Shown here: piece by piece, positions 1 through 64,000 of the stretch
How the letters are laid out: every line of letters starts with the position of its first letter
How positions within the stretch are numbered: position 1 is the first letter of the stretch
DNA from: Bryobacterales bacterium
GTDB taxonomy: Bacteria > Acidobacteriota > Terriglobia > Bryobacterales > Bryobacteraceae
Reading direction: 5' to 3'
Length of the DNA stretch: 64,000 nucleotides
NCBI GenBank assembly: GCA_003142185.1
Contig: PLOR01000018.1
Span: 1 to 64,000, forward strand
Translations under genes and position numbers: made by a program
Notes under the pieces: generated by a model
The model's database searches: none
What the model was told of the DNA's origin: nothing
Seen by the model: only the letters and a program-made list of their open reading frames with translations

Positions 1-23
1 GCCACTATTCCGAAACTGCTGGC

Positions 24-96
24 CGCGTCAAGACTCTTCTCGACGCCGGGGTGTCGGCAAGAGTGCCGGCATGCCAGGCTGAAGCCCGCGCCACGG
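24..96. repeat. Partial copy of modular palindromic repeat (family A)
   Basis: Immediately beyond the stop codon of the MerR-type gene lie two stem-loop modules, GTC-AAGACTCTTCTC-GAC (27-44) and a TCGGCAAGAGTGCCGGC-type hairpin (about 53-70), followed by the terminal GCGCCACGG box (88-96). The same modules occur in fuller copies at 13719-13848, 30854-30970 and 36293-36408. Its place at a gene end could let it act as a transcript 3' structure, but that is inference. Confidence 0.6.
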
Positions 97-477
97 CTAC
101 TTCAGCAGGTTGAGAATCTCGTTGAGTTGGCGGCGGACTTCCGGCCACGGGTCGGTGGCGAACAGTTCCTGCTGGACGCTGGTGGAGCGCCTGGCTTTCA
201 CGCGCCGGCCTTCGGACTCGAGCGACTGCCGGGCGCCTTCGATGGTGTACCGCTTTTCGTAGAGGAGATGCTTGATGCGCAGCAGCAGCTCGACGTCCTT
301 GCGGCGGTACAGGCGGTGGCCGGTGCCGGATTTCTTCGGTTGCAGCACCGGAAACTCGGTCTCCCAAAAGCGCAGCACATAGGGCTCGACACCTAGCAGA
401 TCGCTGACTTCGCCGATCTTGAAGTACAGCTTATCCGGGATGTCCGGCGTTCCGGACTGTAGCGCCACGTCCGTCAT
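97..477 (-). CDS. MerR-family transcriptional regulator
   Basis: This 126-residue protein carries a MerR-type winged helix-turn-helix at about residues 18-88. Visible hallmarks are the [19 protein letters not shown] helix-turn-helix and the following wing with [13 protein letters not shown]. MerR proteins bind palindromic promoters as dimers and usually twist the spacer to activate transcription. The C-terminal part is short and has no cysteine pair, so a metal-sensing role is unlikely. It resembles the small MerR-like proteins that commonly sit near nucleoid-protein genes in Acidobacteriota (recollection of the family, not visible here). The gene is transcribed leftwards, and a palindromic repeat follows its stop codon directly. 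The family call is safe; the effector and targets are unknown. Confidence 0.85.
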
Positions 478-497
478 CGGTCATTCGTAATCCTAGC

Positions 498-2471
498 TCA
501 CTCGATGGTCAATGTCACGATATGCTGGCCGCGGGGAAGCAGCAGAGTGTTGGGACCAGCACTCTTCGGCGTAGCGGGAACGGAATCGATCTCCACCGCC
601 CGCGGCGTGCGATCGAGCACAGCGATGGCGCGGGCGGAACTTTGATAGGTGAATTCGATGGAGTGCGCATCGAGGCTGCGGGCGGCTTTCAGCTCGCCGT
701 TGAGGCGCAGCAGGCGCGGGCCAGGCTCGGCCGGTGCCGCCTCGATGCTGTGCGCCCCGGCCGGCAGCCACACGGTTTCCGCATCCCGCACCGGCCAGGG
801 TTGGCCATCCACCACAGCCGGGCCGCGCCACGGAACGCCCACCCCGTGAGCCGATTCCACCACCAGTTTCGGCCCAATCCGCTCCACGCGGCTGACCGCG
901 GCGGCGGCGGAGGGCAGCAGCCCCAGGTCCGGAGCCAGCAGCGAGTTTTCGAAATACAGCGTGACGCGCTCGAAGTTGCGTGCCGCGTTGTGGACGAGTT
1001 CGAACAGCTCGGTGCCCGTCTGCTGCTTGGTCGGATAGGCGTTCTGATAGCGGTCGACGATATTCAGGTCGATGGCGAGTTTGTCGCCATGAGTGGTGAG
1101 GGCGTGGTAACGCTCCGCGATGGCCTGGTACCGCTGCGGCCCCAGGTTCCAGACCGTGGCTGGATCTTCGATCAGAAACGTGAAGCTGTGCGTGTCAAGC
1201 ATGGGGAGCACGCGCGCGGCGTCGGCGCCGATGGCTTCGCGCATGCCGGTGTCGAATCGGTCGTCCACGTGTGTCAGCACCAGGTCCAGATCCGGCTTCT
1301 CGCGGCGCAGGCTTTCGAGCACGCCCAGCCATTCCTCTTCCATCCGCCGGGCCAACTCGGCGCGGAAATCCAGAAACTGCTTTTGCGACGCCTCGTCACG
1401 GCGTGTGCCGAAGAGATCGATCGGATCGAAACCGGAGCGCGCGCGAAATTCCCGGCGCACATCGTCGTTCATGGGCGTGAAACGCGCCGGATTGCCGATG
1501 CCCTCGAGCGATTCGAAATACAGCTCGGCCAGATTCACTCCGTCCCAGTCGAAACGGTTCACCAGCGCCGCGGTGCCGTCCGCTGTGGCGCGGAAGCAGT
1601 CCCGGTTGGTCAGGTTCATCAGCTTGCGCCAATCGAGCTGGGCATCTTGCAAAATCGCGGTTTTTTCGCGCCACTCGGGATGCGTAGCCCAGAATTTCTC
1701 GCTGACGTGCGGCAGCTCCAGCCAGGCGTACACCAGGATTCCCTCGCGGTGACAGGCGGCGATCAGCTTTTCGAGGTAAGCGTCCTGCTCGGGGTCGGCT
1801 TCCCAGAAGTGCCAGGCGGCCACGTGCAGCGCAGCGACGCCGCTCGCGCGCCAGCGCGCCGCGAAGTAATCCAGGTCCACGCGGGAGCGGTAGGCGGAAT
1901 CGAAGAACGCCCACAAGCGCGCGGAGGAAAACGGCCGCTCCATGCCGAGATCGGTCAAGGCCTGCAAGAGGTAGGGGAAGCGCTCGTAACCGCGCTCGCC
2001 GGGCGGCACGGCCAGCCACAACAGAATCCCGGCACCGCGCCGCATTCCCGCCATCATGGGCGTGCCGGACCAGCGCTCGCGGGCGAACACGGTGGCGCCG
2101 CCAGGCAGGTCGAGGACCGGCAGTTCGAGCCCCTTTTCCCAGACGATGGCGAGGCCCGGGCGGTGGACGTCGGTGAGGCTGCCAGCCTTGACGAATCCCG
2201 CGCCGCGCCGGAAGCCGAACATTTCGGCCAGCGAAGATTCGCCCTCGAGGATCAAAATGGCGCCCTGGTCCACCCGCTGGTTCCACTCATTCGAAGCGGG
2301 CGTGCCAGAGCGCGCCACGAAAACATGCGCCAGGTTCGCCGGCTGGCGGACCAAGCCAATCGAAGAGAGGATCTCCGGCCAGGCGCCGGCGTCCGCGTTC
2401 AACACGCAATAATAGGGCAGGGGAGCGGCCGAGGCGACGGCGGCGAGCAGCGCGCTAACGAGTAAACGCAT
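498..2471 (-). CDS. Secreted TIM-barrel glycoside-hydrolase-like protein
   Basis: The product is 657 residues with a clear N-terminal signal peptide (MRLLVSALLAAVASA). Residues about 185-480 look like a TIM barrel of the 'family 10-like' glycosyl hydrolase group: a GVAALHVAAWHF strand, the ILVYAWLELPHVS strand, a HPEW motif, and a DGVNLAELYFES strand with acidic residues that could be catalytic. The first 180 residues look like a separate alpha/beta domain, and the C-terminal 150 residues look beta-rich. Its start overlaps the end of the upstream TPR/beta-barrel gene by 17 bases, so the two are translationally coupled. By analogy with PgaA/PgaB and PelB/PelA, a polysaccharide-processing hydrolase paired with a TPR porin is plausible. 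No deacetylase motif or synthase is seen nearby. Substrate unknown. Confidence 0.65.
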   Translation of the reverse strand: MRLLVSALLAAVASAAPLPYYCVLNADAGAWPEILSSIGLVRQPANLAHVFVARSGTPASNEWNQRVDQGAILILEGESSLAEMFGFRRGAGFVKAGSLTDVHRPGLAIVWEKGLELPVLDLPGGATVFARERWSGTPMMAGMRRGAGILLWLAVPPGERGYERFPYLLQALTDLGMERPFSSARLWAFFDSAYRSRVDLDYFAARWRASGVAALHVAAWHFWEADPEQDAYLEKLIAACHREGILVYAWLELPHVSEKFWATHPEWREKTAILQDAQLDWRKLMNLTNRDCFRATADGTAALVNRFDWDGVNLAELYFESLEGIGNPARFTPMNDDVRREFRARSGFDPIDLFGTRRDEASQKQFLDFRAELARRMEEEWLGVLESLRREKPDLDLVLTHVDDRFDTGMREAIGADAARVLPMLDTHSFTFLIEDPATVWNLGPQRYQAIAERYHALTTHGDKLAIDLNIVDRYQNAYPTKQQTGTELFELVHNAARNFERVTLYFENSLLAPDLGLLPSAAAAVSRVERIGPKLVVESAHGVGVPWRGPAVVDGQPWPVRDAETVWLPAGAHSIEAAPAEPGPRLLRLNGELKAARSLDAHSIEFTYQSSARAIAVLDRTPRAVEIDSVPATPKSAGPNTLLLPRGQHIVTLTIE

Positions 2472-4425
2472 ACCAGACTCCCGAGCGGAAATCGTTGAAA
2501 TTGGCGGGGCGCGTGCCCTCGGTGTTCAGTGGGTATGCGCCGCGCAGCAGGCTGGCGGTGACGTACATCGAAGGCGGCATCCAAGCCGCGCGGAAGCGCA
2601 CGCCGAGCCCGGTTTCCAGAAAGTTGGCCCAGATCTGCCGCTGGGTATCGATGGTGAAATTCCCGTTCCAGAAGAACTGCATGCGAAACGCCAGCGGGCC
2701 CGTAGAGTACCCGATGCGCGACTCGTCGTATATCAGGAAGTCGTTGCCGAACCGGCTGATGAATACCGCGTCCGCGGCGGTGTCGGCAAACCAGCCGGAG
2801 GATTCGGAGTTTAGCGACCGGCCAATCAGGTGGGCATAATTCAGTCCGCCGCGGTAGTCGGGTAGAATGTGGCCGGTGGCGTAGCCCATGGCGCTGCCGG
2901 CTTCGAACCAGGCGCCGGCGCCATGCCACGGCAGCGTGCGCACACCGCCGGCCATGATGAACGAGCTTTCCGAAAGATACTGCGGCGAGACGGCGCCCAC
3001 CGTGACCCGCGTATCGCCGACGAAGCGCACGCTCAGGTACGGCTGCAAGCGCGTCTTGTTGCGAAGCTCGGTTTTGACCTGCGCGTAAGAGAAGAAGTCG
3101 TGCCAGCGCGTGGAATAAATCGGGTAGATCCAAAAGGTGGTGCGGAACTTCCTTAACACGCCGTTCAGGTTGCGCCACGCCTGGCGGCCCTCGGCGGCGA
3201 TCTTCGGGTCGGGGCTGCGGCGCGCCAGGTCGAACCAGCGGGCAGCGGTCATATCCTGATGCAGGGTGTTGTAGGTCCAGCCGAGCTTGAGCATGGCCTC
3301 GAAATCGCCAGGGTCGTCTTCGTGGGCCACTTGCAGGTATTTGAGCGCATCCTTCATGTAGCCGGCCTTGATGCTGCGCTCGGCCATGACTTTGGCGTCG
3401 ATGGAATCGGTCGCCGCCTGCGCGCGGCGGCTCAGCGCCTGCGGCATGTGCAGCACGGCGCGGACGCGGTTGGCCAGGTCCTCGTCCGGGCCGGCCAGCA
3501 CGCGATCGAACAGCGGCTGCGCAGCCGCGTCGTCGCCGCGCGCGTGGAGCAGGAAGCCGAGCTGGGTAGCGGCCAGCATGTCATCCGGTGCGGTTTCGGC
3601 GAGTGTGCGGAACTCCTGTTCGGCTTCGGGCTCGCGCTCCATGCGCAGCAGCAGATAGCCGAGCTCGCGGCGCAGTTCGCCGTTGCGGGGATCGAGCGCG
3701 AGCGCGCCGCGGAATTCGGCAACGAAGGGGTAGCGGTCGGGCAGCAGCTCGCGCGCCTGCTCGGCGGCGCGCGGCTCGCCGCCGCGGGAAGCGGCCAGCA
3801 GTGTGGCGATGGCGTCATCGGTGCGGCCCATCGCCTTCCATACGCGGCCCAGGTCCACCAGCACGGTGCGCCGGTCGGGAATCAAAAGCCAGGCCTTCTC
3901 GAAATGTTCGGCCGCCAGCGGCAGCTCGTCGCGCTCTTCGGCCAGCGTGGCGAGCTCGAAATGGGCGCTGAAATTGTCCGGGCCAGTGGCCAGCGCGCTC
4001 TTCCACCGCTCGATCGCGGCGGCCAGCGGCCGGTCGATATTCTGAAACGCCTGCTCCGCCTCCGCGTTGCCGGTCCGGCGGATGCGGTCGAAGATGCGCC
4101 GCGCTTCGGCTTCCCGCTTGCTCTCATAGCAAAGGAAGGCGTACTCCAGGGCCACCTGGACGTCGGCGGGATCGATAGTCATGGCGGCATGAAACTGGTC
4201 GCGCGCCAAATCGTTTTCGCCGATCTTGAGGAAGGTGTAGGCCAGGTCTTTGCGGATGGAAGCACGCTGCGGCGCGAGCTCGATGGCGCGGGTGAAGCCG
4301 GCCACCGCTGCGTCATAATCGCGCGCCTGCAAGGCGACGTAGGCGCGCGCGAGCGGTTCGTAGGCCGGGTCGGGGGTCTGCGCCGCGGCCAGAGCGCATG
4401 CCGCCGTTAGAATTGCGAATCGCAC
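2455..4425 (-). CDS. TPR-repeat outer-membrane protein with C-terminal beta-barrel
   Basis: The GTG at 4425 is chosen as start because it opens a signal peptide (VRFAILTAACALAAAQ); an upstream in-frame ATG at 4497 would place 24 unlike residues in front of it. The mature protein, about 640 residues, has many TPR-like helical pairs over roughly residues 20-430. The last 200 residues are rich in alternating aromatic beta-strands ending in GVWYAFTR, typical of an outer-membrane barrel and similar to the C-terminal part of phage N4 adsorption protein A/PgaA-like proteins. TPR-plus-barrel proteins such as PgaA and PelB export exopolysaccharide. It overlaps the downstream hydrolase-like gene. It could alternatively be a phage- or adhesin-related surface protein; the export role is inferred. 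Confidence 0.65.
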   Translation of the reverse strand: MRFAILTAACALAAAQTPDPAYEPLARAYVALQARDYDAAVAGFTRAIELAPQRASIRKDLAYTFLKIGENDLARDQFHAAMTIDPADVQVALEYAFLCYESKREAEARRIFDRIRRTGNAEAEQAFQNIDRPLAAAIERWKSALATGPDNFSAHFELATLAEERDELPLAAEHFEKAWLLIPDRRTVLVDLGRVWKAMGRTDDAIATLLAASRGGEPRAAEQARELLPDRYPFVAEFRGALALDPRNGELRRELGYLLLRMEREPEAEQEFRTLAETAPDDMLAATQLGFLLHARGDDAAAQPLFDRVLAGPDEDLANRVRAVLHMPQALSRRAQAATDSIDAKVMAERSIKAGYMKDALKYLQVAHEDDPGDFEAMLKLGWTYNTLHQDMTAARWFDLARRSPDPKIAAEGRQAWRNLNGVLRKFRTTFWIYPIYSTRWHDFFSYAQVKTELRNKTRLQPYLSVRFVGDTRVTVGAVSPQYLSESSFIMAGGVRTLPWHGAGAWFEAGSAMGYATGHILPDYRGGLNYAHLIGRSLNSESSGWFADTAADAVFISRFGNDFLIYDESRIGYSTGPLAFRMQFFWNGNFTIDTQRQIWANFLETGLGVRFRAAWMPPSMYVTASLLRGAYPLNTEGTRPANFNDFRSGVWYAFTR

Positions 4426-4466
4426 ACTGCCCTGGATGTAGTGCCCGAGCGGGCCGGATTCTCGCA

Positions 4467-4501
4467 GGTTTTGTGGGGCGGGTCCCCGACCTGCCAAAAC
4501 C
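4467..4501. repeat. Nested inverted repeat downstream of hydrolase gene
   Basis: An outer arm GGTTTTG (4467-4473) pairs with CAAAACC (4495-4501), and inside it GGGG (4475-4478) pairs with CCCC (4484-4487). It lies between the hydrolase stop codon and the start of the TPR gene on the same strand, so it may attenuate or terminate transcription. No adjoining T-run is present. Confidence 0.45.
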
Positions 4502-4521
4502 GGGCAGCGCCTGGCCGTGCC

Positions 4522-5391
4522 CTATGCGCCGATCATGATGCGCACTTCCTCGATCACCCGGTCGGGAAACTCCATGGGGATGAAGTGGGACGCACCTTCC
4601 AGCACCACGTCGCGGCCGCAGGCGAAACGCGCGGCCAGGTCGGCGGCGGTGGGCGACGCGGCCAGGTCGAGCTGGCCGGGCTGGCGGGCAGTTCCGGCAC
4701 GCAGGATGGTGACCGGCGCAGCGACCTGGGCGACCTCGGCGTAAATGTTCGATTCCGGGGCGATGGATTCCGCGTAGATGGAAGCTTCGGCCGCCGGCGG
4801 GCAGGCCAGCTCCAAATGATCGCCGTTGGGCAAAAGCCCGAACTGGCAATAGTCGCGCAGAATCTCCGGCAGCCAGGTGACGAATGGAGGGCGCTTCGAG
4901 AAGCGCTCGATCATCTCCTCGGGCGAGTGCCAGAGGTTCTTGCGGCGTAGGGTGAAGGCGAAATCGAGCGGCGCGCCGCCATAGCGGATCACGGGGAAAA
5001 TCGTGGGATCGATCAGCAGCATGGCGGCGAAGGCTTGCGGTTCGAGCGCCGCGGCCTGCACCATCGAGTGGCCGCCCGAGGAGTGGCCGATGCCGAAAGC
5101 GCCGCGCACGCCGAGGCTGCGCTGGATGCCGGCCAGGTCGTGGCCCAGGTAGCGCCAGCGGTATGGCGGATCGGGCCGGGCGCTCCGGCCGTGGCCGCGC
5201 GTTTCCACCGCCAGGCAATGCCGCCCCGGCAGACGGCGAATGATATAGTCCCACAGCCGGCCGTGGAAGCCGGTGGCGTGGGTGAAAATCAGCGGCGGAT
5301 CCGCGCCCGGCCATTCCCATAGAGCGAGATCGAGTCCGTCAACATTGACGATGCGCAACTGCGGGTTTTCCGCGGCGGGTCGAAGGTTCAC
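4522..5391 (-). CDS. Alpha/beta-fold hydrolase
   Basis: The product is a single-domain alpha/beta hydrolase of about 289 residues from the GTG at 5391. The nucleophile elbow GHSSGG places the catalytic serine near residue 104, and a late GASHFIPMEFP motif supplies the catalytic histidine. An oxyanion-hole-like segment, FTHATGFHG, lies near residue 37. An in-frame ATG at 5439 exists but lies inside a palindromic intergenic repeat (5434-5497) and adds 16 residues that do not look like the family, so the GTG is preferred. Such enzymes cleave esters, epoxides, lactones or amides; the substrate cannot be read from sequence. It lies between the MFS transporter gene and the TPR gene, all on the minus strand. 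Confidence 0.85.
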   Translation of the reverse strand: MNLRPAAENPQLRIVNVDGLDLALWEWPGADPPLIFTHATGFHGRLWDYIIRRLPGRHCLAVETRGHGRSARPDPPYRWRYLGHDLAGIQRSLGVRGAFGIGHSSGGHSMVQAAALEPQAFAAMLLIDPTIFPVIRYGGAPLDFAFTLRRKNLWHSPEEMIERFSKRPPFVTWLPEILRDYCQFGLLPNGDHLELACPPAAEASIYAESIAPESNIYAEVAQVAAPVTILRAGTARQPGQLDLAASPTAADLAARFACGRDVVLEGASHFIPMEFPDRVIEEVRIMIGA

Positions 5392-5433
5392 GGTTCGATT
5401 TTCGCATGGTGCGGCAGCCCGCGAAAAAACATT

Positions 5434-5497
5434 GGCCACGGATGAACACGGATAAAGGAGAATCTTATCGGTGTCGATCTGTATTTATCCGTGGCTC
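5434..5497. repeat. Inverted repeat with CACGGATAAA arms
   Basis: CACGGATAAA (5447-5456) is perfectly complementary to TTTATCCGTG (5484-5493), with further GGCCACGGAT-type sequence outside the arms. It lies between the MFS gene and the hydrolase gene. Similar ccacggat/acacggat repeats are common between genes of several soil bacterial phyla (recollection). A hairpin in the mRNA is possible. Confidence 0.5.
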
Positions 5498-5513
5498 GAA
5501 ATCAACTCGTGCT

Positions 5514-6755
5514 CTATCCCACCTGGCCGGCGGCGTAGGGTTCGTCGACCAGCCCTGCTGCGGGCTTCCAAAACAGTAGGCAGAGCGCGATGGTGAGGAC
5601 CTGGACGGCGGCGATGAGAGCCACCGTGGCTGGCCATCCACCGCGGTTCCAGAAGGTGCCCGGCAAAGCCGCGCCGAAGCTGCCGCCGGTGTAATAGAAC
5701 ATCACGTATAGCCCGACGGCGGCGCCGCGCGCGCCTTCGGCCAATCTACCGACATAGCTGGAAGCGGCGGATTGGGCGATGAAGACGCCGGTCGAAGTCA
5801 GCGCCAGACCCAGCAGCACGGCGGGGAGATGCGGCACCAGGGTGAGACAAATGCCGCCCACACCTCCGAGGAAAGCGGCGACCAGGGTGAAGCGATGCCC
5901 GATACGGTCGATGGCGCGGCCGGCCACCGGCGTCACCACGGCGCCGATCAGGTAGACCACGAAGATCAGCCCCAGCGCGGTGGTGCCCAAGCGGAAGGGC
6001 GGCGCGGCCAAATAGAAATTCACGTAGGTGAAGGTGGCGATGAGGGTGAACAGAACGCAGAAGCCGACGGCGTAAGTGGCCGCCAGCGGCGGGTTGCGAA
6101 GATGGCCGAGCATGGCACGCGGCGCGGAAGCCCCATGCCGGGAGCGCGAAAAATGGCGGTCCGCCGGCAGCCAGGCCCACATCGCCGCGGCGCACGCGGC
6201 ATCGAGCGCCGCCAGGGCGATAAACGACCAGCGCCAGGAGGAATGTGCCGCCACCAGGGCCGAAATCATCCTGCCGCTGAAGCCACCGAGCACCGTCCCG
6301 GCGACGTAGGAGGACATGGCCGCGCCGACCCCTTGCTCCCATTCGTCGTTGACGTAGGCGATAGTGACGGCGAAGATGCCGGGCGTGAAAACACCCTGCC
6401 AGAAGCGCCAGACCAGCATCTGCGTCAGGCTGCCGGAGGCCGCCGCTCCAGCGGTGGGCAGGGCGAGCAGAAGCGCGGAAAGGACGATCACGCGTTTGCG
6501 TCCAAAGCGGTCCGCCACTACGCCGGCGAAGGGCGCGGCCAAGGCCACGGCCGCGGTGGAGGCGGTCAACACCAGGCTCACCGCGCCGGCCGAGGCGTGA
6601 AACCCGCGGGCCAGCATGGGCAGCAGCGGCTGCGGCGCGTAGAGCGTGAGGAAGGCGCAGAAGCCGGCGAACATCACCGCGGCGGTGCGTGTGGACGAAG
6701 AGGTTTGCGCCGCGGCTGGCGGCAAGGGCCGCGCCGGCGGCTGGCTGGTTGCCAT
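5514..6755 (-). CDS. Major facilitator superfamily transporter
   Basis: This 413-residue protein is a typical 12-helix MFS carrier. The motif-A loop GVVADRFGRKRVIVL lies between the second and third helices, and a related loop AGRAIDRIGHRF sits in the second half at the same relative place. It should act in the inner membrane as a proton-coupled exporter or importer; the overall pattern resembles the YnfM/arabinose-efflux branch. The N-terminal 25 residues are proline- and threonine-rich and probably cytoplasmic. It is followed on the same strand by the hydrolase gene after a palindromic spacer, so the two may or may not share a transcript. The transported substrate cannot be assigned. Confidence 0.85.
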   Translation of the reverse strand: MATSQPPARPLPPAAAQTSSSTRTAAVMFAGFCAFLTLYAPQPLLPMLARGFHASAGAVSLVLTASTAAVALAAPFAGVVADRFGRKRVIVLSALLLALPTAGAAASGSLTQMLVWRFWQGVFTPGIFAVTIAYVNDEWEQGVGAAMSSYVAGTVLGGFSGRMISALVAAHSSWRWSFIALAALDAACAAAMWAWLPADRHFSRSRHGASAPRAMLGHLRNPPLAATYAVGFCVLFTLIATFTYVNFYLAAPPFRLGTTALGLIFVVYLIGAVVTPVAGRAIDRIGHRFTLVAAFLGGVGGICLTLVPHLPAVLLGLALTSTGVFIAQSAASSYVGRLAEGARGAAVGLYVMFYYTGGSFGAALPGTFWNRGGWPATVALIAAVQVLTIALCLLFWKPAAGLVDEPYAAGQVG

Positions 6756-6851
6756 CTTCCATTATGACGCGATTTTCGGGAGGTACGCCGCGCGGGCTGC
6801 GCTGACGTGGTTCGGGAAGACCAAAGTTGGCGAACTAAAGCATGCCCTACC

Positions 6852-6883
6852 AAAAAAAGGGGGCAGGCGTGGTGCCTGCCCCC
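6852..6883 (-). terminator. Rho-independent terminator of the first TonB-receptor gene
   Basis: On the minus strand, 29 bases after the receptor stop codon, GGGGGCAGGC pairs perfectly with GCCTGCCCCC around a 5-base loop (6859-6883). It is followed directly by seven T residues (6858-6852). This is a textbook intrinsic terminator and isolates the receptor gene from the MFS gene downstream. Confidence 0.9.
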
Positions 6884-6911
6884 GGACTCGAGATCTACTG
6901 TGGGGTGAGTG

Positions 6912-9900
6912 CTAGAAGAGCACCTTTACCGCCATCTGGATTTCGCGCGGCGTGCCAAAGCTGGTAATCTGGCCGAACGTTCCGCTCGATGCGATGCTGG
7001 TGCCGGGGTTGCCCCAGTTGGCGTGATTCATGATGTTGAAGAAGTCGGCGCGGATGTCCATCTTCCACCGCTCCTTAACCTCGAAGCGCCTGGATACGGC
7101 CATGTCCCAGTTGATCGCGCCCGGGCCGTAAAGGGTGTTTCGGCCGGTATCGCCGAATGTGCCGGCGGCCTGCACCGCAAATGACAACGGGTTGAACCAG
7201 GTATATCCATTGCCTGCGTTGGAAATTCCTCCCGCATAGACGTTGTTAGGAACAATATTCTCGGGCCGGTCCAGCAACTGTGCGCTCAAGGAGATATCTT
7301 TGCCGCCGTCGCTGAGTTCGATCGGGTTGCCGGTGAACAGGCTGACGATGGGCGAGAGCTGCCAGTTTTTGGTAATCAGCTTGGCCGCGCTATGGCCCAA
7401 TCCGGGGCTGGTAACCACCAGCGAAGTGTTGAAGACCTGCCGGTGGTCGAAGCCGCAATTGCCTCGCTCGCCGTCGCGGTTGGTGGGATTCTGGTAAATC
7501 ACGCCGGCCAGTTCTCCGGCAAAATCCCAGTCGCTGATGCAGTGGCTAAAAGTGTAGTTACTCAGGAAGCTGACGTTGTGGGATAAGCGATGTTGGACCG
7601 AAACCAGCAGCGCGTGGTATTCGGCGTTAGCGCCGTCGTCGGTCACCTGGATCTCGCCATAAGCCGCGCCGGCATTGGAGGCGGGGTTCATCAGGTACAG
7701 GAGGCGCCGTTGGGCGGTATTGGATGTGCTGGCGGCGGCGGTTCCCACCGGGACGTCGATCGAGTAGTTGACGTCAACCGATCCCCAAATGTGCCGGCTG
7801 GCATTCCCGAGGTAGTTCGCCGTCACCAGCCAGTCGGAGGCGAGCTGGCGCTGGTAGCTGAGATTCCACTGCATCACGTAAGTGGGCTTCACATCGGGTG
7901 GAACGCTGATGTAGGTGCCGGCTGCCGGGAAGACGACGTTGCCGGGGAACGGGTCGCCCGTAACGCCATTGGATACGTAGCTCCCGAACGGATTGGAGAA
8001 CTGCCCGCTGCTGAGCGTCAGCGAAGACACATACGGCGAATTGGTGGTCCACCGCTCGGGGTAGAACAGCTCGGCCGTATCGTGCATCAGGGTAAACGCG
8101 GCGCGAAGGGTCTGCTTGCCATCGCCCTTGGGATCCCACACAATGCCCAGGCGCGGTGAAAACGTCGCCCAATGGGAGGCAGTGAAAGCCTTGCCATAAG
8201 GATCCTGCGCGGAGTCGCCGGAGAAAACCAGGCCCGCCGGCGCCTGTGGATACACGGAGCTGTGCCAGCCCTGTTCGAAGAGGGCTAGGCTGAACTGGTT
8301 GCCGCGCCCATACTTGTCATAGGCCGGCACTTCAGGCTCCCAGCGCACGCCGTAGTTGATGGTCAAACGCGGGGTCACGTGGAAGGCATCCTGCGCGTAG
8401 GCGGCGATCGCCGTCAGGCGAATGTAGTCGGAAATCACCTTCCCGTCGGTCAATCCGGAGAAGCGGCCCAGCAGGAGGTCGGCCATGCCGTCCCCGGAGG
8501 TGCCGCCGTTGAATGTGAACTGCCCGTTCGCCTGCTGGTTGTTGACGGAATTGAACTGGTCCTTGCGGCCGTCGAAGCCGAACGCGAACTGGTGTCTGCC
8601 GCGGATATACGTGAAGTCGTCCGACAGTTGGTAGGTGTTGACGTTGAACGTAGCCAGCGCGCAGGTGCCGCAGCCAACGGCGAATCCGCCGCCGGAATAG
8701 CCGCTGACGGTGAGCTGCGTGTAGTTCGGGAGCGCCTCCCACATATTGGCGCCTAGGGTGTTGGGGCTGAACATATTGGAAGCGTCGGCGCGGTCGTCGC
8801 GGCGCCGGTCGAAGGTGGCGTGAAGCGAATTCACCTGGGTCGGGCCGAGCGTAAAGGTGTCGCCGAGGGTCAACGTCTCCGCACGGTCCTTGTTGCCCGA
8901 TGTTCCGGTGGTCAGGGCGTTGGCGCCGTCGAAGAGAACCTCCCCGAGGTAGTCGTAAATGTAATAGCGCCCGTAGAGGCTGTGCTTGTCGCTGATGATG
9001 TAATCGATGCGGCCGATCCACTGATCGTCGGGGTTGTCGGCCAGGTAGCCGTATTGGACAGCCCCGCAGGCTTGCGGGGAAACCGGCAGGTAACTGGAGG
9101 CCAGCTTGAATCCCGCCGGGTCAAACGAGGAAATGGGAATCATGTTGCCGGGATAGGCAACCCCGGATGGGCTCTTCAACTGCACGGCCTTAGCCAAGCA
9201 GCCGCCGTTGGCTTTGGACGCGTCGATCACGCTGAAGTTCCCCTGGAGCACCGCCGCGGTGGGAACATAGGCCGTGCTCTGGGACGGGTCGCTGCGCTGC
9301 CGCGTGCCCTGATATCCGCCGAAGAAGAACAGTTTGTCCTTGATAATCCTGCCGCCGGCGGTGCCGCCGAACTGGTTGCGCTTTAAGGTGTCGCGCTTGG
9401 GTTGCGTGGTTGCGGCGCCTTCCGGCCGGGCGTTGAGGTCGCCGTTGCGCAGAAAGTCGAACAGGTCGCCGTGGAAGGCGTTCGCTCCCGATTTGGTCAC
9501 AATGTTGACCACACCGCCGGGATGCAATCCGTACTGCGCCGGCAGGCCGTTGGTCTGCACGTTGAATTCCTGGATGAAATCGGGGACCGGGATCGGCAGA
9601 TTGACGTTGCTGAATGAGTCGTTGTTGTCACCGCCATCCAACAGGAAGTTGATGCCGTTGGCTTGCGAACCGGCCACCGAGAACTGGCCCGAACCGTTGG
9701 ATCCCTGGATGTTCTTGCTGCCGGTGAGGTCGCCGCCATTGAGCGTCATGGTCGAGGTACCGGCTCCGGTGAGCGTCAGCAACTGGGTTGGGTTGCGGCC
9801 GTTCAACGGCAGGTCGATCATGCTCTGCTCGTTGATGACCTGCGCCACGGAGTTCTCCTTGGTTTCCACCATGGCGGCGTTGGCTTCCACTCGAATACTC

Positions 9901-10280
9901 TCGGTCACCGCGCCGATCTGCATCGGCACATTGACCGTAACGTTGCTCGCCACCTGCAGAATGATGCCCGTCTGCACGTAGGTCTTGAAACCGGCGGCCG
10001 AAACTTCCAATCTGTAATTGCCCACCGGCAGGTCCGGCAGTGCATAGCGACCGGTGGCCTCGGACACGGTGTCGCGAACCTGGCCCTTGTCCACTTCGGT
10101 CGCTTTCACCTGAGCGCCCGCAATGGCTTGGCCGCTCGGGTCGGTGACATATCCATCGAGTTCCGCGATGGCCACCGCTTGCGCCTTGGCGCGTGGAGCG
10201 AATGCTCCTAAAACCGCTAAGGCAATCAAAAGGATTGCCGCGGCACTTCTACGGTCGACGAAGATCCTGGCAAAAAGCAT
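6912..10280 (-). CDS. Oar-like TonB-dependent receptor with carboxypeptidase-regulatory domain
   Basis: The 1122-residue product has a signal peptide cleaved near residue 33 (APRAKA-QAV). Then come a carboxypeptidase-regulatory/CnaB-like beta-sandwich at about 38-120 (GYVTDPSGQAIAGAQV, ATGRYALPDLPVGNYRL), a plug domain with LPLNGRNPTQLL, and a long beta-barrel ending in a terminal phenylalanine (QMAVKVLF). This is the acidobacterial Oar/TonB receptor layout. Such proteins sit in the outer membrane and take up large or scarce substrates, often glycans or metal chelates, powered by TonB-ExbBD, none of which is encoded here. The start has a good ribosome site (GGGGAGAGG). The gene stands alone with its own terminator. 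Substrate unknown. Confidence 0.9.
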   Translation of the reverse strand: MLFARIFVDRRSAAAILLIALAVLGAFAPRAKAQAVAIAELDGYVTDPSGQAIAGAQVKATEVDKGQVRDTVSEATGRYALPDLPVGNYRLEVSAAGFKTYVQTGIILQVASNVTVNVPMQIGAVTESIRVEANAAMVETKENSVAQVINEQSMIDLPLNGRNPTQLLTLTGAGTSTMTLNGGDLTGSKNIQGSNGSGQFSVAGSQANGINFLLDGGDNNDSFSNVNLPIPVPDFIQEFNVQTNGLPAQYGLHPGGVVNIVTKSGANAFHGDLFDFLRNGDLNARPEGAATTQPKRDTLKRNQFGGTAGGRIIKDKLFFFGGYQGTRQRSDPSQSTAYVPTAAVLQGNFSVIDASKANGGCLAKAVQLKSPSGVAYPGNMIPISSFDPAGFKLASSYLPVSPQACGAVQYGYLADNPDDQWIGRIDYIISDKHSLYGRYYIYDYLGEVLFDGANALTTGTSGNKDRAETLTLGDTFTLGPTQVNSLHATFDRRRDDRADASNMFSPNTLGANMWEALPNYTQLTVSGYSGGGFAVGCGTCALATFNVNTYQLSDDFTYIRGRHQFAFGFDGRKDQFNSVNNQQANGQFTFNGGTSGDGMADLLLGRFSGLTDGKVISDYIRLTAIAAYAQDAFHVTPRLTINYGVRWEPEVPAYDKYGRGNQFSLALFEQGWHSSVYPQAPAGLVFSGDSAQDPYGKAFTASHWATFSPRLGIVWDPKGDGKQTLRAAFTLMHDTAELFYPERWTTNSPYVSSLTLSSGQFSNPFGSYVSNGVTGDPFPGNVVFPAAGTYISVPPDVKPTYVMQWNLSYQRQLASDWLVTANYLGNASRHIWGSVDVNYSIDVPVGTAAASTSNTAQRRLLYLMNPASNAGAAYGEIQVTDDGANAEYHALLVSVQHRLSHNVSFLSNYTFSHCISDWDFAGELAGVIYQNPTNRDGERGNCGFDHRQVFNTSLVVTSPGLGHSAAKLITKNWQLSPIVSLFTGNPIELSDGGKDISLSAQLLDRPENIVPNNVYAGGISNAGNGYTWFNPLSFAVQAAGTFGDTGRNTLYGPGAINWDMAVSRRFEVKERWKMDIRADFFNIMNHANWGNPGTSIASSGTFGQITSFGTPREIQMAVKVLF

Positions 10281-10737
10281 AAAACCTCTCCCCTGAAATT
10301 TCCAGCCCGACTTGCACGTGTGACCCGACTTTGGCAGGGAACGGCACTCTGCCGCCGGTCCACGCGAAACTAACGATCCAACCGCAACATAAATTGGTTC
10401 CCGCGTCGGGTCAAGCCAAATGTACTAAATGTTGAGTTTAGGATAACTAAATCCAGAATAATGGCCCCCTCCGGCGCCCGCGCGGAGCCCTGCCGCAATG
10501 CGCCGGCGCAGCGGTATTCGTGGGCATCCACCGCTATTCGCAGCCTGACGGGTCCTCTCTCTCCGGTGCCGGAAAGGCGCCCGAATTCTCGAAACTCCGC
10601 GCGCCATTTAATTTGTTTACCGCTGTATCGCGTGTCCATTTCCGGGCGCCCTTCGCCGTCCGGAGGCGCCGCGAAGGGTCCTGGCCCGGAGGTTCCGTTA
10701 TACTGGTCTAAAGAGACTTCCGCTTCTCGAATTGCCG
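10281..10737. promoter_or_regulatory. Divergent intergenic region (receptor gene / heme operon)
   Basis: This 457-base region separates the leftward receptor gene from the rightward ccsA-hemA operon. A low-GC island at 10400-10460 holds CTAAA (10425-10429) with TTTAG (10437-10441), and then GGAT (10441-10444) with ATCC (10451-10454), so short operator-like inverted repeats are present. A TATACT at 10699-10704 could be the -10 box of the heme operon, but no good -35 is placed. No gene is supported in this interval. Confidence 0.45.
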
Positions 10738-11556
10738 ATGGCTGATATGAGCGTCATCTGGCTGCGCGTGGCCGCGGCGCTGTATTCCCTCGGCCTCCTG
10801 CACGCCATCCTCACCCTGGTCCGCCGCCGCGAGAACCTGTTCCGCGTGGCGCTGGGGGCGTTTTCGATCGGCGCGGTGTTCCATTTCGTTTCCATCATGG
10901 AGGAGGGTCTCAGCACCCATCACTGCCCGATTACGAACTTCTACGAAACCCTTTCGATGTGCGCTTTCCTGGTGGTGGTGTTGTACTTGTTCATCCACTG
11001 GCGGTACCGGCTGGAGAGCTTGAGCGTGTTCATTTTCCCGCTGGTCTTCGTGATGGTACTGGTGGCGACGATGGGCAACCCGGTCAGCGCCTGGACCAGC
11101 CCGGTGATCCGCAACGCCTGGCTCACCGTACACATCGTGCTGGTGCTGCTGGGTTATGCGGCGCTGCTGTTCACCGCGGTGGCCTCCCTGCTCTATCTAT
11201 TTCAGGAACGCCAACTGAAATCCAAGAAGCCGCGCAAGCTATCCTACCGGCTGCCGCCTTTGGGAACGCTGGACGATTTGATTTCGAAGTCCATGACGCT
11301 GGGCTTCGCGCTGATGACGCTGGCGGTGATCGCCGCCAGCACCTGGGCCTTCATCGAGCACAAAGAGGCCTGGATCAAACAGCCGGCCATCGCGATTTCG
11401 TTTTTCACCTGGGGCACATACATGGCCCTGGTGTTCCTGCGGGTCACTGCCGGGTGGCGGGGCCGCAAGGCGGCCATCATGACGGTGACCGTGCTCGGAT
11501 TTTCCGCGCTGACCTGGGCCGCGCACGCGCGCCTGGGCGTCCTGCTGAAGCCATGA
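10738..11556 (+). CDS. CcsA/HemX-type cytochrome c assembly membrane protein
   Basis: From the ATG at 10738 the product is about 272 residues with eight predicted hydrophobic segments. It resembles the CcsA/ResC/HemX group: an early histidine-rich THHCPITNFYETL segment precedes membrane helices, as in CcsA proteins. The tryptophan-rich WGxxWxWD heme-handling motif of true CcsA is not intact; only STWAF-EHKEAWIK and FFTWGTY are seen. It may therefore be closer to HemX, which lies next to hemA in many bacteria and influences glutamyl-tRNA reductase level. The stop overlaps the hemA start (ATGA), so the two are co-translated. An alternative ATG at 10747 would shorten it by three residues. Confidence 0.75.
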   Translation: MADMSVIWLRVAAALYSLGLLHAILTLVRRRENLFRVALGAFSIGAVFHFVSIMEEGLSTHHCPITNFYETLSMCAFLVVVLYLFIHWRYRLESLSVFIFPLVFVMVLVATMGNPVSAWTSPVIRNAWLTVHIVLVLLGYAALLFTAVASLLYLFQERQLKSKKPRKLSYRLPPLGTLDDLISKSMTLGFALMTLAVIAASTWAFIEHKEAWIKQPAIAISFFTWGTYMALVFLRVTAGWRGRKAAIMTVTVLGFSALTWAAHARLGVLLKP

Positions 11557-12818
11557 AGCTGCTGCTGACGGGAGTGAGCCACAAGACCGCGCCGGTGGAA
11601 GTGCGCGAACGCCTCGCCTTCCGCGAGGAATCGCTGGCCGGCGCGCTGGGCGCGCTCAAAGGGCGCGTAGGCGTCAGCGAAGCCGTGATTCTTTCCACCT
11701 GCAACCGCGTCGAGATCGTCCTCACCACCGAAGACAGCGCGGATCCGCAGGCCATCGTCGACGCTTTTCTGGCCGAGCAAAAGGCCGTCAGTCCGCCAAC
11801 CATCGAGCCGCACATCTACCGGCGCCAGGGTCGCGACGCCATCCACCACCTGTTCCGCGTGGCGGCCAGCCTGGATTCTATGGTGGTGGGCGAGCCGCAG
11901 ATCCTGGGGCAACTCAAGACCGCGTACAACGCGGCAAAATCGAGCGGCGCCCTGTGCGGCTGGCTGGAGGGGCTCTACGAGCGCGCCTTCAGCGTGGCCA
12001 AGCGGGTGCGGTCGGAAACCGGCATCGGGCAGATGGCGGTTTCGGTGAGCTACGCCGCGGTCGAATTGGCGCGCAAGATTTTCGGTTCGCTGGAAAACCG
12101 CACTGTCATGCTGGTTGGCGCGGGCAAAATGTCTGAGTTGGCCGCCCGCCATTTGCGCCGGTCCGGGGCTTCGCACGTCTTCGTCACCAACCGCACGCCG
12201 GAACGCGCCGCGGAAATGGCCGCGCTGTTTCAGGGCACGCCGGTCGAATACACGCGCTTCGTGGCGATGCTCCCGGAAGTGGATATCGTGGTCGCCTCTT
12301 CCGGTGCGCCGCATTACATCCTGCGCAAGGACGACATGCAGCGCGTGATTGCGGCGCGGCGCAACCGGCCCATGTTCCTGATCGATATCGCGGTGCCGCG
12401 CAACATCGATCCGGCAGTCAACCAAATCGACAACGTCTTCCTTTACGACATCGACGACCTGGAGCAGGTGGTCAACGCCAATCTGCGCGAGCGCATGAAG
12501 GAGGCCGAGCGGGCCGAGGCGCTGGTCTTGGAAGAAGTGGATCGCATGATGGCGCGGCTCAAGGTCGCCGAGGTCACGCCCACCATCGTCGGTTTGCAGG
12601 AGCAGCTCGAGCAGATCCGCGCGAGCGAGCTGGAGAAGGTGCGCCGCCGCTACGGCCCCTTCACCCCGCAGCAGGAGGAGGCGCTGGAGGCGCTCACGCG
12701 CGGTATCATCAACAAGGTCGCCCACGGGCCGATCACCGCGCTGCGCTCGCATTCTGCGCAGCCCGATGGCGCGCACGTGGTGGCCGCCATTCGCAAAGCG
12801 TTTCACTTACAGGATTGA
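11553..12818 (+). CDS. hemA: Glutamyl-tRNA reductase
   Basis: The 421-residue product reduces glutamyl-tRNA(Glu) to glutamate-1-semialdehyde with NADPH, the first committed step of tetrapyrrole synthesis by the C5 pathway. The N-terminal GVSHKTAPVEVRERL and ILSTCNRVE motifs are intact, with catalytic Cys50. SLDSMVVGEPQILGQ follows, then a Rossmann-type VGAGKMSELA nucleotide-binding loop, and a C-terminal dimerisation helix. Length is normal. The start is taken at the ATG inside the ccsA stop (ATGA); the same frame is open upstream but has no homology there. Two bases separate its stop from the ATG of hemC, so the genes form one operon. Confidence 0.97.
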   Translation: MKLLLTGVSHKTAPVEVRERLAFREESLAGALGALKGRVGVSEAVILSTCNRVEIVLTTEDSADPQAIVDAFLAEQKAVSPPTIEPHIYRRQGRDAIHHLFRVAASLDSMVVGEPQILGQLKTAYNAAKSSGALCGWLEGLYERAFSVAKRVRSETGIGQMAVSVSYAAVELARKIFGSLENRTVMLVGAGKMSELAARHLRRSGASHVFVTNRTPERAAEMAALFQGTPVEYTRFVAMLPEVDIVVASSGAPHYILRKDDMQRVIAARRNRPMFLIDIAVPRNIDPAVNQIDNVFLYDIDDLEQVVNANLRERMKEAERAEALVLEEVDRMMARLKVAEVTPTIVGLQEQLEQIRASELEKVRRRYGPFTPQQEEALEALTRGIINKVAHGPITALRSHSAQPDGAHVVAAIRKAFHLQD

Positions 12819-12820
12819 GG

Positions 12821-13717
12821 ATGCTGGTCATTGCGTCGCGCGGCTCGCAGCTCGCATTGTGGCAGGCCCATTGGGTGGAAACGAAACTCGCCGCGCTGGG
12901 TCACGACTGCCGCATCCAGATCGTCAAAACCACCGGCGACCGCATCACCGACGTTCCGCTCGCGCAGGTGGGCGGCAAGGGACTCTTCACCAAGGAAATC
13001 GAAGAGGCGCTGCTGGACGGGCGCGCCGACCTGGCGGTGCACAGTTTGAAAGACCTGCCCACCGAGTTGCCCGAAGGGCTGGCGCTGGCGGCGCTGCCGG
13101 AGAGGGAAGACGCGCGCGACGCGGTGGTGGGCAAGCGGCTGGCCGATCTCGCGGCCGGCGCCCGCGTCGGCACCAGCTCGCTGCGCCGCGCCGCGCAGTT
13201 GCGCAAGCTGCGGCCGGATGTCGAGATCGAATCGATACGCGGCAACCTGGATACACGCCTACGCAAGCTTGGTGAAGGCCGCTACGATGCCATTCTGCTG
13301 GCCGCCGCCGGATTGAAGCGGCTGGGATGGGAAGACCGCATCGCCGAGATTTTGCCGGTTGAAGCGATGTGCTCCGCCGTCGGGCAGGGCGCGCTGGCGA
13401 TTGAAGCGCGCCCGGGCGGCGCCGGCTGGGAGGCATGCCGGCCGCTCGATCACCCGCCCACGCGTGCCGCGGTTACCGCCGAGCGCGGGCTGCTGGCCGC
13501 GCTGGGCGGCGGCTGCCAGGTGCCGATCGGCGCGCACGCCACGGTGGAAGCTGGGCGGCTGCACCTGATCGCGATCGTCGCATCGCCCGATGGGAGCGAG
13601 CTGATCCGCGGCGAAGCGCAAGGGGCCGTGTCCGATGCCGAAGGAGTGGGCCGCCGGCTGGGCGCCGATCTGCTGGCCCGAGGCGCAAAGGAGATCCTCG
13701 ATGCGGTGCATGGGTGA
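12821..13717 (+). CDS. hemC: Porphobilinogen deaminase (hydroxymethylbilane synthase)
   Basis: The 298-residue cytoplasmic enzyme polymerises four porphobilinogens into hydroxymethylbilane. The catalytic aspartate (Asp78) lies in HSLKDLP, the arginine-rich cofactor/substrate region GTSSLRRAAQL is present, and the dipyrromethane-attachment cysteine lies in LGGGCQVPIGAHA near residue 230. The ATG at 12821 is preferred over the in-frame TTG at 12815, which overlaps the hemA stop. The gene follows hemA directly, and the next pathway gene (cobA-hemD fusion) lies on the other side of a 130-base palindromic repeat. Confidence 0.97.
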   Translation: MLVIASRGSQLALWQAHWVETKLAALGHDCRIQIVKTTGDRITDVPLAQVGGKGLFTKEIEEALLDGRADLAVHSLKDLPTELPEGLALAALPEREDARDAVVGKRLADLAAGARVGTSSLRRAAQLRKLRPDVEIESIRGNLDTRLRKLGEGRYDAILLAAAGLKRLGWEDRIAEILPVEAMCSAVGQGALAIEARPGGAGWEACRPLDHPPTRAAVTAERGLLAALGGGCQVPIGAHATVEAGRLHLIAIVASPDGSELIRGEAQGAVSDAEGVGRRLGADLLARGAKEILDAVHG

Positions 13718-13718
13718 A

Positions 13719-13848
13719 TGTGGCGCACTCACTCTTGCGTGCCGCGTCGGCACTTTTGCCGACGCCCGGCGCTTGGTTGGTGGGGCATGCTTTAGCTTGC
13801 CCCGCGAGGTGACTCTCGACACAGAAGGCAGGACTGCCTGCGCCACGG
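13719..13848. repeat. Modular palindromic repeat, family A, inside the heme operon
   Basis: Starting two bases after the hemC stop, this element opens with GTGGCGCACTCACTC and closes with the complementary-type GCGCCACGG. Between them are the hairpin GTCGGCACTTTTGCCGAC (13746-13763), a GGGGCATGCTTTAGCTTGCCCC hairpin, a GTGACTCTCGAC remnant and a GGCAGGACTGCC hairpin. The end modules match those of 30854-30970 and 36293-36408. In this position it separates hemC from cobA-hemD and could fold in the polycistronic RNA. Confidence 0.75.
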
Positions 13849-13866
13849 AGCTGCAATGGTGATTTC

Positions 13867-15345
13867 GTGACAGTGGCTAAGGTCTATCTCATCGGCGCGG
13901 GCCCCGGCGATCCGGAATTGATCACCGTCAAGGGACGACGCATCCTCGAACGTGCCGATGCCATCCTCTACGATCACCTGGCGCCCGATGCGCTGCTCGC
14001 TCTCGCGCCCGCGCCCGCCGAGCGGCTCTATGTGGGCAAGAAGAAATCGGCGCACGCTTTTTCGCAGGAAGAGATTTGCGGCATGCTGATCGACCGCGCG
14101 CGCCGCGGGCTCACCGTGGCGCGGCTCAAGGGCGGCGACCCGTTTCTGTTCGGGCGCGGCGGCGAAGAGGCCGAAGCGCTCGCCGCGGCCGGCATTCCCT
14201 TCGAGGTGGTGCCCGGCGTCACCACGCCGCTTGGGCTAGCCGCCTATTGCGGCGTTCCGCTTACCCACCGCGAACACACGTCGGCGGTCACTTTCGTCAC
14301 CGGCCACGCCGTGAACGCAATCGATTGGAACAAGCTGGGGCAGGCCGAAACGCTGGTGATCTTCATGGGGCTAACCACGTTTTCGGAAATCGCTCGTGCG
14401 TTGATTGCGAGCGGACGCGCGGCGGATACTCCCGCCATGGCGGTGCGCTGGGCCACGCGGCCGGACCAGGAGACCGTTACCGGTACGCTCGCGACGCTGC
14501 CCGAGTTGATTGCCGCGCGCGGCATGAAACCGCCCGCCACCATCGTGGTCGGCGAGGTGGTGCGGCTGCGCGAAAAGTTGAACTGGTATGAAAGCCTGCC
14601 GCTGTTCGGCCAGCGCATCGTGGTGACGCGCGCCCGCGAGCAGGCTGACGCCCTGGCAGCGCGGCTGGAGGCATTGGGCGCACACGCGATCGAGTTGCCC
14701 ACCATCGAAATCCGCCCCGCCGCTGACCCGGCGCCGCTCGACCACGCCATCGCGAATCTCGCTTCCTACGACTGGCTGATCTTCACCAGCGCCACCGGCG
14801 TGCGCTGCTTCGTCGAGCGGCTGGATCGCTCCGTGTTTGATTGGCGATCGCTGCGCGCACGCATCTGCGCTATCGGCCCGGCCACGCGCGCTGCCATCGA
14901 AGCTTTGCATTTGAAAGTCGACCTGATGGGCACTGAGTATGTCGCCGAGGGACTGGTGGCCGCTTTCGCGGATTACCACTTGACGGCCAAGCGAATCCTG
15001 CTGCCCCGCGCGGCCGTGGCGCGCGACGTCGTTCCGGTGGAACTCGCTCGCCGCGGCGCGCAGGTGGACGTGGTCGAAGCCTACCGCACTGTGATGCCCG
15101 ATGACGCACCCGCTCGCGCCGCCGAAGTTTTCGCCCACAAGCCCCATTGGATCACCTTCACCAGCTCCTCGACCGTGCAGAACTTCGTGGCCGCCGCCGG
15201 CGCGGGAGCGCTGGAAGGCGTCAAGGTAGCATCCATCGGCCCAGTCACCAGCAAGACGGCCCGCGACTCAGGCATCGAAGTTACTGTCGAAGCCGCGAAG
15301 TTCACTGTTGATGGGTTGGTGGAAGCAATTCTGCGAACGAGATAG
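13867..15345 (+). CDS. cobA-hemD: Uroporphyrinogen-III C-methyltransferase / uroporphyrinogen-III synthase fusion
   Basis: This 492-residue protein joins two consecutive activities at the siroheme/heme branch point. Residues 1-245 are an SAM-dependent uroporphyrinogen-III methyltransferase: GAGPGDPELITVKG near the start, DPFLFGRGGEEAEAL, and PGVTTPLGLAAYCGVPLTHRE. Residues about 250-492 are a uroporphyrinogen-III synthase (HemD), recognisable from QRIVVTRAREQADAL and WITFTSSSTVQNF. The start is the GTG at 13867. Such fusions are known in several phyla. It belongs with hemA-hemC but is separated from them by a palindromic repeat. The gene converges on the RloB-like gene, with only 7 bases between stop codons. 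Confidence 0.93.
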   Translation: MTVAKVYLIGAGPGDPELITVKGRRILERADAILYDHLAPDALLALAPAPAERLYVGKKKSAHAFSQEEICGMLIDRARRGLTVARLKGGDPFLFGRGGEEAEALAAAGIPFEVVPGVTTPLGLAAYCGVPLTHREHTSAVTFVTGHAVNAIDWNKLGQAETLVIFMGLTTFSEIARALIASGRAADTPAMAVRWATRPDQETVTGTLATLPELIAARGMKPPATIVVGEVVRLREKLNWYESLPLFGQRIVVTRAREQADALAARLEALGAHAIELPTIEIRPAADPAPLDHAIANLASYDWLIFTSATGVRCFVERLDRSVFDWRSLRARICAIGPATRAAIEALHLKVDLMGTEYVAEGLVAAFADYHLTAKRILLPRAAVARDVVPVELARRGAQVDVVEAYRTVMPDDAPARAAEVFAHKPHWITFTSSSTVQNFVAAAGAGALEGVKVASIGPVTSKTARDSGIEVTVEAAKFTVDGLVEAILRTR

Positions 15346-15352
15346 GGCCAGA

Positions 15353-15982
15353 TCACGCGGGGCCTGTGCCCCGGCGGCAGGCGGCTTGTATTTGCTGGAT
15401 CAATCGGTGCACACCAGTCGATGGGTTTGCACCCGCGCTATCGCGAGTCACTTGCCAATTCTCAAGCTGAGTCGCTCTCTCCATTGCGCCGGCTTGATGC
15501 GGCCTCAAGATATCGCAGTCAGGCGTCTTTTCGTAACCCGGCATATACTTCCGACACAGGTGCTGTACCTTCTGCCGCTCGATGTGTGCGGTCTGGTTCT
15601 GAAAGTGGAGCAGGAGCCATAGCTCGAAGCATGGATTAGAAACTGCGACGCTGATCGCATTTACTTCTGCTTGCTGCTTGGCTTCTGGCACAAAAGGGTG
15701 CTCGTCGACGTCGAATACACACCAAATCTTGTCAAACAGCAGGTTGTCATCCTGACGACGCTCAGCCTCGCGTTCGGATTCCTTCTTCATCCGGACGGCA
15801 AGCTCAACAACGGACTTGGGGACGCCTCCGGGGACGATTTCCAGCTGTATGATTCCGCGCTCACTGCGGCGAACATCGGTGAAGTAGACGCGCTCGGTCA
15901 CCGCTCCCTCGCACACGATCAGGAACCGGGCGAGAGGCTCACGGAAGCTCCTGCGACGGCGGAGGCTATCTTTTTTCTTCAT
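15353..15982 (-). CDS. RloB-like Toprim-domain protein (probable defence effector)
   Basis: From the ATG at 15982 the product is 209 residues (MKKKDSLRR...). A longer in-frame start at 16087 exists but would lie deep inside the partner gene, so the short start is chosen. The protein matches the RloB family: FLIVCEGAVTERVYF near the start gives the Toprim-like glutamate (Glu25), and IWCVFDVDEHP gives the DxD pair (Asp91, Asp93). Toprim domains of this kind occur in OLD nucleases and in abortive-infection effectors such as AbiLii. It overlaps the RloA-like ATPase gene by 17 bases, the usual paired order. The local GC is visibly lower than in flanking genes, which fits horizontal acquisition. 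Nuclease activity is inferred. Confidence 0.8.
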   Translation of the reverse strand: MKKKDSLRRRRSFREPLARFLIVCEGAVTERVYFTDVRRSERGIIQLEIVPGGVPKSVVELAVRMKKESEREAERRQDDNLLFDKIWCVFDVDEHPFVPEAKQQAEVNAISVAVSNPCFELWLLLHFQNQTAHIERQKVQHLCRKYMPGYEKTPDCDILRPHQAGAMERATQLENWQVTRDSAGANPSTGVHRLIQQIQAACRRGTGPA

Positions 15983-17249
15983 GCGTGCTCGTGAAGAAGG
16001 AGCCGGGATTGAGGAACGGAATTGCGCCGTAGCGGCCTTGCAGATAGCCGTTCTCGAGGTTCTCGTGCATGCGCGGCTTGAAGTCACTCAGAGGATACAA
16101 CTGGCTGGCGCCATCCGGCTGCTTTTCCGTGAACCAGATCTGGTCGCGCCTGAGCACGCTAGCGCTAAGCAGATTCGTATCGTGGGTGTTGAATATGAGC
16201 TGGGCATCCGCGGGATTGCTGGCGGTGTCGCTGAATTGTCGAATCACTTCGATAGCTAGAAGGGGGTGAAGGCTATCGTCCAGCTCGTCGACGCAAACCA
16301 CTCCACCCTTCGCGAGAGCGCCAAACACCGGGGCCAGCAAGCATAAGAAGGCAATCGTGCCCTTCGACTCTTGATCTTCGCGAAAGGGGAGTGTTGAATC
16401 GCCGATCCGGTGCAGGAACTGGAATTCCCGCATTATTCCCTGCTCGAACGGGAGCACTGTGGGTGGAGACTTCATCGTCTCTTTCAAAAGAGACGTCAGT
16501 CTAGCGTCGAACTCCTTTACGTATGCTGGCACTTCAACCTCTCGAATGCTCAGGTCTGCGATGCCTAGGTCTGCCAGCGAAAGCAACCGCGCAGACTTGT
16601 TTCGTAAGTCGGCATCGTCGGACAGAACCCGTGCAAGTGGACGTGCCGTAGACCGCTCACCTATAACGAACGACAGCGACCTTGAAAACCAGCTATACAG
16701 CGGCGAGAGGGCTTCGTGATTGTTCTGTGCGGCGGCGGAGAGGAACAAGCTGTTCGGGCGAGTTAGCCGCTCAATGGTCTTGTTGTCACCCTGCAACTTG
16801 GCGCTAAATGAGATAGGTTTGCCCTTCTCTCGGACAAACCAAGTCTGTTTCTTGCCTAACGGGTAAGCGTACAGCCATTCCTCAAGAACTGCTTCTGGAC
16901 TTAGCGACAGGCCGTACTGATAGCGGACGCCGTCCAACAGGAAGTCCGCCGAAAACGTGCTTGGTGCATCCGATTGTCCTGCAAAAGGCTCAAGCCTGAT
17001 TGGCTCATCCGGTTCCCATCGGGCGTGAGAATTCCTGACCGCCTCGCTCATGAATCGGATCGCTAGAATGACGTTCGTCTTGCCGGACGCGTTCGCCCCA
17101 TAAATTGCGGCGACCGGCAACACGCCTTCGTCGGTGCCGGGTGGATTACGCACCGTCTCAGCCCTATCGCTGAATGCGCCGGCAATCATGGAAAGCTCTT
17201 GCTCCGCCCGAAATGACCGAAAGTTCGACGCCCGGAATCGCAGCAGCAT
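15966..17249 (-). CDS. RloA-like AAA ATPase (ABC/SMC-type, probable defence sensor)
   Basis: The 427-residue protein starts with the RFRASNFRSF strand typical of OLD/RecF-like ATPases. It has a Walker A loop GANASGKT (51-58), a long insertion, an ESKGT signature-like loop, a Walker B strand GGVVCVDELDDSLHP and the H-loop FNTHD. This is the RloA/AAA_15-21 layout. With RloB it forms a two-gene unit related to AbiL and, more distantly, to PARIS, in which the ATPase senses phage and the Toprim partner acts. A TATAAT on the minus strand (17272-17267) and GGGAG just before the ATG suggest its own promoter and ribosome site. Spacing and GC content mark the pair as an insertion next to the heme operon. 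Confidence 0.85.
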   Translation of the reverse strand: MLLRFRASNFRSFRAEQELSMIAGAFSDRAETVRNPPGTDEGVLPVAAIYGANASGKTNVILAIRFMSEAVRNSHARWEPDEPIRLEPFAGQSDAPSTFSADFLLDGVRYQYGLSLSPEAVLEEWLYAYPLGKKQTWFVREKGKPISFSAKLQGDNKTIERLTRPNSLFLSAAAQNNHEALSPLYSWFSRSLSFVIGERSTARPLARVLSDDADLRNKSARLLSLADLGIADLSIREVEVPAYVKEFDARLTSLLKETMKSPPTVLPFEQGIMREFQFLHRIGDSTLPFREDQESKGTIAFLCLLAPVFGALAKGGVVCVDELDDSLHPLLAIEVIRQFSDTASNPADAQLIFNTHDTNLLSASVLRRDQIWFTEKQPDGASQLYPLSDFKPRMHENLENGYLQGRYGAIPFLNPGSFFTSTHEEKR

Positions 17250-17440
17250 ATTAGCTCCCAGGCTCTATTATAGCGACAAAAACGCACAGAATCCGCGGGA
17301 ATCGCGGCAAAAACATGTATTGGGTAGAGCTTTAGGTGGATTACGGAGATTTGGAGGACGGGGCAGGTCCAGTCTGCGAAGCCCCGAAACACGAGGTATC
17401 CGCCGATTTTCTTGGGGCTTCGCAAGCTGTCGAAGGTCCG

Positions 17441-18514
17441 CTACAGGAAAATATTGAGCGTGTTCGTGGCGTCGTCGACGTAATAGACACCGCGGTCGGT
17501 GACGGCCAATCCGAATAGGGCGCCGGAGCCGGGCGGGGTGCCGCTCGAATCGAGCACAGCGGTACCGGCGGTATCGCCCCTGGGAGTGGTGACGACCAGC
17601 AATCCGTTATTACCGTTAACGGTCAGGATGTCGCCGAAGATGCCGATCGCGAGTCCCAGCGGATCGTTCAGGAAGCGGCCGCCCTCCTTGACTGTGGTGC
17701 CCGTCCCGGCCGAGGACTGGGTCCGCAGCGCGTCGGGTATGGCCGCGATCCGATTGTTTAGGCTATCGGCCACGTAGAGAGTTCCATCGCGCGCCAGGCC
17801 GAGGCCGGTTGGGCCAATCACCAAAGCGGCGGGATCGGTGCGTTCCGCAAAGCCCTTGCCGATGGTCACCATCGATTCCACGGTGGGCGCCGCGCCCGAA
17901 TGCAGCTCCAACGCGATGCGAACCACCGTCCCTTCATTTACCACGTTCCCGCCGCCGGCAACCGTGCCGTTAAGCACGTTGGTGACGAACAAGAACGCGT
18001 CATCGCCCTTCTGGACCGCGGTCATATCCCAGGGTCCGTTGATGGACGAGTCCGCTATGGTCTCCACGACGGTGCCCTTGGAGTTCAGCACCAGCAGGCA
18101 ACCAGACTCAGCCGTAGCCGAGGTCCCATCCGTGGTCGGCAGACTTCCTACCACCACCCAGCCAGATGGCAAGACGGCCAGCGCGGTGGTGAGTCCGATG
18201 CCGCCGGGGCACGCGCCGGGAAGCGTCGCCGCGTCGATTTGGGCAAACAGCGACTGGGTGCCGCGAGGCGTAATCTGGACTATCGTGGTGCCGGTTCCTT
18301 GCAGGTTGGAACTGTTATTGAAGTTACTGATCAGGATGTTTCCGGCTGTAAGATCGCCGACGCTTACGGGCACGATCGCGATGCCGTAAGGGTTCACATC
18401 GCCGTTGGCCGGCACGGTCGAAGCAATCACGCGCGTCCCGGGCGGTGTATTCTGCGCCAGCAAAGCGGCCGAGCAAACCAAACCGAGCCACAAGTGGCGA
18501 ACTGCATTCTGCAT
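17441..18514 (-). CDS. Secreted NHL/SMP-30-like beta-propeller protein
   Basis: This 357-residue protein has a signal peptide (ending near LLAQNTPPG). The mature part holds repeated blades of the form GPTGLGLARDGTLYVADSLNNRIAAIP, NDPLGLAIGIFGDILTVNGNNG and LFGLAVTDRGVYYVDDATN, characteristic of NHL-type six-bladed propellers. Cys residues (Cys108, Cys138 region) may form disulfides in the periplasm. Such proteins bind ligands or partners or act as lactonases; the metal-binding residues of SMP-30 enzymes cannot be identified with confidence, so no reaction is assigned. It is flanked by the RloAB pair and a STAS gene and appears to be transcribed alone. Confidence 0.7.
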   Translation of the reverse strand: MQNAVRHLWLGLVCSAALLAQNTPPGTRVIASTVPANGDVNPYGIAIVPVSVGDLTAGNILISNFNNSSNLQGTGTTIVQITPRGTQSLFAQIDAATLPGACPGGIGLTTALAVLPSGWVVVGSLPTTDGTSATAESGCLLVLNSKGTVVETIADSSINGPWDMTAVQKGDDAFLFVTNVLNGTVAGGGNVVNEGTVVRIALELHSGAAPTVESMVTIGKGFAERTDPAALVIGPTGLGLARDGTLYVADSLNNRIAAIPDALRTQSSAGTGTTVKEGGRFLNDPLGLAIGIFGDILTVNGNNGLLVVTTPRGDTAGTAVLDSSGTPPGSGALFGLAVTDRGVYYVDDATNTLNIFL

Positions 18515-18661
18515 TGATCAAAATCCTCCTAGCCGATCATGGCAGGGCCACAGCTTGGAGTTGTCAAATCCGTGTCAAATCGGTGTAATGCTTTGCCGCG
18601 TGTTGCCGACCGCTCCCATTGGTCGCGGCTCCGATTGCTTTCAGGAATTCGCGGAGTTGAT

Positions 18662-18997
18662 TTATTCCTTCGCGGCTTCTTCCACGCTGGGGTAGAAGGC
18701 GAAGACGCGGTCTAACTGGTTGACGCGGAAATTTTGCAGGATGTGGCCGGTGGCGCCGGCCATGCGCATCTCTCCTCCGGCGGCCATGATGCGGTTGTAG
18801 CCGGCGATCATGTAACCGATGCCGGTCGAATCGAGTGCGGTGATGCCACTCAGGTCGATGATGACGGTGCGCGTGCCGGTCTGCACCAGCTCTTCAACAG
18901 CGGCGCCGATGCGGTCGGGCGCTTCGCTGATCATCACCTTGCCCTGGAGGCGGATCACCGCCTTGCCCGGAGCAATCGTCTCTTGCGAAATCTCCAT
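18662..18997 (-). CDS. STAS-domain anti-sigma factor antagonist
   Basis: The 111-residue protein is a single STAS domain (SpoIIAA/RsbV family). The conserved loop ITALDSTGIGYM carries the phosphorylatable Ser57, the site that partner-switching serine kinases modify. The N-terminal strand AVIRLQGKVM and the later GGEMRMAGATG strand match the fold. Unphosphorylated antagonists bind an anti-sigma kinase and so release a sigma factor or another partner. No cognate kinase or sigma gene lies nearby, so the target is unknown. A partial palindromic repeat lies upstream of its start. Confidence 0.9.
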   Translation of the reverse strand: MEISQETIAPGKAVIRLQGKVMISEAPDRIGAAVEELVQTGTRTVIIDLSGITALDSTGIGYMIAGYNRIMAAGGEMRMAGATGHILQNFRVNQLDRVFAFYPSVEEAAKE

Positions 18998-19062
18998 TGA
19001 TCGACCAGTCTAACAAGGAGCGGCGCCGGTGAGCGGGGCGGGTCGGTTCGTCAAGAAGAAAT

Positions 19063-19108
19063 GTCGAGACGACTCTCGACACATCAGGCTTGACAGCCCG
19101 CGCCACGC
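19063..19108. repeat. Partial family A palindromic repeat
   Basis: The GTCGAGACGACTCTCGAC hairpin is followed by AGGCTTGACAGCCCGCGCCACG. The same order of modules occurs at 31884-31929, where only a few bases differ. It lies between the STAS gene and the end of the thioesterase gene. Confidence 0.65.
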
Positions 19109-19134
19109 CGGCCGCGCCGCGCACGCGTTCTTCG

Positions 19135-19608
19135 TCATTTCGCGTGTGGCCCTGGTGCCGAGGCGGCGAACTCGTGGCCTTCGATCTCCGCGATCTTGGC
19201 GCGGATCTCTACCGACACAGGCGACGACCGGCCGCTTGCATAATCGAGCATCACGAGAGTGGAATCGACCGCCGCAGCCAACTCGTCCCGTTTGTGGCTA
19301 ACGATAAGGTGCTCCATGCGCACGCTGCTGTTGCCGATGCGCGTGACGCGCGCGCCGACGTGCACGGTATCCGGGTAATTCAGCGGCAGCTTGTAGTCGC
19401 AGTGGATGCTGGCCAGAATCGGGCCCACCCCTTGCGGCGGCAGCGGCACCCACATCCCCACCCGCTCCAGGTATTCCACGCGCACGCTCTCGCACCAGCG
19501 CAGGTACACCAGGTTGTTCACGTGCCCGAAGGGGTCCTGATCTCCCCAAAGCACGGGGAAGGTTGTTACCACCGGAAACCCGGCGAGAGCTTCATGCTGA
19601 TGCTTCAT
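19135..19608 (-). CDS. Acyl-CoA thioesterase, 4HBT hotdog fold (YbgC/FadM-like)
   Basis: The 157-residue protein begins with the hallmark WGDQDPFGHVNNLVYLRW; Asp25 is at the position of the catalytic aspartate of 4-hydroxybenzoyl-CoA thioesterase-type enzymes. The following long hotdog helix, CESVRVEYLERVGM, and the strand GARVTRIGNSSVRMEHLI complete the fold. It should hydrolyse acyl-CoA thioesters in the cytoplasm; chain length cannot be told. The gene is monocistronic by spacing: the next genes on the same strand are over 130 bases away on each side. Confidence 0.87.
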   Translation of the reverse strand: MKHQHEALAGFPVVTTFPVLWGDQDPFGHVNNLVYLRWCESVRVEYLERVGMWVPLPPQGVGPILASIHCDYKLPLNYPDTVHVGARVTRIGNSSVRMEHLIVSHKRDELAAAVDSTLVMLDYASGRSSPVSVEIRAKIAEIEGHEFAASAPGPHAK

Positions 19609-19773
19609 GATCTTGCGCGGCCGGAAATACTGGCGCGGCCGAAAAATGGATTATCGCATGTTGGGCGGGATACGGACAGATTTTCATAATAACTGACCCA
19701 TCATCGCTCCTGAGAAGTTGTGAAGAAATGCGCCAGTAAGCGGGCGTCGGCAAGCTAAGCATTCCCCAGCGCA

Positions 19774-20508
19774 TCAACGGCCGGCGCGCAGACGGTCTAT
19801 GGCGCGGCGCAGGTCCGGATCCGGCTGGAGCCGCAAGGACTCTTCCCATTGGGCGATTGCCTCGGGCATCCGGCCGGGAATCTGCGACAGCGCGACACCC
19901 AGGTTGTAGTGCGCGTCGGCGTAGTCCGGCTGGATGCGCAGGGCCGCTTCAAAGTGCGCGATGGCCTCGGACGACCGGACCGGCAACTGGGACAACGCGA
20001 CACCCAGATTGTTGTGCGCCTCCGCGTAATCGGGCTTCAGGCGCAGCACGGCTTCGAACTCCGCAGCGGCTTCCGGCAACCGGCCGGGGGTTTTCGACAG
20101 CGCCACGCCCAGGTTGTAATGCGCCTCCGCGTAAGCGGGCTGAATGCGCAGGGCCGCCCGATATTCGGCGATGGCTTCGGGCAGGCGGCCGGGGATTCCG
20201 GCCAGTGCGAGGCCCAAGTTGTGGTGCGCTTCGGCGTAATCGGGGTCGATGCGCAACGCAGCCTGATACTCGCGGATGGCCTCCGGCAAACGCTCGGGAA
20301 ACTTGGCCAGCGCGCTCGCCAGGTTGTTGTGCAGGATGGCGGAATCCGGAAGAAGGCGGAGCGCGGCCTGGTATTGGGTGATGGCCTCGGGCAGGCGGCC
20401 AGGGGTCTGGGCGAGCGCACTGGCCAAGTCGCTGCGCGCCGGCGCGGATTCGGGCCGGATGCGCAAGGCTGCTTCCAGGTGCGGCATGGCTTCGGAGAGC
20501 CGCCCGGC
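19774..20508 (-). repeat. Seven 105-bp in-frame tandem repeats encoding 35-residue TPR units
   Basis: Units of exactly 105 bases end at 20508, 20403, 20298, 20193, 20088, 19983 and 19878, each beginning PGRLPEAI or a variant (AGRLSEAM, PERLPEAI, PVRSSEAI, PGRMPEAI). The canonical TPR is 34 residues; here each unit has one extra residue in a P-G-R turn. Units 2-6 are similar at DNA level, which favours copy-number change. Confidence 0.85.
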
Positions 20509-21783
20509 GCCCAGCAGGTAACTCCCCAGGTTATGCTCGGCGAGGTAGTTATCCGTGGTCATATCCAGCGCGTGCTGAAACAGCGTTTCGCTGTTTTTCC
20601 AGTGCTGGATCTGGGCCGCGGAAACAGCCGCCGCGGCCAAACATGCCGCAATGGCCGCGGCGGCGATCGGACGCGTCGCAGCCGGCCACCGCCGCGCCAG
20701 ATCGGCGGCGCCCCAAGCCAGCATGATGGCGAGGCCGACCATCGGAACATACATGTACCGGTCGGCGCGTGCCTGCGCGCCGACTTGCACCAGTCCGATT
20801 ACCGGCGCCAGCGTCACCAGGAACCAGAGCCAGCCGGCGGCCAGGTAGGGGGCGCTACGAAACGATCGCAGCGCGAGCGCCGTGACGATGGCGATTGCCA
20901 GCCCGGCAGCCGCTACTATCCACCATTCAAAGCCGGGCGGATACGGATAGAACACCGCCAGCCCGGACGGCCAAATCGTCTTGAGGCAGTAGATGGCGTA
21001 GGAGACCAGCGCGTTCTCCATCCTCAGCCCGATGGGCAACCGCGCGATTTCCTTGACGGCGCCGCCCGATTGCTGCACCAGGAACGTCGCCACGGCCGAA
21101 ACCGCGGCGAGCGCGAAGAGCGGAATCTTCTCGATCACCGCCTTTCGCGAAAGCCGGCGCAGCGGCCAGGCATCCAACACCAGCAGCAGCAACGGCAGGG
21201 TGACGATCATCGGCTTGGACATCAACCCCAGGATGAACCAGAGCAAGACCGCCAGGTAACGTCCCCGGCCCGGCCGTTCGGCATAGCGCACGTAGGCCCA
21301 TAACGCGAGAAACCAGAAGAAGGCGCAAAGAACGTCTTTGCGCTCCGCCACCCACGCGACCGAGTCGACGTGCAGGGGATGAAGCGCGAATAGGAAAGCG
21401 ACCCATGCGCTGGGCCAGCGCGCGTGGGTGGAGCGCACCAGAAATGCGAATAGCAGCACGCCGGCGAGCGCGTGCCACCAAACACTGGTGAGATGATGAA
21501 GCCCGCCGCGCAGGCCAAAAAACTGGCTGTCCAGCATGTGCGAGAGCCGCGTGACGGGAAACCAGTTGGCGGCTTCGCCGGAAGTCAGCGCCCATTCGAG
21601 ACCCGGCTGCGTGAGGCCGCCACGGACATGGGTGTTGCGGGTCACATACTCGGGATCGTCGAAATTGACGAAGTCAAAACGCGCGACGGGAGCATACAGC
21701 GCTACCGTCGCGACAAAAATGGCCAGCGCGATCCCCAGGTTGAGCCGGGAATTGCGCGCTGGCCTTATCAGGGGAAGCTGAAT
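19774..21783 (-). CDS. Polytopic membrane protein with C-terminal TPR repeats (GT-C/TMTC-like)
   Basis: The N-terminal half has about ten membrane helices with motifs seen in bacterial GT-C/O-mannosyltransferase-like TPR proteins: HVRGGL, LSHMLDSQFFGL-GGLHHL, ALHPLHVDSVAWVAERKDVL. The C-terminal half is seven 35-residue TPR units. The first ATG/GTG/TTG in frame is the GTG at 21645. Conserved sequence continues upstream of it, giving an additional membrane helix and NFDDPEYVTRN, the usual N-terminal motif of this family. No standard start codon is available there; an ATT at 21783 with GGGAG nine bases before it is the best candidate, and a CTG lies at 21810. It directly follows the second TonB-receptor gene. 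A glycosyl-transfer function is inferred. Confidence 0.7.
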   Translation of the reverse strand: MQLPLIRPARNSRLNLGIALAIFVATVALYAPVARFDFVNFDDPEYVTRNTHVRGGLTQPGLEWALTSGEAANWFPVTRLSHMLDSQFFGLRGGLHHLTSVWWHALAGVLLFAFLVRSTHARWPSAWVAFLFALHPLHVDSVAWVAERKDVLCAFFWFLALWAYVRYAERPGRGRYLAVLLWFILGLMSKPMIVTLPLLLLVLDAWPLRRLSRKAVIEKIPLFALAAVSAVATFLVQQSGGAVKEIARLPIGLRMENALVSYAIYCLKTIWPSGLAVFYPYPPGFEWWIVAAAGLAIAIVTALALRSFRSAPYLAAGWLWFLVTLAPVIGLVQVGAQARADRYMYVPMVGLAIMLAWGAADLARRWPAATRPIAAAAIAACLAAAAVSAAQIQHWKNSETLFQHALDMTTDNYLAEHNLGSYLLGAGRLSEAMPHLEAALRIRPESAPARSDLASALAQTPGRLPEAITQYQAALRLLPDSAILHNNLASALAKFPERLPEAIREYQAALRIDPDYAEAHHNLGLALAGIPGRLPEAIAEYRAALRIQPAYAEAHYNLGVALSKTPGRLPEAAAEFEAVLRLKPDYAEAHNNLGVALSQLPVRSSEAIAHFEAALRIQPDYADAHYNLGVALSQIPGRMPEAIAQWEESLRLQPDPDLRRAIDRLRAGR

Positions 21784-21806
21784 GTTCGATTTCTCCCGGC
21801 GGTGTT

Positions 21807-24800
21807 TCAGAATGAAACCTTCACCCCCAGTTGCAGGGCACGGCCGCCGCCGGTGCCGTTGACGCCGGTACCGCTGCCGATGGTTGAGGTTACGTAGCCG
21901 TATGTCGAGCTGGTCGTTGAAGCGCTCGGGTTGGCGAACTGCGGCGTGTTGGTCAGGTTGAACGTCTCGCAGCGCAGTTCGATGTTCGCGCGCTCGCGGA
22001 TCTTAAAGTTCTTGAACAGCGACGCATTCAGCGCGAACAATCCGGGACCACTCATGATGTTGCGTCCCGAAGTGCCGAAAACGACGCCTGTGGGCTGGGA
22101 GAAACTGGACGTGTTGAACCAGAGGTTGCCGGTATTGATGCCGTGCTCGAGCTGTACCGGAGCCACCTGATTGGCGGTCTGAGTCTCACCCGGTGTATTC
22201 AAGCTGCTGCCACTGGCGGTGACGCTGAATGGCGTCCCGGTCATCAGGCTCAGCACTCCGGAAAGCTGCCAGTTGCCCAGTATCACGGCTGCCGGACCGC
22301 TGTTCATCCACTTCTTGCCGACGCCCGCCGGTAACTGGTAGACGTAGCTCTGCACGTAGGTCAGAGTTCGGTCCCAATCCGTGCGCGCGTAATTGCGCTG
22401 TGCGCCAATCTGCCAATACAGGGCACCGTCATCACTTTGCTGGTAATCCATTCCCTTGCCCCACGTGAAAGCGGTGAGGATGTTCAAATCGCCGAGACGC
22501 CTTTCCAGTTTCGCCTGCAAGGCATTATAGCTGGACGAAAAGCCATCCCAGTACAGGGTGTCGCCCGCTGTCTTGCCGTAGAGGATATCCAGCGGCTCGC
22601 TCGCCGTACCTCCGCCAAGCACGCTGGTGGGCGCATTCAGGTTCCATTGGGCGCCCGTGTCCACTCCGTGCAGCCCCACATAGGCTACGTCGAGAGTCCA
22701 GTTTCCCGGCAGCGAGCGCTGCACCGCGAGGTTCCAACTCTCCACGTAAGGGTTCTTGTAATTCAGGTTGATCGTGAATTCGCTGTTGCTCAATAGCGAG
22801 CCGGTCGCCGGAATGATGCCGCTGGACGGGATCGTCACCGGTACCGGCAGTGGAAACCCCTGCTGGAATGTCGCTGCCTGCCCGCTGGCATTCAGGGTGT
22901 TGGCGTAACCGTCGCCAACATTGGTGTAGAAGTTATTCGCGCGCACCGGATAGTTATATGCGTACGTGTTGTCTTCGAACGGCGTGTAACTGGTGCCGAA
23001 ACCCGCGCGGACGACGGTCTTCTCGGTGAAGCGATAGGCCAGTCCGATGCGCGGCGCAAAGTAGTTATACCGCTTCTTCATGCCCAGGTCCGACGGGTTG
23101 CTGCCGACTCCAGCCAGCACCAGATCGTTGGTAGTGGGATCGTAGTTGGAGAAACCACCGGGGAAAGCCGGTGTGGCGGGAGGATAAAACTCCCAGCGCA
23201 GGCCCAGATCGACGGTCAATTTGGGCGATACCTGCCACCGGTCGCCACCGAACCCGAAGAACTCCCACTGGCGGAAAGCCGGGAAATACGTGTTAATGTC
23301 GCGGCCGAGCTGATAAGGCACATCGAGCAGGAAGCTGGCCATATCGTTGGCGACACCCAGGGGGGTGGTGGCGTTGCAGCTTGTCGCCAGACCGTTGGAT
23401 CCAGTCTTAGTCGGGGTGCACGACCCGGTTTGCTCGTTGCCGAAATAATAGACCCCGCGCGGGCTGTAAGTCTGGTCTTGCAGTAAGTTGTCGCGCAGGC
23501 GCTTGAGATCGAATCCCCACTTGAAGGTGTGATTGCCTGTGGTTTTGGTCCACGTGTTGACCAGGTCGACATTGACTTCCGAGCGCACCCACGGCAGGCT
23601 TGCCGAGTAACCGATCATCGGGGCGGAAATGCCGTCGTTGATCTGGATACCCACGATGCCGCTGGTGAACTGGTTGATGTTGACACCCGGAATGCCGAGC
23701 TTCGTCGAATCGTTGGAGCCGTAATCGGAAGGGACGGCCTCGTTGTGGTAATAGGAGATCCCCAACCGCAACTCCGCCACCAGCGTGGACGAGAACATGC
23801 GGTCATAGTTGAGGCCGGTCGAGTAGGTGTCCTGCGTAGCGGTTCCCATGAAGGCGCCACCGGGACCGTCGCCGCCGGCCATGCCAAACAGCGGAGCCTG
23901 GAATATCACCGGCCGCGAAAAGCTGAAGCGTTCGCTGACGCGATCCTTGTCCGATAGGTCGTAATCCAGCTTCTCATCGAGGGAGTCGGTAGTCTTCTGG
24001 TACGGCAACAGGGCGTAATAGTTGTTGGCTGGCTTGGCGATATTGAAGGATTCGTTGGTCGACGGCAGCAGGCCAAGAATCGCGGCCGAGATTGAGTTGA
24101 TGCGGGAAGCGGGAATCTGTTTGTTCGGGAACGGAGTCCGTCCGGTGCCGTCGAGCGGATTGCCGGTCGCCGGATCGTAGATTATTTGCGCTCCCTGGCT
24201 GAGATCGCCTGTGCGCCAGGTGTTCGGCGGAATCGTCACGTTGTTGGTGTTGGCTTCGTGGTCCATCACTCGCAGGTAATCGCCGAAGATGAACATCTTG
24301 TTTTTCTTGATCGGGCCCCCCAGGTTGCCGCCGACGTAGTTATACGCCAGGTGACCGACCGACGGGTTGAAGAACGAGCGCGCGTCGAAGTCGCTGTTTT
24401 GCAGGAATTCATACGCGGCGCCGTGGATCGCGTTGGTTCCCGATTTCAGCACCACATTCACCACCGCGCCCGAGGCGCGCCCCATTTCCGGATCGTGGTT
24501 GGTCAGCGAAACGTCCACGGTCTGGATGGCTTCGATCGGGGGAATATAGATCTGAAGCAACCCCGTCCGCTCATTATCATCGGTGCCCTCGATCATGGTG
24601 TTGTTGCCCATGCGCGCCTGGCCGTTGACTTCGGTTTGCAGCGAGCTGGCGGCGTTGAAAAACTGTGAGTGCTGCTCGGTAACTGGGGCGACTCCCGGCG
24701 CGAGGTTCAAGAGCGACTGGAAATTGCGGTTCGCGCTGACCAGGGGGACGTTCGCGAGCACAGTGTTGCTGATCTGCGTGGACGTGGTGGCGGTATCGGC

Positions 24801-25187
24801 CTGCAGGATCGGCGGCGCGCTGGACACTTCGATCGTCTCAGTGATGTTGCCGGGCGTCATCTGAATATCGACGCGGGTCGTGGTGTCCACCACTAGTGTG
24901 ATGTCGCGACGGGTTTCCTTTTTGAATCCCGTGGCTTCGACGGACGCCGCATAGATGCCCGGCGGCAGGTTGGGAACGATCCAGTTCCCGCTTTCATTCG
25001 TTTGCATCGCATGAGCAACGGCCGTCTGAGTTTCCGTGATGGTGACTTTTGCATTCGGAACTACCGCACCGCTGGCGTCTGTGACGGTGCCCAGCAGAGT
25101 AGCATTCACGGCCTGTGAATAGGCCAGGCCGGCGCTGGCCAAGACGGCCAACGCGACGGCAAGGAATCGTTGCGAACGGGGCATCAC
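21807..25187 (-). CDS. Oar-like TonB-dependent receptor with carboxypeptidase-regulatory domain
   Basis: The 1126-residue product has a signal peptide (cleaved near LASAGLAYS-QAV), an N-terminal carboxypeptidase-regulatory sandwich (LGTVTDASGAVVPNAKVTI, NESGNWIVPNLPPGIYAASVEATGF), a plug, and a large barrel ending in LQLGVKVSF. It belongs to the same group as the receptors at 6912-10280 and 41623-44793 but is clearly divergent, so it is probably not a recent duplicate. The start is preceded by AGAGG. The stop lies within a few bases of the frame of the downstream membrane/TPR gene, so the two could be co-transcribed. The wHTH-malectin gene lies 480 bases upstream on the same strand. Substrate unknown; a carbohydrate is a reasonable guess from the neighbours. 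Confidence 0.9.
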   Translation of the reverse strand: MMPRSQRFLAVALAVLASAGLAYSQAVNATLLGTVTDASGAVVPNAKVTITETQTAVAHAMQTNESGNWIVPNLPPGIYAASVEATGFKKETRRDITLVVDTTTRVDIQMTPGNITETIEVSSAPPILQADTATTSTQISNTVLANVPLVSANRNFQSLLNLAPGVAPVTEQHSQFFNAASSLQTEVNGQARMGNNTMIEGTDDNERTGLLQIYIPPIEAIQTVDVSLTNHDPEMGRASGAVVNVVLKSGTNAIHGAAYEFLQNSDFDARSFFNPSVGHLAYNYVGGNLGGPIKKNKMFIFGDYLRVMDHEANTNNVTIPPNTWRTGDLSQGAQIIYDPATGNPLDGTGRTPFPNKQIPASRINSISAAILGLLPSTNESFNIAKPANNYYALLPYQKTTDSLDEKLDYDLSDKDRVSERFSFSRPVIFQAPLFGMAGGDGPGGAFMGTATQDTYSTGLNYDRMFSSTLVAELRLGISYYHNEAVPSDYGSNDSTKLGIPGVNINQFTSGIVGIQINDGISAPMIGYSASLPWVRSEVNVDLVNTWTKTTGNHTFKWGFDLKRLRDNLLQDQTYSPRGVYYFGNEQTGSCTPTKTGSNGLATSCNATTPLGVANDMASFLLDVPYQLGRDINTYFPAFRQWEFFGFGGDRWQVSPKLTVDLGLRWEFYPPATPAFPGGFSNYDPTTNDLVLAGVGSNPSDLGMKKRYNYFAPRIGLAYRFTEKTVVRAGFGTSYTPFEDNTYAYNYPVRANNFYTNVGDGYANTLNASGQAATFQQGFPLPVPVTIPSSGIIPATGSLLSNSEFTINLNYKNPYVESWNLAVQRSLPGNWTLDVAYVGLHGVDTGAQWNLNAPTSVLGGGTASEPLDILYGKTAGDTLYWDGFSSSYNALQAKLERRLGDLNILTAFTWGKGMDYQQSDDGALYWQIGAQRNYARTDWDRTLTYVQSYVYQLPAGVGKKWMNSGPAAVILGNWQLSGVLSLMTGTPFSVTASGSSLNTPGETQTANQVAPVQLEHGINTGNLWFNTSSFSQPTGVVFGTSGRNIMSGPGLFALNASLFKNFKIRERANIELRCETFNLTNTPQFANPSASTTSSTYGYVTSTIGSGTGVNGTGGGRALQLGVKVSF

Positions 25188-25666
25188 TAACCTCTTTCTA
25201 TCTATTGGTTCACTTTCTTAATTCAACTTCTTGGCGGAACCACTTGCGGCGCGGGCAAGACCCCTAGCCTAATCCGCATTTCCGGCAATAACCGGCTCGA
25301 AGCTGATTCCGCGACCCACATATTACAAATAACGTTGACTGTAAGCTATCTGTACGGGAGCCTAGCCCCGTCCAACTTGGTGTCAAGGGTGGCGAGTGCC
25401 GCCAAACATGCGCTTAGCCAGCGGGAAATTGGCTCTTGCCATACCGCCCAAGAACGTCGTAAATCGTACTCCTCAGGTTTCGCCGGCCTTCCCTTGAAGC
25501 GATACGCAGGCGATTGGCTACAGCAACGCTTGGCTCTTCGATGGAGTTGAAACGCACGACTGACTTGCCGCCAAACCCTAAAGCGGATTCTAGGCGTGCC
25601 TGGAGCCCCCCGGAAGTTTCATCAGGTTAATTTAACCAAGGGGTTACAAGAGGAACGAGGTTGGAC
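25188..25666. promoter_or_regulatory. Intergenic leader between malectin-regulator gene and receptor gene
   Basis: This 479-base gap precedes the leftward receptor gene and follows the end of the regulator gene. It holds an AT-richer patch at 25200-25235 next to the receptor start and another at 25320-25350, the likely promoter area. No hairpin terminator was found for the regulator gene. A small open frame at 25335-25550 has no recognisable features and is not called. Confidence 0.4.
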
Positions 25667-27190
25667 CTACTCCTCGATAACTTCTATCGCATTGATGAGG
25701 GAATAGTTCGAGACTGGTGCAAATTCGAGGTTGATCTTTCCCAGCGGCGAAGCCGGAATATGTTGGAAAGTCCGAATGACCGCGCGGTTCCCAATTCCGC
25801 CCGCCTCCTTCAGGATGTCGAGACCCTTGAGCAGGGTGGTGCCATTGCAATAGACATCAAAGACGCGGCTCCCCACACCGCCAATGGAATTGGGAGGTGT
25901 AAACCAATTTTCGGAGAAGTGCAGGATAACGGTATAGACTCCACCTTCCGCCACCGGAATCGAATAGCTGAAATGGCCGACTCTTCGCTGCTGGTACAAT
26001 CCGGCGTCGGGAGTGCCGTTGATCGATACGACGCGCGTGCTTATCCGCCCGCCGGCGGCCCACTGGTCCGGCAGCCAGACCTGCCCGAGATGGTCGCGGA
26101 AGACACGATCCCCCGCAGTGATCCGAATCGGGCGGATCTTGCCCCGGATTCCCGGCAGGATCTCGATTGCGTTGAGGAATGACCTAGGCTGGACGCCTTG
26201 GAACATCAGGTGCAGGAAACCGTCTTTGGCCGGGGAGATATCCTTGAAAATCTTGGCAGTAGCTGTATTGACTCCATCGGCGTCAGAGGCAACGTCGACG
26301 CCCGAAGTCGGTTGCCCGTTGATTGCAATGCTGACGTTGCGGAGCGTGTCGGCGGTCACGCCGGTCTCTGCGAAGTACAGGTGGAGCTCATATATGCCGG
26401 GATTGAGCGGGATGGCGTAGACAAACTGCCCTTCCCGCCCGTTTTGAAACAAATCCGGATCGGGTGTCCGCTGAATCTCTATGGTAGGCCGGTGGAAAGT
26501 CGTGCCACCGGTGACATACCGGTCGGGTAGCCACGCCCGGCCGGCGGTGTCGATGTAGGGCGCCGTTCTGTCTCCAGCGGCGATCCGGATTTCGTCGGAT
26601 TCCGCCGGCGCCGAGGCGGGCGCGCCGCTCGTGGGGCTTGCCAACACGCGAGGCCCAATCAGCCACGGGAACGTCTGCCGGTAGCGCGGGACGGCCACGA
26701 TGACGACCAGCGCCGCGAGAACCAGTGCCGCAAACCACTTCCACTTGCCCAAGACCGATTTGTCTACGAGCCGCTTTGGCTCCGGAGTGCCGGGGACAAC
26801 TTGCTCGTCCGGCAACGGAGCCTCAACTCGCCCGGCGAACTGCGGAGCATACTGCCCATTGGCGATGACAATCTGTATGGGGTGGTCGGCGCCAGGGCCT
26901 GCGTAATACTCCTTCAGCCTCTTTCGCAGATGATGCGTGTCAACGCGAACCACGGCATCCTGCTGCGGGTCGAATTCGGCATTCCGGCCAAGCACATCGA
27001 GGGCGATGCCGTATTCGGTGATCTCACTGGCCTGCCCATCGAGCCGCTTGTCGCACAAGTACTTGAGCAGGCGCGAAAGCTTTGGCGAGCGGCGGAACGT
27101 CTCCGACGACAACACGGCCAACACTTCCGCTCTGCATTGTTCGTCACTGGGACCGCCCAAACCCACGCCCGGAGAGGATGTGGATGCCAT
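25667..27190 (-). CDS. Membrane-anchored winged-helix protein with two malectin domains
   Basis: The 507-residue protein has three parts. Residues about 18-118 match the winged-helix-like domain common at the N-terminus of acidobacterial multidomain proteins (FRRSPKLSRLLKYLCDK, then FDPQQDAVVRVDTHHLRKRLKEYY). One membrane helix lies at 150-168. The exported part carries two malectin-like carbohydrate-binding sandwiches, about 200-345 and 350-507, each opening with IRI-AGDR and a WLPD-(Y/W)-GG motif. The arrangement resembles ToxR/CadC one-component regulators: DNA binding inside, ligand sensing outside. It lies beside a TonB receptor, a GH105 hydrolase and uronate-breakdown genes, so it may sense pectin-derived sugars and control them. 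DNA binding is inferred, not shown. Confidence 0.75.
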   Translation of the reverse strand: MASTSSPGVGLGGPSDEQCRAEVLAVLSSETFRRSPKLSRLLKYLCDKRLDGQASEITEYGIALDVLGRNAEFDPQQDAVVRVDTHHLRKRLKEYYAGPGADHPIQIVIANGQYAPQFAGRVEAPLPDEQVVPGTPEPKRLVDKSVLGKWKWFAALVLAALVVIVAVPRYRQTFPWLIGPRVLASPTSGAPASAPAESDEIRIAAGDRTAPYIDTAGRAWLPDRYVTGGTTFHRPTIEIQRTPDPDLFQNGREGQFVYAIPLNPGIYELHLYFAETGVTADTLRNVSIAINGQPTSGVDVASDADGVNTATAKIFKDISPAKDGFLHLMFQGVQPRSFLNAIEILPGIRGKIRPIRITAGDRVFRDHLGQVWLPDQWAAGGRISTRVVSINGTPDAGLYQQRRVGHFSYSIPVAEGGVYTVILHFSENWFTPPNSIGGVGSRVFDVYCNGTTLLKGLDILKEAGGIGNRAVIRTFQHIPASPLGKINLEFAPVSNYSLINAIEVIEE

Positions 27191-27344
27191 GATTGAAAGA
27201 TTTTACCACGCAGCATCGATCAGCTCGGCCACGCCGAGTCCCGCACGGCGAGTCCACACGACGAGTCGCGTCCAAAACCCTCGGCGCAACCATTATTAAC
27301 GTGTGATTTAACCTGGGCGATTCAGTTTTAACGTGGCCCGTGGC

Positions 27345-27806
27345 CTACTGCGCCACTTTGATTGCCATATAGAGGACTTCTTTCCCGGGCGCCACCTTCA
27401 TCTGGTGAGGCATTCCGGCGGGGATGGTCAGCACGTCGCCAGCGACTACGTGGTGCTCCACGCCGTCCTGGATGGCGGTGCCGCGGATTTCGGTGGGGGA
27501 GGAATTGGTGGGGTTCAGCACCGTACCACCTGTTACCAGGTCGGCCTCGCCGCCTTGGATGACGAAGATGTCCGCCATTTTCCGGTGGACTTCGACGGAC
27601 CCGGATTGCTGCCGCAACGCCAGCGCGAAGTTGTAGTTCCCCATGTCGGCCAGCTTTTGGCTGGCGAGCCCTTGTGGACTCAGCTTGCCGGCAAGCTCTT
27701 TGCCTACCTGTCTGACATTGTCCGCGGTCCAAAGACTGAAAGTGGGAGCGTCGGCCGCCACTACCGAGGCGCCGGCGAGTGAGAGTAACATCGCAATCGA
27801 TTTCAT
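27345..27806 (-). CDS. Exported cupin-domain protein
   Basis: This 153-residue protein has a short signal peptide (MKSIAMLLSLAGASVVAADA) and a single cupin barrel. The first cupin motif is represented by VEVHRKMADIFVIQGGEADLVTGG and the second by GDVLTIPAGMPHQMKVAPG, with His residues at metal-ligand positions; the first motif has only one of the usual two histidines. A periplasmic metal-dependent or sugar-binding role is possible. It lies between the malectin-regulator gene and the GH105 gene, all on the minus strand, which suggests a link to carbohydrate processing without proving it. Confidence 0.75.
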   Translation of the reverse strand: MKSIAMLLSLAGASVVAADAPTFSLWTADNVRQVGKELAGKLSPQGLASQKLADMGNYNFALALRQQSGSVEVHRKMADIFVIQGGEADLVTGGTVLNPTNSSPTEIRGTAIQDGVEHHVVAGDVLTIPAGMPHQMKVAPGKEVLYMAIKVAQ

Positions 27807-27856
27807 GCGGTCAAAGTTAGCACGATGACGGGTGCAGGTGCAGGGCGTAGCCGTAG

Positions 27857-27937
27857 CGCCGGCGGTCTTTGCTGACGGTGTTTTTTCCAGGGATCGCGTG
27901 CAACGTACAAGACACCGGCAGCAAGACCGCCTGCCCC
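27857..27937. repeat. Long inverted repeat (family B)
   Basis: GCCGGCGGTCTTTGCTGACG (about 27858-27877) is nearly complementary to CACCGGCAGCAAGACCGCCT (about 27913-27932), with roughly 30 bases between the arms. The right arm recurs at 47982-48008 as CACCGGCGGCAAGACCGCCG. It lies between the cupin and GH105 genes, both on the minus strand, and could be a 3' stem-loop of the GH105 transcript. Confidence 0.6.
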
Positions 27938-27941
27938 ACTA

Positions 27942-29033
27942 TTACTTCTTCAGCAGCGCATTGACGCACCATAGGACGGGCGCCTGGCCGTGCGGATTGC
28001 CCTTCTGAGTCGGGCGGTTCAGGTAAAAATTCACGTCATTGGTCTGGCCGGTGCCGACGCACACCTTGTCCACATTGCCGTCCTGGTCGATGAACTTGTT
28101 GACGCCGAGCCAGCCTTTGCGCGCGGCTTGGGCGTAGGCCTTGCCTTTGAGCCAGCCCTTCTTCACGCCAGTGATCATGGCGTAGGTGAACATCGCGGTG
28201 CAGGAGCTTTCCTGATAAGACTCGGGGTGGTCGATCAGTTGATGCCACACCCCGTCGGCATCCTGATACTTCAAAAGGGAGGCCATCATGGTGCGGTATC
28301 CCTGCAAAATGCGGGCACGCTTGGGGTGGTTGTCGGGCAGATCGGTGAGCAGTTCGGCCATGCCGCCGGCCACCCATCCGTTGCCGCGGCCCCAGAAGAA
28401 GGGAAAGTCCGGGCCGTGATAGAACAGGCCGTTGGGCTTCTGCAGCTTGTCCAGGTAGGCGACCATTTCGAGCGCGGCGCGATCCAGATAGATCTTATCG
28501 CCGGTGGCGCGGTAGGCCTGGAGTTGGAGGATGGTGATCATGTAGGTGTCGTCGATCCAGAAGCGGGTCTCGCCCGAAAGCCCTTCGGGCGTGGGGTTCT
28601 CCCACTGCTGGTCGGCCAGCTTCTTGCCGAGCGCGAGGTACTGCGGGTCCTTGGTGCGGATGAACAGCTCCAGGGGCACGATGCCGAAAATGGCGTGGTC
28701 GACGTGGCGTTGCCAGGAGATCAGCTTCTGCTGTCCCTCTTCGGTCCGCCAGGGGTCGTAGCGCTTCACCAGCGCGTCGGTCATCGCCTGATCGTTGGTC
28801 AGCTTGGCGAACTCTAGCGCGGAGTACCAGGTGGAATCCTCGGCGTAGTGGACCGAGGGCTTGGCCGGAATCCAGCGCGGGGGCACGAGCATGTTTTGAA
28901 CGATTTTCTTTCCGACCTCCACGGGCGATGTGCCAGGCGGCCAGTGGGTGAAGTCCTTCTTCTGTGCTGTCGCAACGCCGGCGAGCCCAACGATCGCGAC
29001 GGCGGCGAGCAAACGGTGAATGACGGTGCGCAT
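27942..29033 (-). CDS. Glycoside hydrolase family 105 (unsaturated rhamnogalacturonyl/uronyl hydrolase)
   Basis: The 363-residue protein has a signal peptide (cleaved near GVATAQ) and an (alpha/alpha)6-barrel pattern. RFWIDDTYM (Asp161/Asp162) corresponds to the catalytic aspartate region, and FFWGRGNGW (212-220) is the characteristic GH88/GH105 motif. These enzymes hydrate and release the unsaturated uronic residue left by pectin or rhamnogalacturonan lyases, giving 5-keto-4-deoxyuronate. Two genes transcribed divergently, 220 bases away, encode the enzymes expected next: a KduI/IolB-type isomerase and a KduD-like dehydrogenase. Export to the periplasm is predicted, whereas the Bacillus enzymes are cytoplasmic. 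Confidence 0.9.
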   Translation of the reverse strand: MRTVIHRLLAAVAIVGLAGVATAQKKDFTHWPPGTSPVEVGKKIVQNMLVPPRWIPAKPSVHYAEDSTWYSALEFAKLTNDQAMTDALVKRYDPWRTEEGQQKLISWQRHVDHAIFGIVPLELFIRTKDPQYLALGKKLADQQWENPTPEGLSGETRFWIDDTYMITILQLQAYRATGDKIYLDRAALEMVAYLDKLQKPNGLFYHGPDFPFFWGRGNGWVAGGMAELLTDLPDNHPKRARILQGYRTMMASLLKYQDADGVWHQLIDHPESYQESSCTAMFTYAMITGVKKGWLKGKAYAQAARKGWLGVNKFIDQDGNVDKVCVGTGQTNDVNFYLNRPTQKGNPHGQAPVLWCVNALLKK

Positions 29034-29172
29034 TGTGACCTCTCAAGTCCGTCGTACCGCCGCATCAAGGCGCGGCAACGCAGACGACAAATAGATGACG
29101 AACTCTCAAAGTTAGCACGAGACGGCGCCCGCCACGCCTGGCATCTTATTGCCGGACTCGTCGAACCATTTA

Positions 29173-29192
29173 GCGAATTCAAATTGATTCGC
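29173..29192. promoter_or_regulatory. Operator-like palindrome in divergent uronate promoter region
   Basis: GCGAAT (29173-29178) is inverted as ATTCGC (29187-29192) around an AT-rich centre. The whole element lies in the 219-base gap between the divergent GH105 and isomerase genes. Its size and place fit a dimeric repressor site shared by both promoters. No cognate soluble regulator is in the window; the malectin regulator is the nearest candidate. Confidence 0.4.
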
Positions 29193-29252
29193 GCGCGGTG
29201 GGGTGGGAGAATTCGGAGGAAAGGGCCGCAAAGGCCCATCGCAGGAGAGAAC

Positions 29253-30092
29253 ATGACATCAACCGAGCCGGCAGCGATTCGAGCCGATACATGCGTCGTC
29301 AGGAACACGGGGGCGCGGAAGGGGCGTCATCTGTCCGTCACGCCCCAAACCACGGCCTCGCGGCATCTTTACTTCGGGCGCATCGTGCTGGACCGCGGCG
29401 ACGCGCCGGTCGAGGTCGATACCGGAGAACGTGAAACCGGGCTGGTATGCCTGCGCGGGGGCGCCACGGTGCAGGCGGGAGCCGCGGAATACACGATGGT
29501 CCAATACGACGCGCTCTACATTCCCCGCGCGAGCCGGTTCCGCGTGACCGCGGGCGCGGGCGGATGCGATTTCGCCGAGCTATCCGCTCCGGCCGAGAAG
29601 ACGCACCCGCTGCAGTTCGTTTCCTTCGCCGAAGTCCAGAAGGACCCCGGGCTGCATTTCACGGCCGGCGGCCCCAACTCTGAGCGCACGCTCAACATCC
29701 TGCTGGGGAAGAACGTCGAGGCCGGACGCATCGTGGCGGGCGTGACGTTCAGCAAGCCGGGCAACTGGACGTCGTGGCCGCCGCACGAGCACGCAGTGAT
29801 GCTGGAGGAAGCTTATCTCTACATCGACATGCCCGAGCCGGGATTCGGCGTGCAGTTCGTCTACACCAATACGGGCGAGCCGGAGCTGGCGACGTTCGTC
29901 CGCGAGGGAGACGTGGTCATCATGCCGAAGGGCTACCATCCAAACGTGGCGGCGCCGGGATCGCAAATCAATTTCCTATGGATGATGGCGGCCAACCGCG
30001 AAGACGAGGACCGGCAGTTCGGCGTGGTCAACGTGCAGCCCGAGTTCGCGGGCGGCGGCTCCGGCCTCGAGCGCGGACAGGCGGGGAGGTAA
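29253..30092 (+). CDS. KduI/IolB-family uronate isomerase
   Basis: The start is the ATG at 29253, preceded by GCAGGAGAG; upstream open frame is non-coding leader. The 279-residue protein is a bicupin of the KduI/IolB family. Metal ligands are visible in NWTSWPPHEHAVMLEEAYLY (His178, His180, Glu185 or Glu186) and GYHPNV (His229). The motif pattern is closer to IolB (5-deoxy-glucuronate isomerase) than to E. coli KduI. However, the very next gene is KduD-like and the divergent gene is a GH105 hydrolase. The likely task is therefore isomerising 5-keto-4-deoxyuronate to 2,5-diketo-3-deoxygluconate in pectin breakdown. No inositol genes are nearby. Confidence 0.82.
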   Translation: MTSTEPAAIRADTCVVRNTGARKGRHLSVTPQTTASRHLYFGRIVLDRGDAPVEVDTGERETGLVCLRGGATVQAGAAEYTMVQYDALYIPRASRFRVTAGAGGCDFAELSAPAEKTHPLQFVSFAEVQKDPGLHFTAGGPNSERTLNILLGKNVEAGRIVAGVTFSKPGNWTSWPPHEHAVMLEEAYLYIDMPEPGFGVQFVYTNTGEPELATFVREGDVVIMPKGYHPNVAAPGSQINFLWMMAANREDEDRQFGVVNVQPEFAGGGSGLERGQAGR

Positions 30093-30096
30093 CGCG

Positions 30097-30846
30097 ATGT
30101 TTCGTCTGGACGGCAAAGTCGCCCTGGTGACGGGCTCCAATCGCGGTTTGGGCGCGGCGATCGCGCTCGGCTTCGCCCAAGCCGGAGCGGAAGTGGTTCT
30201 GCACGATATTGCGGCGCCCGAGGAGACGGCGAAGCGCATCGGCGAGATGGCCGGCGTGCGCACGCACAGCCTGGCGGCGGACCTCAGTTCTCGCGCGCAG
30301 GCGGACCGGCTGATCGAAGAGGCCGTGGCGGCCATGGGCGCGGTAGACATCCTGGTGAACAACGCCGGCATCATCCGGCGCGCGCCGGCAGTGGAACATA
30401 GCGACGAAGACTGGGACGCGGTGATCGAGATCAACCTGACCGCCGTGTTCCGGCTTTGCCGCGCGGCGGGCGCACACATGCTGGCGCGGGGGAGCGGGAA
30501 GATCGTCAACATCGCGTCGCTGCTCTCCTTCCAGGGCGGAATCAACGTGCCCTCTTACTCGGCGGCCAAAGGCGGAGTGGCGCAGATCACCAAGGCGCTG
30601 GCCAATGAGTGGGCCGGGCGCGGGGTGAACGTGAACGCGATTGCGCCGGGTTACATGCGCACGGAGAACACGCGTCCGCTGTTTCAGAACGAGGAGCGCC
30701 GGCAGGCGATCCTGGAACGCATCCCGGCGGGGCGCTGGGGCGAGCCGGAGGACCTGTGCGGAGCGGCGGTGTTCCTGGCTTCGCGGGCATCGGATTACGT
30801 CCACGGCCATGTGCTGGTGGTGGACGGCGGCTGGATGGGACGCTGA
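30097..30846 (+). CDS. kduD: SDR-family 2-deoxy-D-gluconate 3-dehydrogenase (KduD-like)
   Basis: The 249-residue cytoplasmic enzyme is a classical short-chain dehydrogenase. It has TGSNRGLG (12-19) for NAD(P) binding, NNAG, catalytic Ser141 in NIASLLSFQGG, and Tyr154/Lys158 in PSYSAAKGG. The segment around ASLLSFQGG-INVPSY is typical of KduD rather than of generic SDR enzymes. KduD reduces 2,5-diketo-3-deoxygluconate to 2-keto-3-deoxygluconate, which feeds the Entner-Doudoroff-like route. It starts four bases after the isomerase gene, so the two form an operon. A family A palindromic repeat follows the stop codon. Confidence 0.88.
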   Translation: MFRLDGKVALVTGSNRGLGAAIALGFAQAGAEVVLHDIAAPEETAKRIGEMAGVRTHSLAADLSSRAQADRLIEEAVAAMGAVDILVNNAGIIRRAPAVEHSDEDWDAVIEINLTAVFRLCRAAGAHMLARGSGKIVNIASLLSFQGGINVPSYSAAKGGVAQITKALANEWAGRGVNVNAIAPGYMRTENTRPLFQNEERRQAILERIPAGRWGEPEDLCGAAVFLASRASDYVHGHVLVVDGGWMGR

Positions 30847-30853
30847 AGGAAAA

Positions 30854-30970
30854 TGTGGCGCACGCACTCCTGCGTGCCGCGTCGGCATTCTTGCCGACGC
30901 CCGGTGCACCCGGGGAGAAGACGCGTCGAGAAGAGTCTCGACGCTGCACGCATGAGTGCGTGCGCCACGG
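30854..30970. repeat. Full-length modular palindromic repeat, family A
   Basis: This is the cleanest copy. It has the end modules GTGGCGCACGCACTCCTGCG and, at the right end, GCATGAGTGCGTGCGCCACG, which pair with each other. Between them are two internal hairpins, GTCGGCATTCTTGCCGAC and GTCGAGAAGAGTCTCGAC. It lies between the convergent kduD and VOC genes and so could act at the 3' ends of both transcripts. Confidence 0.8.
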
Positions 30971-30978
30971 AAGAAGCC

Positions 30979-31785
30979 TCAGCGCTCGCTGAAGTAAATC
31001 GCCGTGCCGTCCGGGTCGCGGACCTCGGGGACGCCGCCGACGATCTTGACCTCCAGGCCGCGCTTCTTCAATTCCTCGGCGGCCCGTTTCGGGTCGGCCG
31101 CGAACCTGAGCTCCGGCGTCTCGCCGGGCACGCGCGGTTTTAGTTCGACAGTCTCACCGGGGGTTCCGGGTAAGCTGAGTTTATAGCCGATGCCCTGGAA
31201 GCCTAGCTTGCCAACGAAGAATGCTTTCTCAGCATCGACATCCTTCGCGGTCATGACGACATCGATCATATGATCGGAAATGCGCACTTCCTCGACGAAT
31301 TTCCCACGGGCGTTCGAGTGCAGCGAGCCCGGCAGATACTGCGTGTACTCGATCACCTGGCCTTCGGGATCACGCAGGTTGAACAAGACGTTGCCGGCGT
31401 GGCCTTTCTTTGACTCGGTGGGAGTAAGTCCCAATGCGGTGTAAGCCGCGCTCAGCCGAGCCAGGTCGACGGTCTCCAGGCAGATGTGCATGAAGCCGAT
31501 CGGGTCCGATGGTCTGTTCCTGCGGCATAGCTCGATGTATTGGTGGTCGCTCACCTTCACGTAGGAGGTGTCGGTGCCTTTGTCGTCGCCGAATTCGAAG
31601 GCCTGGTCCCAGCCGAGCGTCTTGTAGAACGCGCGCGAGCGGGCGACATCGCTGACACGCAATGCGACGTGGGCGATCGAAGTGAGGTTCCGCGCATCCT
31701 GCGCGGGGAGCGGACCCGCGCCACCGAAGCCGGCGAACAGGAGCGCCATGGCAAGGGCGGCGTGTTGTGGAAGAGTAGTAGTCAT
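30979..31785 (-). CDS. Exported two-domain VOC (glyoxalase/bleomycin-resistance fold) protein
   Basis: From the ATG at 31785 the product has about 268 residues with a hydrophobic N-terminal signal-like segment (AALAMALLFAGFGGAGPLPAQ). Two VOC modules follow: one opening IAHVALRVSDVARSRAFYKTLGW, the other HMIDVVMTAKDVDAEKAFFVGKLGF. VOC proteins place metal ligands on paired beta-alpha-beta-beta-beta units and catalyse isomerisation, ring cleavage or hydrolysis, or simply bind drugs. An exported form is less usual. The gene lies just upstream of the RND efflux operon end; both are on the minus strand, but the efflux genes are oriented towards it. No substrate is assigned. Confidence 0.75.
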   Translation of the reverse strand: MTTTLPQHAALAMALLFAGFGGAGPLPAQDARNLTSIAHVALRVSDVARSRAFYKTLGWDQAFEFGDDKGTDTSYVKVSDHQYIELCRRNRPSDPIGFMHICLETVDLARLSAAYTALGLTPTESKKGHAGNVLFNLRDPEGQVIEYTQYLPGSLHSNARGKFVEEVRISDHMIDVVMTAKDVDAEKAFFVGKLGFQGIGYKLSLPGTPGETVELKPRVPGETPELRFAADPKRAAEELKKRGLEVKIVGGVPEVRDPDGTAIYFSER

Positions 31786-31883
31786 AACTGTAGATGCCGC
31801 GTGAGGCAATGGCTCATCGTAACTCCGTTGCCGGCGGGTCGGGGCTCAAGTCGGTGCCAGCAGGACAGGTGGGGCCAGGAAAA

Positions 31884-31929
31884 GCCGAGACGAATCTCGG
31901 CGCAGCAGGCTTGACAGCCCGCGCCACGG
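31884..31929. repeat. Partial family A palindromic repeat
   Basis: GCCGAGACGAATCTCGGC followed by AGGCTTGACAGCCCGCGCCACG repeats the 19063-19108 element. It sits between the end of the RND pump gene and the start of the VOC gene, where it may act as the pump operon's 3' structure. Confidence 0.65.
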
Positions 31930-31935
31930 GCTTTG

Positions 31936-34900
31936 TTACTTGGCTTCCAGGTAATACCGCACTGCCGGCGTCACCACCAGCGATAGAACCATGGAGGCGA
32001 GGATGCCGCCGATGACCGCGATGGCCAGGGGCTGCAACATCTGCGAGCCGGCGCCCCAGGCAAGCGCCAACGGAACCATGCCGGCCACAGTGGCCAGCGC
32101 GGTCATCAGGATGGGACGCAGGCGTCGCTCGCCGGCGCGCAGCATGCTTTCCTCGGCCGGCACGCCGGCGGCGCGGAATTTCTGGTCGGCGTCCAGCAGC
32201 AGAATACCGTTCTTGGCTACGATGCCGATCACCATGATCAGCCCCATGAACGACGAAAGATTGAAGGTGGTGCCGGTCACCAGCAGCGCCAGAAACACGC
32301 CGGAAGTGGAAAGTATTGCCGAGGCTAGAACGGCCGCCGGCGCGGCGAAACTGCCGAACTCGAACAGCAGCACCAGGAACACCAGCAGGATGGCCAGAAG
32401 AAGCACCACCACCAGCTCGCGGAATGATTTCTGCTGCTCTTCATATTGGCCGCCGTAGGCGACGCGGATGTTGGAGGGGATGTGCAAATCGCGAACCGCC
32501 TGCTGCACCTGGTCCATGCCTTCGCCCAGGTTCAGGCCTTCGAAGCGGGCGGTCACCTGCACGTCGCGCTGCAAATTCTCGCGGCGGATCTCGGTCTGAC
32601 CCGGAATTTGCACCATGCCGGCCAGCGAGCCGATGCTGGCGGTCTTGCCGGTTCCGCTCACCAGCACGGTGTCGCGGATGGCATCGAGCGTGGCGCGCGT
32701 GCGCTCGGGGAACCGGACGCGAATCGTGTAGGCGCGGTCGTTCACCACTACCGGCGTCGCGGCGGCCTCGCCTTGCAGGATGGCGCTCGCATCGACCTCC
32801 ACTTCCTGCGGCGAAAACCCGGCGCGGGCCGCCACTACCGGATCCACGTTGAAGACCGTGGCGGGGCCGCTGATGGTGTTCTCGATCCCGTCCAGAACGT
32901 CCACCACACCGTGAATCTTCCCGATAGCCTTGGCCGTTTCCGGCGCCCAGCGCCGCAGCGCGTCGGGGTCATTCGAAAATAGTTTGATGATGCAGGGTTC
33001 GGGAGCGCTGGTCAGGTCGCCGATCATATCCTGGAGGACCTGGGTGAACTCGATATCGAGCACCGGCTCCGCCTGGCGAACGCGCGCGCGGACGTCGGCG
33101 ATCACTTCCTCCACGCCGCGGTCGCGCTGCCTTTTCAGCTTCACCAGGATGTCGCCGTAGTTGGCTTCGGTGACGGCGGCCAGGCCAAGTTGCAGCCCGG
33201 TGCGCCGGGAAGTGCTTTCCACTTCCGGCGTGGTGCGCAGCAGTTGCTCCACTTGGGTGATCACGCGATTGGTGGCTTCGAGCGACGAACCGGCGGGCAT
33301 GATGTAGTCCAGCACGAAGCCGCCCTCGTCCATCTCCGGCAGGAGGTCCGAACCGAGGCGGGAGTAACAGACATACGATGCCCCGATCAACACCACGGTG
33401 AACAGAGCCAGCGCCAGGCGGTGTTCGAGGGTGAAGCGCAGCACGGTCCCGTACACACGCATGCCACGCGACGGTGCTTCGTCAAGTTCCTCCGAGCGGC
33501 GGCGGCGGCCACGGCTGCGGATGAAGTAGTGGCTGAGGGTGGGCGTCCAGGTGAGCGCCAGGGCGAGCGAGGTCACGAGCGCGATGGTAACCGTGAGGGC
33601 CAGGGCGCGGAAGAACACGCCCTCGACTCCGGTGATGGAAATCAGCGGCAGGAACACCACGATGGGGGTGACCGTGGAACCGACCAGCGGAACGCGGATC
33701 TCGCGGATGGCGCTGCGGATCGCCTCAGCGCGCGTCTGGCCGCGGTCGCGGTGCATGACGATGTTTTCCACCACCACGATGGCGTCGTCGATCACCAGGC
33801 CCACCGCCGCCGCCAGGCCGCCCAGCGTCATCAGGTTGAAGCTCTCGTTCAGGATGCGCAGCGCGATGAAGGTGATCGCGATGGTCGCGGGAATCACCAG
33901 CCCGGCCACCAGCGATGTGCCCCAATCGCGCAGAAACAGCACCATGATCAACGACGCCAGAACCAGCCCCAGCAGGATGGCATCGCGCACGCTGCTGATG
34001 GAATCGTTGACAAGTTCCGATTGATCGTAGAACGGTTGCAGTTCCACGCCCTTCGGCAGCGTCCGGCGGATGCTGTCGATTTCACGGTGGACGGCGTTGG
34101 CCACGTTTACGGTGTTGCTGTCGGGCTGCCGATAGATGTTCAGCAGGACGGCCGGCTTCGCGTTGGCGGTGACGATGGTGTAGACCGGCATCACAGAAGG
34201 TGCGACATTGCCCAGGTCGCCGATATGAATGGGCGCGCCGGCGGGCGTTGTCTTCACGACGACATTGCCGATTTCGGCGGACGTCCGGGTCTGCCCGCTC
34301 ACCAGGCTGAGCACAAGCTGATGGTTGGTTTCGATCAGCCCCGGCGAATCCACCATATTGCTGCGGGCGAGGGAATCCAGAATGTTGGGCACCGTGGTAC
34401 CGGTTTCGACCAGCTTGGCGGGATCCGGTTCGATCTGAAACTCCGGAACCTGCCCGCCTTGCACCACCACGCTGGAAACGCCGGTGGTGCGGTTGAGCCG
34501 CGGTTTCAGATCATAGGTCGCCATCTCCCAGATGCGCGTTTGCGGCACTGTGTCCGAGGTCAGACTGTAGCCCATGATGGGAAATGCCGCGAAGGTGAGC
34601 CGGTTGGCAGTGATCTTCGCGGTGGGCGGAAGTGTGGACTGGACGCGGGCCAGGGCGGCGTTCACCAGCTCCAGCGTGCGGTACATGTCGCTTTTCCAAT
34701 TGAAGAACAAGTCGACTTCCGCCGTACCGCGGCTGGTGACGGACCAGATGTGGTCCAGGCCGGGCACCGTGTTGACGGCCTCTTCGATGGGCCGGGTGAC
34801 GGTGACCAGCATCTGGTCGATGGGAAAAACGCCGTTATCCACGCCCACCACAATGCGCGGGAAATTGGTTTCCGGGAAGACCGCAATGGGAATGGTAAGC

Positions 34901-35025
34901 GCCAGGTAGATGCCGACAGCTACCAGGGTTAGGATGACGAAGACGATGGGCCGGCCGTGGCGCGCGGTCCAGTGACCGGAGCCGGGCGCTTCGGCGCCGG
35001 GCGGTGGCATGAGGCTGCTGCTCAT
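31936..35025 (-). CDS. RND-family efflux pump, inner-membrane permease
   Basis: The 1029-residue protein has the RND layout: one N-terminal helix, a large periplasmic loop (about 45-345), six helices, a second periplasmic loop, and five final helices. The proton-relay motif GLVIDDAIVVVENI carries the Asp-Asp pair in the fourth helix, as in AcrB/HAE pumps. The protein should form a trimer that captures substrates from the periplasm or membrane and pushes them to the outer-membrane channel. Its ATG overlaps the stop of the adaptor gene (ATGA), and the gene order is channel-adaptor-pump. Drug versus metal specificity is unclear; the Asp-Asp pair without the CusA methionine set favours hydrophobic compounds. 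Confidence 0.93.
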   Translation of the reverse strand: MSSSLMPPPGAEAPGSGHWTARHGRPIVFVILTLVAVGIYLALTIPIAVFPETNFPRIVVGVDNGVFPIDQMLVTVTRPIEEAVNTVPGLDHIWSVTSRGTAEVDLFFNWKSDMYRTLELVNAALARVQSTLPPTAKITANRLTFAAFPIMGYSLTSDTVPQTRIWEMATYDLKPRLNRTTGVSSVVVQGGQVPEFQIEPDPAKLVETGTTVPNILDSLARSNMVDSPGLIETNHQLVLSLVSGQTRTSAEIGNVVVKTTPAGAPIHIGDLGNVAPSVMPVYTIVTANAKPAVLLNIYRQPDSNTVNVANAVHREIDSIRRTLPKGVELQPFYDQSELVNDSISSVRDAILLGLVLASLIMVLFLRDWGTSLVAGLVIPATIAITFIALRILNESFNLMTLGGLAAAVGLVIDDAIVVVENIVMHRDRGQTRAEAIRSAIREIRVPLVGSTVTPIVVFLPLISITGVEGVFFRALALTVTIALVTSLALALTWTPTLSHYFIRSRGRRRRSEELDEAPSRGMRVYGTVLRFTLEHRLALALFTVVLIGASYVCYSRLGSDLLPEMDEGGFVLDYIMPAGSSLEATNRVITQVEQLLRTTPEVESTSRRTGLQLGLAAVTEANYGDILVKLKRQRDRGVEEVIADVRARVRQAEPVLDIEFTQVLQDMIGDLTSAPEPCIIKLFSNDPDALRRWAPETAKAIGKIHGVVDVLDGIENTISGPATVFNVDPVVAARAGFSPQEVEVDASAILQGEAAATPVVVNDRAYTIRVRFPERTRATLDAIRDTVLVSGTGKTASIGSLAGMVQIPGQTEIRRENLQRDVQVTARFEGLNLGEGMDQVQQAVRDLHIPSNIRVAYGGQYEEQQKSFRELVVVLLLAILLVFLVLLFEFGSFAAPAAVLASAILSTSGVFLALLVTGTTFNLSSFMGLIMVIGIVAKNGILLLDADQKFRAAGVPAEESMLRAGERRLRPILMTALATVAGMVPLALAWGAGSQMLQPLAIAVIGGILASMVLSLVVTPAVRYYLEAK

Positions 35026-36302
35026 TCCTTCCGTTCGCCCTTGCCGCCGGCATCGCCGGCCTCATCCTTTGGGCCAGGCTTGACGATCCGCACTTTGGCA
35101 TTGTCGTCGAGGCCCACGCCGCCGGCCGTGACCACCTGGTCGCCGGGCGAAACGCCGCTCAGGATCTGCACCTTGCCGCCATCGCGCGCACCGGTCTCGA
35201 TGGTCTTTCGATGAACCGTAGAATCGGTGCTCACCACCAGCACCGCAGCGCCGCCTTCTTCGCCGGGCAGGATGGCGGCCGCGGGAATCACCACCGCGCG
35301 CGGGATGGTTTCGGTAACGATTCTCAAACGCACGCCGGCGCCCGGCTTGAGCCGTTCGCCGGGGTTGGCCGCCTCCGCCCAGACCTGCACCGTAGTGCTG
35401 GCGGGGTCGGTGGCCGGACTCACCACCGTCACCCGCGCCAGCACCTCCGTCTGGCCGTCCGTGAGACGGATGGCGGCGGCGTTGCCGATTTTGATACTCG
35501 CGGTCAGCGCCTGGGGGACGTTGGCGCGCGCCACCACGCGGGACGTATCCATCACCGTCAGCAACGGGCTGCCGGGCGCGGCCATTTCGCCGGCGTAGAG
35601 CGGCCGGTCGGCAATCACGCCCGCGATCGGGCTCAAGATTTCCGAATAGCTCACCTGCGCGGCGGCGGAGCGATACTGCGCCTGCGCCGCGGCCACCTGC
35701 GCCTGCGCGGTCTTGATTTGTTCCTGCTTGCCCACGCTCTGGAAAGCATGGAGGTGCTCGCTCGCGGTTTCAAACTGCGCCTTCGCCTGCGCGTAGGTCA
35801 CCGCGGCATCGTCCACCGACTTGCGCGCCAGGGCGCCATCCTGGAAGAGTTTCTGCCGGCTTTCCAGGGCGCGGCGCGCGGCGTCGAGCTGTTCCTGGTC
35901 GGAAGCAACGTCGGTCTGCGCCTTCATGACGGCTTCGGGAACGGCAGCTGATTCGGTGCTGCGCAGATTGGCATCGGCCTGATCCACCTGGCTCTTGGCG
36001 GCGTTTTCAGCCGCCACCAGATCGCGATTCTCGATCACCGCCAGCAGTTGCCCAGCACGCACGTGGTCGCCCCGATTGACGAGGAACTTCTGCACCGGCG
36101 CGCTGATCTTCGGCATCACGGAGGCCTGGTCGATGGGGTACAGCACGGCGTCGGCTTCCACCACCCGGCGAATGGAATCCTGCGCAACGGCACTCACCTC
36201 CACCGGCGCCATGCTTTCTGCCTCGTCCACTGCCCTCTTGGCGCAGCCGGTGGCGAGCAGGCAGAGGGCGACGATTGTCGCAATGCTGCCGCCGTGGCGC
36301 AC
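35022..36302 (-). CDS. RND efflux periplasmic adaptor (membrane fusion protein), lipoprotein
   Basis: The adaptor of the tripartite pump is about 426 residues. A lipoprotein signal, GSIATIVALCLLATGC, ends in a lipobox cysteine, 20 residues from the GTG chosen here (36302). Next come a lipoyl half (VMPKISAPVQKFLVNRGDHV), a long alpha-hairpin rich in Ala/Gln/Glu (about 95-215), the second lipoyl half (SPIAGVIADRPLYAGEMAAPG) and beta-barrel/proximal domains. An upstream in-frame ATG at 36428 with AGGAG next to it would add 42 residues. Almost all of those are encoded by a family A palindromic repeat (36293-36408), so the repeat appears to have entered the start region and now supplies the start codon or an N-terminal extension. 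Confidence 0.85.
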   Translation of the reverse strand: MRHGGSIATIVALCLLATGCAKRAVDEAESMAPVEVSAVAQDSIRRVVEADAVLYPIDQASVMPKISAPVQKFLVNRGDHVRAGQLLAVIENRDLVAAENAAKSQVDQADANLRSTESAAVPEAVMKAQTDVASDQEQLDAARRALESRQKLFQDGALARKSVDDAAVTYAQAKAQFETASEHLHAFQSVGKQEQIKTAQAQVAAAQAQYRSAAAQVSYSEILSPIAGVIADRPLYAGEMAAPGSPLLTVMDTSRVVARANVPQALTASIKIGNAAAIRLTDGQTEVLARVTVVSPATDPASTTVQVWAEAANPGERLKPGAGVRLRIVTETIPRAVVIPAAAILPGEEGGAAVLVVSTDSTVHRKTIETGARDGGKVQILSGVSPGDQVVTAGGVGLDDNAKVRIVKPGPKDEAGDAGGKGERKE

Positions 36303-36408
36303 GCACTCGTGCGTGCTGCGTCGAATCTCTACTCGACGCCTCTGCGTCCTGGGGCAGCGGGCGTCGGCAGGAGTGCCGCCGCGGCACGCACGAGTGCGTG
36401 CGCCACAA
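36293..36408. repeat. Family A palindromic repeat overlapping the efflux-adaptor start
   Basis: GTGGCGCACGCACTCGTGCG at the left end and CGCACGAGTGCGTGCGCCAC at the right end are complementary terminal modules. GTCGAATCTCTACTCGAC (36308-36330 region) and GTCGGCAGGAGTGCCG (36363-36380 region) are the internal ones. It is the third near-complete copy and is read through in the adaptor frame without a stop codon. Confidence 0.75.
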
Positions 36409-36431
36409 ACGGTGTCTCGTTGCCTCATCTC

Positions 36432-37736
36432 CTAAAACGCTCCCGTCAGAGTCTGCAATTCCGCCAACGCCAGGCGGTAGCGCGCCAAGCCATCGGCTCT
36501 GGCGTTGCGCGCCTGCGTCAGGGTGGTCTGTGCATCCACGACTTCAAGCACCGTAACCTCGCCCGCCCCGTAGCGCAGCAGCGTGAGCCGCAGGCTTTCG
36601 GCGGAAAGCTCCGCCGAACGTTTGAGCGAATCCATCTGCGAGCCGGCCACCTGCGCCTCCTGATAGAAGGCCTGCAAAGTGGAAAGCAACTGGCGTTGGG
36701 TGAAACCCAAATCGTTCCTGGCTTGATCGAGCCCGATCTGCGCCTGGCGGATCTTGCTGCGGGCCGCGCCCCAGGTCCAAAGCGGTACCGTCAACTGCGC
36801 CTGCGCCACCGAGCCCAGGTTATTCGCGTGATCCGGGTCATGCAGGGCGAACTGGTTGGCATTGATGCCGAAGAAATAATCGAACGAGAGTGTAGGCAAC
36901 AGCGCCGCGCGGGCGGATTCGATCGCGTGAGTTTGCTGCTCCACCGCCGCTTGCGCCGCCCGCATATCGGGATTGCGCCCCGCCATCTCCTCGACCTGCG
37001 GGAATGGTGGCAGGGCCGCCACGCTGTCCAGATCGTCCTCGACGGTGAAATCCTGGCGGAAATCCGGAAATAGCAGAACCGCGAACGCCAAGCGGGCTTT
37101 GTCCAACGCAAGTTGGTTATCCTCGGCGTCGCGCTGGCGCTGCTCCACCTGAATCTGCGCCTTGATGACGTCGGAGTGCGCCGTCTCGCCGCCTCGCTCC
37201 TGTTGTTCGGTGACGTCCAGGAACTGCCGGGCTTCGCCCAGCGCCTGCCGCGTATTATCGAGCTTGCGTTCGGCCACCGCCATCGCGTAGTAGTCCTGCA
37301 CCACCACGGCCACCAACCCGCGCTCCGCGACGTCGGCCTTGGCGCGCGCCGCCGCTTCGGCGGCCAGCGCCCGGTGATAGTCGGCGCGCTTGCCCGGCGC
37401 ATAAAGATCGCCATGCACCAGCGCCTGCTGGTTGTAGATGTGCGGCCCGTCATTCGACACAAAGACGCCGCTCGGCGTGCCGTTCGGTTGCGTATAGATG
37501 AACTGGCTGAGCGCGCTTACGCTGGGCAGCAGCGCCGCTTTGGCCTGCACCGCGTCTTCGTGTGCGCTGGCGGCGGCGAGATTGGCGGCCAGAAAGCTCG
37601 GGCCGTACTGCCTCGCGCGATCGATGGCCTGTCGCAGGGTGAGCTTCAGCGGCGGCGTGGCCGGCTGTGCGAAGCCGGCGGAGGCCAGCGCGAGTCCGAG
37701 CGCCACCCTTAACGGCAGATGTGGCAGGGAAACCAT
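36432..37736 (-). CDS. TolC-family outer-membrane efflux channel
   Basis: The 434-residue protein has a signal peptide (LGLALASAGFAQ) and the internal duplication typical of the outer membrane efflux protein family. Each half consists of long helices with beta-hairpins (SVSALSQFIYTQ and LPTLSFDYFFGIN segments). Three copies assemble into a channel-tunnel that spans outer membrane and periplasm and docks to the RND adaptor. It is the first gene of the operon; three bases separate its stop from the first possible start of the adaptor gene. The promoter must lie in the 146-base divergent gap shared with metB. Confidence 0.9.
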   Translation of the reverse strand: MVSLPHLPLRVALGLALASAGFAQPATPPLKLTLRQAIDRARQYGPSFLAANLAAASAHEDAVQAKAALLPSVSALSQFIYTQPNGTPSGVFVSNDGPHIYNQQALVHGDLYAPGKRADYHRALAAEAAARAKADVAERGLVAVVVQDYYAMAVAERKLDNTRQALGEARQFLDVTEQQERGGETAHSDVIKAQIQVEQRQRDAEDNQLALDKARLAFAVLLFPDFRQDFTVEDDLDSVAALPPFPQVEEMAGRNPDMRAAQAAVEQQTHAIESARAALLPTLSFDYFFGINANQFALHDPDHANNLGSVAQAQLTVPLWTWGAARSKIRQAQIGLDQARNDLGFTQRQLLSTLQAFYQEAQVAGSQMDSLKRSAELSAESLRLTLLRYGAGEVTVLEVVDAQTTLTQARNARADGLARYRLALAELQTLTGAF

Positions 37737-37846
37737 TTTGCACGGTGCGTCTGGGCCGAAGCCCGCAACTCGTAACGGTGTCCTTTGTAGTATAGAACGC
37801 GTCAGATGAAAGTGCGGTGACTGCCATGCTCCGCTTGCCCGCCGTT

Positions 37847-37852
37847 TATAAT
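37847..37852 (+). promoter_or_regulatory. Candidate -10 box for the metB-like gene
   Basis: A perfect TATAAT lies 30 bases before the ATG at 37883. No convincing -35 box was seen at 16-18 bases upstream, so an activator may be needed or the match may be chance. Confidence 0.4.
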
Positions 37853-37882
37853 GACGAAGAAGGTATCGTACAAACCCCGCCC

Positions 37883-39034
37883 ATGAAATTCAAGACTCTC
37901 GCTATTCACTCGGGTCATAATCCGCTGGACCACCACGGCGCGGTCATGACGCCGATCTACCAGACCTCCACGTTTGCTTTCCGCGGAGTCAACCGGCCGG
38001 GCCCGTTCGAATATTCGCGCAGCGGCAATCCGACGCGAAAGGCGCTGGAGACCTGCCTGGCGTCGCTGGAGGGCGGCGCGTTCGGTTTCGCCTTCGCCAC
38101 TGGAATGGCGGCCGAAACCACCGTTGTGATGATGTTCGAGGCCGGGAACCGGATTATCGTTCACAGCGATCTGTACGGCGGGACCTTCCGTCTGTTCGAG
38201 AAGGTATTCCGCAACAAGGGCATCGAGGCGGTTTACGTGGACCTTCGCGACCTGGCCGAAACGGAGCGCGAACTGGCGCGCGGCGCCGCTGCCGTATGGA
38301 TCGAATCGCCGACCAACCCGCTGATGAATCTGGTGGACCTGCGCGCGATGGCGGATTTGACGCATCGCTTCGGGGCGATCGCCATCTGCGACAACACTTT
38401 CCTTTCGCCATACTTTCAGCGGCCGCTCGAACTGGGCGTCGACATCGTCGTGCATTCGACGACGAAGTACATCAACGGCCATTCGGACGTGGTTGGCGGC
38501 GCCGTCATTACCAACCGCGCCGCGCTGGCGGAGAAGATCGGCTTTCTACAGAACGCGACCGGTTCCTGTGCCGGACCGCAGGACAGCTTCCTGGTGCTGC
38601 GCGGCGTCAAGACGCTCGCCATCCGGATGGAGGAGCACAACCGCAACGCACTAGCGATTGCGCGGTGGCTCGAAGCGCGGCCAGAAGTGAGCGAAGTGCG
38701 GCATCCGGGCCTCGAATCGCATCCGCAGCACGCGCTCGCCCTGCGTCAGATGAGCGGCTTTGGCGGGACGTTTTCGTTTCGCCTGCGCGGCGGACAGGAC
38801 GCCGTCTTTGGGCTGCTCGAAAGTGTGCAGGTCTTCACGCTGGCGGAATCGCTCGGCGGGGTGGAATCGTTGATCGAGCACCCGGTCAGCATGACCCATT
38901 CATCGGTCGATCCAGCCGTGCTCGCGCAAATGGGAATTACGGCCGACCTGATCCGGGTTTCGATCGGCATCGAGGATGTGGAGGACCTTATTGCGGATCT
39001 CGATGCGGCGCTTTCGGGAGACCGGCGAAATTGA
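37883..39034 (+). CDS. metB: Cystathionine gamma-synthase/lyase family PLP enzyme
   Basis: From the ATG at 37883 the product is 383 residues, normal for the Cys/Met-metabolism PLP family. YSRSGNPTRKALE binds phosphate, ESPTNPLMNLVD and CDNTFLSPYFQRPL line the active site, and the PLP lysine is Lys195 in HSTTKYINGHSD. This group includes cystathionine gamma-synthase, gamma-lyase and beta-lyase, which are hard to separate by eye. Its place beside metY and cysK suggests trans-sulfuration or methionine synthesis. An upstream in-frame start at 37817 would add 22 unlike residues and overlap the -10 candidate. Confidence 0.88.
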   Translation: MKFKTLAIHSGHNPLDHHGAVMTPIYQTSTFAFRGVNRPGPFEYSRSGNPTRKALETCLASLEGGAFGFAFATGMAAETTVVMMFEAGNRIIVHSDLYGGTFRLFEKVFRNKGIEAVYVDLRDLAETERELARGAAAVWIESPTNPLMNLVDLRAMADLTHRFGAIAICDNTFLSPYFQRPLELGVDIVVHSTTKYINGHSDVVGGAVITNRAALAEKIGFLQNATGSCAGPQDSFLVLRGVKTLAIRMEEHNRNALAIARWLEARPEVSEVRHPGLESHPQHALALRQMSGFGGTFSFRLRGGQDAVFGLLESVQVFTLAESLGGVESLIEHPVSMTHSSVDPAVLAQMGITADLIRVSIGIEDVEDLIADLDAALSGDRRN

Positions 39035-39095
39035 TAGATTGCCAATATAATCAATCGTATAGCAAGGACAAAGAGAGGTTTCCGGCGCAGCCCAC

Positions 39096-39125
39096 TTGCA
39101 ATTCTGTGCGCAATAACACTATACT
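39096..39125 (+). promoter_or_regulatory. Candidate sigma-70 promoter for metY-cysK
   Basis: TTGCAA (39096-39101) and TATACT (39120-39125) are separated by 18 bases in an unusually AT-rich 170-base gap. Downstream, GATAATATATTTGAG (about 39139-39153) is a further AT-rich tract where a regulator could bind. The metY ATG lies about 80 bases on. Confidence 0.55.
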
Positions 39126-39204
39126 CTATAGACATTGGGATAATATATTTGAGTTGGGCACATCGTAAGCACTTCTAGACGGCCACACCGGAGAAAACTA
39201 AATC

Positions 39205-40512
39205 ATGGCAGACGCACAACGGAAACGCGGACTCGGCACGCTTGCTTTGCATGCCGGCCAGGAGCCCGACCCCACCACGACGGCACGGGCGGTCCCTATC
39301 TACGCGACAACCAGCTACGTTTTCAAAGACGCCGACACGGCGGCGAATCTTTTCGGGTTGCGCGAGTTCGGCAACATCTACTCGCGGATCATGAACCCGA
39401 CCAACGACGTGCTCGAGAAGCGGCTGGCCGCGCTCGATGGCGGCATCGGCGGGCTGGCGTTCGCCTCGGGGCAGGCGGCTATCACCGCCTCGATCCTCAC
39501 CATCACGCACGCCGGGCAGAACTTCATTTCCGCCACCAGCCTGTATGGAGGCACCTGGACGCTCTTTACGCAGACTCTGAAAAAGCTGGGCATAGAGGTG
39601 CGGTTCTTCAATCCCGATCATCCGGAGGAGATCGGCAAGCTGGTGGATGAGAATACCCGGCTGGTGTACCTGGAATCGGTCGGGAATCCGAAGAACGACG
39701 TGCCGGATTTCCGGGCCATCGCCAACGAGGCGCACAAGCATGGCCTGCCGGTGATCGTGGACAACACGGTGCTGACGCCGGCGCTGTTCCGGCCTTTCGA
39801 GCACGGCATCGATATCGCGGTCTATTCGACCACCAAATTCCTCGGCGGTCACGGCGTGCATATCGGCGGCGCCATCGTGGACAGCGGCAATTTCCTTTGG
39901 GCGGAGAATCCCAAGAAGTGGCCGGAGTTCACCGAACCGAGCGAATCCTATCACGGCGTGGTATTCACCGAGGCGCTCAAGCCGCTGGGCAATTTATCGT
40001 ACATCCTCCACATCCGCACGCACTGGCTGCGCGACACGGGAGGCACACAAAGCCCGTTTGCGGCTTTTCTGCTGTTGCTGGGCATCGAAACCCTGCACCT
40101 GCGCATGGAACGCCATGTGCGGAACGCGCAGGCGGTGGCGGAGTGGCTGCTGAAGCATCCCGCGGCGACCTGGGTGAACTACCCCGGTCTGCCGAACCAT
40201 TCGCATTACCAGAACGCCAGGAAATATTTGCCCCAAGGCCCGGGAGCGATTCTCGGGTTTGGCGTGCGCGGCGGGAAAGCGGCCGGCGTCAAGTTCATCA
40301 ACAGCGTGAAGTTGGCGAGCCATCTGGCGAATGTCGGCGACGCCAAGACGCTGGTGATTCATCCTGCGTCCACCACGCATTCCCAGCTTACGGAGAAGGA
40401 ACAGGCCGAGACCGGAGTCACGCCGGATTATATTCGCGTGTCGGTCGGGATCGAAGATATCGAAGACATCAAGGCCGATCTGGACCAGGCCTTGCGAGTT
40501 TCTCAGGAGTAA
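39205..40512 (+). CDS. metY: O-acetylhomoserine aminocarboxypropyltransferase (sulfhydrylase)
   Basis: The 435-residue PLP enzyme makes homocysteine from O-acetylhomoserine and sulfide. It is longer than the metB product and has the MetY features: [14 protein letters not shown] at the start, [32 protein letters not shown], and PLP Lys211 in [11 protein letters not shown] followed by IGGAIVDSG. It acts in the cytoplasm. cysK begins three bases after its stop codon, so the two sulfide-assimilating enzymes are made together. The AT-rich leader upstream is the likely control region. Confidence 0.93.
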
Positions 40513-40515
40513 CTC

Positions 40516-41469
40516 ATGGCATCGTTCGAAGATAACTCACTCAGCATTGGAAACACGCCGCTCGTCAAGCTCAATCGCATCGTGAATGGCTCGGGGACGA
40601 AGGTGTACGGCAAAATCGAAGGCCGCAATCCTTCTTACTCGGTAAAGTGCCGCATCGGGTCCTCGATGATCTGGGACGCCGAGAAGCGCGGGGTGCTGAA
40701 GCCCGGCGTAGAGCTGGTGGAACCGACCAGCGGCAATACGGGGATCGCACTGGCGTTCGTTGCAGCATCGCGCGGCTACTCGATCACATTGACCATGCCC
40801 GAGACCATGTCACTGGAGCGGCGCAAGGTGCTGAAGGCGTTCGGCGCTAACCTGGTACTTACCGAAGGCGCCAAGGGGATGAAGGGCGCCATCGCCAAGG
40901 CGGAAGAAATCTATAACTCCGATCCCAAGCATTACTTGCTGCTGCAACAGTTCCAGAACCCAGCTAATCCTGAGATACACTTCCGCACCACGGGTCCGGA
41001 AATCTGGGACGACACAAACGGAGCGATCGACGTCCTGATAAGTGGCGTGGGAACCGGCGGGACCATCACTGGCGTTTCGCGCTACATCAAGGGCACGCGG
41101 GGCAAACCAATCACGTCGGTGGCGGTGGAACCGGCGGCCAGCCCGGTGATCACGCAGAAACTCGCCGGGCAGCCGCTGCAGCCGGGCCCGCACAAGATTC
41201 AGGGCATCGGCGCCGGTTTCATTCCGGATACGCTGGATCTTTCGGTGGTGGACCGCGTGGAGACGGTCACCAACGAAGAGTCGGTGGAAACGGCGCAGCG
41301 ACTGGCGCGCGAAGAGGGCATTCTGAGCGGCATTTCGAGCGGGGCCGCGGTTGCGGTCGCGGCGCGGCTGGCGAATCAGCCCGAGTTTGCCGGGAAGACG
41401 ATTGTGGTGATTCTTCCGGACTCCGGGGAGCGCTATCTGACGTCGGTGCTCTTCGAAGGCATCGTGTAG
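40516..41469 (+). CDS. cysK: Cysteine synthase A (O-acetylserine sulfhydrylase)
   Basis: The 317-residue fold-type II PLP enzyme forms cysteine from O-acetylserine and sulfide. PLP Lys44 lies in [11 protein letters not shown], the substrate loop is [12 protein letters not shown], and the phosphate-binding loop is [11 protein letters not shown]. The length fits CysK well. It is the last gene of the sulfur amino-acid set. A remnant resembling the end of a Bryobacterales surface-protein domain begins about 35 bases after its stop codon. Confidence 0.95.
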
Positions 41470-41503
41470 AAAAGCGGCGCGCGACTTCGCGCAAGCCCGG
41501 GGG

Positions 41504-41587
41504 TTAGTCGCGGACACGGGCGATATGCGGGTGTACCTGGCGGCGGATGGAGTGACATCCAATGTGGTTGGCCTGAACGTTCGATGA
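41504..41587 (+). pseudogene. Possible C-terminal remnant of a TIGR03437-type protein
   Basis: An open segment ends in a stop codon at 41585-41587 and translates to MRVYLAADGVTSNVVGLNVR at its end. The G-V-x-S-N-x-V pattern followed by a short strand and stop is how TIGR03437-type domains end; the intact example here (54175-54990) ends GITTTDQVTIAVTN. No start codon or upstream part is left, so a decayed gene end is the best reading. Weak but specific-looking. Confidence 0.35.
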
Positions 41588-41622
41588 CTCGAGCGGGTGG
41601 GGTTTGACAGGGTCGCTCCCTA

Positions 41623-44600
41623 TCAGAACAGCAGTTTGAGAGCGAGCTGAATGCTGCGTGGGCCGCCGCTGTTGAATAGAGGCAGCAGCAATCCGCCGCT
41701 CGACGAGTTAGCCATCTCTTGGGAAAGGCCGAAGGAGCTTCCCGCCGTCAGCAGGTTATTCCCCGACGCGGCAGGCGGCGCGAAATTGGGGTGATTCAAA
41801 ACGTTGAAAAGCTCCGCCCGGAACTGCACGGAAAACCGCTCGCTGGCCTTCACGGTCTTGTGCAAACCCAGATCAAGCTGGTTGAGTCCGGAGGCTCGCA
41901 GGATGTTACGTTCGGCATCGCCGTAAGTGCCTGCCGCCGGAATAGCGAATGCGGCCGGATTGGCGACGCGGAACGGCGGCGCGGAAGACGCAATATAGAG
42001 CGGCTGGCCGGTCACCAGGTTGGGACGCTGGTTGTTGGCCGCGAACTCATCGCCGTTGCCGGCGATATCCTCGCCAATCAGAGGCGTGAAAGGCACGCCC
42101 GTTTGCGCGGTGAAAATGCCCTCCAGCGACCAGCCACCCAGGAAGCGCACGGCCGGGTTTTGAAAGTGCGCCGATTTGCCCGGCAGCGCATAGGTGAAAG
42201 CGGCCACCAGGTTGTGGCGGATATCGAAGTCGCTCGAAGCGTACTCGGCGCGAAAATCGTACGGATTGGAGCCGGTGAACGAGGAGTTGACGGAAGTGCC
42301 GGTCGGATTCGAAGCATTGTCGAGCGAGTGCGCCCAACTGTACGAAGCAGTCACTTCCAGGCCGTGACTTAGCCGCCGCGTGACATTTGCCTGGAGGGCA
42401 TTGTAATCGGCGACGGCGCTGGTTTCAATCAGCTCGATGGCGCCTGCCGAGAAGTTCGGATTGGGCGCGGCGCTGGTTGCCGGGTCGAGCAGGTTCAAAG
42501 GCTGCATGTGGATCAGGTTCCGGCCGAGTGATCCGATGTAACTCGCCTGGACCACCGTCTTGCTATCGAGCTGGCGTTGCAGGTTCAGGTTGTACTCATA
42601 AGTGAAGGGTGTTCGAAAGTGAGTGGGATCGTAAACCGTGGCGCTGCCAAACGGCGGCAGGCCGGTAATCGCGGTAATGAGCAACGCCGGGTCGACCGGC
42701 ACGGTCACGGGACCTCCCAGCGCGCTGCCAAGGAGAACGTTGGTGATCTTGAACGGCGGCCCAAACGCCAGTTGCGTGGCATTGATCGTTGGCAGATCGT
42801 AATAGATGCCGGCCCCGCCGCGCAGCACGGTCTTGGCGTCGCTGGTGAGCTGCCAGGCGAAGCCGGCGCGCGGAGCGAAGTTATCATAGTTGCCATTGTG
42901 CACGGGTGCGCCGGGAGTGCCTAAAGTTGCGGTGGCGATCTTATCCAGCCCCACGATGGGGCTGAAGCGGCCGTGGGCCTCGGTGGGCACTGTGTCGAGC
43001 TCATAACGCAGACCTAAGTTGAGCTTCAGCCGGGACGTGATGCGTAGGTCGTCCTGGCCGTAAAAGGCAAGATTGGTGAATCGCACGCCGAAACCGGTTT
43101 CCGCGACCTGGTTGAAGAAAGATACGGGATTGTTGTTGACCAGGTCAGCGACCGTATTGAAAAAGTATACGCCGCTCGAAAGCGGTTGGAGGTTGACGTT
43201 GCCCTGTGTGCGCCGCACCCAGAAGCCGAACTTGAAGGTATTCCGCCCGTGGACGTAAGTTACGTCGTCATTGAAACTGAAGAGATTATTGTTCTGCACC
43301 TCCGGGGGGTTGGGCGATTCGGCGAAAGGCAGGCTGAAGATATCCATCCCCGGCAAAGTGGCGTCGCCCGCCGCATTCAACGGAATCGGCTCGGCGCCGG
43401 CGAAGCTGTCGGCGGCGCCGAGGGAGATATTGGCGCTGCGAACGAATCCGAATCGAGCCTCATTAAGAAGACTCGTAGTGACGCGGTGCACTTCCGACAG
43501 GCTGACACTTTGCAGCCGGGAGCGGTTGCGGGAAAGGGTGTTGAGATAGAAGGACCGGAGCAGACCGAGAGAGTCGCTGAACGAATACCGCGCGAAGAAA
43601 TCGTCGTTGTTGGAAAAACGGTGGTCGAGACGAGCGCTAAAATCGGTTTCGCCAACCAGGTTGGTGGCGGTTGCGAAATAAGCCGCCGTGCCGTCGCCGT
43701 TGTCCGGGCCAGTCGGCAGAGGGTATTCGTCGATCAGCGGCTGGATCGCCGGGCTGGCCTCGGCGCGGGCAGCCAGCGAGGGTACGCGCGCGTTGGCATT
43801 CACCCCGACGCGCTGGCGCAGTCCTTCGAACGAGGCGAAGAAGAACGTGCGGTCCTTGCGGATCGGGCCGCCGATGGTGCCGCCGAAAAAGTTGTTACGA
43901 GAGGGCGTCCTCGAAACGCCATTCGCGTTGTTGAAGAAATTGTTGGCGTCCAGGTCGCTGTTGCGAAGGAATTCGAAACCGCTGCCATGGAACTCATTGG
44001 TGCCGCTCTTGGTGGTTACATTGATGACGGCGCCGGAGAAACCGCCGAACTCCGCGGTCTCCATCTGCGTCTGCACCTTGAACTCGGAGACCGCGTCCAC
44101 CGAGACCAGCGCCACGCTGCTGCCGGATTGACCCATGGCCGGATCGTTGCCGGGAGCGAGGCTGATGCGCCCGTTGGCGCTGCCGCCCGCATTCACGTTG
44201 ATCCCGTCGATCAGAATATTGTTGGAGAGGTCCCGCTGGCCGTTCACGTTGAACGGGCCGGCCGGCGAGGCGGGATTATCGGTGGCGCCGGATACGCCCG
44301 GAGCCAATTTCGCGAGCCGCAGAAAATCGCGCCCGTTGAGCGGCAGATCGCCGATCATCTGTCCGCCGACCACGAGGCCCTGCTCGGATGTTTCGGTCTC
44401 GACCAGGGGCACCACAGCCTCCACCCGCAGATTCTCCTTGACCTCCGGCAGGGCCAACCGCAGATCGATGTGACGCGTCGCATTGACCACGAGATCTACA
44501 CCGGTTGCGCGCGCCGGAGAGAAGCCCGCAGCCGCGGCTTCCACCGCATATACGCCGGGCGGAAGAAGCCCGAGCGAATAATCGCCCTGCGGACCGGTCT

Positions 44601-44793
44601 TGGTTTGCCATTCGAGATTCGTGCCGATATTGGTGGCCCGAACCGTGGCACCGTTAATGGAGGCTCCGGATGGATCGGAGACACTTCCTACGATGCCGGC
44701 GAGCTGCGCCGCCAGCTGGGCGGGTGACCAGATCGAAAGCAGCAAAGGAAAAACAATGGTCGGCAGTAGGGATCGCAGTCGGTTCAGTCTCAC
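41623..44793 (-). CDS. Oar-like TonB-dependent receptor with carboxypeptidase-regulatory domain
   Basis: The 1056-residue outer-membrane protein has a signal peptide (ending near SPAQLAAQ), a carboxypeptidase-regulatory domain (GSVSDPSGASINGATV, GDYSLGLLPPGVYAVEAAAAGF), a plug with LPLNGRDFLRLAKL, and a barrel ending QLALKLLF. It is shorter than the other two receptors in the window. It is transcribed away from the decaheme-cytochrome gene, with 160 bases between starts, so the two share a divergent control region. On the minus strand of that region TTTACG and TTTACC lie 12 bases apart. Substrate unknown. Confidence 0.9.
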   Translation of the reverse strand: MRLNRLRSLLPTIVFPLLLSIWSPAQLAAQLAGIVGSVSDPSGASINGATVRATNIGTNLEWQTKTGPQGDYSLGLLPPGVYAVEAAAAGFSPARATGVDLVVNATRHIDLRLALPEVKENLRVEAVVPLVETETSEQGLVVGGQMIGDLPLNGRDFLRLAKLAPGVSGATDNPASPAGPFNVNGQRDLSNNILIDGINVNAGGSANGRISLAPGNDPAMGQSGSSVALVSVDAVSEFKVQTQMETAEFGGFSGAVINVTTKSGTNEFHGSGFEFLRNSDLDANNFFNNANGVSRTPSRNNFFGGTIGGPIRKDRTFFFASFEGLRQRVGVNANARVPSLAARAEASPAIQPLIDEYPLPTGPDNGDGTAAYFATATNLVGETDFSARLDHRFSNNDDFFARYSFSDSLGLLRSFYLNTLSRNRSRLQSVSLSEVHRVTTSLLNEARFGFVRSANISLGAADSFAGAEPIPLNAAGDATLPGMDIFSLPFAESPNPPEVQNNNLFSFNDDVTYVHGRNTFKFGFWVRRTQGNVNLQPLSSGVYFFNTVADLVNNNPVSFFNQVAETGFGVRFTNLAFYGQDDLRITSRLKLNLGLRYELDTVPTEAHGRFSPIVGLDKIATATLGTPGAPVHNGNYDNFAPRAGFAWQLTSDAKTVLRGGAGIYYDLPTINATQLAFGPPFKITNVLLGSALGGPVTVPVDPALLITAITGLPPFGSATVYDPTHFRTPFTYEYNLNLQRQLDSKTVVQASYIGSLGRNLIHMQPLNLLDPATSAAPNPNFSAGAIELIETSAVADYNALQANVTRRLSHGLEVTASYSWAHSLDNASNPTGTSVNSSFTGSNPYDFRAEYASSDFDIRHNLVAAFTYALPGKSAHFQNPAVRFLGGWSLEGIFTAQTGVPFTPLIGEDIAGNGDEFAANNQRPNLVTGQPLYIASSAPPFRVANPAAFAIPAAGTYGDAERNILRASGLNQLDLGLHKTVKASERFSVQFRAELFNVLNHPNFAPPAASGNNLLTAGSSFGLSQEMANSSSGGLLLPLFNSGGPRSIQLALKLLF

Positions 44794-44953
44794 TTATTCC
44801 CTTATAACCTGCCTTTGCGGTTTGCGTGTGTAACAACATCGGAACCCATGGTCTGGTGCCTTCCATAACATGACTGGAACATAGGTAAACTCTGCCGTAA
44901 ACTGTCTTGCTGTCTGAAGGATCGGCCCCTCTTCCCAGTATCATTGGGTCACG

Positions 44954-45898
44954 ATGCGCCGGGCCATGATACTCAGCATGCGCGGGTTGTCACTGGCAGT
45001 TATGGCTGCGGGCGCCGCTGCGCAGAACCCCGTCACATCGGGCACCGGCGGATACGTGGGCAGCAACGCCTGCAAAACCTGCCACGCCGACGTCTGGCTG
45101 AACTTTTATAAAAACCCGCATTTCAAAAGTGTGGCATCCGGCGATTTGCCGCCCAGCCGCACAGGTTGTGAAAGCTGCCACGGGCCGGGCGAAGCGCACG
45201 TGGCCGCACACGGCGGCAAGGCTACCATCCCCAATGCGTTTTCCCTGATGCCGCAGGCCAAGGCGCTCGAAGCCTGCCTCACCTGCCACGCGCGCGATTT
45301 TCAAAAGGCCAATATACGACGCTCGGAGCACACGCTCGCCGATGTCGCCTGCACTTCCTGCCATTCCATTCATCATTCGCCAACACCCAAGTTCCTCCTC
45401 GCCAAAAAGCAGACGGAACTGTGTTACGGATGCCACGCCGGCATCCGTGCGCAATTCGAAATGCCCAGCAAGCACCGAGTCAACGAAGGCTTCATGGAGT
45501 GTTCGGATTGCCACAATCCCCATGGCGCATTCGCTCCCACCTGGCGCATGTCGGATCACCCGCGCATGGTGGACCAGGCATTGAACAATGAAGAGCCCTG
45601 TCTGAAGTGCCACGTGGATAAGCGCGGCCCGTTCGTATATGAGCACCCGCCGGTGCGCGTGGAAGGCTGCGAAATCTGTCACTTTCCGCACGGCTCGACT
45701 AATGAGCGCCTGCTGCGGCGGCCGGTCGTGTTCACGCTATGCCTGGGATGCCACAACGGTGGCGCCTCCGGCACTCGCAACAACGGCGTCCCCCTGCAGA
45801 CGTCGCCGCACAATTTGCTCGATCCGCGCTTCCAGCGCTGCACCGCGTGCCACGTGCGTATCCATGGATCGAACGCCGACGAGACCTTTCTGCGATGA
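44954..45898 (+). CDS. Decaheme c-type cytochrome (MtrA/DmsE-like)
   Basis: The 314-residue exported protein has a signal peptide (LSLAVMAAGAAAQ) and ten CxxCH heme-binding motifs: CKTCH, CESCH, CLTCH, CTSCH, CYGCH, CSDCH, CLKCH, CEICH, CLGCH and CTACH. Ten hemes in about 290 residues is the size class of MtrA, PioA and DmsE, which form a heme wire through an outer-membrane barrel. Its stop codon overlaps the start of a large beta-barrel gene (ATGA), exactly the porin-cytochrome arrangement. It should carry electrons across the outer membrane. No inner-membrane CymA-like donor or extracellular MtrC-like partner is in the window. Confidence 0.9.
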   Translation: MRRAMILSMRGLSLAVMAAGAAAQNPVTSGTGGYVGSNACKTCHADVWLNFYKNPHFKSVASGDLPPSRTGCESCHGPGEAHVAAHGGKATIPNAFSLMPQAKALEACLTCHARDFQKANIRRSEHTLADVACTSCHSIHHSPTPKFLLAKKQTELCYGCHAGIRAQFEMPSKHRVNEGFMECSDCHNPHGAFAPTWRMSDHPRMVDQALNNEEPCLKCHVDKRGPFVYEHPPVRVEGCEICHFPHGSTNERLLRRPVVFTLCLGCHNGGASGTRNNGVPLQTSPHNLLDPRFQRCTACHVRIHGSNADETFLR

Positions 45899-47922
45899 CC
45901 GCCATGCTCAAACGCTGCTGCCTGATTTTCGCCGTCTGCGGCACCCTGCGGGCGCAAGAGACGATCGCACCGACACCCGAAGCGGTGGGCATTGCGCGCG
46001 GCGGCGATTTCGCCAATTACAATATCGTCGATTCGTTCGAACTCGGCTACCGCTGGCGTGCGACCGGCGGCAGTGTGGACACTTATCGCAGTGACGTCAA
46101 TTACGGCGACGGCATCCGCCTGTTGGCGACCAACCTAAGTATCAATTCGAAGGAGGGCCATGGCCGTTGGTTTGACGAGATAGTGCTTTCCACCAGCGGC
46201 CTCGGCAACGACCCTTATCAGACGGCCAGCCTGCGGATCCAGAAGAACGGCCTTTATCGTTACGACATGCTCTGGCGCGAGGACGATTACTACAACCCCT
46301 GCCTGGTGATCTCCGGCGGCGAGCACCTCATGGACACCGTGCGCGGGTTACAGAATCACTCTCTGACGCTCTTTCCAGAGTCGCACTTCCAAGTGGAACT
46401 GGGTTACAGCCGCAATACGGACAACGGACCGGCTCTTTCCACCGTGCAGGGTTTCGATACGTTTTCCTCCGCCTTTCCAGTGTTTGAAAACGTGAAGCAG
46501 CAGTGGAACGAGTACAGCGTCGGCATTTTGGCCGATTGGGCTGGTCTCCGCTTCATCGCGCGTCATACGTGGGATTTCTATAAGGACGATTCCAACTACA
46601 GTCTCACCGGCGCCGAGACCTCCGGCGTGGCGACTGATCCCACGGTGCTCACGTCATTCCAACGTTCGGAACCGAACCATGGATCGAATCCGGGCTGGTT
46701 CGGCAACGTTTATGGCAGCCACAAATACTGGGCGCTCAACGCGCGCCTGACTTACAACCTGGGCACGGGCGGATTTGCGCTGAATGAGGTGACGACCGGA
46801 CTGAACAGCATTGGCGCGGCGGAAAATCGCCAGGTGGTGGTGAGTGGCGATGCGCAACGGCCGGTGGTGGCCGGCGATTTCAGCTTCAGCGTTTTCCCCA
46901 CCAGCCGCCTCAGCATCGTCAACAATACGGCGGTGCATGACACCCGTATCGACGGCGATTCCTCCTTCACCGAATTCGATAACGGAACCGGCACCAGCAC
47001 CACGCTGAACTTCAAATTTCTCGGCGTGCGCACCGTCGCCAATTCGACCGACCTGAACTATCGTTTCAACAACTGGTTCAGCGCCTATGCCGGCTTCACC
47101 GATTCCGACCGCCAGATTCGGTTTCTGGAGGCGTTTTCGTTTCCGTCGGTGGCCGGCAGCGCGGTGAGCGACCTTTACCAACAGACCAGCCACTTGAACG
47201 CCGGCAGCTTCGGCGTCCGTTTCCGCCCTCTCCGGCCGCTTTCGATCAACCTGGAAGGCGAAGTTGGTCATGCCGATCACCCGCTCGCGCCGATGAGCGA
47301 CCGCAACTACCACACGCTCGGCGGACGCATTCAGTACCGCGCGCGCAAGCTCCAGCTTTCCACCGGCTACCGGGAGCTCGATAACGAGAACGCTCCGCTT
47401 TCTTTCACGACCTACAGTTCGCGATCGCGGCAATACAACGCGGCGGCTTCTTTTGCTTTGCGGGATTGGCTGACCTTCGATGCCAGTTACTCGAAGCTGC
47501 ACCTGGATACCGTGGGCGGGCTGGCATTCTTCGCGGGCATCCAATCCCCGCAGCTCCAGACCAGTTACGACTCGATTTACATTAGTAACATCCACGCCGC
47601 CAATGCGGGCGTGCGTTTCGGCATCGGCCGTCGCGCCGACCTATACGCCGGCTACACCATCACGAAGGACACCGGCGACGGCCGCTCCTCGGCGGTGCCG
47701 GTTGGAGTAACCGATCCGATCGCGGCACTACTCGACTCCGTCCAGACCTTCCCGCTGACCTATCAGTCTCCGATGGCACGGCTCTCGATTCGAATAACGC
47801 CCAAGCTGCGCTGGAACGCGGGATGGCAGTTCTATGGCTACGGCGAATTGTTTCACTTGCTGGGTGAGAACCAGAATTTCCACGCCAACACCGGCTACAC
47901 CAGCGTGCTTTGGTCGTTCTGA
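45895..47922 (+). CDS. MtrB/PioB-like outer-membrane beta-barrel of porin-cytochrome complex
   Basis: The 675-residue protein has a signal peptide (LIFAVCGTLRAQ) and then repeated amphipathic strands with aromatic ends, closing with YTSVLWSF, a normal barrel end. MtrB/PioB proteins of this size form a wide barrel that sheathes a decaheme cytochrome. The ATG at 45895 overlaps the cytochrome stop codon; the frame is open further upstream but there it only shadows the cytochrome gene. The CxxC near the N-terminus of Shewanella MtrB is not present. With the cytochrome it would conduct electrons between periplasm and cell surface; direction and acceptor are unknown. Confidence 0.8.
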   Translation: MTAMLKRCCLIFAVCGTLRAQETIAPTPEAVGIARGGDFANYNIVDSFELGYRWRATGGSVDTYRSDVNYGDGIRLLATNLSINSKEGHGRWFDEIVLSTSGLGNDPYQTASLRIQKNGLYRYDMLWREDDYYNPCLVISGGEHLMDTVRGLQNHSLTLFPESHFQVELGYSRNTDNGPALSTVQGFDTFSSAFPVFENVKQQWNEYSVGILADWAGLRFIARHTWDFYKDDSNYSLTGAETSGVATDPTVLTSFQRSEPNHGSNPGWFGNVYGSHKYWALNARLTYNLGTGGFALNEVTTGLNSIGAAENRQVVVSGDAQRPVVAGDFSFSVFPTSRLSIVNNTAVHDTRIDGDSSFTEFDNGTGTSTTLNFKFLGVRTVANSTDLNYRFNNWFSAYAGFTDSDRQIRFLEAFSFPSVAGSAVSDLYQQTSHLNAGSFGVRFRPLRPLSINLEGEVGHADHPLAPMSDRNYHTLGGRIQYRARKLQLSTGYRELDNENAPLSFTTYSSRSRQYNAAASFALRDWLTFDASYSKLHLDTVGGLAFFAGIQSPQLQTSYDSIYISNIHAANAGVRFGIGRRADLYAGYTITKDTGDGRSSAVPVGVTDPIAALLDSVQTFPLTYQSPMARLSIRITPKLRWNAGWQFYGYGELFHLLGENQNFHANTGYTSVLWSF

Positions 47923-47981
47923 GTGCGTTGCCACAAGCCAAGCCGAGCGTGCCCGGCCCGGTCGCCGATTGATAACCGGCG

Positions 47982-48008
47982 CACACCGGCGGCAAGACCG
48001 CCGGCGCA
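47982..48008. repeat. Family B repeat arm
   Basis: CACACCGGCGGCAAGACCGC and the following CGGCGCAAC match the right arm of the inverted repeat at 27857-27937. A weaker inverted partner, GTGCCCGGCCCGG, lies about 30 bases upstream. The element follows the barrel gene and could act as a 3' stem-loop. Confidence 0.5.
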
Positions 48009-48027
48009 ACCGAACCTCCGCGATACT

Positions 48028-48082
48028 TTTACACCCTCTTTACAATTCCCCAACGACCTCTGATTGGCCTTCCCGTTAACAT
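48028..48082 (+). promoter_or_regulatory. OmpR-type direct-repeat operator and promoter of the regulatory block
   Basis: TTTACA (48028-48033) and TTTACA (48039-48044) are 11 bases apart start to start, and a third, weaker half-site CCAACG follows in the same phase (48050-48055). TAACAT at 48077-48082 follows the second repeat by 32 bases. Exactly this layout occurs upstream of the sugar transferase gene (53333-53387). Tandem sites with 11-base period are what OmpR/PhoB-type dimers bind. Confidence 0.65.
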
Positions 48083-48104
48083 CCGTATCGAGGGCTGAAT
48101 CAAC

Positions 48105-48512
48105 ATGGAACCACTTTGGGCTGCAAACACGAATCGGGAACCCTACCAGGACACCCGTCTGACGATTGACTTCGCGAATCGCGCGGTGACGCTGGATTCC
48201 CAATCCATCTCGTTGACCGCCAAGGAATACCTGCTGCTGAGCTTTCTGGCGGCTAACCAAGGCGAGATCTTCACGCGGACGGATCTGCTGTTAGCCATCT
48301 GGGGCTACGGCGGCCAGATCCGAACCCGGACGCTGGACGTGCACCTGGCCCGCCTGCGCAAGAAGTTGGGCGCTTTCGGTCACCGGCACCTGGAATCGGT
48401 GTGCGGCAATGGCTGCCGCTATCAGCCGCCGCGGGAGCCGCGCGAAGTGGCCCCTCCGCTTTCGTATCGCGCATGCGCGACGATGGGGAATCCGATAGAA
48501 TTAAGGGCCTGA
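48105..48512 (+). CDS. Stand-alone OmpR-type winged-helix DNA-binding protein
   Basis: The 135-residue protein consists of one Trans_reg_C winged helix (about 18-110): ISLTAKEYLLLSFLAANQGEIFTR, then the recognition-helix region TRTLDVHLARLRKKLG. No receiver domain is present, so it cannot be controlled by phosphorylation of its own aspartate. It starts 22 bases after the TAACAT element and ends three bases before the full-length response regulator. It may bind the same direct repeats, as competitor or partner. An alternative is a response regulator that lost its receiver domain by duplication and deletion. Confidence 0.82.
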   Translation: MEPLWAANTNREPYQDTRLTIDFANRAVTLDSQSISLTAKEYLLLSFLAANQGEIFTRTDLLLAIWGYGGQIRTRTLDVHLARLRKKLGAFGHRHLESVCGNGCRYQPPREPREVAPPLSYRACATMGNPIELRA

Positions 48513-48515
48513 AGC

Positions 48516-49190
48516 ATGCAGACCATCCTGGTCATCGACGATGATGCCGGCATTCGCGAAGTAATCGGTGTAATGCTGGAGAAGGAGGGGTTTCGCGCGA
48601 TTTTCGCGGCCGATGGCAAGATCGGCTTGCAGGAAGCCATGACCGCGCGCCCCAACCTGATCGTGGTTGACCTCCGCATGCCCGGTCTCAGCGGCGTGGA
48701 CGTCTGCAAAACACTGCGTAACGCCGGAGTGCAGACGCCGCTGATCGTGCTCAGCGCCATCGGCGACGAGATCGACAAGGTGCTGATGCTCGAAATTGGA
48801 GCTGACGATTACATTGTCAAGCCCTTCGGTACGCGCGAGCTGCTGGCTCGGATCCGCGCGGTCCTGCGCCGCACGACTACCGAAGCCAGTCACGCCATCA
48901 CTTTTTCCGACGTCGAAGTCGATCTCGACCGTTCCCTGGTGCACAAGCACGGTGACGAGGTTAAGCTCACCAAAGCGGAGTACAAGCTGCTGGTATTCTT
49001 CGTCCAGAACCCGGACCGGGCTTTGAGCCGCGACGTGCTTCTTAACTCGGTGTGGGGCTACGACGCCTTTCCGAATACGCGAACGGTGGACGCTCACGTG
49101 GTGCGCCTGCGCCAGAAACTGGAGACGGAATCGGAGACGCCCCGCCATTTCGTGACCATGCACGGCGTCGGTTATCGTTTCATCCCTTAA
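48516..49190 (+). CDS. OmpR-family response regulator
   Basis: The 224-residue protein has a receiver domain (acidic Asp8-Asp9 pair, phospho-acceptor Asp52 in VVDLRMPG, Ser80, Lys102 in YIVKPFG) and a C-terminal winged helix (KLTKAEYKLLVFFVQNP, NTRTVDAHVVRLRQKL, GVGYRF). Phosphorylated proteins of this type dimerise and bind tandem repeats of 10-11-base period. Such repeats are present before this operon and before the sugar transferase gene. The histidine kinase four genes downstream is the likely partner. Confidence 0.93.
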   Translation: MQTILVIDDDAGIREVIGVMLEKEGFRAIFAADGKIGLQEAMTARPNLIVVDLRMPGLSGVDVCKTLRNAGVQTPLIVLSAIGDEIDKVLMLEIGADDYIVKPFGTRELLARIRAVLRRTTTEASHAITFSDVEVDLDRSLVHKHGDEVKLTKAEYKLLVFFVQNPDRALSRDVLLNSVWGYDAFPNTRTVDAHVVRLRQKLETESETPRHFVTMHGVGYRFIP

Positions 49191-49202
49191 GGACGTGGAG
49201 CA

Positions 49203-49583
49203 ATGATCCTGCGCCGTACGGTACTTCTGGTCGAAGATGAATCCCACTGTATCTCCACGCTGGAAATCGCCTTCGACAGCGATACGGAGCCCCGCCTGGC
49301 TCACACATCCACGGCGGAAGAGGCGCTGCTGATTCTGGACTCGACCGAAATCGCGGCGGTCATCACCGACATTCACCTCCCATCGATGGACGGCTTCGAA
49401 CTGATCGCGCGGTTGAGAAACCAGCCGCGCTTCGCCCACTTGCCCATCCTCGTCACTAGCGGTGACCCGGATCCGGCCTCTCCGGAGCGCGCCCTGAGCC
49501 TGGGCGCGAACGCGTATTTCCCCAAGCCTTACTCGCCCAGCGCCATCCGGCGCAAGGTCAAGGAATTGATCCATGCATCCTAA
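49203..49583 (+). CDS. Single-domain response-regulator receiver (CheY-like)
   Basis: The 126-residue protein is a bare receiver domain. VLLVEDESH gives the acidic pocket, Asp56 in VITDIHLPSMDG is the phosphorylation site, VTSGDP supplies the switch Ser/Thr, and FPKPYSP the conserved lysine. With no output domain it probably acts by protein contact or as a phosphate sink in a relay with the kinase and the OmpR-type regulator of the same cluster. Its 3' end overlaps the porin gene by 11 bases. Confidence 0.9.
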   Translation: MILRRTVLLVEDESHCISTLEIAFDSDTEPRLAHTSTAEEALLILDSTEIAAVITDIHLPSMDGFELIARLRNQPRFAHLPILVTSGDPDPASPERALSLGANAYFPKPYSPSAIRRKVKELIHAS

Positions 49584-50922
49584 GCTGCGTGTCTTTTTCC
49601 TGGTGTTGGTTCCCGGCATATTGGCCGCACAGTCGCGCGACCCGGCGGACCTGGAACGTATTCTTCAGCGCCTAGACGTTCTGGAACAGCAGAACCGCGA
49701 GCTGATGTCGGAGATCCGCGCGCTGCGCGAGCAGATTGCTTCCGCGACTGCCGCTTCCACCGCAGCATCCCCTCCGGCCGCCCCGCCTGTTGCGGAGCGG
49801 ATCGATGTGGCGGAACAGCGGATCCAGGACCTGGCACAGACCCGCATCGAATCCGAGCACCATTCGGCGATCCAGCTCACAGGCATGGTTCTCTTCAATT
49901 CGTATATGAACGGCAAATACGGCGGCGGCGCGCAGGACCCCACCACTGCTGACGCCGCGGCCGCCGCGCGTTCCGACGGCGCCACGCTACGCCAAACCAT
50001 TGTCGGGCTGAAGTTCCAGGCGCCCGAGCGTTTCGCCGGAGCCGAAGTCTCCGGCGACGCTTACGTGGACCTGTTTGGCGGCTCCGGTGACTCGCTGGAC
50101 CAGTTGGTCCGTTTACGGATCGCTTCCCTCAATTTTCAGTGGACGAACACCACCTTTACGGTGGCGCAAGACAAACCCATCCTGGCGCCCCGCGAACCGG
50201 ACTCACTGGCCCAGGTCGGCTACTCTCCGCTCACCGGCGCCGGCAACCTTTGGCTCTGGCGGCCGCAGGCACGCATCGAGCAGCGGTTTCTATTCGGCGA
50301 TTCGGCCGGGTTCCGCGCCCAAGCCGGAGTCCTCGAAACCAGCGAGGCCGGCAACGTTGCCGCCGAATACTCCTCTTACGCACCGGCCGGCCGGCCGGCA
50401 CTCGAAGGCAGATTCGTGTTTTGGATGAAGTCCGGCGACAATGGCAACTTCGAGATCGCGCCCGGTTTCCATGTTAGTAACTCGCAGTTACTTGGGGTTT
50501 CGGTGCCGTCGCGCATTGCGTCCGTGGACTGGCGCATTCCTCTGGCGCGCGCCTTCACGCTCACTGGCGCGGTTTTTCTCGGCGAGAACCTGGGCGTGAT
50601 CGGCGGCCTTCGCCAAGGCATCGTGGTACCCTACAGCGGGGTTCCGCAGCCGGTGCATGGCGCCGGCGGCTGGGCGCAACTCGAGTATCGCGCCACGCGC
50701 CGCCTCGCGTTTCACCTGTTTGGCGGCGAGGAAGACGACCGCAACCGCGACCTGCAGACTGGCCTGATCTCCAAGAACCAGTCCTACGGCGCTAACGCCA
50801 TGTATCAGATTGTCTCGAATGTGGTGGCCAGCTTTGAGTCGGCAATCGTCCAGACGGCGTACATTGGGTCGCCAACGCGCCTCAACCCTCACTATGACCT
50901 TGCTTTCGCGTATCTGTTTTAG
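49573..50922 (+). CDS. Outer-membrane porin-like protein with N-terminal coiled coil
   Basis: The 449-residue protein has a signal peptide (FFLVLVPGILAAQS), then a coiled-coil stretch (about 25-60, DLERILQRLDVLEQQNREL). A barrel-like part follows, beginning IQLTGMVLFNSYMNG and ending YDLAFAYLF with terminal Phe. This resembles DcaP/phosphate-selective-porin-like trimers that use a periplasmic coiled coil. It lies between receiver and cupredoxin genes, overlapping both, so it is made as part of the same unit. It could admit the compound or metal that the system senses; substrate unknown. Confidence 0.75.
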   Translation: MHPKLRVFFLVLVPGILAAQSRDPADLERILQRLDVLEQQNRELMSEIRALREQIASATAASTAASPPAAPPVAERIDVAEQRIQDLAQTRIESEHHSAIQLTGMVLFNSYMNGKYGGGAQDPTTADAAAAARSDGATLRQTIVGLKFQAPERFAGAEVSGDAYVDLFGGSGDSLDQLVRLRIASLNFQWTNTTFTVAQDKPILAPREPDSLAQVGYSPLTGAGNLWLWRPQARIEQRFLFGDSAGFRAQAGVLETSEAGNVAAEYSSYAPAGRPALEGRFVFWMKSGDNGNFEIAPGFHVSNSQLLGVSVPSRIASVDWRIPLARAFTLTGAVFLGENLGVIGGLRQGIVVPYSGVPQPVHGAGGWAQLEYRATRRLAFHLFGGEEDDRNRDLQTGLISKNQSYGANAMYQIVSNVVASFESAIVQTAYIGSPTRLNPHYDLAFAYLF

Positions 50923-51604
50923 CGCCGCGATGGCGTGCCCGGGTTTCGCCGCCACGGTGTTGGGCCGCGTGGAGCTGGTCGATTCGCGCGCGCCGGCGGT
51001 CCGCCAGCACCACGACTATTCCGGAGTGGCCGTCTGGCTGGAGCCCGTCGGGGCGGTGCGGCCGCCGGCCCCGTTGCACGTCCAGATGCTGCAGAAGGAC
51101 AAAATGTTTCAGCCACATCTGCTGATCGTTACAGTCGGCTCTACGGTGGATTTTCCCAATCTCGATCCGATCTTTCACAATGCTTTCTCCAATTACGATG
51201 GCCAGCTTTTCGATGTCGGCCTGTATCCGCCCGGCTCCACGCGCAGCATTCACTTCAGCCGCCCCGGCATCGTGCGTGTGTTTTGTAACATCCATTCCAG
51301 TATGAGCGCGGTCATCGTGGTGCTGGATACGCCCCTATTCGGCGTCTCCAAGGCGGACGGACGTTTCGATATCGCCGGCGCACCGGAGGGCGAGTACGAT
51401 CTCACTTTCTTTCACGAACGCGCCACCGAAACCGCGCTGCGAAGCGCGGGCCGCCGCGTCACCGTCTCCGGCGAGCGCGTTTCGATTCCGCCAGTCTCCA
51501 TTTCCGAGACCGGCTACCTCTCCATTCCGCATAAGAACAAGTACGGGCAGGATTACCCGCCTGCGCCGGACGACGCGGGCTTCTATCCCGCCACTCACAA
51601 ATAG
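50894..51604 (+). CDS. Exported cupredoxin-like protein with type-1 copper ligand set
   Basis: The ATG at 50894 overlaps the porin gene by 29 bases and opens a signal peptide (ICFSAAMACPGFAA). In the 236-residue product a cupredoxin-like fold offers the classic type-1 copper ligands His95 (FHNAF), Cys131, His134 and Met137 (FCNIHSSM). A short carboxypeptidase-regulatory-like tail follows (DGRFDIAGAPEGEYDL). Similar proteins are often labelled 'methylamine utilization protein'. It could shuttle electrons or bind copper in the periplasm. Being next to a porin and a histidine kinase, and downstream of a multiheme cytochrome pair, suggests a redox or copper circuit. Confidence 0.78.
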   Translation: MTLLSRICFSAAMACPGFAATVLGRVELVDSRAPAVRQHHDYSGVAVWLEPVGAVRPPAPLHVQMLQKDKMFQPHLLIVTVGSTVDFPNLDPIFHNAFSNYDGQLFDVGLYPPGSTRSIHFSRPGIVRVFCNIHSSMSAVIVVLDTPLFGVSKADGRFDIAGAPEGEYDLTFFHERATETALRSAGRRVTVSGERVSIPPVSISETGYLSIPHKNKYGQDYPPAPDDAGFYPATHK

Positions 51605-51606
51605 CC

Positions 51607-53304
51607 GTGCGCCACCTGCAATCCATGTCGCTGCTGTGGAAGATCATGCTTTCCACCTCGGTGGCCATCATCTGCCTGCTGGCTGTAGCCGGCTGGCTGG
51701 TGCAGAACCACTTCATGCGCATCGCCGCCGTCATGCTAGATGAAGAAGTGGCCGCCAGCTCCCGCGCCTATGAATCGCTGTGGAGCGCCCGTGCGGAGCG
51801 GCTGGCGTCGGTCAGCCTTGTGCTGAGCCGCATGTCCGACGTGCGCGCCGCATTTGGCACGCGCGATCAGACCACCATCCGCGATACCGCCAGCGAGCTC
51901 TGGAACAGCATCGCTCCCAGCCGCACTCTGTTTTACGTGCTGGAGCCTGGAGGAGCGGTGGTTGCCTCGCTCGGTTCGGCGGAGGAGATCGCTCCCAGTT
52001 TCCCGCTCGCCGCCGCCGCCGCTCGCTTTCCCGGCCAAGCCACTGGATTCGTGATCGAAAATGGACGGCTTTACCAGACCGTGGTGACGCCGGTGTATGT
52101 AGCCGCTGCGCAAGGATCGGCGCTGCTCAATGTGCTGGTCGCCTGCTTCGAGGTGGATGCCACTCTGGCGCACGAGCTGAAGCAAGCCACCGGCAGCGAC
52201 TTCGTCTTCTTTTCGCGCGGACGGCCCATCGCATCGACGCTTCCCGTCAGCGTGCCCGGGGATCTTACGCGCCGGGAGCAGGTCCGCATCGCCGATTCGA
52301 ATTATGCGCAGTTCGTCATGCCGCTCGCTGACATTGCAGGCCGCCAGGTCGGCGAACTGCGCATTCTGCGCTCCTTCCAGGCCGCCGACCGGCGCCTGGC
52401 GACGCTGCGCGTTCAGATGGTGGTGATATGGATGCTGGCGATCTGCCTCGGGCTCGCCGGCACGTACCTGTTGGCCCGGCGCATCGTGCAGCCCGTCCGC
52501 GCTTTGGAGCGGGCAGCCGAGCGAATCGCGACCGGCGACTACGACGCGCAGGTCCCCGTGTCCAGCTCGGACGAGCTGGGACGCCTGGCCGAAAGCTTTA
52601 ACGAAATGTGCGCTTCCCTGCGCATTGCGCGCCAGGAGTTGATTCGCCAGGAGCGGATCGCCACCGTCGGCCGACTGTCTACCTCGATCATCCACGATCT
52701 CCGCAATCCCCTGGCGGCGATTTACGGCGGCGCGGAAATGCTGGTGGATGCAGAACTCTCCGCCGACCAGGTAAAGAAGCTTGCATCCAGCATCTACGGC
52801 TCGTCGCGGCGGATTCTGGCGATGCTGCAGGAACTGGCCGACACCAGCCGCGGCCACAGCCGGCGCCGCGAAGCCTGCCGCTTGCGCGATGTGGTTCTCG
52901 CCGCCTGCGATTCGCTCGCCGATGCCGCCGCCCGCCCCGGCGTCTCTCTGGCATGCGATGTTTCGCCCGAGATCGAACTCACCCTCGACCGGCCGTCCGT
53001 CGAGCGAGTCTTCCAGAACCTGATCGCCAACGCCATCGACGCTCTGCCGCACGGCGGCCACGTGCGCGTTTCCGCCGAGTCCGCGGACCACTCTGTGATC
53101 GTGAGCGTGGAGGACGACGGCGCCGGCATCAGCAGCGAAGTGCGTCCGCATCTGTTCGAGCCTTTCGCCACCGCCGGCAAGCGCCACGGAATGGGCCTCG
53201 GGCTGGCCCTGTCGAAGCGGACCATCCTCGATCACGGCGGCGAGATTTGGGCCGACTCCACGACCGGCCCCGGCGCTCGCTTCCTGATTCGCCTGCCCGC
53301 CTGA
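51607..53304 (+). CDS. Membrane sensor histidine kinase (HAMP, HisKA, HATPase)
   Basis: The 565-residue kinase begins at a GTG two bases after the cupredoxin gene. It has a first membrane helix (about 9-31), a 230-residue periplasmic sensing domain, a second helix (about 272-290), a HAMP linker and the H-box SIIHDLRNPLAAI with phospho-acceptor His363. The ATPase boxes NLIANAID, VEDDGAGIS, FEPFATAGK and GMGLGLALSK are all complete. It is the natural partner of the OmpR-type regulator and the lone receiver. The sensing domain looks cache-like, but its ligand is unknown; position suggests copper, redox state or a compound passed by the porin. Confidence 0.9.
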   Translation: MRHLQSMSLLWKIMLSTSVAIICLLAVAGWLVQNHFMRIAAVMLDEEVAASSRAYESLWSARAERLASVSLVLSRMSDVRAAFGTRDQTTIRDTASELWNSIAPSRTLFYVLEPGGAVVASLGSAEEIAPSFPLAAAAARFPGQATGFVIENGRLYQTVVTPVYVAAAQGSALLNVLVACFEVDATLAHELKQATGSDFVFFSRGRPIASTLPVSVPGDLTRREQVRIADSNYAQFVMPLADIAGRQVGELRILRSFQAADRRLATLRVQMVVIWMLAICLGLAGTYLLARRIVQPVRALERAAERIATGDYDAQVPVSSSDELGRLAESFNEMCASLRIARQELIRQERIATVGRLSTSIIHDLRNPLAAIYGGAEMLVDAELSADQVKKLASSIYGSSRRILAMLQELADTSRGHSRRREACRLRDVVLAACDSLADAAARPGVSLACDVSPEIELTLDRPSVERVFQNLIANAIDALPHGGHVRVSAESADHSVIVSVEDDGAGISSEVRPHLFEPFATAGKRHGMGLGLALSKRTILDHGGEIWADSTTGPGARFLIRLPA

Positions 53305-53332
53305 CGCCCGCACTCTCTCCGCCCGACACGAT

Positions 53333-53387
53333 TTTACGCTCTGTTTACACCAGGCCAACAAGGCCCGGAACGCGATGACGGTAACAT
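53333..53387 (+). promoter_or_regulatory. OmpR-type direct-repeat operator upstream of sugar transferase gene
   Basis: TTTACG (53333-53338), TTTACA (53344-53349) and CCAACA (53355-53360) form three half-sites with 11-base period. TAACAT (53382-53387) follows the second half-site by exactly 32 bases. The half-site spacing, third half-site and distance to TAACAT are the same as at 48028-48082, although the spacer bases differ. Conservation of geometry only is expected for a functional regulator-controlled promoter. Confidence 0.65.
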
Positions 53388-53403
53388 CGCAGCAGGTATA
53401 GTT

Positions 53404-54066
53404 ATGGGTTCGATCGGGATTGTTCGCGAAACATCGCCCACCGTCGATCTGGTATGGCAGGCGGTCGGAATCGCCGAGCGAGTTACCTCCGCTGTCTTAC
53501 TCGTGGCTATAAGTCCGGTAATCGGCGCCAGCGCGGTCGCGGTGTCGTTTCTATCGCGCCGCACGCCGCTGATCGCCCACCGCCGTGTAGGATGGTGCGG
53601 ATCGACGCTCTGGATGCTCAAGCTCCGCATTATGTGGGGCCAGGACTCACTGCGGGCAGCGACAGGCTCTCATTGGATCGAGTATATCCACGACGACGAA
53701 GGACCCGAGAACAAACAGGATTCCGATCCTCGCGTAACCCACTGGTTCGCGCGCTTCTGCCGCCGCCATTCCTTGGACGAAATCCCGCAACTCTGGCACG
53801 TGATCGCGGGCGAAATGTCGCTGGTTGGTCCCCGGCCGCTTACCGCGACCGAACTCGCTCGGCACTATGGCGCCGCGGCGCAGGAGATCCTTCAAGTCAA
53901 GCCGGGACTCGCTGGGCTGTGGCAGGTGTCGGGACGCAATCGGTTGAGCTACCCCGAGCGGCGCAGCCTGGACCTGAAGTTGGCGCGAAACCGCTCGTTG
54001 CGGATGTATCTGCAAGTATTGTTACGGACGATCCCCGAAGTGCTGCGCGGGAGTAACTCCTGGTAA
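53404..54066 (+). CDS. Undecaprenyl-phosphate sugar phosphotransferase (WbaP/WcaJ catalytic domain)
   Basis: The 220-residue protein is the catalytic half of initiating sugar transferases. It has one hydrophobic re-entrant segment (VTSAVLLVAISPVIGASA), then RRVGWCGSTLWMLKLR, SDPRVTHWFARFCRRHSLDEIPQLWHV, and GEMSLVGPRPLT near the active site, followed by PGLAGLWQVSGRN. It transfers a sugar-1-phosphate to undecaprenyl phosphate and so starts repeat-unit assembly. The long membrane domain of WcaJ-type enzymes is missing, so it is a small monotopic type. It heads the exopolysaccharide genes but carries the same operator geometry as the two-component block upstream. Confidence 0.9.
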   Translation: MGSIGIVRETSPTVDLVWQAVGIAERVTSAVLLVAISPVIGASAVAVSFLSRRTPLIAHRRVGWCGSTLWMLKLRIMWGQDSLRAATGSHWIEYIHDDEGPENKQDSDPRVTHWFARFCRRHSLDEIPQLWHVIAGEMSLVGPRPLTATELARHYGAAAQEILQVKPGLAGLWQVSGRNRLSYPERRSLDLKLARNRSLRMYLQVLLRTIPEVLRGSNSW

Positions 54067-54067
54067 C

Positions 54068-54160
54068 AGGTAGGACAGACCATCGCTGTCCGTGGTCTGT
54101 CCTGCCTCGCTAAAACACGACGCCTCGACAGGCGACAAAAGACGATCGCCTGTCCTACCT
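54068..54160. repeat. Compound inverted repeat between convergent genes
   Basis: Outer arms AGGTAGGACAG (54068-54078) and CTGTCCTACCT (54150-54160) are perfectly complementary. Within the left part GGACAGACCA (54073-54082) pairs perfectly with TGGTCTGTCC (54093-54102). It lies between the convergent sugar transferase and TIGR03437-type genes and is well placed to end transcription from both sides. Confidence 0.65.
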
Positions 54161-54174
54161 CTGGCTCGGCGGGC

Positions 54175-54990
54175 CTAATTCGTAACCGCGATCGTAACCT
54201 GATCCGTGGTCGTGATCCCGTTCATTACGAATTGCAATGGGACCGCGTTGCCCGTGGGAGTGCCGGGAGCAAGGATGATGTTGATCTGGTAGACGCCGGG
54301 AAACTGGGGCTGCATCCCGGAAAAGACCAATTGGGCCTCCACGCCGCCAACCATCACGGTGGGATTCGTCACGGTGTAATGAACTTGACCGTCGGTAACG
54401 GCGCTTCCCGTGGTTACGGGAGGGTTCACGGCGCCCAGCCCGGTGGCCAGGATCGCCAGGGTGCTCGTGTCGCCGATCTTTGCTGGATGCGTAGTCAATC
54501 CGGAGACTGCACCCGGTGCCGCGGCAAGTTGGCCGTCACTGTTGCCATAAGCGATGGCTTGGCCGACTCCGAAGTTCACCGCGAAAATGCCCGGCCCGGA
54601 GGGTATGACATTGAGGTTTACAGGCGCCGACACGGCACTGCCGCGGGTGACGGTCACTTGCGCATTGCCGGTGCCCACCGCGAACGGCAACTGGGCGTTA
54701 ATCTGATCGCCGTTTACGGGATCGTGATTTACAAACAGCAGCGGCGCAGGTATGTTGTTAAACATCACAGTCACGGCGCCCAGCGATGTGGAGAGGGGGA
54801 TGGTATCGGCTTGGGCCAGGCTGGTGGCGAGGTTGGTCCCGAAGATCGAAACCAAAGAACCAGGAGCCACTCCTTGGTTAGTCGCAAAGCTCGCCGCATT
54901 CAGCACTCCCCCCGATGCCACAACTGGCGTTTGGGCAAATACCGTAGCCGCACAAGCGAGAGTTAGTAGAGCTATAAAGGTGAGTTTCAT
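54175..54990 (-). CDS. Exported TIGR03437-type protein of Bryobacterales
   Basis: From the ATG at 54990, preceded by AGGAG, the product is 271 residues; a longer in-frame start at 55170 would run through the upstream gene's end and is rejected. A signal peptide (FIALLTLACAATVFAQ) is followed by GGVLNAASFATNQGVAPGSL, SIFGTNLA and GVYQINIILAPG. These are hallmarks of the beta-rich domain of unknown function greatly expanded in Solibacter-like bacteria. It is probably a surface or secreted protein. It stands alone as a single domain; in other proteins the domain sits at the C-terminus of longer chains. Function unknown. Confidence 0.85.
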   Translation of the reverse strand: MKLTFIALLTLACAATVFAQTPVVASGGVLNAASFATNQGVAPGSLVSIFGTNLATSLAQADTIPLSTSLGAVTVMFNNIPAPLLFVNHDPVNGDQINAQLPFAVGTGNAQVTVTRGSAVSAPVNLNVIPSGPGIFAVNFGVGQAIAYGNSDGQLAAAPGAVSGLTTHPAKIGDTSTLAILATGLGAVNPPVTTGSAVTDGQVHYTVTNPTVMVGGVEAQLVFSGMQPQFPGVYQINIILAPGTPTGNAVPLQFVMNGITTTDQVTIAVTN

Positions 54991-55053
54991 TTTGCTTCTC
55001 CTGTTGTCTATTCTAAGTGCGTCGGTCGCCTGATTCACTCTTCCGGATGAGAT

Positions 55054-55100
55054 TTTACCTAGGTTGCCCGCCGTGCGCGATGACAGTTTACTTAGGTTGC
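55054..55100. repeat. 14-bp direct repeat with 33-bp period upstream of the TIGR03437-type gene
   Basis: TTTACCTAGGTTGC (55054-55067) and TTTACTTAGGTTGC (55087-55100) differ at one base and start 33 bases apart, three helical turns of 11. The first lies 64 bases before the minus-strand start codon at 54990; the second covers the stop codon of the Wzy-TPR gene. Phased repeats suggest a regulator site. Confidence 0.5.
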
Positions 55101-56920
55101 GCGGAAACTTGGCGCTGTTTCGCACTAATGTCGTGCGACGTACGAGTAACTTCGGGGAACTTTCCGCCATCCAGCACTGCGGCCAAAGCGGCTTCCCGCT
55201 GTGCCTCTTCCAATCGAGATTCGATAAGAAGCAACTGCGCCAGCGTCCAGTGCGGTTTGAACCACTGGTTGTCGGCCGCGATCGCTGCGTGCAGGCTTAT
55301 CTCGGCGCCCGCAGCATCGTTTTGCGAGGCACAGAGTTCCGCCAGGTTGTACCATGCGTTGGCTGGGTATTCCGTCGTGCCGATGGCCCGCAGGGCTGCG
55401 CTTCCGGCTTCGACTGTGGCCCGTACCGCGGTCGCCGGGCTCTTGGTCCGGTGTGCCAGGTCGAACAGTGCGCGCGAATACCAGAGGTCGGCGGCGGTTC
55501 CCGGAAGCCGCCAATGTTCATATTCGAGATAGTGGGCGGCAGCCAACGCGGCGTCACCGGAATTGATATCGAGTTGAGCCAGCGCCAGGGCGCTATCCGA
55601 AACGGTGAAGCGCACACCAAAGCAGATCAGCGCCAGCGCCAACGCGAGTGCTAGGAGTTTGGAAAGCATCCGCCGCTGCGCCACGACCGTCTCGCACCCA
55701 AGCCCGACCGCGACGGCGACGATTATATAGAACGTCAGCGCCGTGGGTATCGTGAACGCCACAAACTGCTGGCTGACAATGGCCGCCGCCAGAGCGGCCG
55801 CCATCCAGGCGGCCAATGCGCTTCTCTTCGCCCGCAACCGCCATGCTGCCGCGAACCCGGCGGCACAAATGCCGCAAAGCGCCGCCAGGCCGGGAAGGCC
55901 TTGCGCCACAAGTGAATCGAGAAACATATTGTGCGGCGATTCGTGGGCGAAGTCGGGATAGGCCACCGCCAGTTGCCGCGATTCATAACGAGGAAACGCC
56001 GCGCTGAAAACTTCCGGGCCATACCCAACGGCCAGCCGATCCACCGCCATGCGCGCGCTGTCGCGCCATAGATACAGCCGCGCGCCGCCCCACGGGTCTT
56101 CGGCAAACCACCTCGCGCGGCTGCGCATTTGCAATCCGGCCGGCGAAGAATAGAAGACCAGGCCAGCCAGAACCACCATCGCCAAGCCCGCGATCAGCCG
56201 CCGCGTCAAGTGGAGCCCCCTCCAGATGAGCCATACACCACCGCCGGCCAACAGACCGACGTAAGCTCCGCGCGTCCCACTCAGTAACATCGCACCAACG
56301 GAGATCACCGCTGATGCACCGGCGATCCACCGCCATGTTACATTGGTATCCGACTCCAGGCCAGCCAAACTCGCGAAGCAGGCCATATTCAACCAGACTG
56401 CGAAGTAACTGGAGTAACCGAGGGTTCCAGGTGCCCGGACAATTGTCCAAACGCCTTCCCCTATGTGATATGCCGAGGCCGGAAGGAATGGGTCCCATCC
56501 GCAGTACTGGGCAATTCCGTACACTGCTGCGAGCAGAGCGCTAGCTGAAATCCCGCGCAGAATGGCTGTGGCTCGCTCCGCACGCCCGGCAATGTGAGTG
56601 GCGACCAGAAATGCAACGGCCAGAATGCTGGCTTGGGACAGAGCTCCGTAACGCCTCCAGGAGGTTCCGTATAGCGATAGCGCGGGGCTGGCAGAAAGGA
56701 TTGTGGATAGGGCTAGGGAGCCTAATCCGAAGAGCACCACTGGCGAGAACCAGGGAAAGCCCCGTATGCGAACCGGACTCCGAAAGGCCCAGGCAACCAG
56801 CAGAGCAGCCGTAAAGGCGAGCAGCACCACTAACTTGGGAGTGACATCAAAGTAAAATAACAGACCGGGCGTTACAATTAACGCTACTAACGGGACAATC
56901 AAGGCAACTAAGAACGCCAT
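55088..56920 (-). CDS. O-antigen ligase/Wzy-like membrane protein with C-terminal TPR region
   Basis: The 610-residue protein has about 12 membrane helices in its first 470 residues. The Wzy_C/ligase signature lies in the large loop, with GTRGAYVGLLAG and YESRQLAVAYPDFAHESPHNMFLD; the H-x-x-P-H-N motif is typical of O-antigen ligases. The C-terminal 140 residues form TPR-like helices (WYSRALFDLAH, WYNLAELCASQ-DAAGAEISLHAAI). Such proteins join or polymerise lipid-linked glycans on the periplasmic face; the TPR tail resembles that of pilin/S-layer glycosylation ligases. Its start lies only 28 bases from the divergent Wzz-like gene. Confidence 0.85.
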   Translation of the reverse strand: MAFLVALIVPLVALIVTPGLLFYFDVTPKLVVLLAFTAALLVAWAFRSPVRIRGFPWFSPVVLFGLGSLALSTILSASPALSLYGTSWRRYGALSQASILAVAFLVATHIAGRAERATAILRGISASALLAAVYGIAQYCGWDPFLPASAYHIGEGVWTIVRAPGTLGYSSYFAVWLNMACFASLAGLESDTNVTWRWIAGASAVISVGAMLLSGTRGAYVGLLAGGGVWLIWRGLHLTRRLIAGLAMVVLAGLVFYSSPAGLQMRSRARWFAEDPWGGARLYLWRDSARMAVDRLAVGYGPEVFSAAFPRYESRQLAVAYPDFAHESPHNMFLDSLVAQGLPGLAALCGICAAGFAAAWRLRAKRSALAAWMAAALAAAIVSQQFVAFTIPTALTFYIIVAVAVGLGCETVVAQRRMLSKLLALALALALICFGVRFTVSDSALALAQLDINSGDAALAAAHYLEYEHWRLPGTAADLWYSRALFDLAHRTKSPATAVRATVEAGSAALRAIGTTEYPANAWYNLAELCASQNDAAGAEISLHAAIAADNQWFKPHWTLAQLLLIESRLEEAQREAALAAVLDGGKFPEVTRTSHDISAKQRQVSAQPK

Positions 56921-56948
56921 ATAGGTTACACTAGCTCAAGTAAACAGG

Positions 56949-58055
56949 ATGGCGGACTCAACGGACGCGTTTCGTTACGTAGGTTACATCAAGTTGCGCT
57001 GGCGCACGCTCGCGACAAGCTGTGCGATTGCCGTGACTCTCGCGCTGGTTGCGACTCTGCTGATGCCTCGCCAATACACGGCGACGGCTCGTATCGTCAT
57101 CGATCCGCCGGCGGGAGCGGACATTCGCGCCGCCATGGCGGTGAGTCCTATCTACCTGGAGTCACTTAGGACCTACGAGCGCTTTGCCACTGCCGGCGGC
57201 CTCTTTCAAAAGGCAGTGGAACGCTTCGGCCTGCGGCAGTTACTCGGGAACCGTCCGATCGAATCGTTGCAGAAGAGCGTGCTGCGGGTTGAGATTGTGC
57301 GCAACACGCGCATTCTGGAGATTGCCGCCACTCTGCCGGATCCGCAACGGGCGCAAGCGCTAGCTCGATTCTTGGCCGACGAGACGGTGGAAATGAATCG
57401 GGCCATCGCGATGCAGGGTGCACTGGACCTGGTGGAAGCCGTCGCTCAAGAGGAGCGCCGCGCGCAGGCCCGTTTGCAGGAGACCGACGCCGCCTGGTCC
57501 CACATGTTGGCCGGCGAACCGGTGGACGCGCTGCAATCGGACCTGACCGTGGCGGCTGGCTTGAGGTCGGACATGCAGCACCAGATCGCCAGCGCCGAAC
57601 TCGAAATCGCCGAATCCGCGGATCGTGCCTGGCAGGTTCAGGCCAGCATGGCCCCAAGCACCTCTCGCGCTCGCTTGCAGGAACTGCGACGACAACTGCT
57701 TGCGCTCGATCGACAGGAGGCGGAACAGCAGAAGCTTCTGGCGCAGCGGCTGGCGGATCGCGACAAGCTCGAAAGCGAGCGCAAGGCCGATGAAGCCGCG
57801 CTGACCGCGATGGAGCAACGGCTCGGCGAAGCCCGTGGCGAGTCCGGTTACCGTGGCGAGCGGCTCAGAATCATCGACCCGGCGATCGTTCCGGAGAGGC
57901 CGTCTTCGCCGAATCTGCCCCTCAACCTGGCGGCGGCGCTGTTGTTAGGCCTGCTACTGCCGATGATCTATTTCACGCTGGAGATGAGCTACCAGGAACA
58001 GCGGGCGGGTTCGCGGCGCGGCGAGTTTCGCGCGGTGGGAGAAGGCGGCCGGTGA
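56949..58055 (+). CDS. Wzz/GumC-like polysaccharide chain-length determinant
   Basis: The 368-residue protein has an N-terminal membrane helix (about 20-42), a Wzz domain (YTATARIVIDPPAGAD), a long coiled-coil periplasmic region (about 145-300) and a second helix near 320-340 preceded by the proline-rich PERPSSPNLPLN. This is the polysaccharide co-polymerase layout without an attached tyrosine kinase domain. It would control the length of the polymer made by the Wzy-like protein of the next gene, whose start it overlaps (GTGA). Confidence 0.88.
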   Translation: MADSTDAFRYVGYIKLRWRTLATSCAIAVTLALVATLLMPRQYTATARIVIDPPAGADIRAAMAVSPIYLESLRTYERFATAGGLFQKAVERFGLRQLLGNRPIESLQKSVLRVEIVRNTRILEIAATLPDPQRAQALARFLADETVEMNRAIAMQGALDLVEAVAQEERRAQARLQETDAAWSHMLAGEPVDALQSDLTVAAGLRSDMQHQIASAELEIAESADRAWQVQASMAPSTSRARLQELRRQLLALDRQEAEQQKLLAQRLADRDKLESERKADEAALTAMEQRLGEARGESGYRGERLRIIDPAIVPERPSSPNLPLNLAAALLLGLLLPMIYFTLEMSYQEQRAGSRRGEFRAVGEGGR

Positions 58056-59452
58056 ATGCCGCTGTCTATTCCGAATCGCGCGGAAGCCGGGCGTGGGCGG
58101 CTCTGTTGGGCGTGTGGGCTGCTGCGATTGCGGTAGCTCCGGGGCTGGGTGCCAAGGCAGTGCTGGCCGCGCCCGCCGCACTGGTTCTTTTCGCGTGGTG
58201 GACGCTTGGGCGGCCGGAGCGCTGGCTCGCCGCATTTCTTGGGGCGGCGCTGTTGCTGCCGCCGCTGCCGATCGCAATCGGCAATTCGGGGCCGCATCCC
58301 TCTCTCCTGTTAGCTGCCTGGGGAGTGTTCTGTGGTTTGATTTGGCTGGCCGAATGGCGCTTCATGTGGTCCGGGGTGAGCGCCGCGCTGCTGACGTTGA
58401 CGGCCGTTCTTACCGCCAGTGTTGCGGTGGCAGCCATACATTCGGGCGCGGAAGTTGCGGCCGGCAGCCTGGCACGAGTAGCTCTGTTTGCGATTCCGGT
58501 TTACGTTTACCTGTACACGGCGCACGGTCCGTCCATCCGTTTCGATTTGTTTCGCGCCACGCGCTGGCTGTTCGGAGCCGCGGCGGTTGCGGCGCTGTTC
58601 GCTTGCGTGGACTTTTACTATCAGTTCCCCGCGCCGGCCGGCTACGGGGCGCAATTTGTCTGGCTCGATTCCGGCATGTACCGCCGCGCGCAGGGTCTGT
58701 TTTATGAAGCCAGCACGCTGGGCAATTTCTGCGCATTTTTTCTGGTCATGATCGCCGTTGGGCTATCGCGGCCGCGTGCCGAAGCGCCCGTGTCGCGCAA
58801 GGCGATGGCGGCGGGAGGCGCGGTTTTCCTCGCCGCGCTGGTGCTCTCGTACTCCCGCGGATCGCTCATCAATGCGCTGGGGGCGCTGGCCGTGCTGGCG
58901 TGGCTGAACCGGCGCCGTCTGCGGCTGTTGCGTAGGGCGCCGGCTCTGGCGGCCTGTCTGGCGGGTATCTCGCTGCTCACCTGGAAGATCTTTCCAGCGT
59001 TCATCCAGATGTACTGGCTGCGCCTGGAAGCATCGGCCCAGTATCTCTTCTCGGCCACCGAAGGCGTGCTTTCCGGCCGCGTGGCAAGCTGGAGAATCCT
59101 GGTGGACTGGATCGCCGCCCATCCATGGCAATTGCTGTTCGGAATCGGTTATAAAACGCTGCCGTACAGTAATTACCTCGGTACCACGGTAGTCGCCGAT
59201 AACATGTACCTCAGCCTGCTGGTGGAAACCGGCATCGGCGGCCTGGCTGCTTTGGTGTGGTTGAATGTCGCCATCCTGCGTGCGGCGCGCCGGGCAGCGC
59301 AGGCCCCCGATGCGCGCCGGTCGTTTTTCGGCGCCTGGATGCTCTGTTTCTGGTCCGGACAAGTGGTGCAGATGGCTTCCGGCGATCTACTCACTTATTG
59401 GCGCGTGCTGCCTGTGTACTTCTGGGTGCTCGCGCTGGCGGTTCGCCAATGA
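58052..59452 (+). CDS. Wzy/O-antigen ligase-like polysaccharide polymerase
   Basis: The 466-residue polytopic protein has about 12 membrane helices and the periplasmic loop of the Wzy_C family: FYEASTLGNFCAFFL, SYSRGSLINALGALAVL, GIGYKTLPYSNYLGTTVVADNMYLSLLVETG. It likely polymerises lipid-linked repeats at the periplasmic face together with the Wzz-like protein. The GTG start overlaps the Wzz stop, and its own stop overlaps the next gene (ATGA). It lacks the TPR tail of the other Wzy-like protein in this locus. Confidence 0.85.
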   Translation: MNAAVYSESRGSRAWAALLGVWAAAIAVAPGLGAKAVLAAPAALVLFAWWTLGRPERWLAAFLGAALLLPPLPIAIGNSGPHPSLLLAAWGVFCGLIWLAEWRFMWSGVSAALLTLTAVLTASVAVAAIHSGAEVAAGSLARVALFAIPVYVYLYTAHGPSIRFDLFRATRWLFGAAAVAALFACVDFYYQFPAPAGYGAQFVWLDSGMYRRAQGLFYEASTLGNFCAFFLVMIAVGLSRPRAEAPVSRKAMAAGGAVFLAALVLSYSRGSLINALGALAVLAWLNRRRLRLLRRAPALAACLAGISLLTWKIFPAFIQMYWLRLEASAQYLFSATEGVLSGRVASWRILVDWIAAHPWQLLFGIGYKTLPYSNYLGTTVVADNMYLSLLVETGIGGLAALVWLNVAILRAARRAAQAPDARRSFFGAWMLCFWSGQVVQMASGDLLTYWRVLPVYFWVLALAVRQ

Positions 59453-60573
59453 GGCTGCTCATCCTGGACCAGTTCAGCGATCCAGGCGGCGCGCAGCAAG
59501 CGCTGATGGAGTTGCTGCCCGCCATGCGAGAACGCGGCTGGGAAGCGGTGGTAGGCATGCCCGGCGATGGCCCGCTGTTCAAACAGATCGGCGCGCTAGG
59601 TTTTGAGACGGCAACAGTCGACTGCGGGCCTTATCGCTCCGGCCGGAAATCGCTAATGGACACGCTGCGCTTCCTCAGCGGGGCGCCGCGACTCACGCGG
59701 CAGGTTCGGCTGTTGGCGAAACAGATACAGGCCGATTTGGTTTACGTGAACGGCCCGCGATTGCTGCCGGCGGTGGTGGGACTGCGCTTGCCCGTGGTTT
59801 TTCACTCCCACAGTTACATCGGCGCAGGCCTGTCGCGATGGATGGCGGGCGAAGCGCTACTTCACCCGGATGCCTCGGTTATCGCGGCGTGCCGGTTCGT
59901 GGCGGAGCCGTGGACGAAGTTCGTTCCCCGGGAGCGCGTGAAGGTGATCTATAACGGCGTGGCGGGGCCTGCGCGAACCGCCGAGCGGCCGAGCGGCCCG
60001 CCGCGCATCGGCTGCATCGGCAGGATCGCGCCCGAAAAAGGACAGCGCGAATTTCTGCGCGCGGCGGCAATCGTTCATCGCGCACTGCCCGGATGCCGGT
60101 TCGTCGTGTGCGGCGCCCCGCTGTTTTCCGACCCGCGCGCGCAACGCTACGCTGCCCAGGTGCGCACGGAAGCGACAGGCCTTCCCGTGGAATTCACTGG
60201 ATGGGTCGCCGATATCCACGCGGTGCTGTCCAGACTCGATCTATTGCTGGTGCCATCCACCGGCCCCGAGGCGACCACGCGAGTGATTCCGGAGGCGTAC
60301 GCGGCCGGCGTGCCAGTGATTGCATTTCCATCCGGCGGGATTCCGGAGGTGGCCGCCGGCCTGCCCGGCATGTTGGCGGACTCAATGGAGCACATGGCGG
60401 CACTGGCGATCGAGATCCTGACGGGTCCGGAGGAAAGACTGGCGCGGCTGTCCGAAGCGGCAAGAGAACAGTGGCGTGCGCGGTTCACGCTCGAAAGGTA
60501 CCATCAGGAGGTACTGGCGACAATCGAGTGGGCCGCGCGAGGCTCCGCCGCGCGCGAATTGACGAATGCCTGA
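59449..60573 (+). CDS. Glycosyltransferase family 4
   Basis: The 374-residue enzyme has the GT-B fold: DQFSDPGGAQQALMELLPAM at the N-terminus, VFHSHSYIGAG, VKVIYNGV, IGCIGRIAPEKGQREFLRAA, and the nucleotide-sugar site VPSTGPEATTRVIPEAYAAGVPVIA with a G-G-I-P-E motif. It should add a sugar to the growing lipid-linked unit on the cytoplasmic side. The ATG in the upstream stop codon is chosen; the longer frame from 59257 is only a shadow of that gene. Its last 70 bases overlap, on the opposite strand, the end of the nucleotidyltransferase-MFS gene. Confidence 0.93.
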   Translation: MRLLILDQFSDPGGAQQALMELLPAMRERGWEAVVGMPGDGPLFKQIGALGFETATVDCGPYRSGRKSLMDTLRFLSGAPRLTRQVRLLAKQIQADLVYVNGPRLLPAVVGLRLPVVFHSHSYIGAGLSRWMAGEALLHPDASVIAACRFVAEPWTKFVPRERVKVIYNGVAGPARTAERPSGPPRIGCIGRIAPEKGQREFLRAAAIVHRALPGCRFVVCGAPLFSDPRAQRYAAQVRTEATGLPVEFTGWVADIHAVLSRLDLLLVPSTGPEATTRVIPEAYAAGVPVIAFPSGGIPEVAAGLPGMLADSMEHMAALAIEILTGPEERLARLSEAAREQWRARFTLERYHQEVLATIEWAARGSAARELTNA

Positions 60574-62957
60574 AACAGTCCGGCCGCGCCCGCCGCGAGC
60601 AGCGCCGAGCCCGCCAACACCACGCCATAACCGAAGTGCGCCAGCAGCCGGCCGGCGGCCAGCGCCGCCACCGCTTGCGCGGAAAACGCGACCAGGTAAT
60701 TGAGCGCGGAAGCTCCGCTGCGTTCGCGCTCGGCCACGCGGCTCATCAGCAGCGCGTTCAGGCCCGGCTCGCTCATCCATTGGAAAGCCATGTACCACGC
60801 GTACGCCAGCACGGCCACGGTGGCGGTTGACTGAGTCGACAGTCCGACGAGCCCGATCGCGGTCGCAGCCATCATCCACACGATGCCGGTCACCAGGCCA
60901 GCCTTCCGGAAGATCGCGGGCGCCATCAGCACGCCAACCAGTTGCGCCACTTGCGAGCCGGAAAAAACGCTGCCGATTCGCTGGGCGGGAAATCGCAGGT
61001 GCGCAAAATAGACGTTGGCGAACGGGTTGAAGCTTCCGGTGGCGAGGTTCCACACCGCGAATGCCGCCAGATACCGAAGCAGAAACGGGCTGCGCGGATA
61101 GACCCTGGCGCTTTCTTTCGGGGGCTCGCCTGGTTTGAGATACCACGCCGGAACCAGCGCCAGCGCCACCAGGAGCGCGGCCAGCAACAGCACCGGCTGC
61201 TTGCCGTGCAGCCATGCTGACAGTAATCCGCCCGCATAACTGCCCACGATCCCGACCGAGAACATGACCGCGAAGAACATACTGAACGCCAGCGGGCGGC
61301 GCTTTTCTTCCACCGCGCCTGCGATGGCCGGGTTGATGGCCACGGCCCAAACGGAGAAGATCGATCCGGCGGCGAAGGCTAGAGCGATCAGCGGCAGCCG
61401 CGAAGTCGTCAGGGCGCGCATGGTGACAATCGCGGCGGTCGCCGCGATATCGGCCAGCAGCACCCTGCGCAGGCCGAAACGCCGCATCAGAAGGGCGGCC
61501 GGAATTGTGCCCACGATGCTGCCAATGGTGGCGCTGGCGCCCACCACGCCCAGGATATCTTCGCGGTAACCCAGGTCGAACAGGTGCAGGTTGTACAGCA
61601 GGAAGAAAATGAAGAGCCCGAAGTTGAACTGGATGGCGGTCGCTAGAAAAATCCAAAACTGGCTGCTCAGTCCGTTCGCCCGCCCCCACCACCGGGCGCC
61701 GGAAAATGCCGTTCCCGCGAGCGACGCCGCATGGCGGCGCGCCCGCCGTGCCACGTACGCTAAATGCCGCAGCTTGTAACGCGCGCGCTTCCGCCACGTC
61801 AATTCACTTCGCGGAACGTGAACCGCGCCGCCGTCTCGTGGCAGGTTGCCGGGCAGCAGCCGGCGCCGCGCCACGCTCCACTTATCGCGCCGCGCCTCGA
61901 TCAGACTCAGATGCAACCACAGTTCCTCTTTATTGGAGTTGAACTGCGATGTTGCCGGGGCAGTCGCAAAATCGGCGAACCACTGCTGGGTGGCGCTGGG
62001 CAGCGCGGCCATCTCCCGTTCCAGTGCGGGCGCGACCCGGCATCCGAACCACTCTGTCGCCAATCGGAACGCCACGGCTTGCAGTCGGCGCAGCGGCGGC
62101 GAATGGAGCGCGCTCCACTCGTCCCAGAATTCACTGCCCTCGGACCTGGTATCCAGGAAGCGGGCAATCTCATGCGCGTGGAACGTGATGGTGTCGCCGC
62201 GCAATACGTGCCGCAGGAAGTGCAGCGCGGCATACGCCAGCGCGTCGGGGAGGCGCAGGACGTCGAGATCCACATCCGCCACGCGCAGCCTGCTGCGGCG
62301 CCCCCAGAACTCTTCGGTTCCCGGCGCAGGCAGCCGCTCCACGGCATCGTTCCAAAACCGGAAGTGCAGTTCGACGGACAGCGGGATATCGATATCGAAA
62401 AAGTCGCCGCGCCATTCCCAGCCGGTCCTGCGGATCAACGTGGGCAGATGATCGGTGGGGAAGTCCTCCATCCGCGGGATCCGCTCGTAGCCCAGGTCGC
62501 GTAAAGCCGCTTCCGCTGCGTGAACGCTTTCCGGCGGTGAGAACAGATCGATGTCGTACTGTACGCGTTCCGCGGCCGGTGTTCCGAACTGCGCGCAATG
62601 CGTGATGCCCTTCAGCGCCAGAAACTCGATCCCGTGCGTCGTCAGGCACTGCGCCACGGCGCGATACGCCTTTTCGGTGCGGCGCAAGCGCTGCTGGTTC
62701 TGCGCGGCGTTGCGATCCGTTCGCTCGCGCACCCACTCGGGCATCGCGCCCCGCGCCGCACTATGCAGAGCAAGCGTGAGGTGCGAGCGATCGCAGTAAT
62801 CGAGAGCCCGGCGCCAGTCGCGGTCGGAGAGGTGGCGGATGCCGCTCAACTCCGGCTCGGCAAGATGCAGCGCGGCTAGCGCCGCTGCGGGGCCGCTGGG
62901 AAGAGCGCGACATCCCGGCCAGGGGTTCGGCCGCGTGCTTGCGGCTGCCGCCGTCAT
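60504..62957 (-). CDS. Nucleotidyltransferase-MFS transporter fusion protein
   Basis: This single 817-residue open frame has two parts. Residues about 20-370 match the 'uncharacterised nucleotidyltransferase' (NTP_transf_5) family: FLALKGI (Lys116-Gly117) and VQYDIDLF with the Asp135/Asp137 pair, then FDIDIPLSVELHFRFWND. Residues about 425-805 are a 12-helix MFS carrier with a motif-A-like loop TIPAALLMRRFGLRRVLL. NTP_transf_5 proteins often sit beside HPr-kinase-like proteins in peptide- or polysaccharide-making loci, and such a gene lies 40 bases upstream. Fusion to an MFS exporter is unusual. It might modify and export a small molecule or polymer unit. The frame shows no sign of shift. Confidence 0.8.
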   Translation of the reverse strand: MTAAAASTRPNPWPGCRALPSGPAAALAALHLAEPELSGIRHLSDRDWRRALDYCDRSHLTLALHSAARGAMPEWVRERTDRNAAQNQQRLRRTEKAYRAVAQCLTTHGIEFLALKGITHCAQFGTPAAERVQYDIDLFSPPESVHAAEAALRDLGYERIPRMEDFPTDHLPTLIRRTGWEWRGDFFDIDIPLSVELHFRFWNDAVERLPAPGTEEFWGRRSRLRVADVDLDVLRLPDALAYAALHFLRHVLRGDTITFHAHEIARFLDTRSEGSEFWDEWSALHSPPLRRLQAVAFRLATEWFGCRVAPALEREMAALPSATQQWFADFATAPATSQFNSNKEELWLHLSLIEARRDKWSVARRRLLPGNLPRDGGAVHVPRSELTWRKRARYKLRHLAYVARRARRHAASLAGTAFSGARWWGRANGLSSQFWIFLATAIQFNFGLFIFFLLYNLHLFDLGYREDILGVVGASATIGSIVGTIPAALLMRRFGLRRVLLADIAATAAIVTMRALTTSRLPLIALAFAAGSIFSVWAVAINPAIAGAVEEKRRPLAFSMFFAVMFSVGIVGSYAGGLLSAWLHGKQPVLLLAALLVALALVPAWYLKPGEPPKESARVYPRSPFLLRYLAAFAVWNLATGSFNPFANVYFAHLRFPAQRIGSVFSGSQVAQLVGVLMAPAIFRKAGLVTGIVWMMAATAIGLVGLSTQSTATVAVLAYAWYMAFQWMSEPGLNALLMSRVAERERSGASALNYLVAFSAQAVAALAAGRLLAHFGYGVVLAGSALLAAGAAGLFQAFVNSRAAEPRAAHSIVASTS

Positions 62958-62997
62958 TGGCTAAGAGCCGAACCGCGGCGCGCCCAGGATCGACACA

Positions 62998-63978
62998 TCA
63001 AGCGGCACCCCCTGACGCGGCCCCGGCGCCGATCGCGTCCCCGAACTCGGAAAGCAGCCGCAATCCGTCCTCCAGCGATTCGTATTGCAATCGGCACGCA
63101 GGCAGATCGAGCAGCCTGCGGGTGGCTCGTTCGTGCATCGCGTCCACCTCCGCGCCATAGCTGCAGGAATTCAGCAGTTGACGCGCCACTTCGGCCGGCT
63201 CCACGCGCTCCATCGCCGGCCGCGCTCCCTGGCGGCGGTCCAGGCACGCCAGGCCGCCGACCCTGCACCGCAGTGCGGTGCGAATCTCCGGGAAGGCGCG
63301 CGTCGGCACCTCGATTCCTATCTTGCCGTTGGGCCGCTCGCGCACGGCATAGCCGGCCAGGCGCGGAAACAAACCCGGCGCATCGTCGCGGAACCGCACC
63401 TGGTGCGGTCTGCCGACGGCGGTAGCGTCGGAACCGCTGGCCAGCAGCCAGGTGCAATCGTCCGACAGAAACGTCCACCCCGCGCAGGCGGCGGCAAACG
63501 CAAGTGTACTCTTACCGGCCCCGGATGCGCCGCAGAGCAAAACACCCGTTCCGTGGCGCGCGATCGAGGCTGCGTGCAGCGGCGCCAAATAGCGTTGCGC
63601 GAGCAGCACGTAAGCAATCGACTCCAGGAAAAACCAGCGCAGCAGATTGTGATCCGCCGCGGTCTCTTTCGATACGTAAATGCATGCAAGCTGCGTGCTG
63701 AAGTCGACCACCGCGAAATTATGCGCGTCGGAGACAATCGACAACAGGTTTCGCTGCAACCGGAAACTCGGCTCGCTCGCCAGTCCTCCTTCCGCTTCCA
63801 CCACCACCCGAAGTTCCATTGGCTCGCAGGCGAATTCCGGCTCGTAGTCGCGCCAGCATTCGTCGGCCGCGTCGATCACGTCGCGAGAATTCGTGGCCAG
63901 GTGCAGCCGAAAACCTACCGGCTGGTACGCCCGGCGCAGCGGCAGGTCAACATGGCAGAGCAACGGGTCGGGCCGCAC
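62998..63978 (-). CDS. HPr-kinase-like (HprK-related) ATPase
   Basis: The GTG at 63978 gives 326 residues; the frame stays open to the window edge, so a start further upstream is possible. The Walker A loop GASGAGKST (150-158) and LSDDCTWL (Asp173-Asp174) match the HPr kinase C-terminal domain, and HAASIARHGTGVLLCG is the usual lead-in. The N-terminal HprK half and a PTS HPr partner are absent, so it is one of the HprK-related kinases found with NTP_transf_5 and PqqD-like proteins in lasso-peptide and exopolysaccharide loci. It is probably co-transcribed with the fusion gene that follows after 40 bases. Target unknown. Confidence 0.82.
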   Translation of the reverse strand: MRPDPLLCHVDLPLRRAYQPVGFRLHLATNSRDVIDAADECWRDYEPEFACEPMELRVVVEAEGGLASEPSFRLQRNLLSIVSDAHNFAVVDFSTQLACIYVSKETAADHNLLRWFFLESIAYVLLAQRYLAPLHAASIARHGTGVLLCGASGAGKSTLAFAAACAGWTFLSDDCTWLLASGSDATAVGRPHQVRFRDDAPGLFPRLAGYAVRERPNGKIGIEVPTRAFPEIRTALRCRVGGLACLDRRQGARPAMERVEPAEVARQLLNSCSYGAEVDAMHERATRRLLDLPACRLQYESLEDGLRLLSEFGDAIGAGAASGGAA

Positions 63979-64000
63979 TATTCCCAGGGCGTCGTGAGTG

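Follow-up and report, generated by a model that had tools for sequence, protein, structure and literature searches.

A compact sensor operon of soil Acidobacteria, which in several lineages lies beside an outer-membrane electron conduit, seems to be in control of that conduit. The whole stretch of DNA analysed here (64,000 nucleotides from a Bryobacterales bacterium, hereafter the window) carries this unusual, conserved two-component operon next to an MtrAB pair without MtrC, a partnership found repeatedly elsewhere, and here the operon probably controls the conduit. Our account starts from what was directly observed: the gene families, the conservation of the operon, the boundary of the module, its recurrent adjacency to the conduit and the placement of short repeats. 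The best explanation that we can offer is that of two adjacent units forming one regulon, in which the response regulator would drive both its own operon and MtrAB, here and in several lineages; our confidence in it is about evenly balanced.

Two adjacent gene units on one strand

All eight genes have open frames at the positions given in Table 1 and share one strand, and their identities are those proposed by the first-pass annotation: a decaheme cytochrome and an MtrB-like barrel, followed by a lone winged helix (wH), an OmpR-type response regulator (RR), a bare receiver (REC), a porin, a type-1 cupredoxin and a histidine kinase. The first two genes form unit 1 (44954-47922). The cytochrome contains exactly 10 CXXCH motifs and belongs to the DmsE family as modelled by NCBIfam TIGR03508 (282.6 bits against a cut-off of 192.2), and a profile of 24 sequences retrieved 6r2q_A as its best PDB sequence match (E 2e-45). 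According to the structure match listing 6r2q is the Mtr complex, and its chain A, which bears another name in the sequence file, we take to be MtrA. The barrel, whose ATG at 45895 shares an ATGA overlap with the cytochrome stop, matched nothing in Pfam, NCBIfam or PHROG, nor did a profile search of PDB sequences find anything; a scan of 31 of its homologues returned no MtrB-family model (one Porin_4 and one OMP_b-brl, E 0.0008-0.002), and no curated family model places it by sequence in MtrB/PioB. Its AlphaFold model (pLDDT 83.4) has MtrB itself, 6r2q_B, as top PDB structure match (TM 0.66/0.68), the other 49 of the 50 matches listed having TM values of 0.34-0.45. The MtrB fold is thus found paired with a decaheme, and the two genes also adjoin in relatives. 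No further open frame with at least two CXXCH motifs exists in the 64-kb window, so that the decaheme is its sole multiheme ORF and MtrC is absent from it. The pair is a genuine MtrAB pair, MtrC-less; assignment to MtrCAB was rejected, since the outer-surface decaheme MtrC is not encoded in the 64-kb window.

The pair resembles MtrAB, MtoAB and PioAB in its overlapping decaheme and MtrB-fold barrel, and shares the absence of MtrC with MtoAB and PioAB. It differs from these systems in that Pfam models do not cover its barrel, a second multiheme gene is absent from the window and a two-component operon is linked to it. MtrA homologues of Acidobacteria are already known, as extracts of PMC3669403 and PMC10654088 report. 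Group 5 MtrCAB, in the portions of Baker et al. (2022; PMC8805035) consulted, includes Bryobacterales, the same bacterial order, and the same protein families; it includes MtrC, and its mtrB is followed by a tetraheme cytochrome, a type that resembles a second cluster of the window's own genome (G000:C16, L055), unlike the pair in the window.

Table 1. Positions of the genes and repeats discussed in the text
Feature	Positions	Strand	Basis or remark
GTAAA-N7-GTAAA repeat	44885..44901	+	ends 52 bp before cytochrome ATG; TATCAT box 37 bp further
MtrA/DmsE-family periplasmic decaheme cytochrome c	44954..45898	+	CXXCH motifs, TIGR03508, PDB sequence match
MtrB-fold outer-membrane barrel, 675 aa	45895..47922	+	AlphaFold model, structure match
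Operator, TGTAAA-N5-TGTAAA direct repeat, 11-bp period	48028..48044	-	TAACAT box 32 bp downstream
Lone OmpR-type winged helix (wH), no receiver	48105..48512	+	Trans_reg_C only
OmpR/PhoB-type response regulator (RR)	48516..49190	+	domain and family models
Stand-alone receiver domain (REC)	49203..49583	+	domain model
DcaP-like porin, N-terminal coiled coil	49573..50922	+	sequence and structure matches
Type-1 copper cupredoxin, C-terminal CarboxypepD_reg-like part (weak Pfam scores)	50894..51604	+	ligand set, Pfam
dCache_3-HAMP-HisKA-HATPase sensor kinase	51607..53304	+	Pfam domains
Third GTAAA repeat, after kinase	53333..53349	-	operator-32 bp-TAACAT spacing
Sugar transferase (Bac_transf), candidate further target	53404..54066	+	Pfam; stands behind third repeat

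Unit 2 (48028-53304) comprises an operator followed by wH, RR, REC, the DcaP-like porin, the cupredoxin and the kinase. The receiver and Trans_reg_C domains of the RR, together with the HisKA/HATPase kinase, make this an OmpR-type two-component system. Strong matches to the wH were confined to the window's own clade (L069, L072, L085), L029 giving a weak one of 30 bits. Judged by closest sequence and predicted fold the porin is DcaP-like: DcaP 6eus is matched by hmmsearch over a 60-residue stretch (E 2e-5) and is first by Foldseek (TM 0.74 by target, 0.58 by query). The cupredoxin scores 14.5 bits against Pfam Copper-bind, whose cut-off is 21.2, and its sequence is that of a type-1 copper protein by the His-Cys-His-Met set: leaving aside one further His63 row, ligands H83, C119, H122 and M125 (script numbering) are invariant in 23/23, 24/24, 24/24 and 24/24 covering rows.

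The close packing first described for most of the array holds within the regulatory block, with spacings of 3 bp (wH-RR), 12 bp (RR-REC), -11 bp (REC/porin), -29 bp (porin/cupredoxin, start 50894) and 2 bp (cupredoxin-kinase); it fails between barrel and wH, which are 182 bp apart. Because this gap contains the operator, cytochrome and barrel appear to be transcribed as one unit and the regulatory block as another. A single eight-gene operon was rejected on account of the same gap and of the module boundary at 48027 seen in the relative L069 (below). A strong terminator between barrel and wH was also considered and rejected, as 47925-48025 does not fold better than its shuffles (z -0.13).

A conserved module that repeatedly meets the conduit

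A full-length kinase orthologue (E <= 4.3e-128) was found in 26 genomes out of 61, both figures including the window's own. The window's family contributes 24 (out of 37) and family f2 both of its members; the 18 genomes of f3 and four of other families have none. The core from RR to kinase is kept in most genomes of the family, and a phylum-wide kinase search (E 1e-90) found it in two of 297 sampled genomes, own and G025. Scanning a genome collection with two short cupredoxin peptide patterns gave 161 relatives, the best 80 of which were analysed; all carry the label Acidobacteriota except L101, which is labelled Acidimicrobiia, probably wrongly. Among these best 80 of 161 loci RR is present in 69, REC in 72, the porin in 78, the cupredoxin in 80 and the kinase in 77, several of the missing genes being contig ends, and wherever the genes are present the order RR-REC-porin-cupredoxin-kinase is constant. 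The cupredoxin had no match in G017 (62% complete) and G020, though both keep kinase and receiver.

Comparison with the nearest relative, L069 (Bryobacterales bog_375; genome G061), delimits the module. Three DNA blocks of 82-85% identity span 48027-53304, starting at the operator and ending with the stop codon of the kinase, all other DNA matches being short repeats of 52-116 bp; no cytochrome or barrel was seen beside the L069 module in the 18.9 kb examined. In G061 the pair and the module lie on different contigs, of 129,664 and 202,012 bases respectively, and identity to the window is 89% for the kinase, 68% for the cytochrome and 60-62% for the barrel. L072 (G062), the other of the two closest relatives with readable flanks, is like L069, its module standing without an MtrAB pair and the pair lying on a separate contig. 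L085 (G063) begins inside wH, so that its upstream side is unreadable; its pair is again on a different contig from the module, and the 4.6 kb behind the G063 barrel hold no module genes. In G001, taken as an empty-site control, the met/cys genes alone align at the place of the window's locus (85%). Since G061, G062 and G063 show them apart, pair and module appear from these contigs to be separate units in the window's own clade, together only here, and the arrangement originally seen in the window is not a fixed one. These homology limits, separate contigs and unequal identities all favour the alternative that an MtrAB pair merely came to lie next to a two-component operon complete in itself, and is under unrelated control of its own. 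We regard this alternative as possible but doubtful, because the adjacency recurs in separate branches and the repeats described below are concentrated at this locus.

We assembled 102 kinase rows and removed 12 near-copies (at least 98.5% identical), leaving 90 loci, window included. The MtrAB pair is close to the kinase module in nine of these 90 non-redundant loci, and most loci keep them apart; what is conserved of the proposed neighbourhood is the order within the module, the conduit being near in that minority. The pair is upstream on the same strand in the window, L006, L090, L105 and L110, divergent in L015, L074 and L129, and downstream in L024, and the existence of three arrangements argues against a single ancestral linkage. 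With at least 4.5 kb readable upstream there are 60 loci, seven of them having the pair there, and with at least 4.5 kb downstream 64 loci, one having it; the ninth linked locus, L015, has 3.8 kb of readable upstream sequence. As the window was chosen for its adjacency we left it out of the adjacency count, and with L090, L105 and L110 taken as one lineage (in addition to L006, L024, L074 and L129) there are five cases in 60. With one conduit placed randomly in a 6-Mb genome the chance of five in 60 is 1.6e-7, under a model that takes no account of common ancestry or of hot spots of rearrangement. In the tree of the kinases (a quick tree with SH-aLRT support only, gains and losses not being told apart) the linkage label requires at least seven changes, gains or losses, each demanded by branches with good support; after shuffling of the labels the mean is 8.7, and 12 of 500 shuffles need as few as seven. 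Within the window's family 21 genomes have kinase and pair, three the kinase without PCC-A (G009, G015, G035), four PCC-A without the kinase (G010, G013, G027, G033) and nine neither (Fisher 8e-4, uncorrected for kinship). Our results show that the linkage of conduit and module is non-random and not due to chance.

GTAAA repeats before both units

The 8.5 kb around the two units contain three GTAAA-N5-7-GTAAA repeats, at 44885, 48028 and 53333, out of nine in the 5.79-Mb genome, and the 64 kb contain no others; dinucleotide shuffling of the stretch, done 1000 times, gave no such repeat in 996 cases and a single one in the remaining four. As the reversed control gives ten against the nine observed, the number of repeats genome-wide is ordinary and their placement alone is striking. 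Perfect TGTAAA-N5-TGTAAA occurs a single time in the genome, at 48028; with one mismatch there are four (reversed control three), among them 53333; for the other two (L149, L150) no link was seen among nearby ORFs. The wH and sugar-transferase promoters have in common the 32-bp spacing from operator to TAACAT, whereas before the cytochrome the distance to TATCAT is 37 bp, and the repeat there has a period of 12, against 11 for the operator of the operon.

TTTAC-N6-TTTAC (either strand, 9-10 of 10 letters) was found upstream of RR in 35 of 69 loci, compared with one of 345 single-letter shuffles. The 12-letter core, with one mismatch allowed, has 63 sites in 81 loci (1.22 Mb) against two in one single-letter shuffle, and these lie before RR (37), wH (three) or the cytochrome (three), up to 1 kb behind the kinase (eight) or elsewhere (12).

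A strict 14-letter score of at least 11 is reached before the cytochrome in seven of nine linked loci and one of 31 unlinked ones (Fisher 1.5e-5), and in four of six independent lineages without L015 (p 0.001). The strict 11-bp, 14-letter operator was not found before the window's own cytochrome (9/14, p 0.445), which again speaks for mere neighbours, and L024 fails too; none of the 28 unlinked PCC-A promoters had a shuffle p below 0.03 on this score (best L031, 0.035). When the GTAAA repeat was scored at period 11 or 12 with at least 9 of 10 letters, it preceded the cytochrome in seven of nine linked loci (the window included, L006 and L024 excepted), in four of 21 unlinked loci with the module (L030, L031, L152, L153), in none of ten module-free ones and in nine of 329 other upstream regions. 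The p values against these controls are 4e-9 for linked loci and 0.005 for unlinked loci with the module, and module-bearing against module-free gives 0.02. Periods 11-12 were allowed only once the 12-bp site of the window had been seen, and since the choice of period followed that site it is fairer to compare with genomes that lack the module; the control figure is itself conservative, the window's own wH and sugar-transferase upstream regions having been left among the controls. At 10 of 10 letters the repeat is found in three of nine linked loci, none of 21 unlinked loci with the module, none of ten module-free and three of 329 controls. The repeat of L015 could serve either side, placed as it is in a shared divergent region, and an alignment of the cytochrome upstream regions was uninformative. 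Recurrent adjacency and shared GTAAA repeats uphold the association of pair and block first suspected in the window, which is non-random and probably regulatory.

The cupredoxin and the proposed circuit

The conduit had been noticed for its close pairing with a cupredoxin and a sensor. Gene neighbourhoods make the sensor kinase, rather than the conduit, the steady partner of the cupredoxin. It is therefore improbable, in our view, that the cupredoxin replaces PioC or MtoD as the high-potential carrier in the periplasm for an inward, MtoAB/PioAB-like conduit oxidising Fe(II) or minerals. Such a role would suit an MtrAB without MtrC, as in MtoAB/PioAB (extracts of PMC4245776, PMC8805035), the intact His-Cys-His-Met site, and the joint rise of MtoA and cupredoxins of a different set in Sideroxydans on magnetite, as given in the text consulted of PMC12016527. 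It fits poorly with a cupredoxin gene tied to the sensor rather than the cytochrome, with the module being kept in the three genomes without PCC-A, and with G017 and G020, which have PCC-A and no cupredoxin match.

A copper protein adjoining an OmpR-type two-component pair also recalls copper homeostasis of the CusRS/CopRS kind, with the cupredoxin as copper chaperone, and copper-responsive sensing had been among the first suggestions. Across 25 rows the sensor part of the kinase conserves E, S, Y, W, R, F and D, and no His, Met or Cys at 95%; with the heavy-metal RR and HK models the scores stay well short of the cut-offs (157.8 vs 279.2; 97.9 vs 292.55), and no exporter or multicopper oxidase is found among the eight genes. 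On its model scores and sensor residues the system was rejected as a member of CusRS/CopRS, and we consider a copper-homeostasis function very improbable. Redox sensing by the putative sensor is possible.

A similar pairing exists in Proteobacteria. We inspected nine of 51 plasmid records with a cupredoxin homologue, and in six a GGDEF-EAL or EAL protein directly follows it (Comamonas, Caballeronia SBC1 pSBC1_3, C. grimmiae, Novosphingobium EMRT-2, Paraburkholderia and Novosphingobium THN1). Five of these six partners were scanned and have the architecture dCache_3-HAMP-GGDEF-EAL, the dCache_3 of EMRT-2 being slightly below cut-off (24.3 vs 25.7), and that of C. grimmiae is known from its EAL annotation alone. 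The H13 plasmid has an annotated cache-domain fragment after the cupredoxin, and S. meliloti and Rhodobacteraceae S2214 have neither a GGDEF-EAL/EAL nor a cache partner there. A single comparison, of the window's sensor domain with that of Comamonas, gave a weak alignment (28% over 200 aa, E 5e-6). These 'Methylamine utilization protein' loci (Caballeronia, Comamonas, Novosphingobium, Paraburkholderia) thus have the window's type of cupredoxin immediately before a dCache_3-HAMP receptor, and differ from the window in having a DUF3034 gene nearby (four of six) rather than a DcaP-like porin. From this gene order the cupredoxin is probably the periplasmic partner of the receptor, and the output module would differ between phyla, a histidine kinase here and GGDEF-EAL in Proteobacteria. 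A bolder reading, which we think rather unlikely as a whole, takes the copper protein to be redox-active and to serve dCache_3 receptors with exchangeable outputs as their signal-input subunit; in Bryobacterales it would read periplasmic electron pressure and set MtrAB expression.

Under the two-unit regulon that we prefer, the dCache_3 histidine kinase would phosphorylate the OmpR-type regulator, with the blue-copper protein as its presumed periplasmic partner and the DcaP-like porin as the entry of a putative small solute; the signal reaching the kinase is a part of the proposal that we infer. The regulator would bind GTAAA direct repeats spaced by 11-12 bp and drive its own operon, the MtrC-less MtrAB conduit (here as in several further lineages) and maybe the sugar transferase as a further target. 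The conduit would carry electrons across the outer membrane, in a direction that is likewise conjectural. OmpR/PhoB two-component systems share the RR architecture, the 11-bp direct-repeat operator and the apparent autoregulation; here, in contrast, the kinase is co-encoded with a porin, a blue-copper protein and a bare receiver, to which one clade adds a lone wH.

In the literature searched, which covered few subscription papers and included PMC7399161 in extract, we found no description of the operon and its operator, of a link between it and MtrAB, of the cupredoxin-kinase or cupredoxin-EAL arrangement, or of the regulation of outer-membrane electron conduits in Acidobacteriota. For these conduits our analysis supplies a specific candidate regulator, operator and set of targets. 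The pair of cupredoxin and dCache_3 receptor, present in two phyla with differing outputs, is a candidate class of redox sensor and, if the bolder reading of the copper protein were true, the external electron wire would be tuned through the redox state of a blue-copper protein.

Operator copies and genes flanking the module

In four close loci (L079, L082, L086 and L112) a perfect copy of the TGTAAA-N5-TGTAAA operator lies ~0.7 kb downstream of the kinase gene, and no operator with one mismatch or fewer was found before the response regulator gene in these loci. The gene on the opposite strand next to the downstream operator (L079, L082 and L112) looks, as judged by eye, like a sigma-type regulator. 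A Haem_bd (PF14376) protein adjoins the module in two genomes and, in one of them (L084), an operator copy with one mismatch stands directly ahead of its gene. The genes behind the kinase in the window, of which the Wzz/GNVR-like assignment is weak, form a set that resembles an exopolysaccharide cluster.

Features other than the core module genes
Feature	Position	Remark
MtrCAB-like cluster, second in the window's genome (G000:C16)	L055:4028-10505	
Haem_bd (PF14376) protein	L006:13462-14004; L084:11463-11942	adjoins module, two genomes
Cupredoxin paralogue region (G000:C27)	L056:6894-10960, 2880-4943	
Sugar transferase, O-antigen ligase-like (Wzy_C), weakly Wzz/GNVR-like genes	window 53404-58055	after kinase
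~93-bp intergenic repeat	window 54069-54161; L069:5768-5859	
~115-bp repeat	window 30855-30970 and 36292-36406; L069:9062-9176	matches on both strands

Intergenic repeats

Dozens of copies of the ~93-bp repeat occur in related genomes, at about 72-90% identity, and in two cases both strands match at one place; it looks like a REP/MITE-type element. At the module locus of the window's nearest relative (L069), one copy lies immediately ahead of the operator, and a ~115-bp repeat copy lies within the module, in the interval between the porin and cupredoxin genes.

Related clusters and module remnants

The second multiheme cluster in the window's genome encodes an MtrC-like decaheme cytochrome, an MtrA-like decaheme cytochrome, an MtrB-like barrel and a cytochrome with four CXXCH motifs, a content like that of Baker's Group 5 (PMC8805035). 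A similar cluster is found in another genome, G001 (L057). Elsewhere in the window's genome, a paralogue of the module cupredoxin (38%) is flanked by an FAD/4Fe-4S oxidoreductase and a 507-aa protein with no match in Pfam, and an 8-CXXCH cytochrome is encoded nearby.

In two further genomes, G017 (L026; 62% complete) and G020 (L025), the receiver and kinase genes are still adjacent, and those for the porin and the cupredoxin are missing, no match to the cupredoxin having been found in either genome. These loci offer a natural deletion for comparison with the full module.
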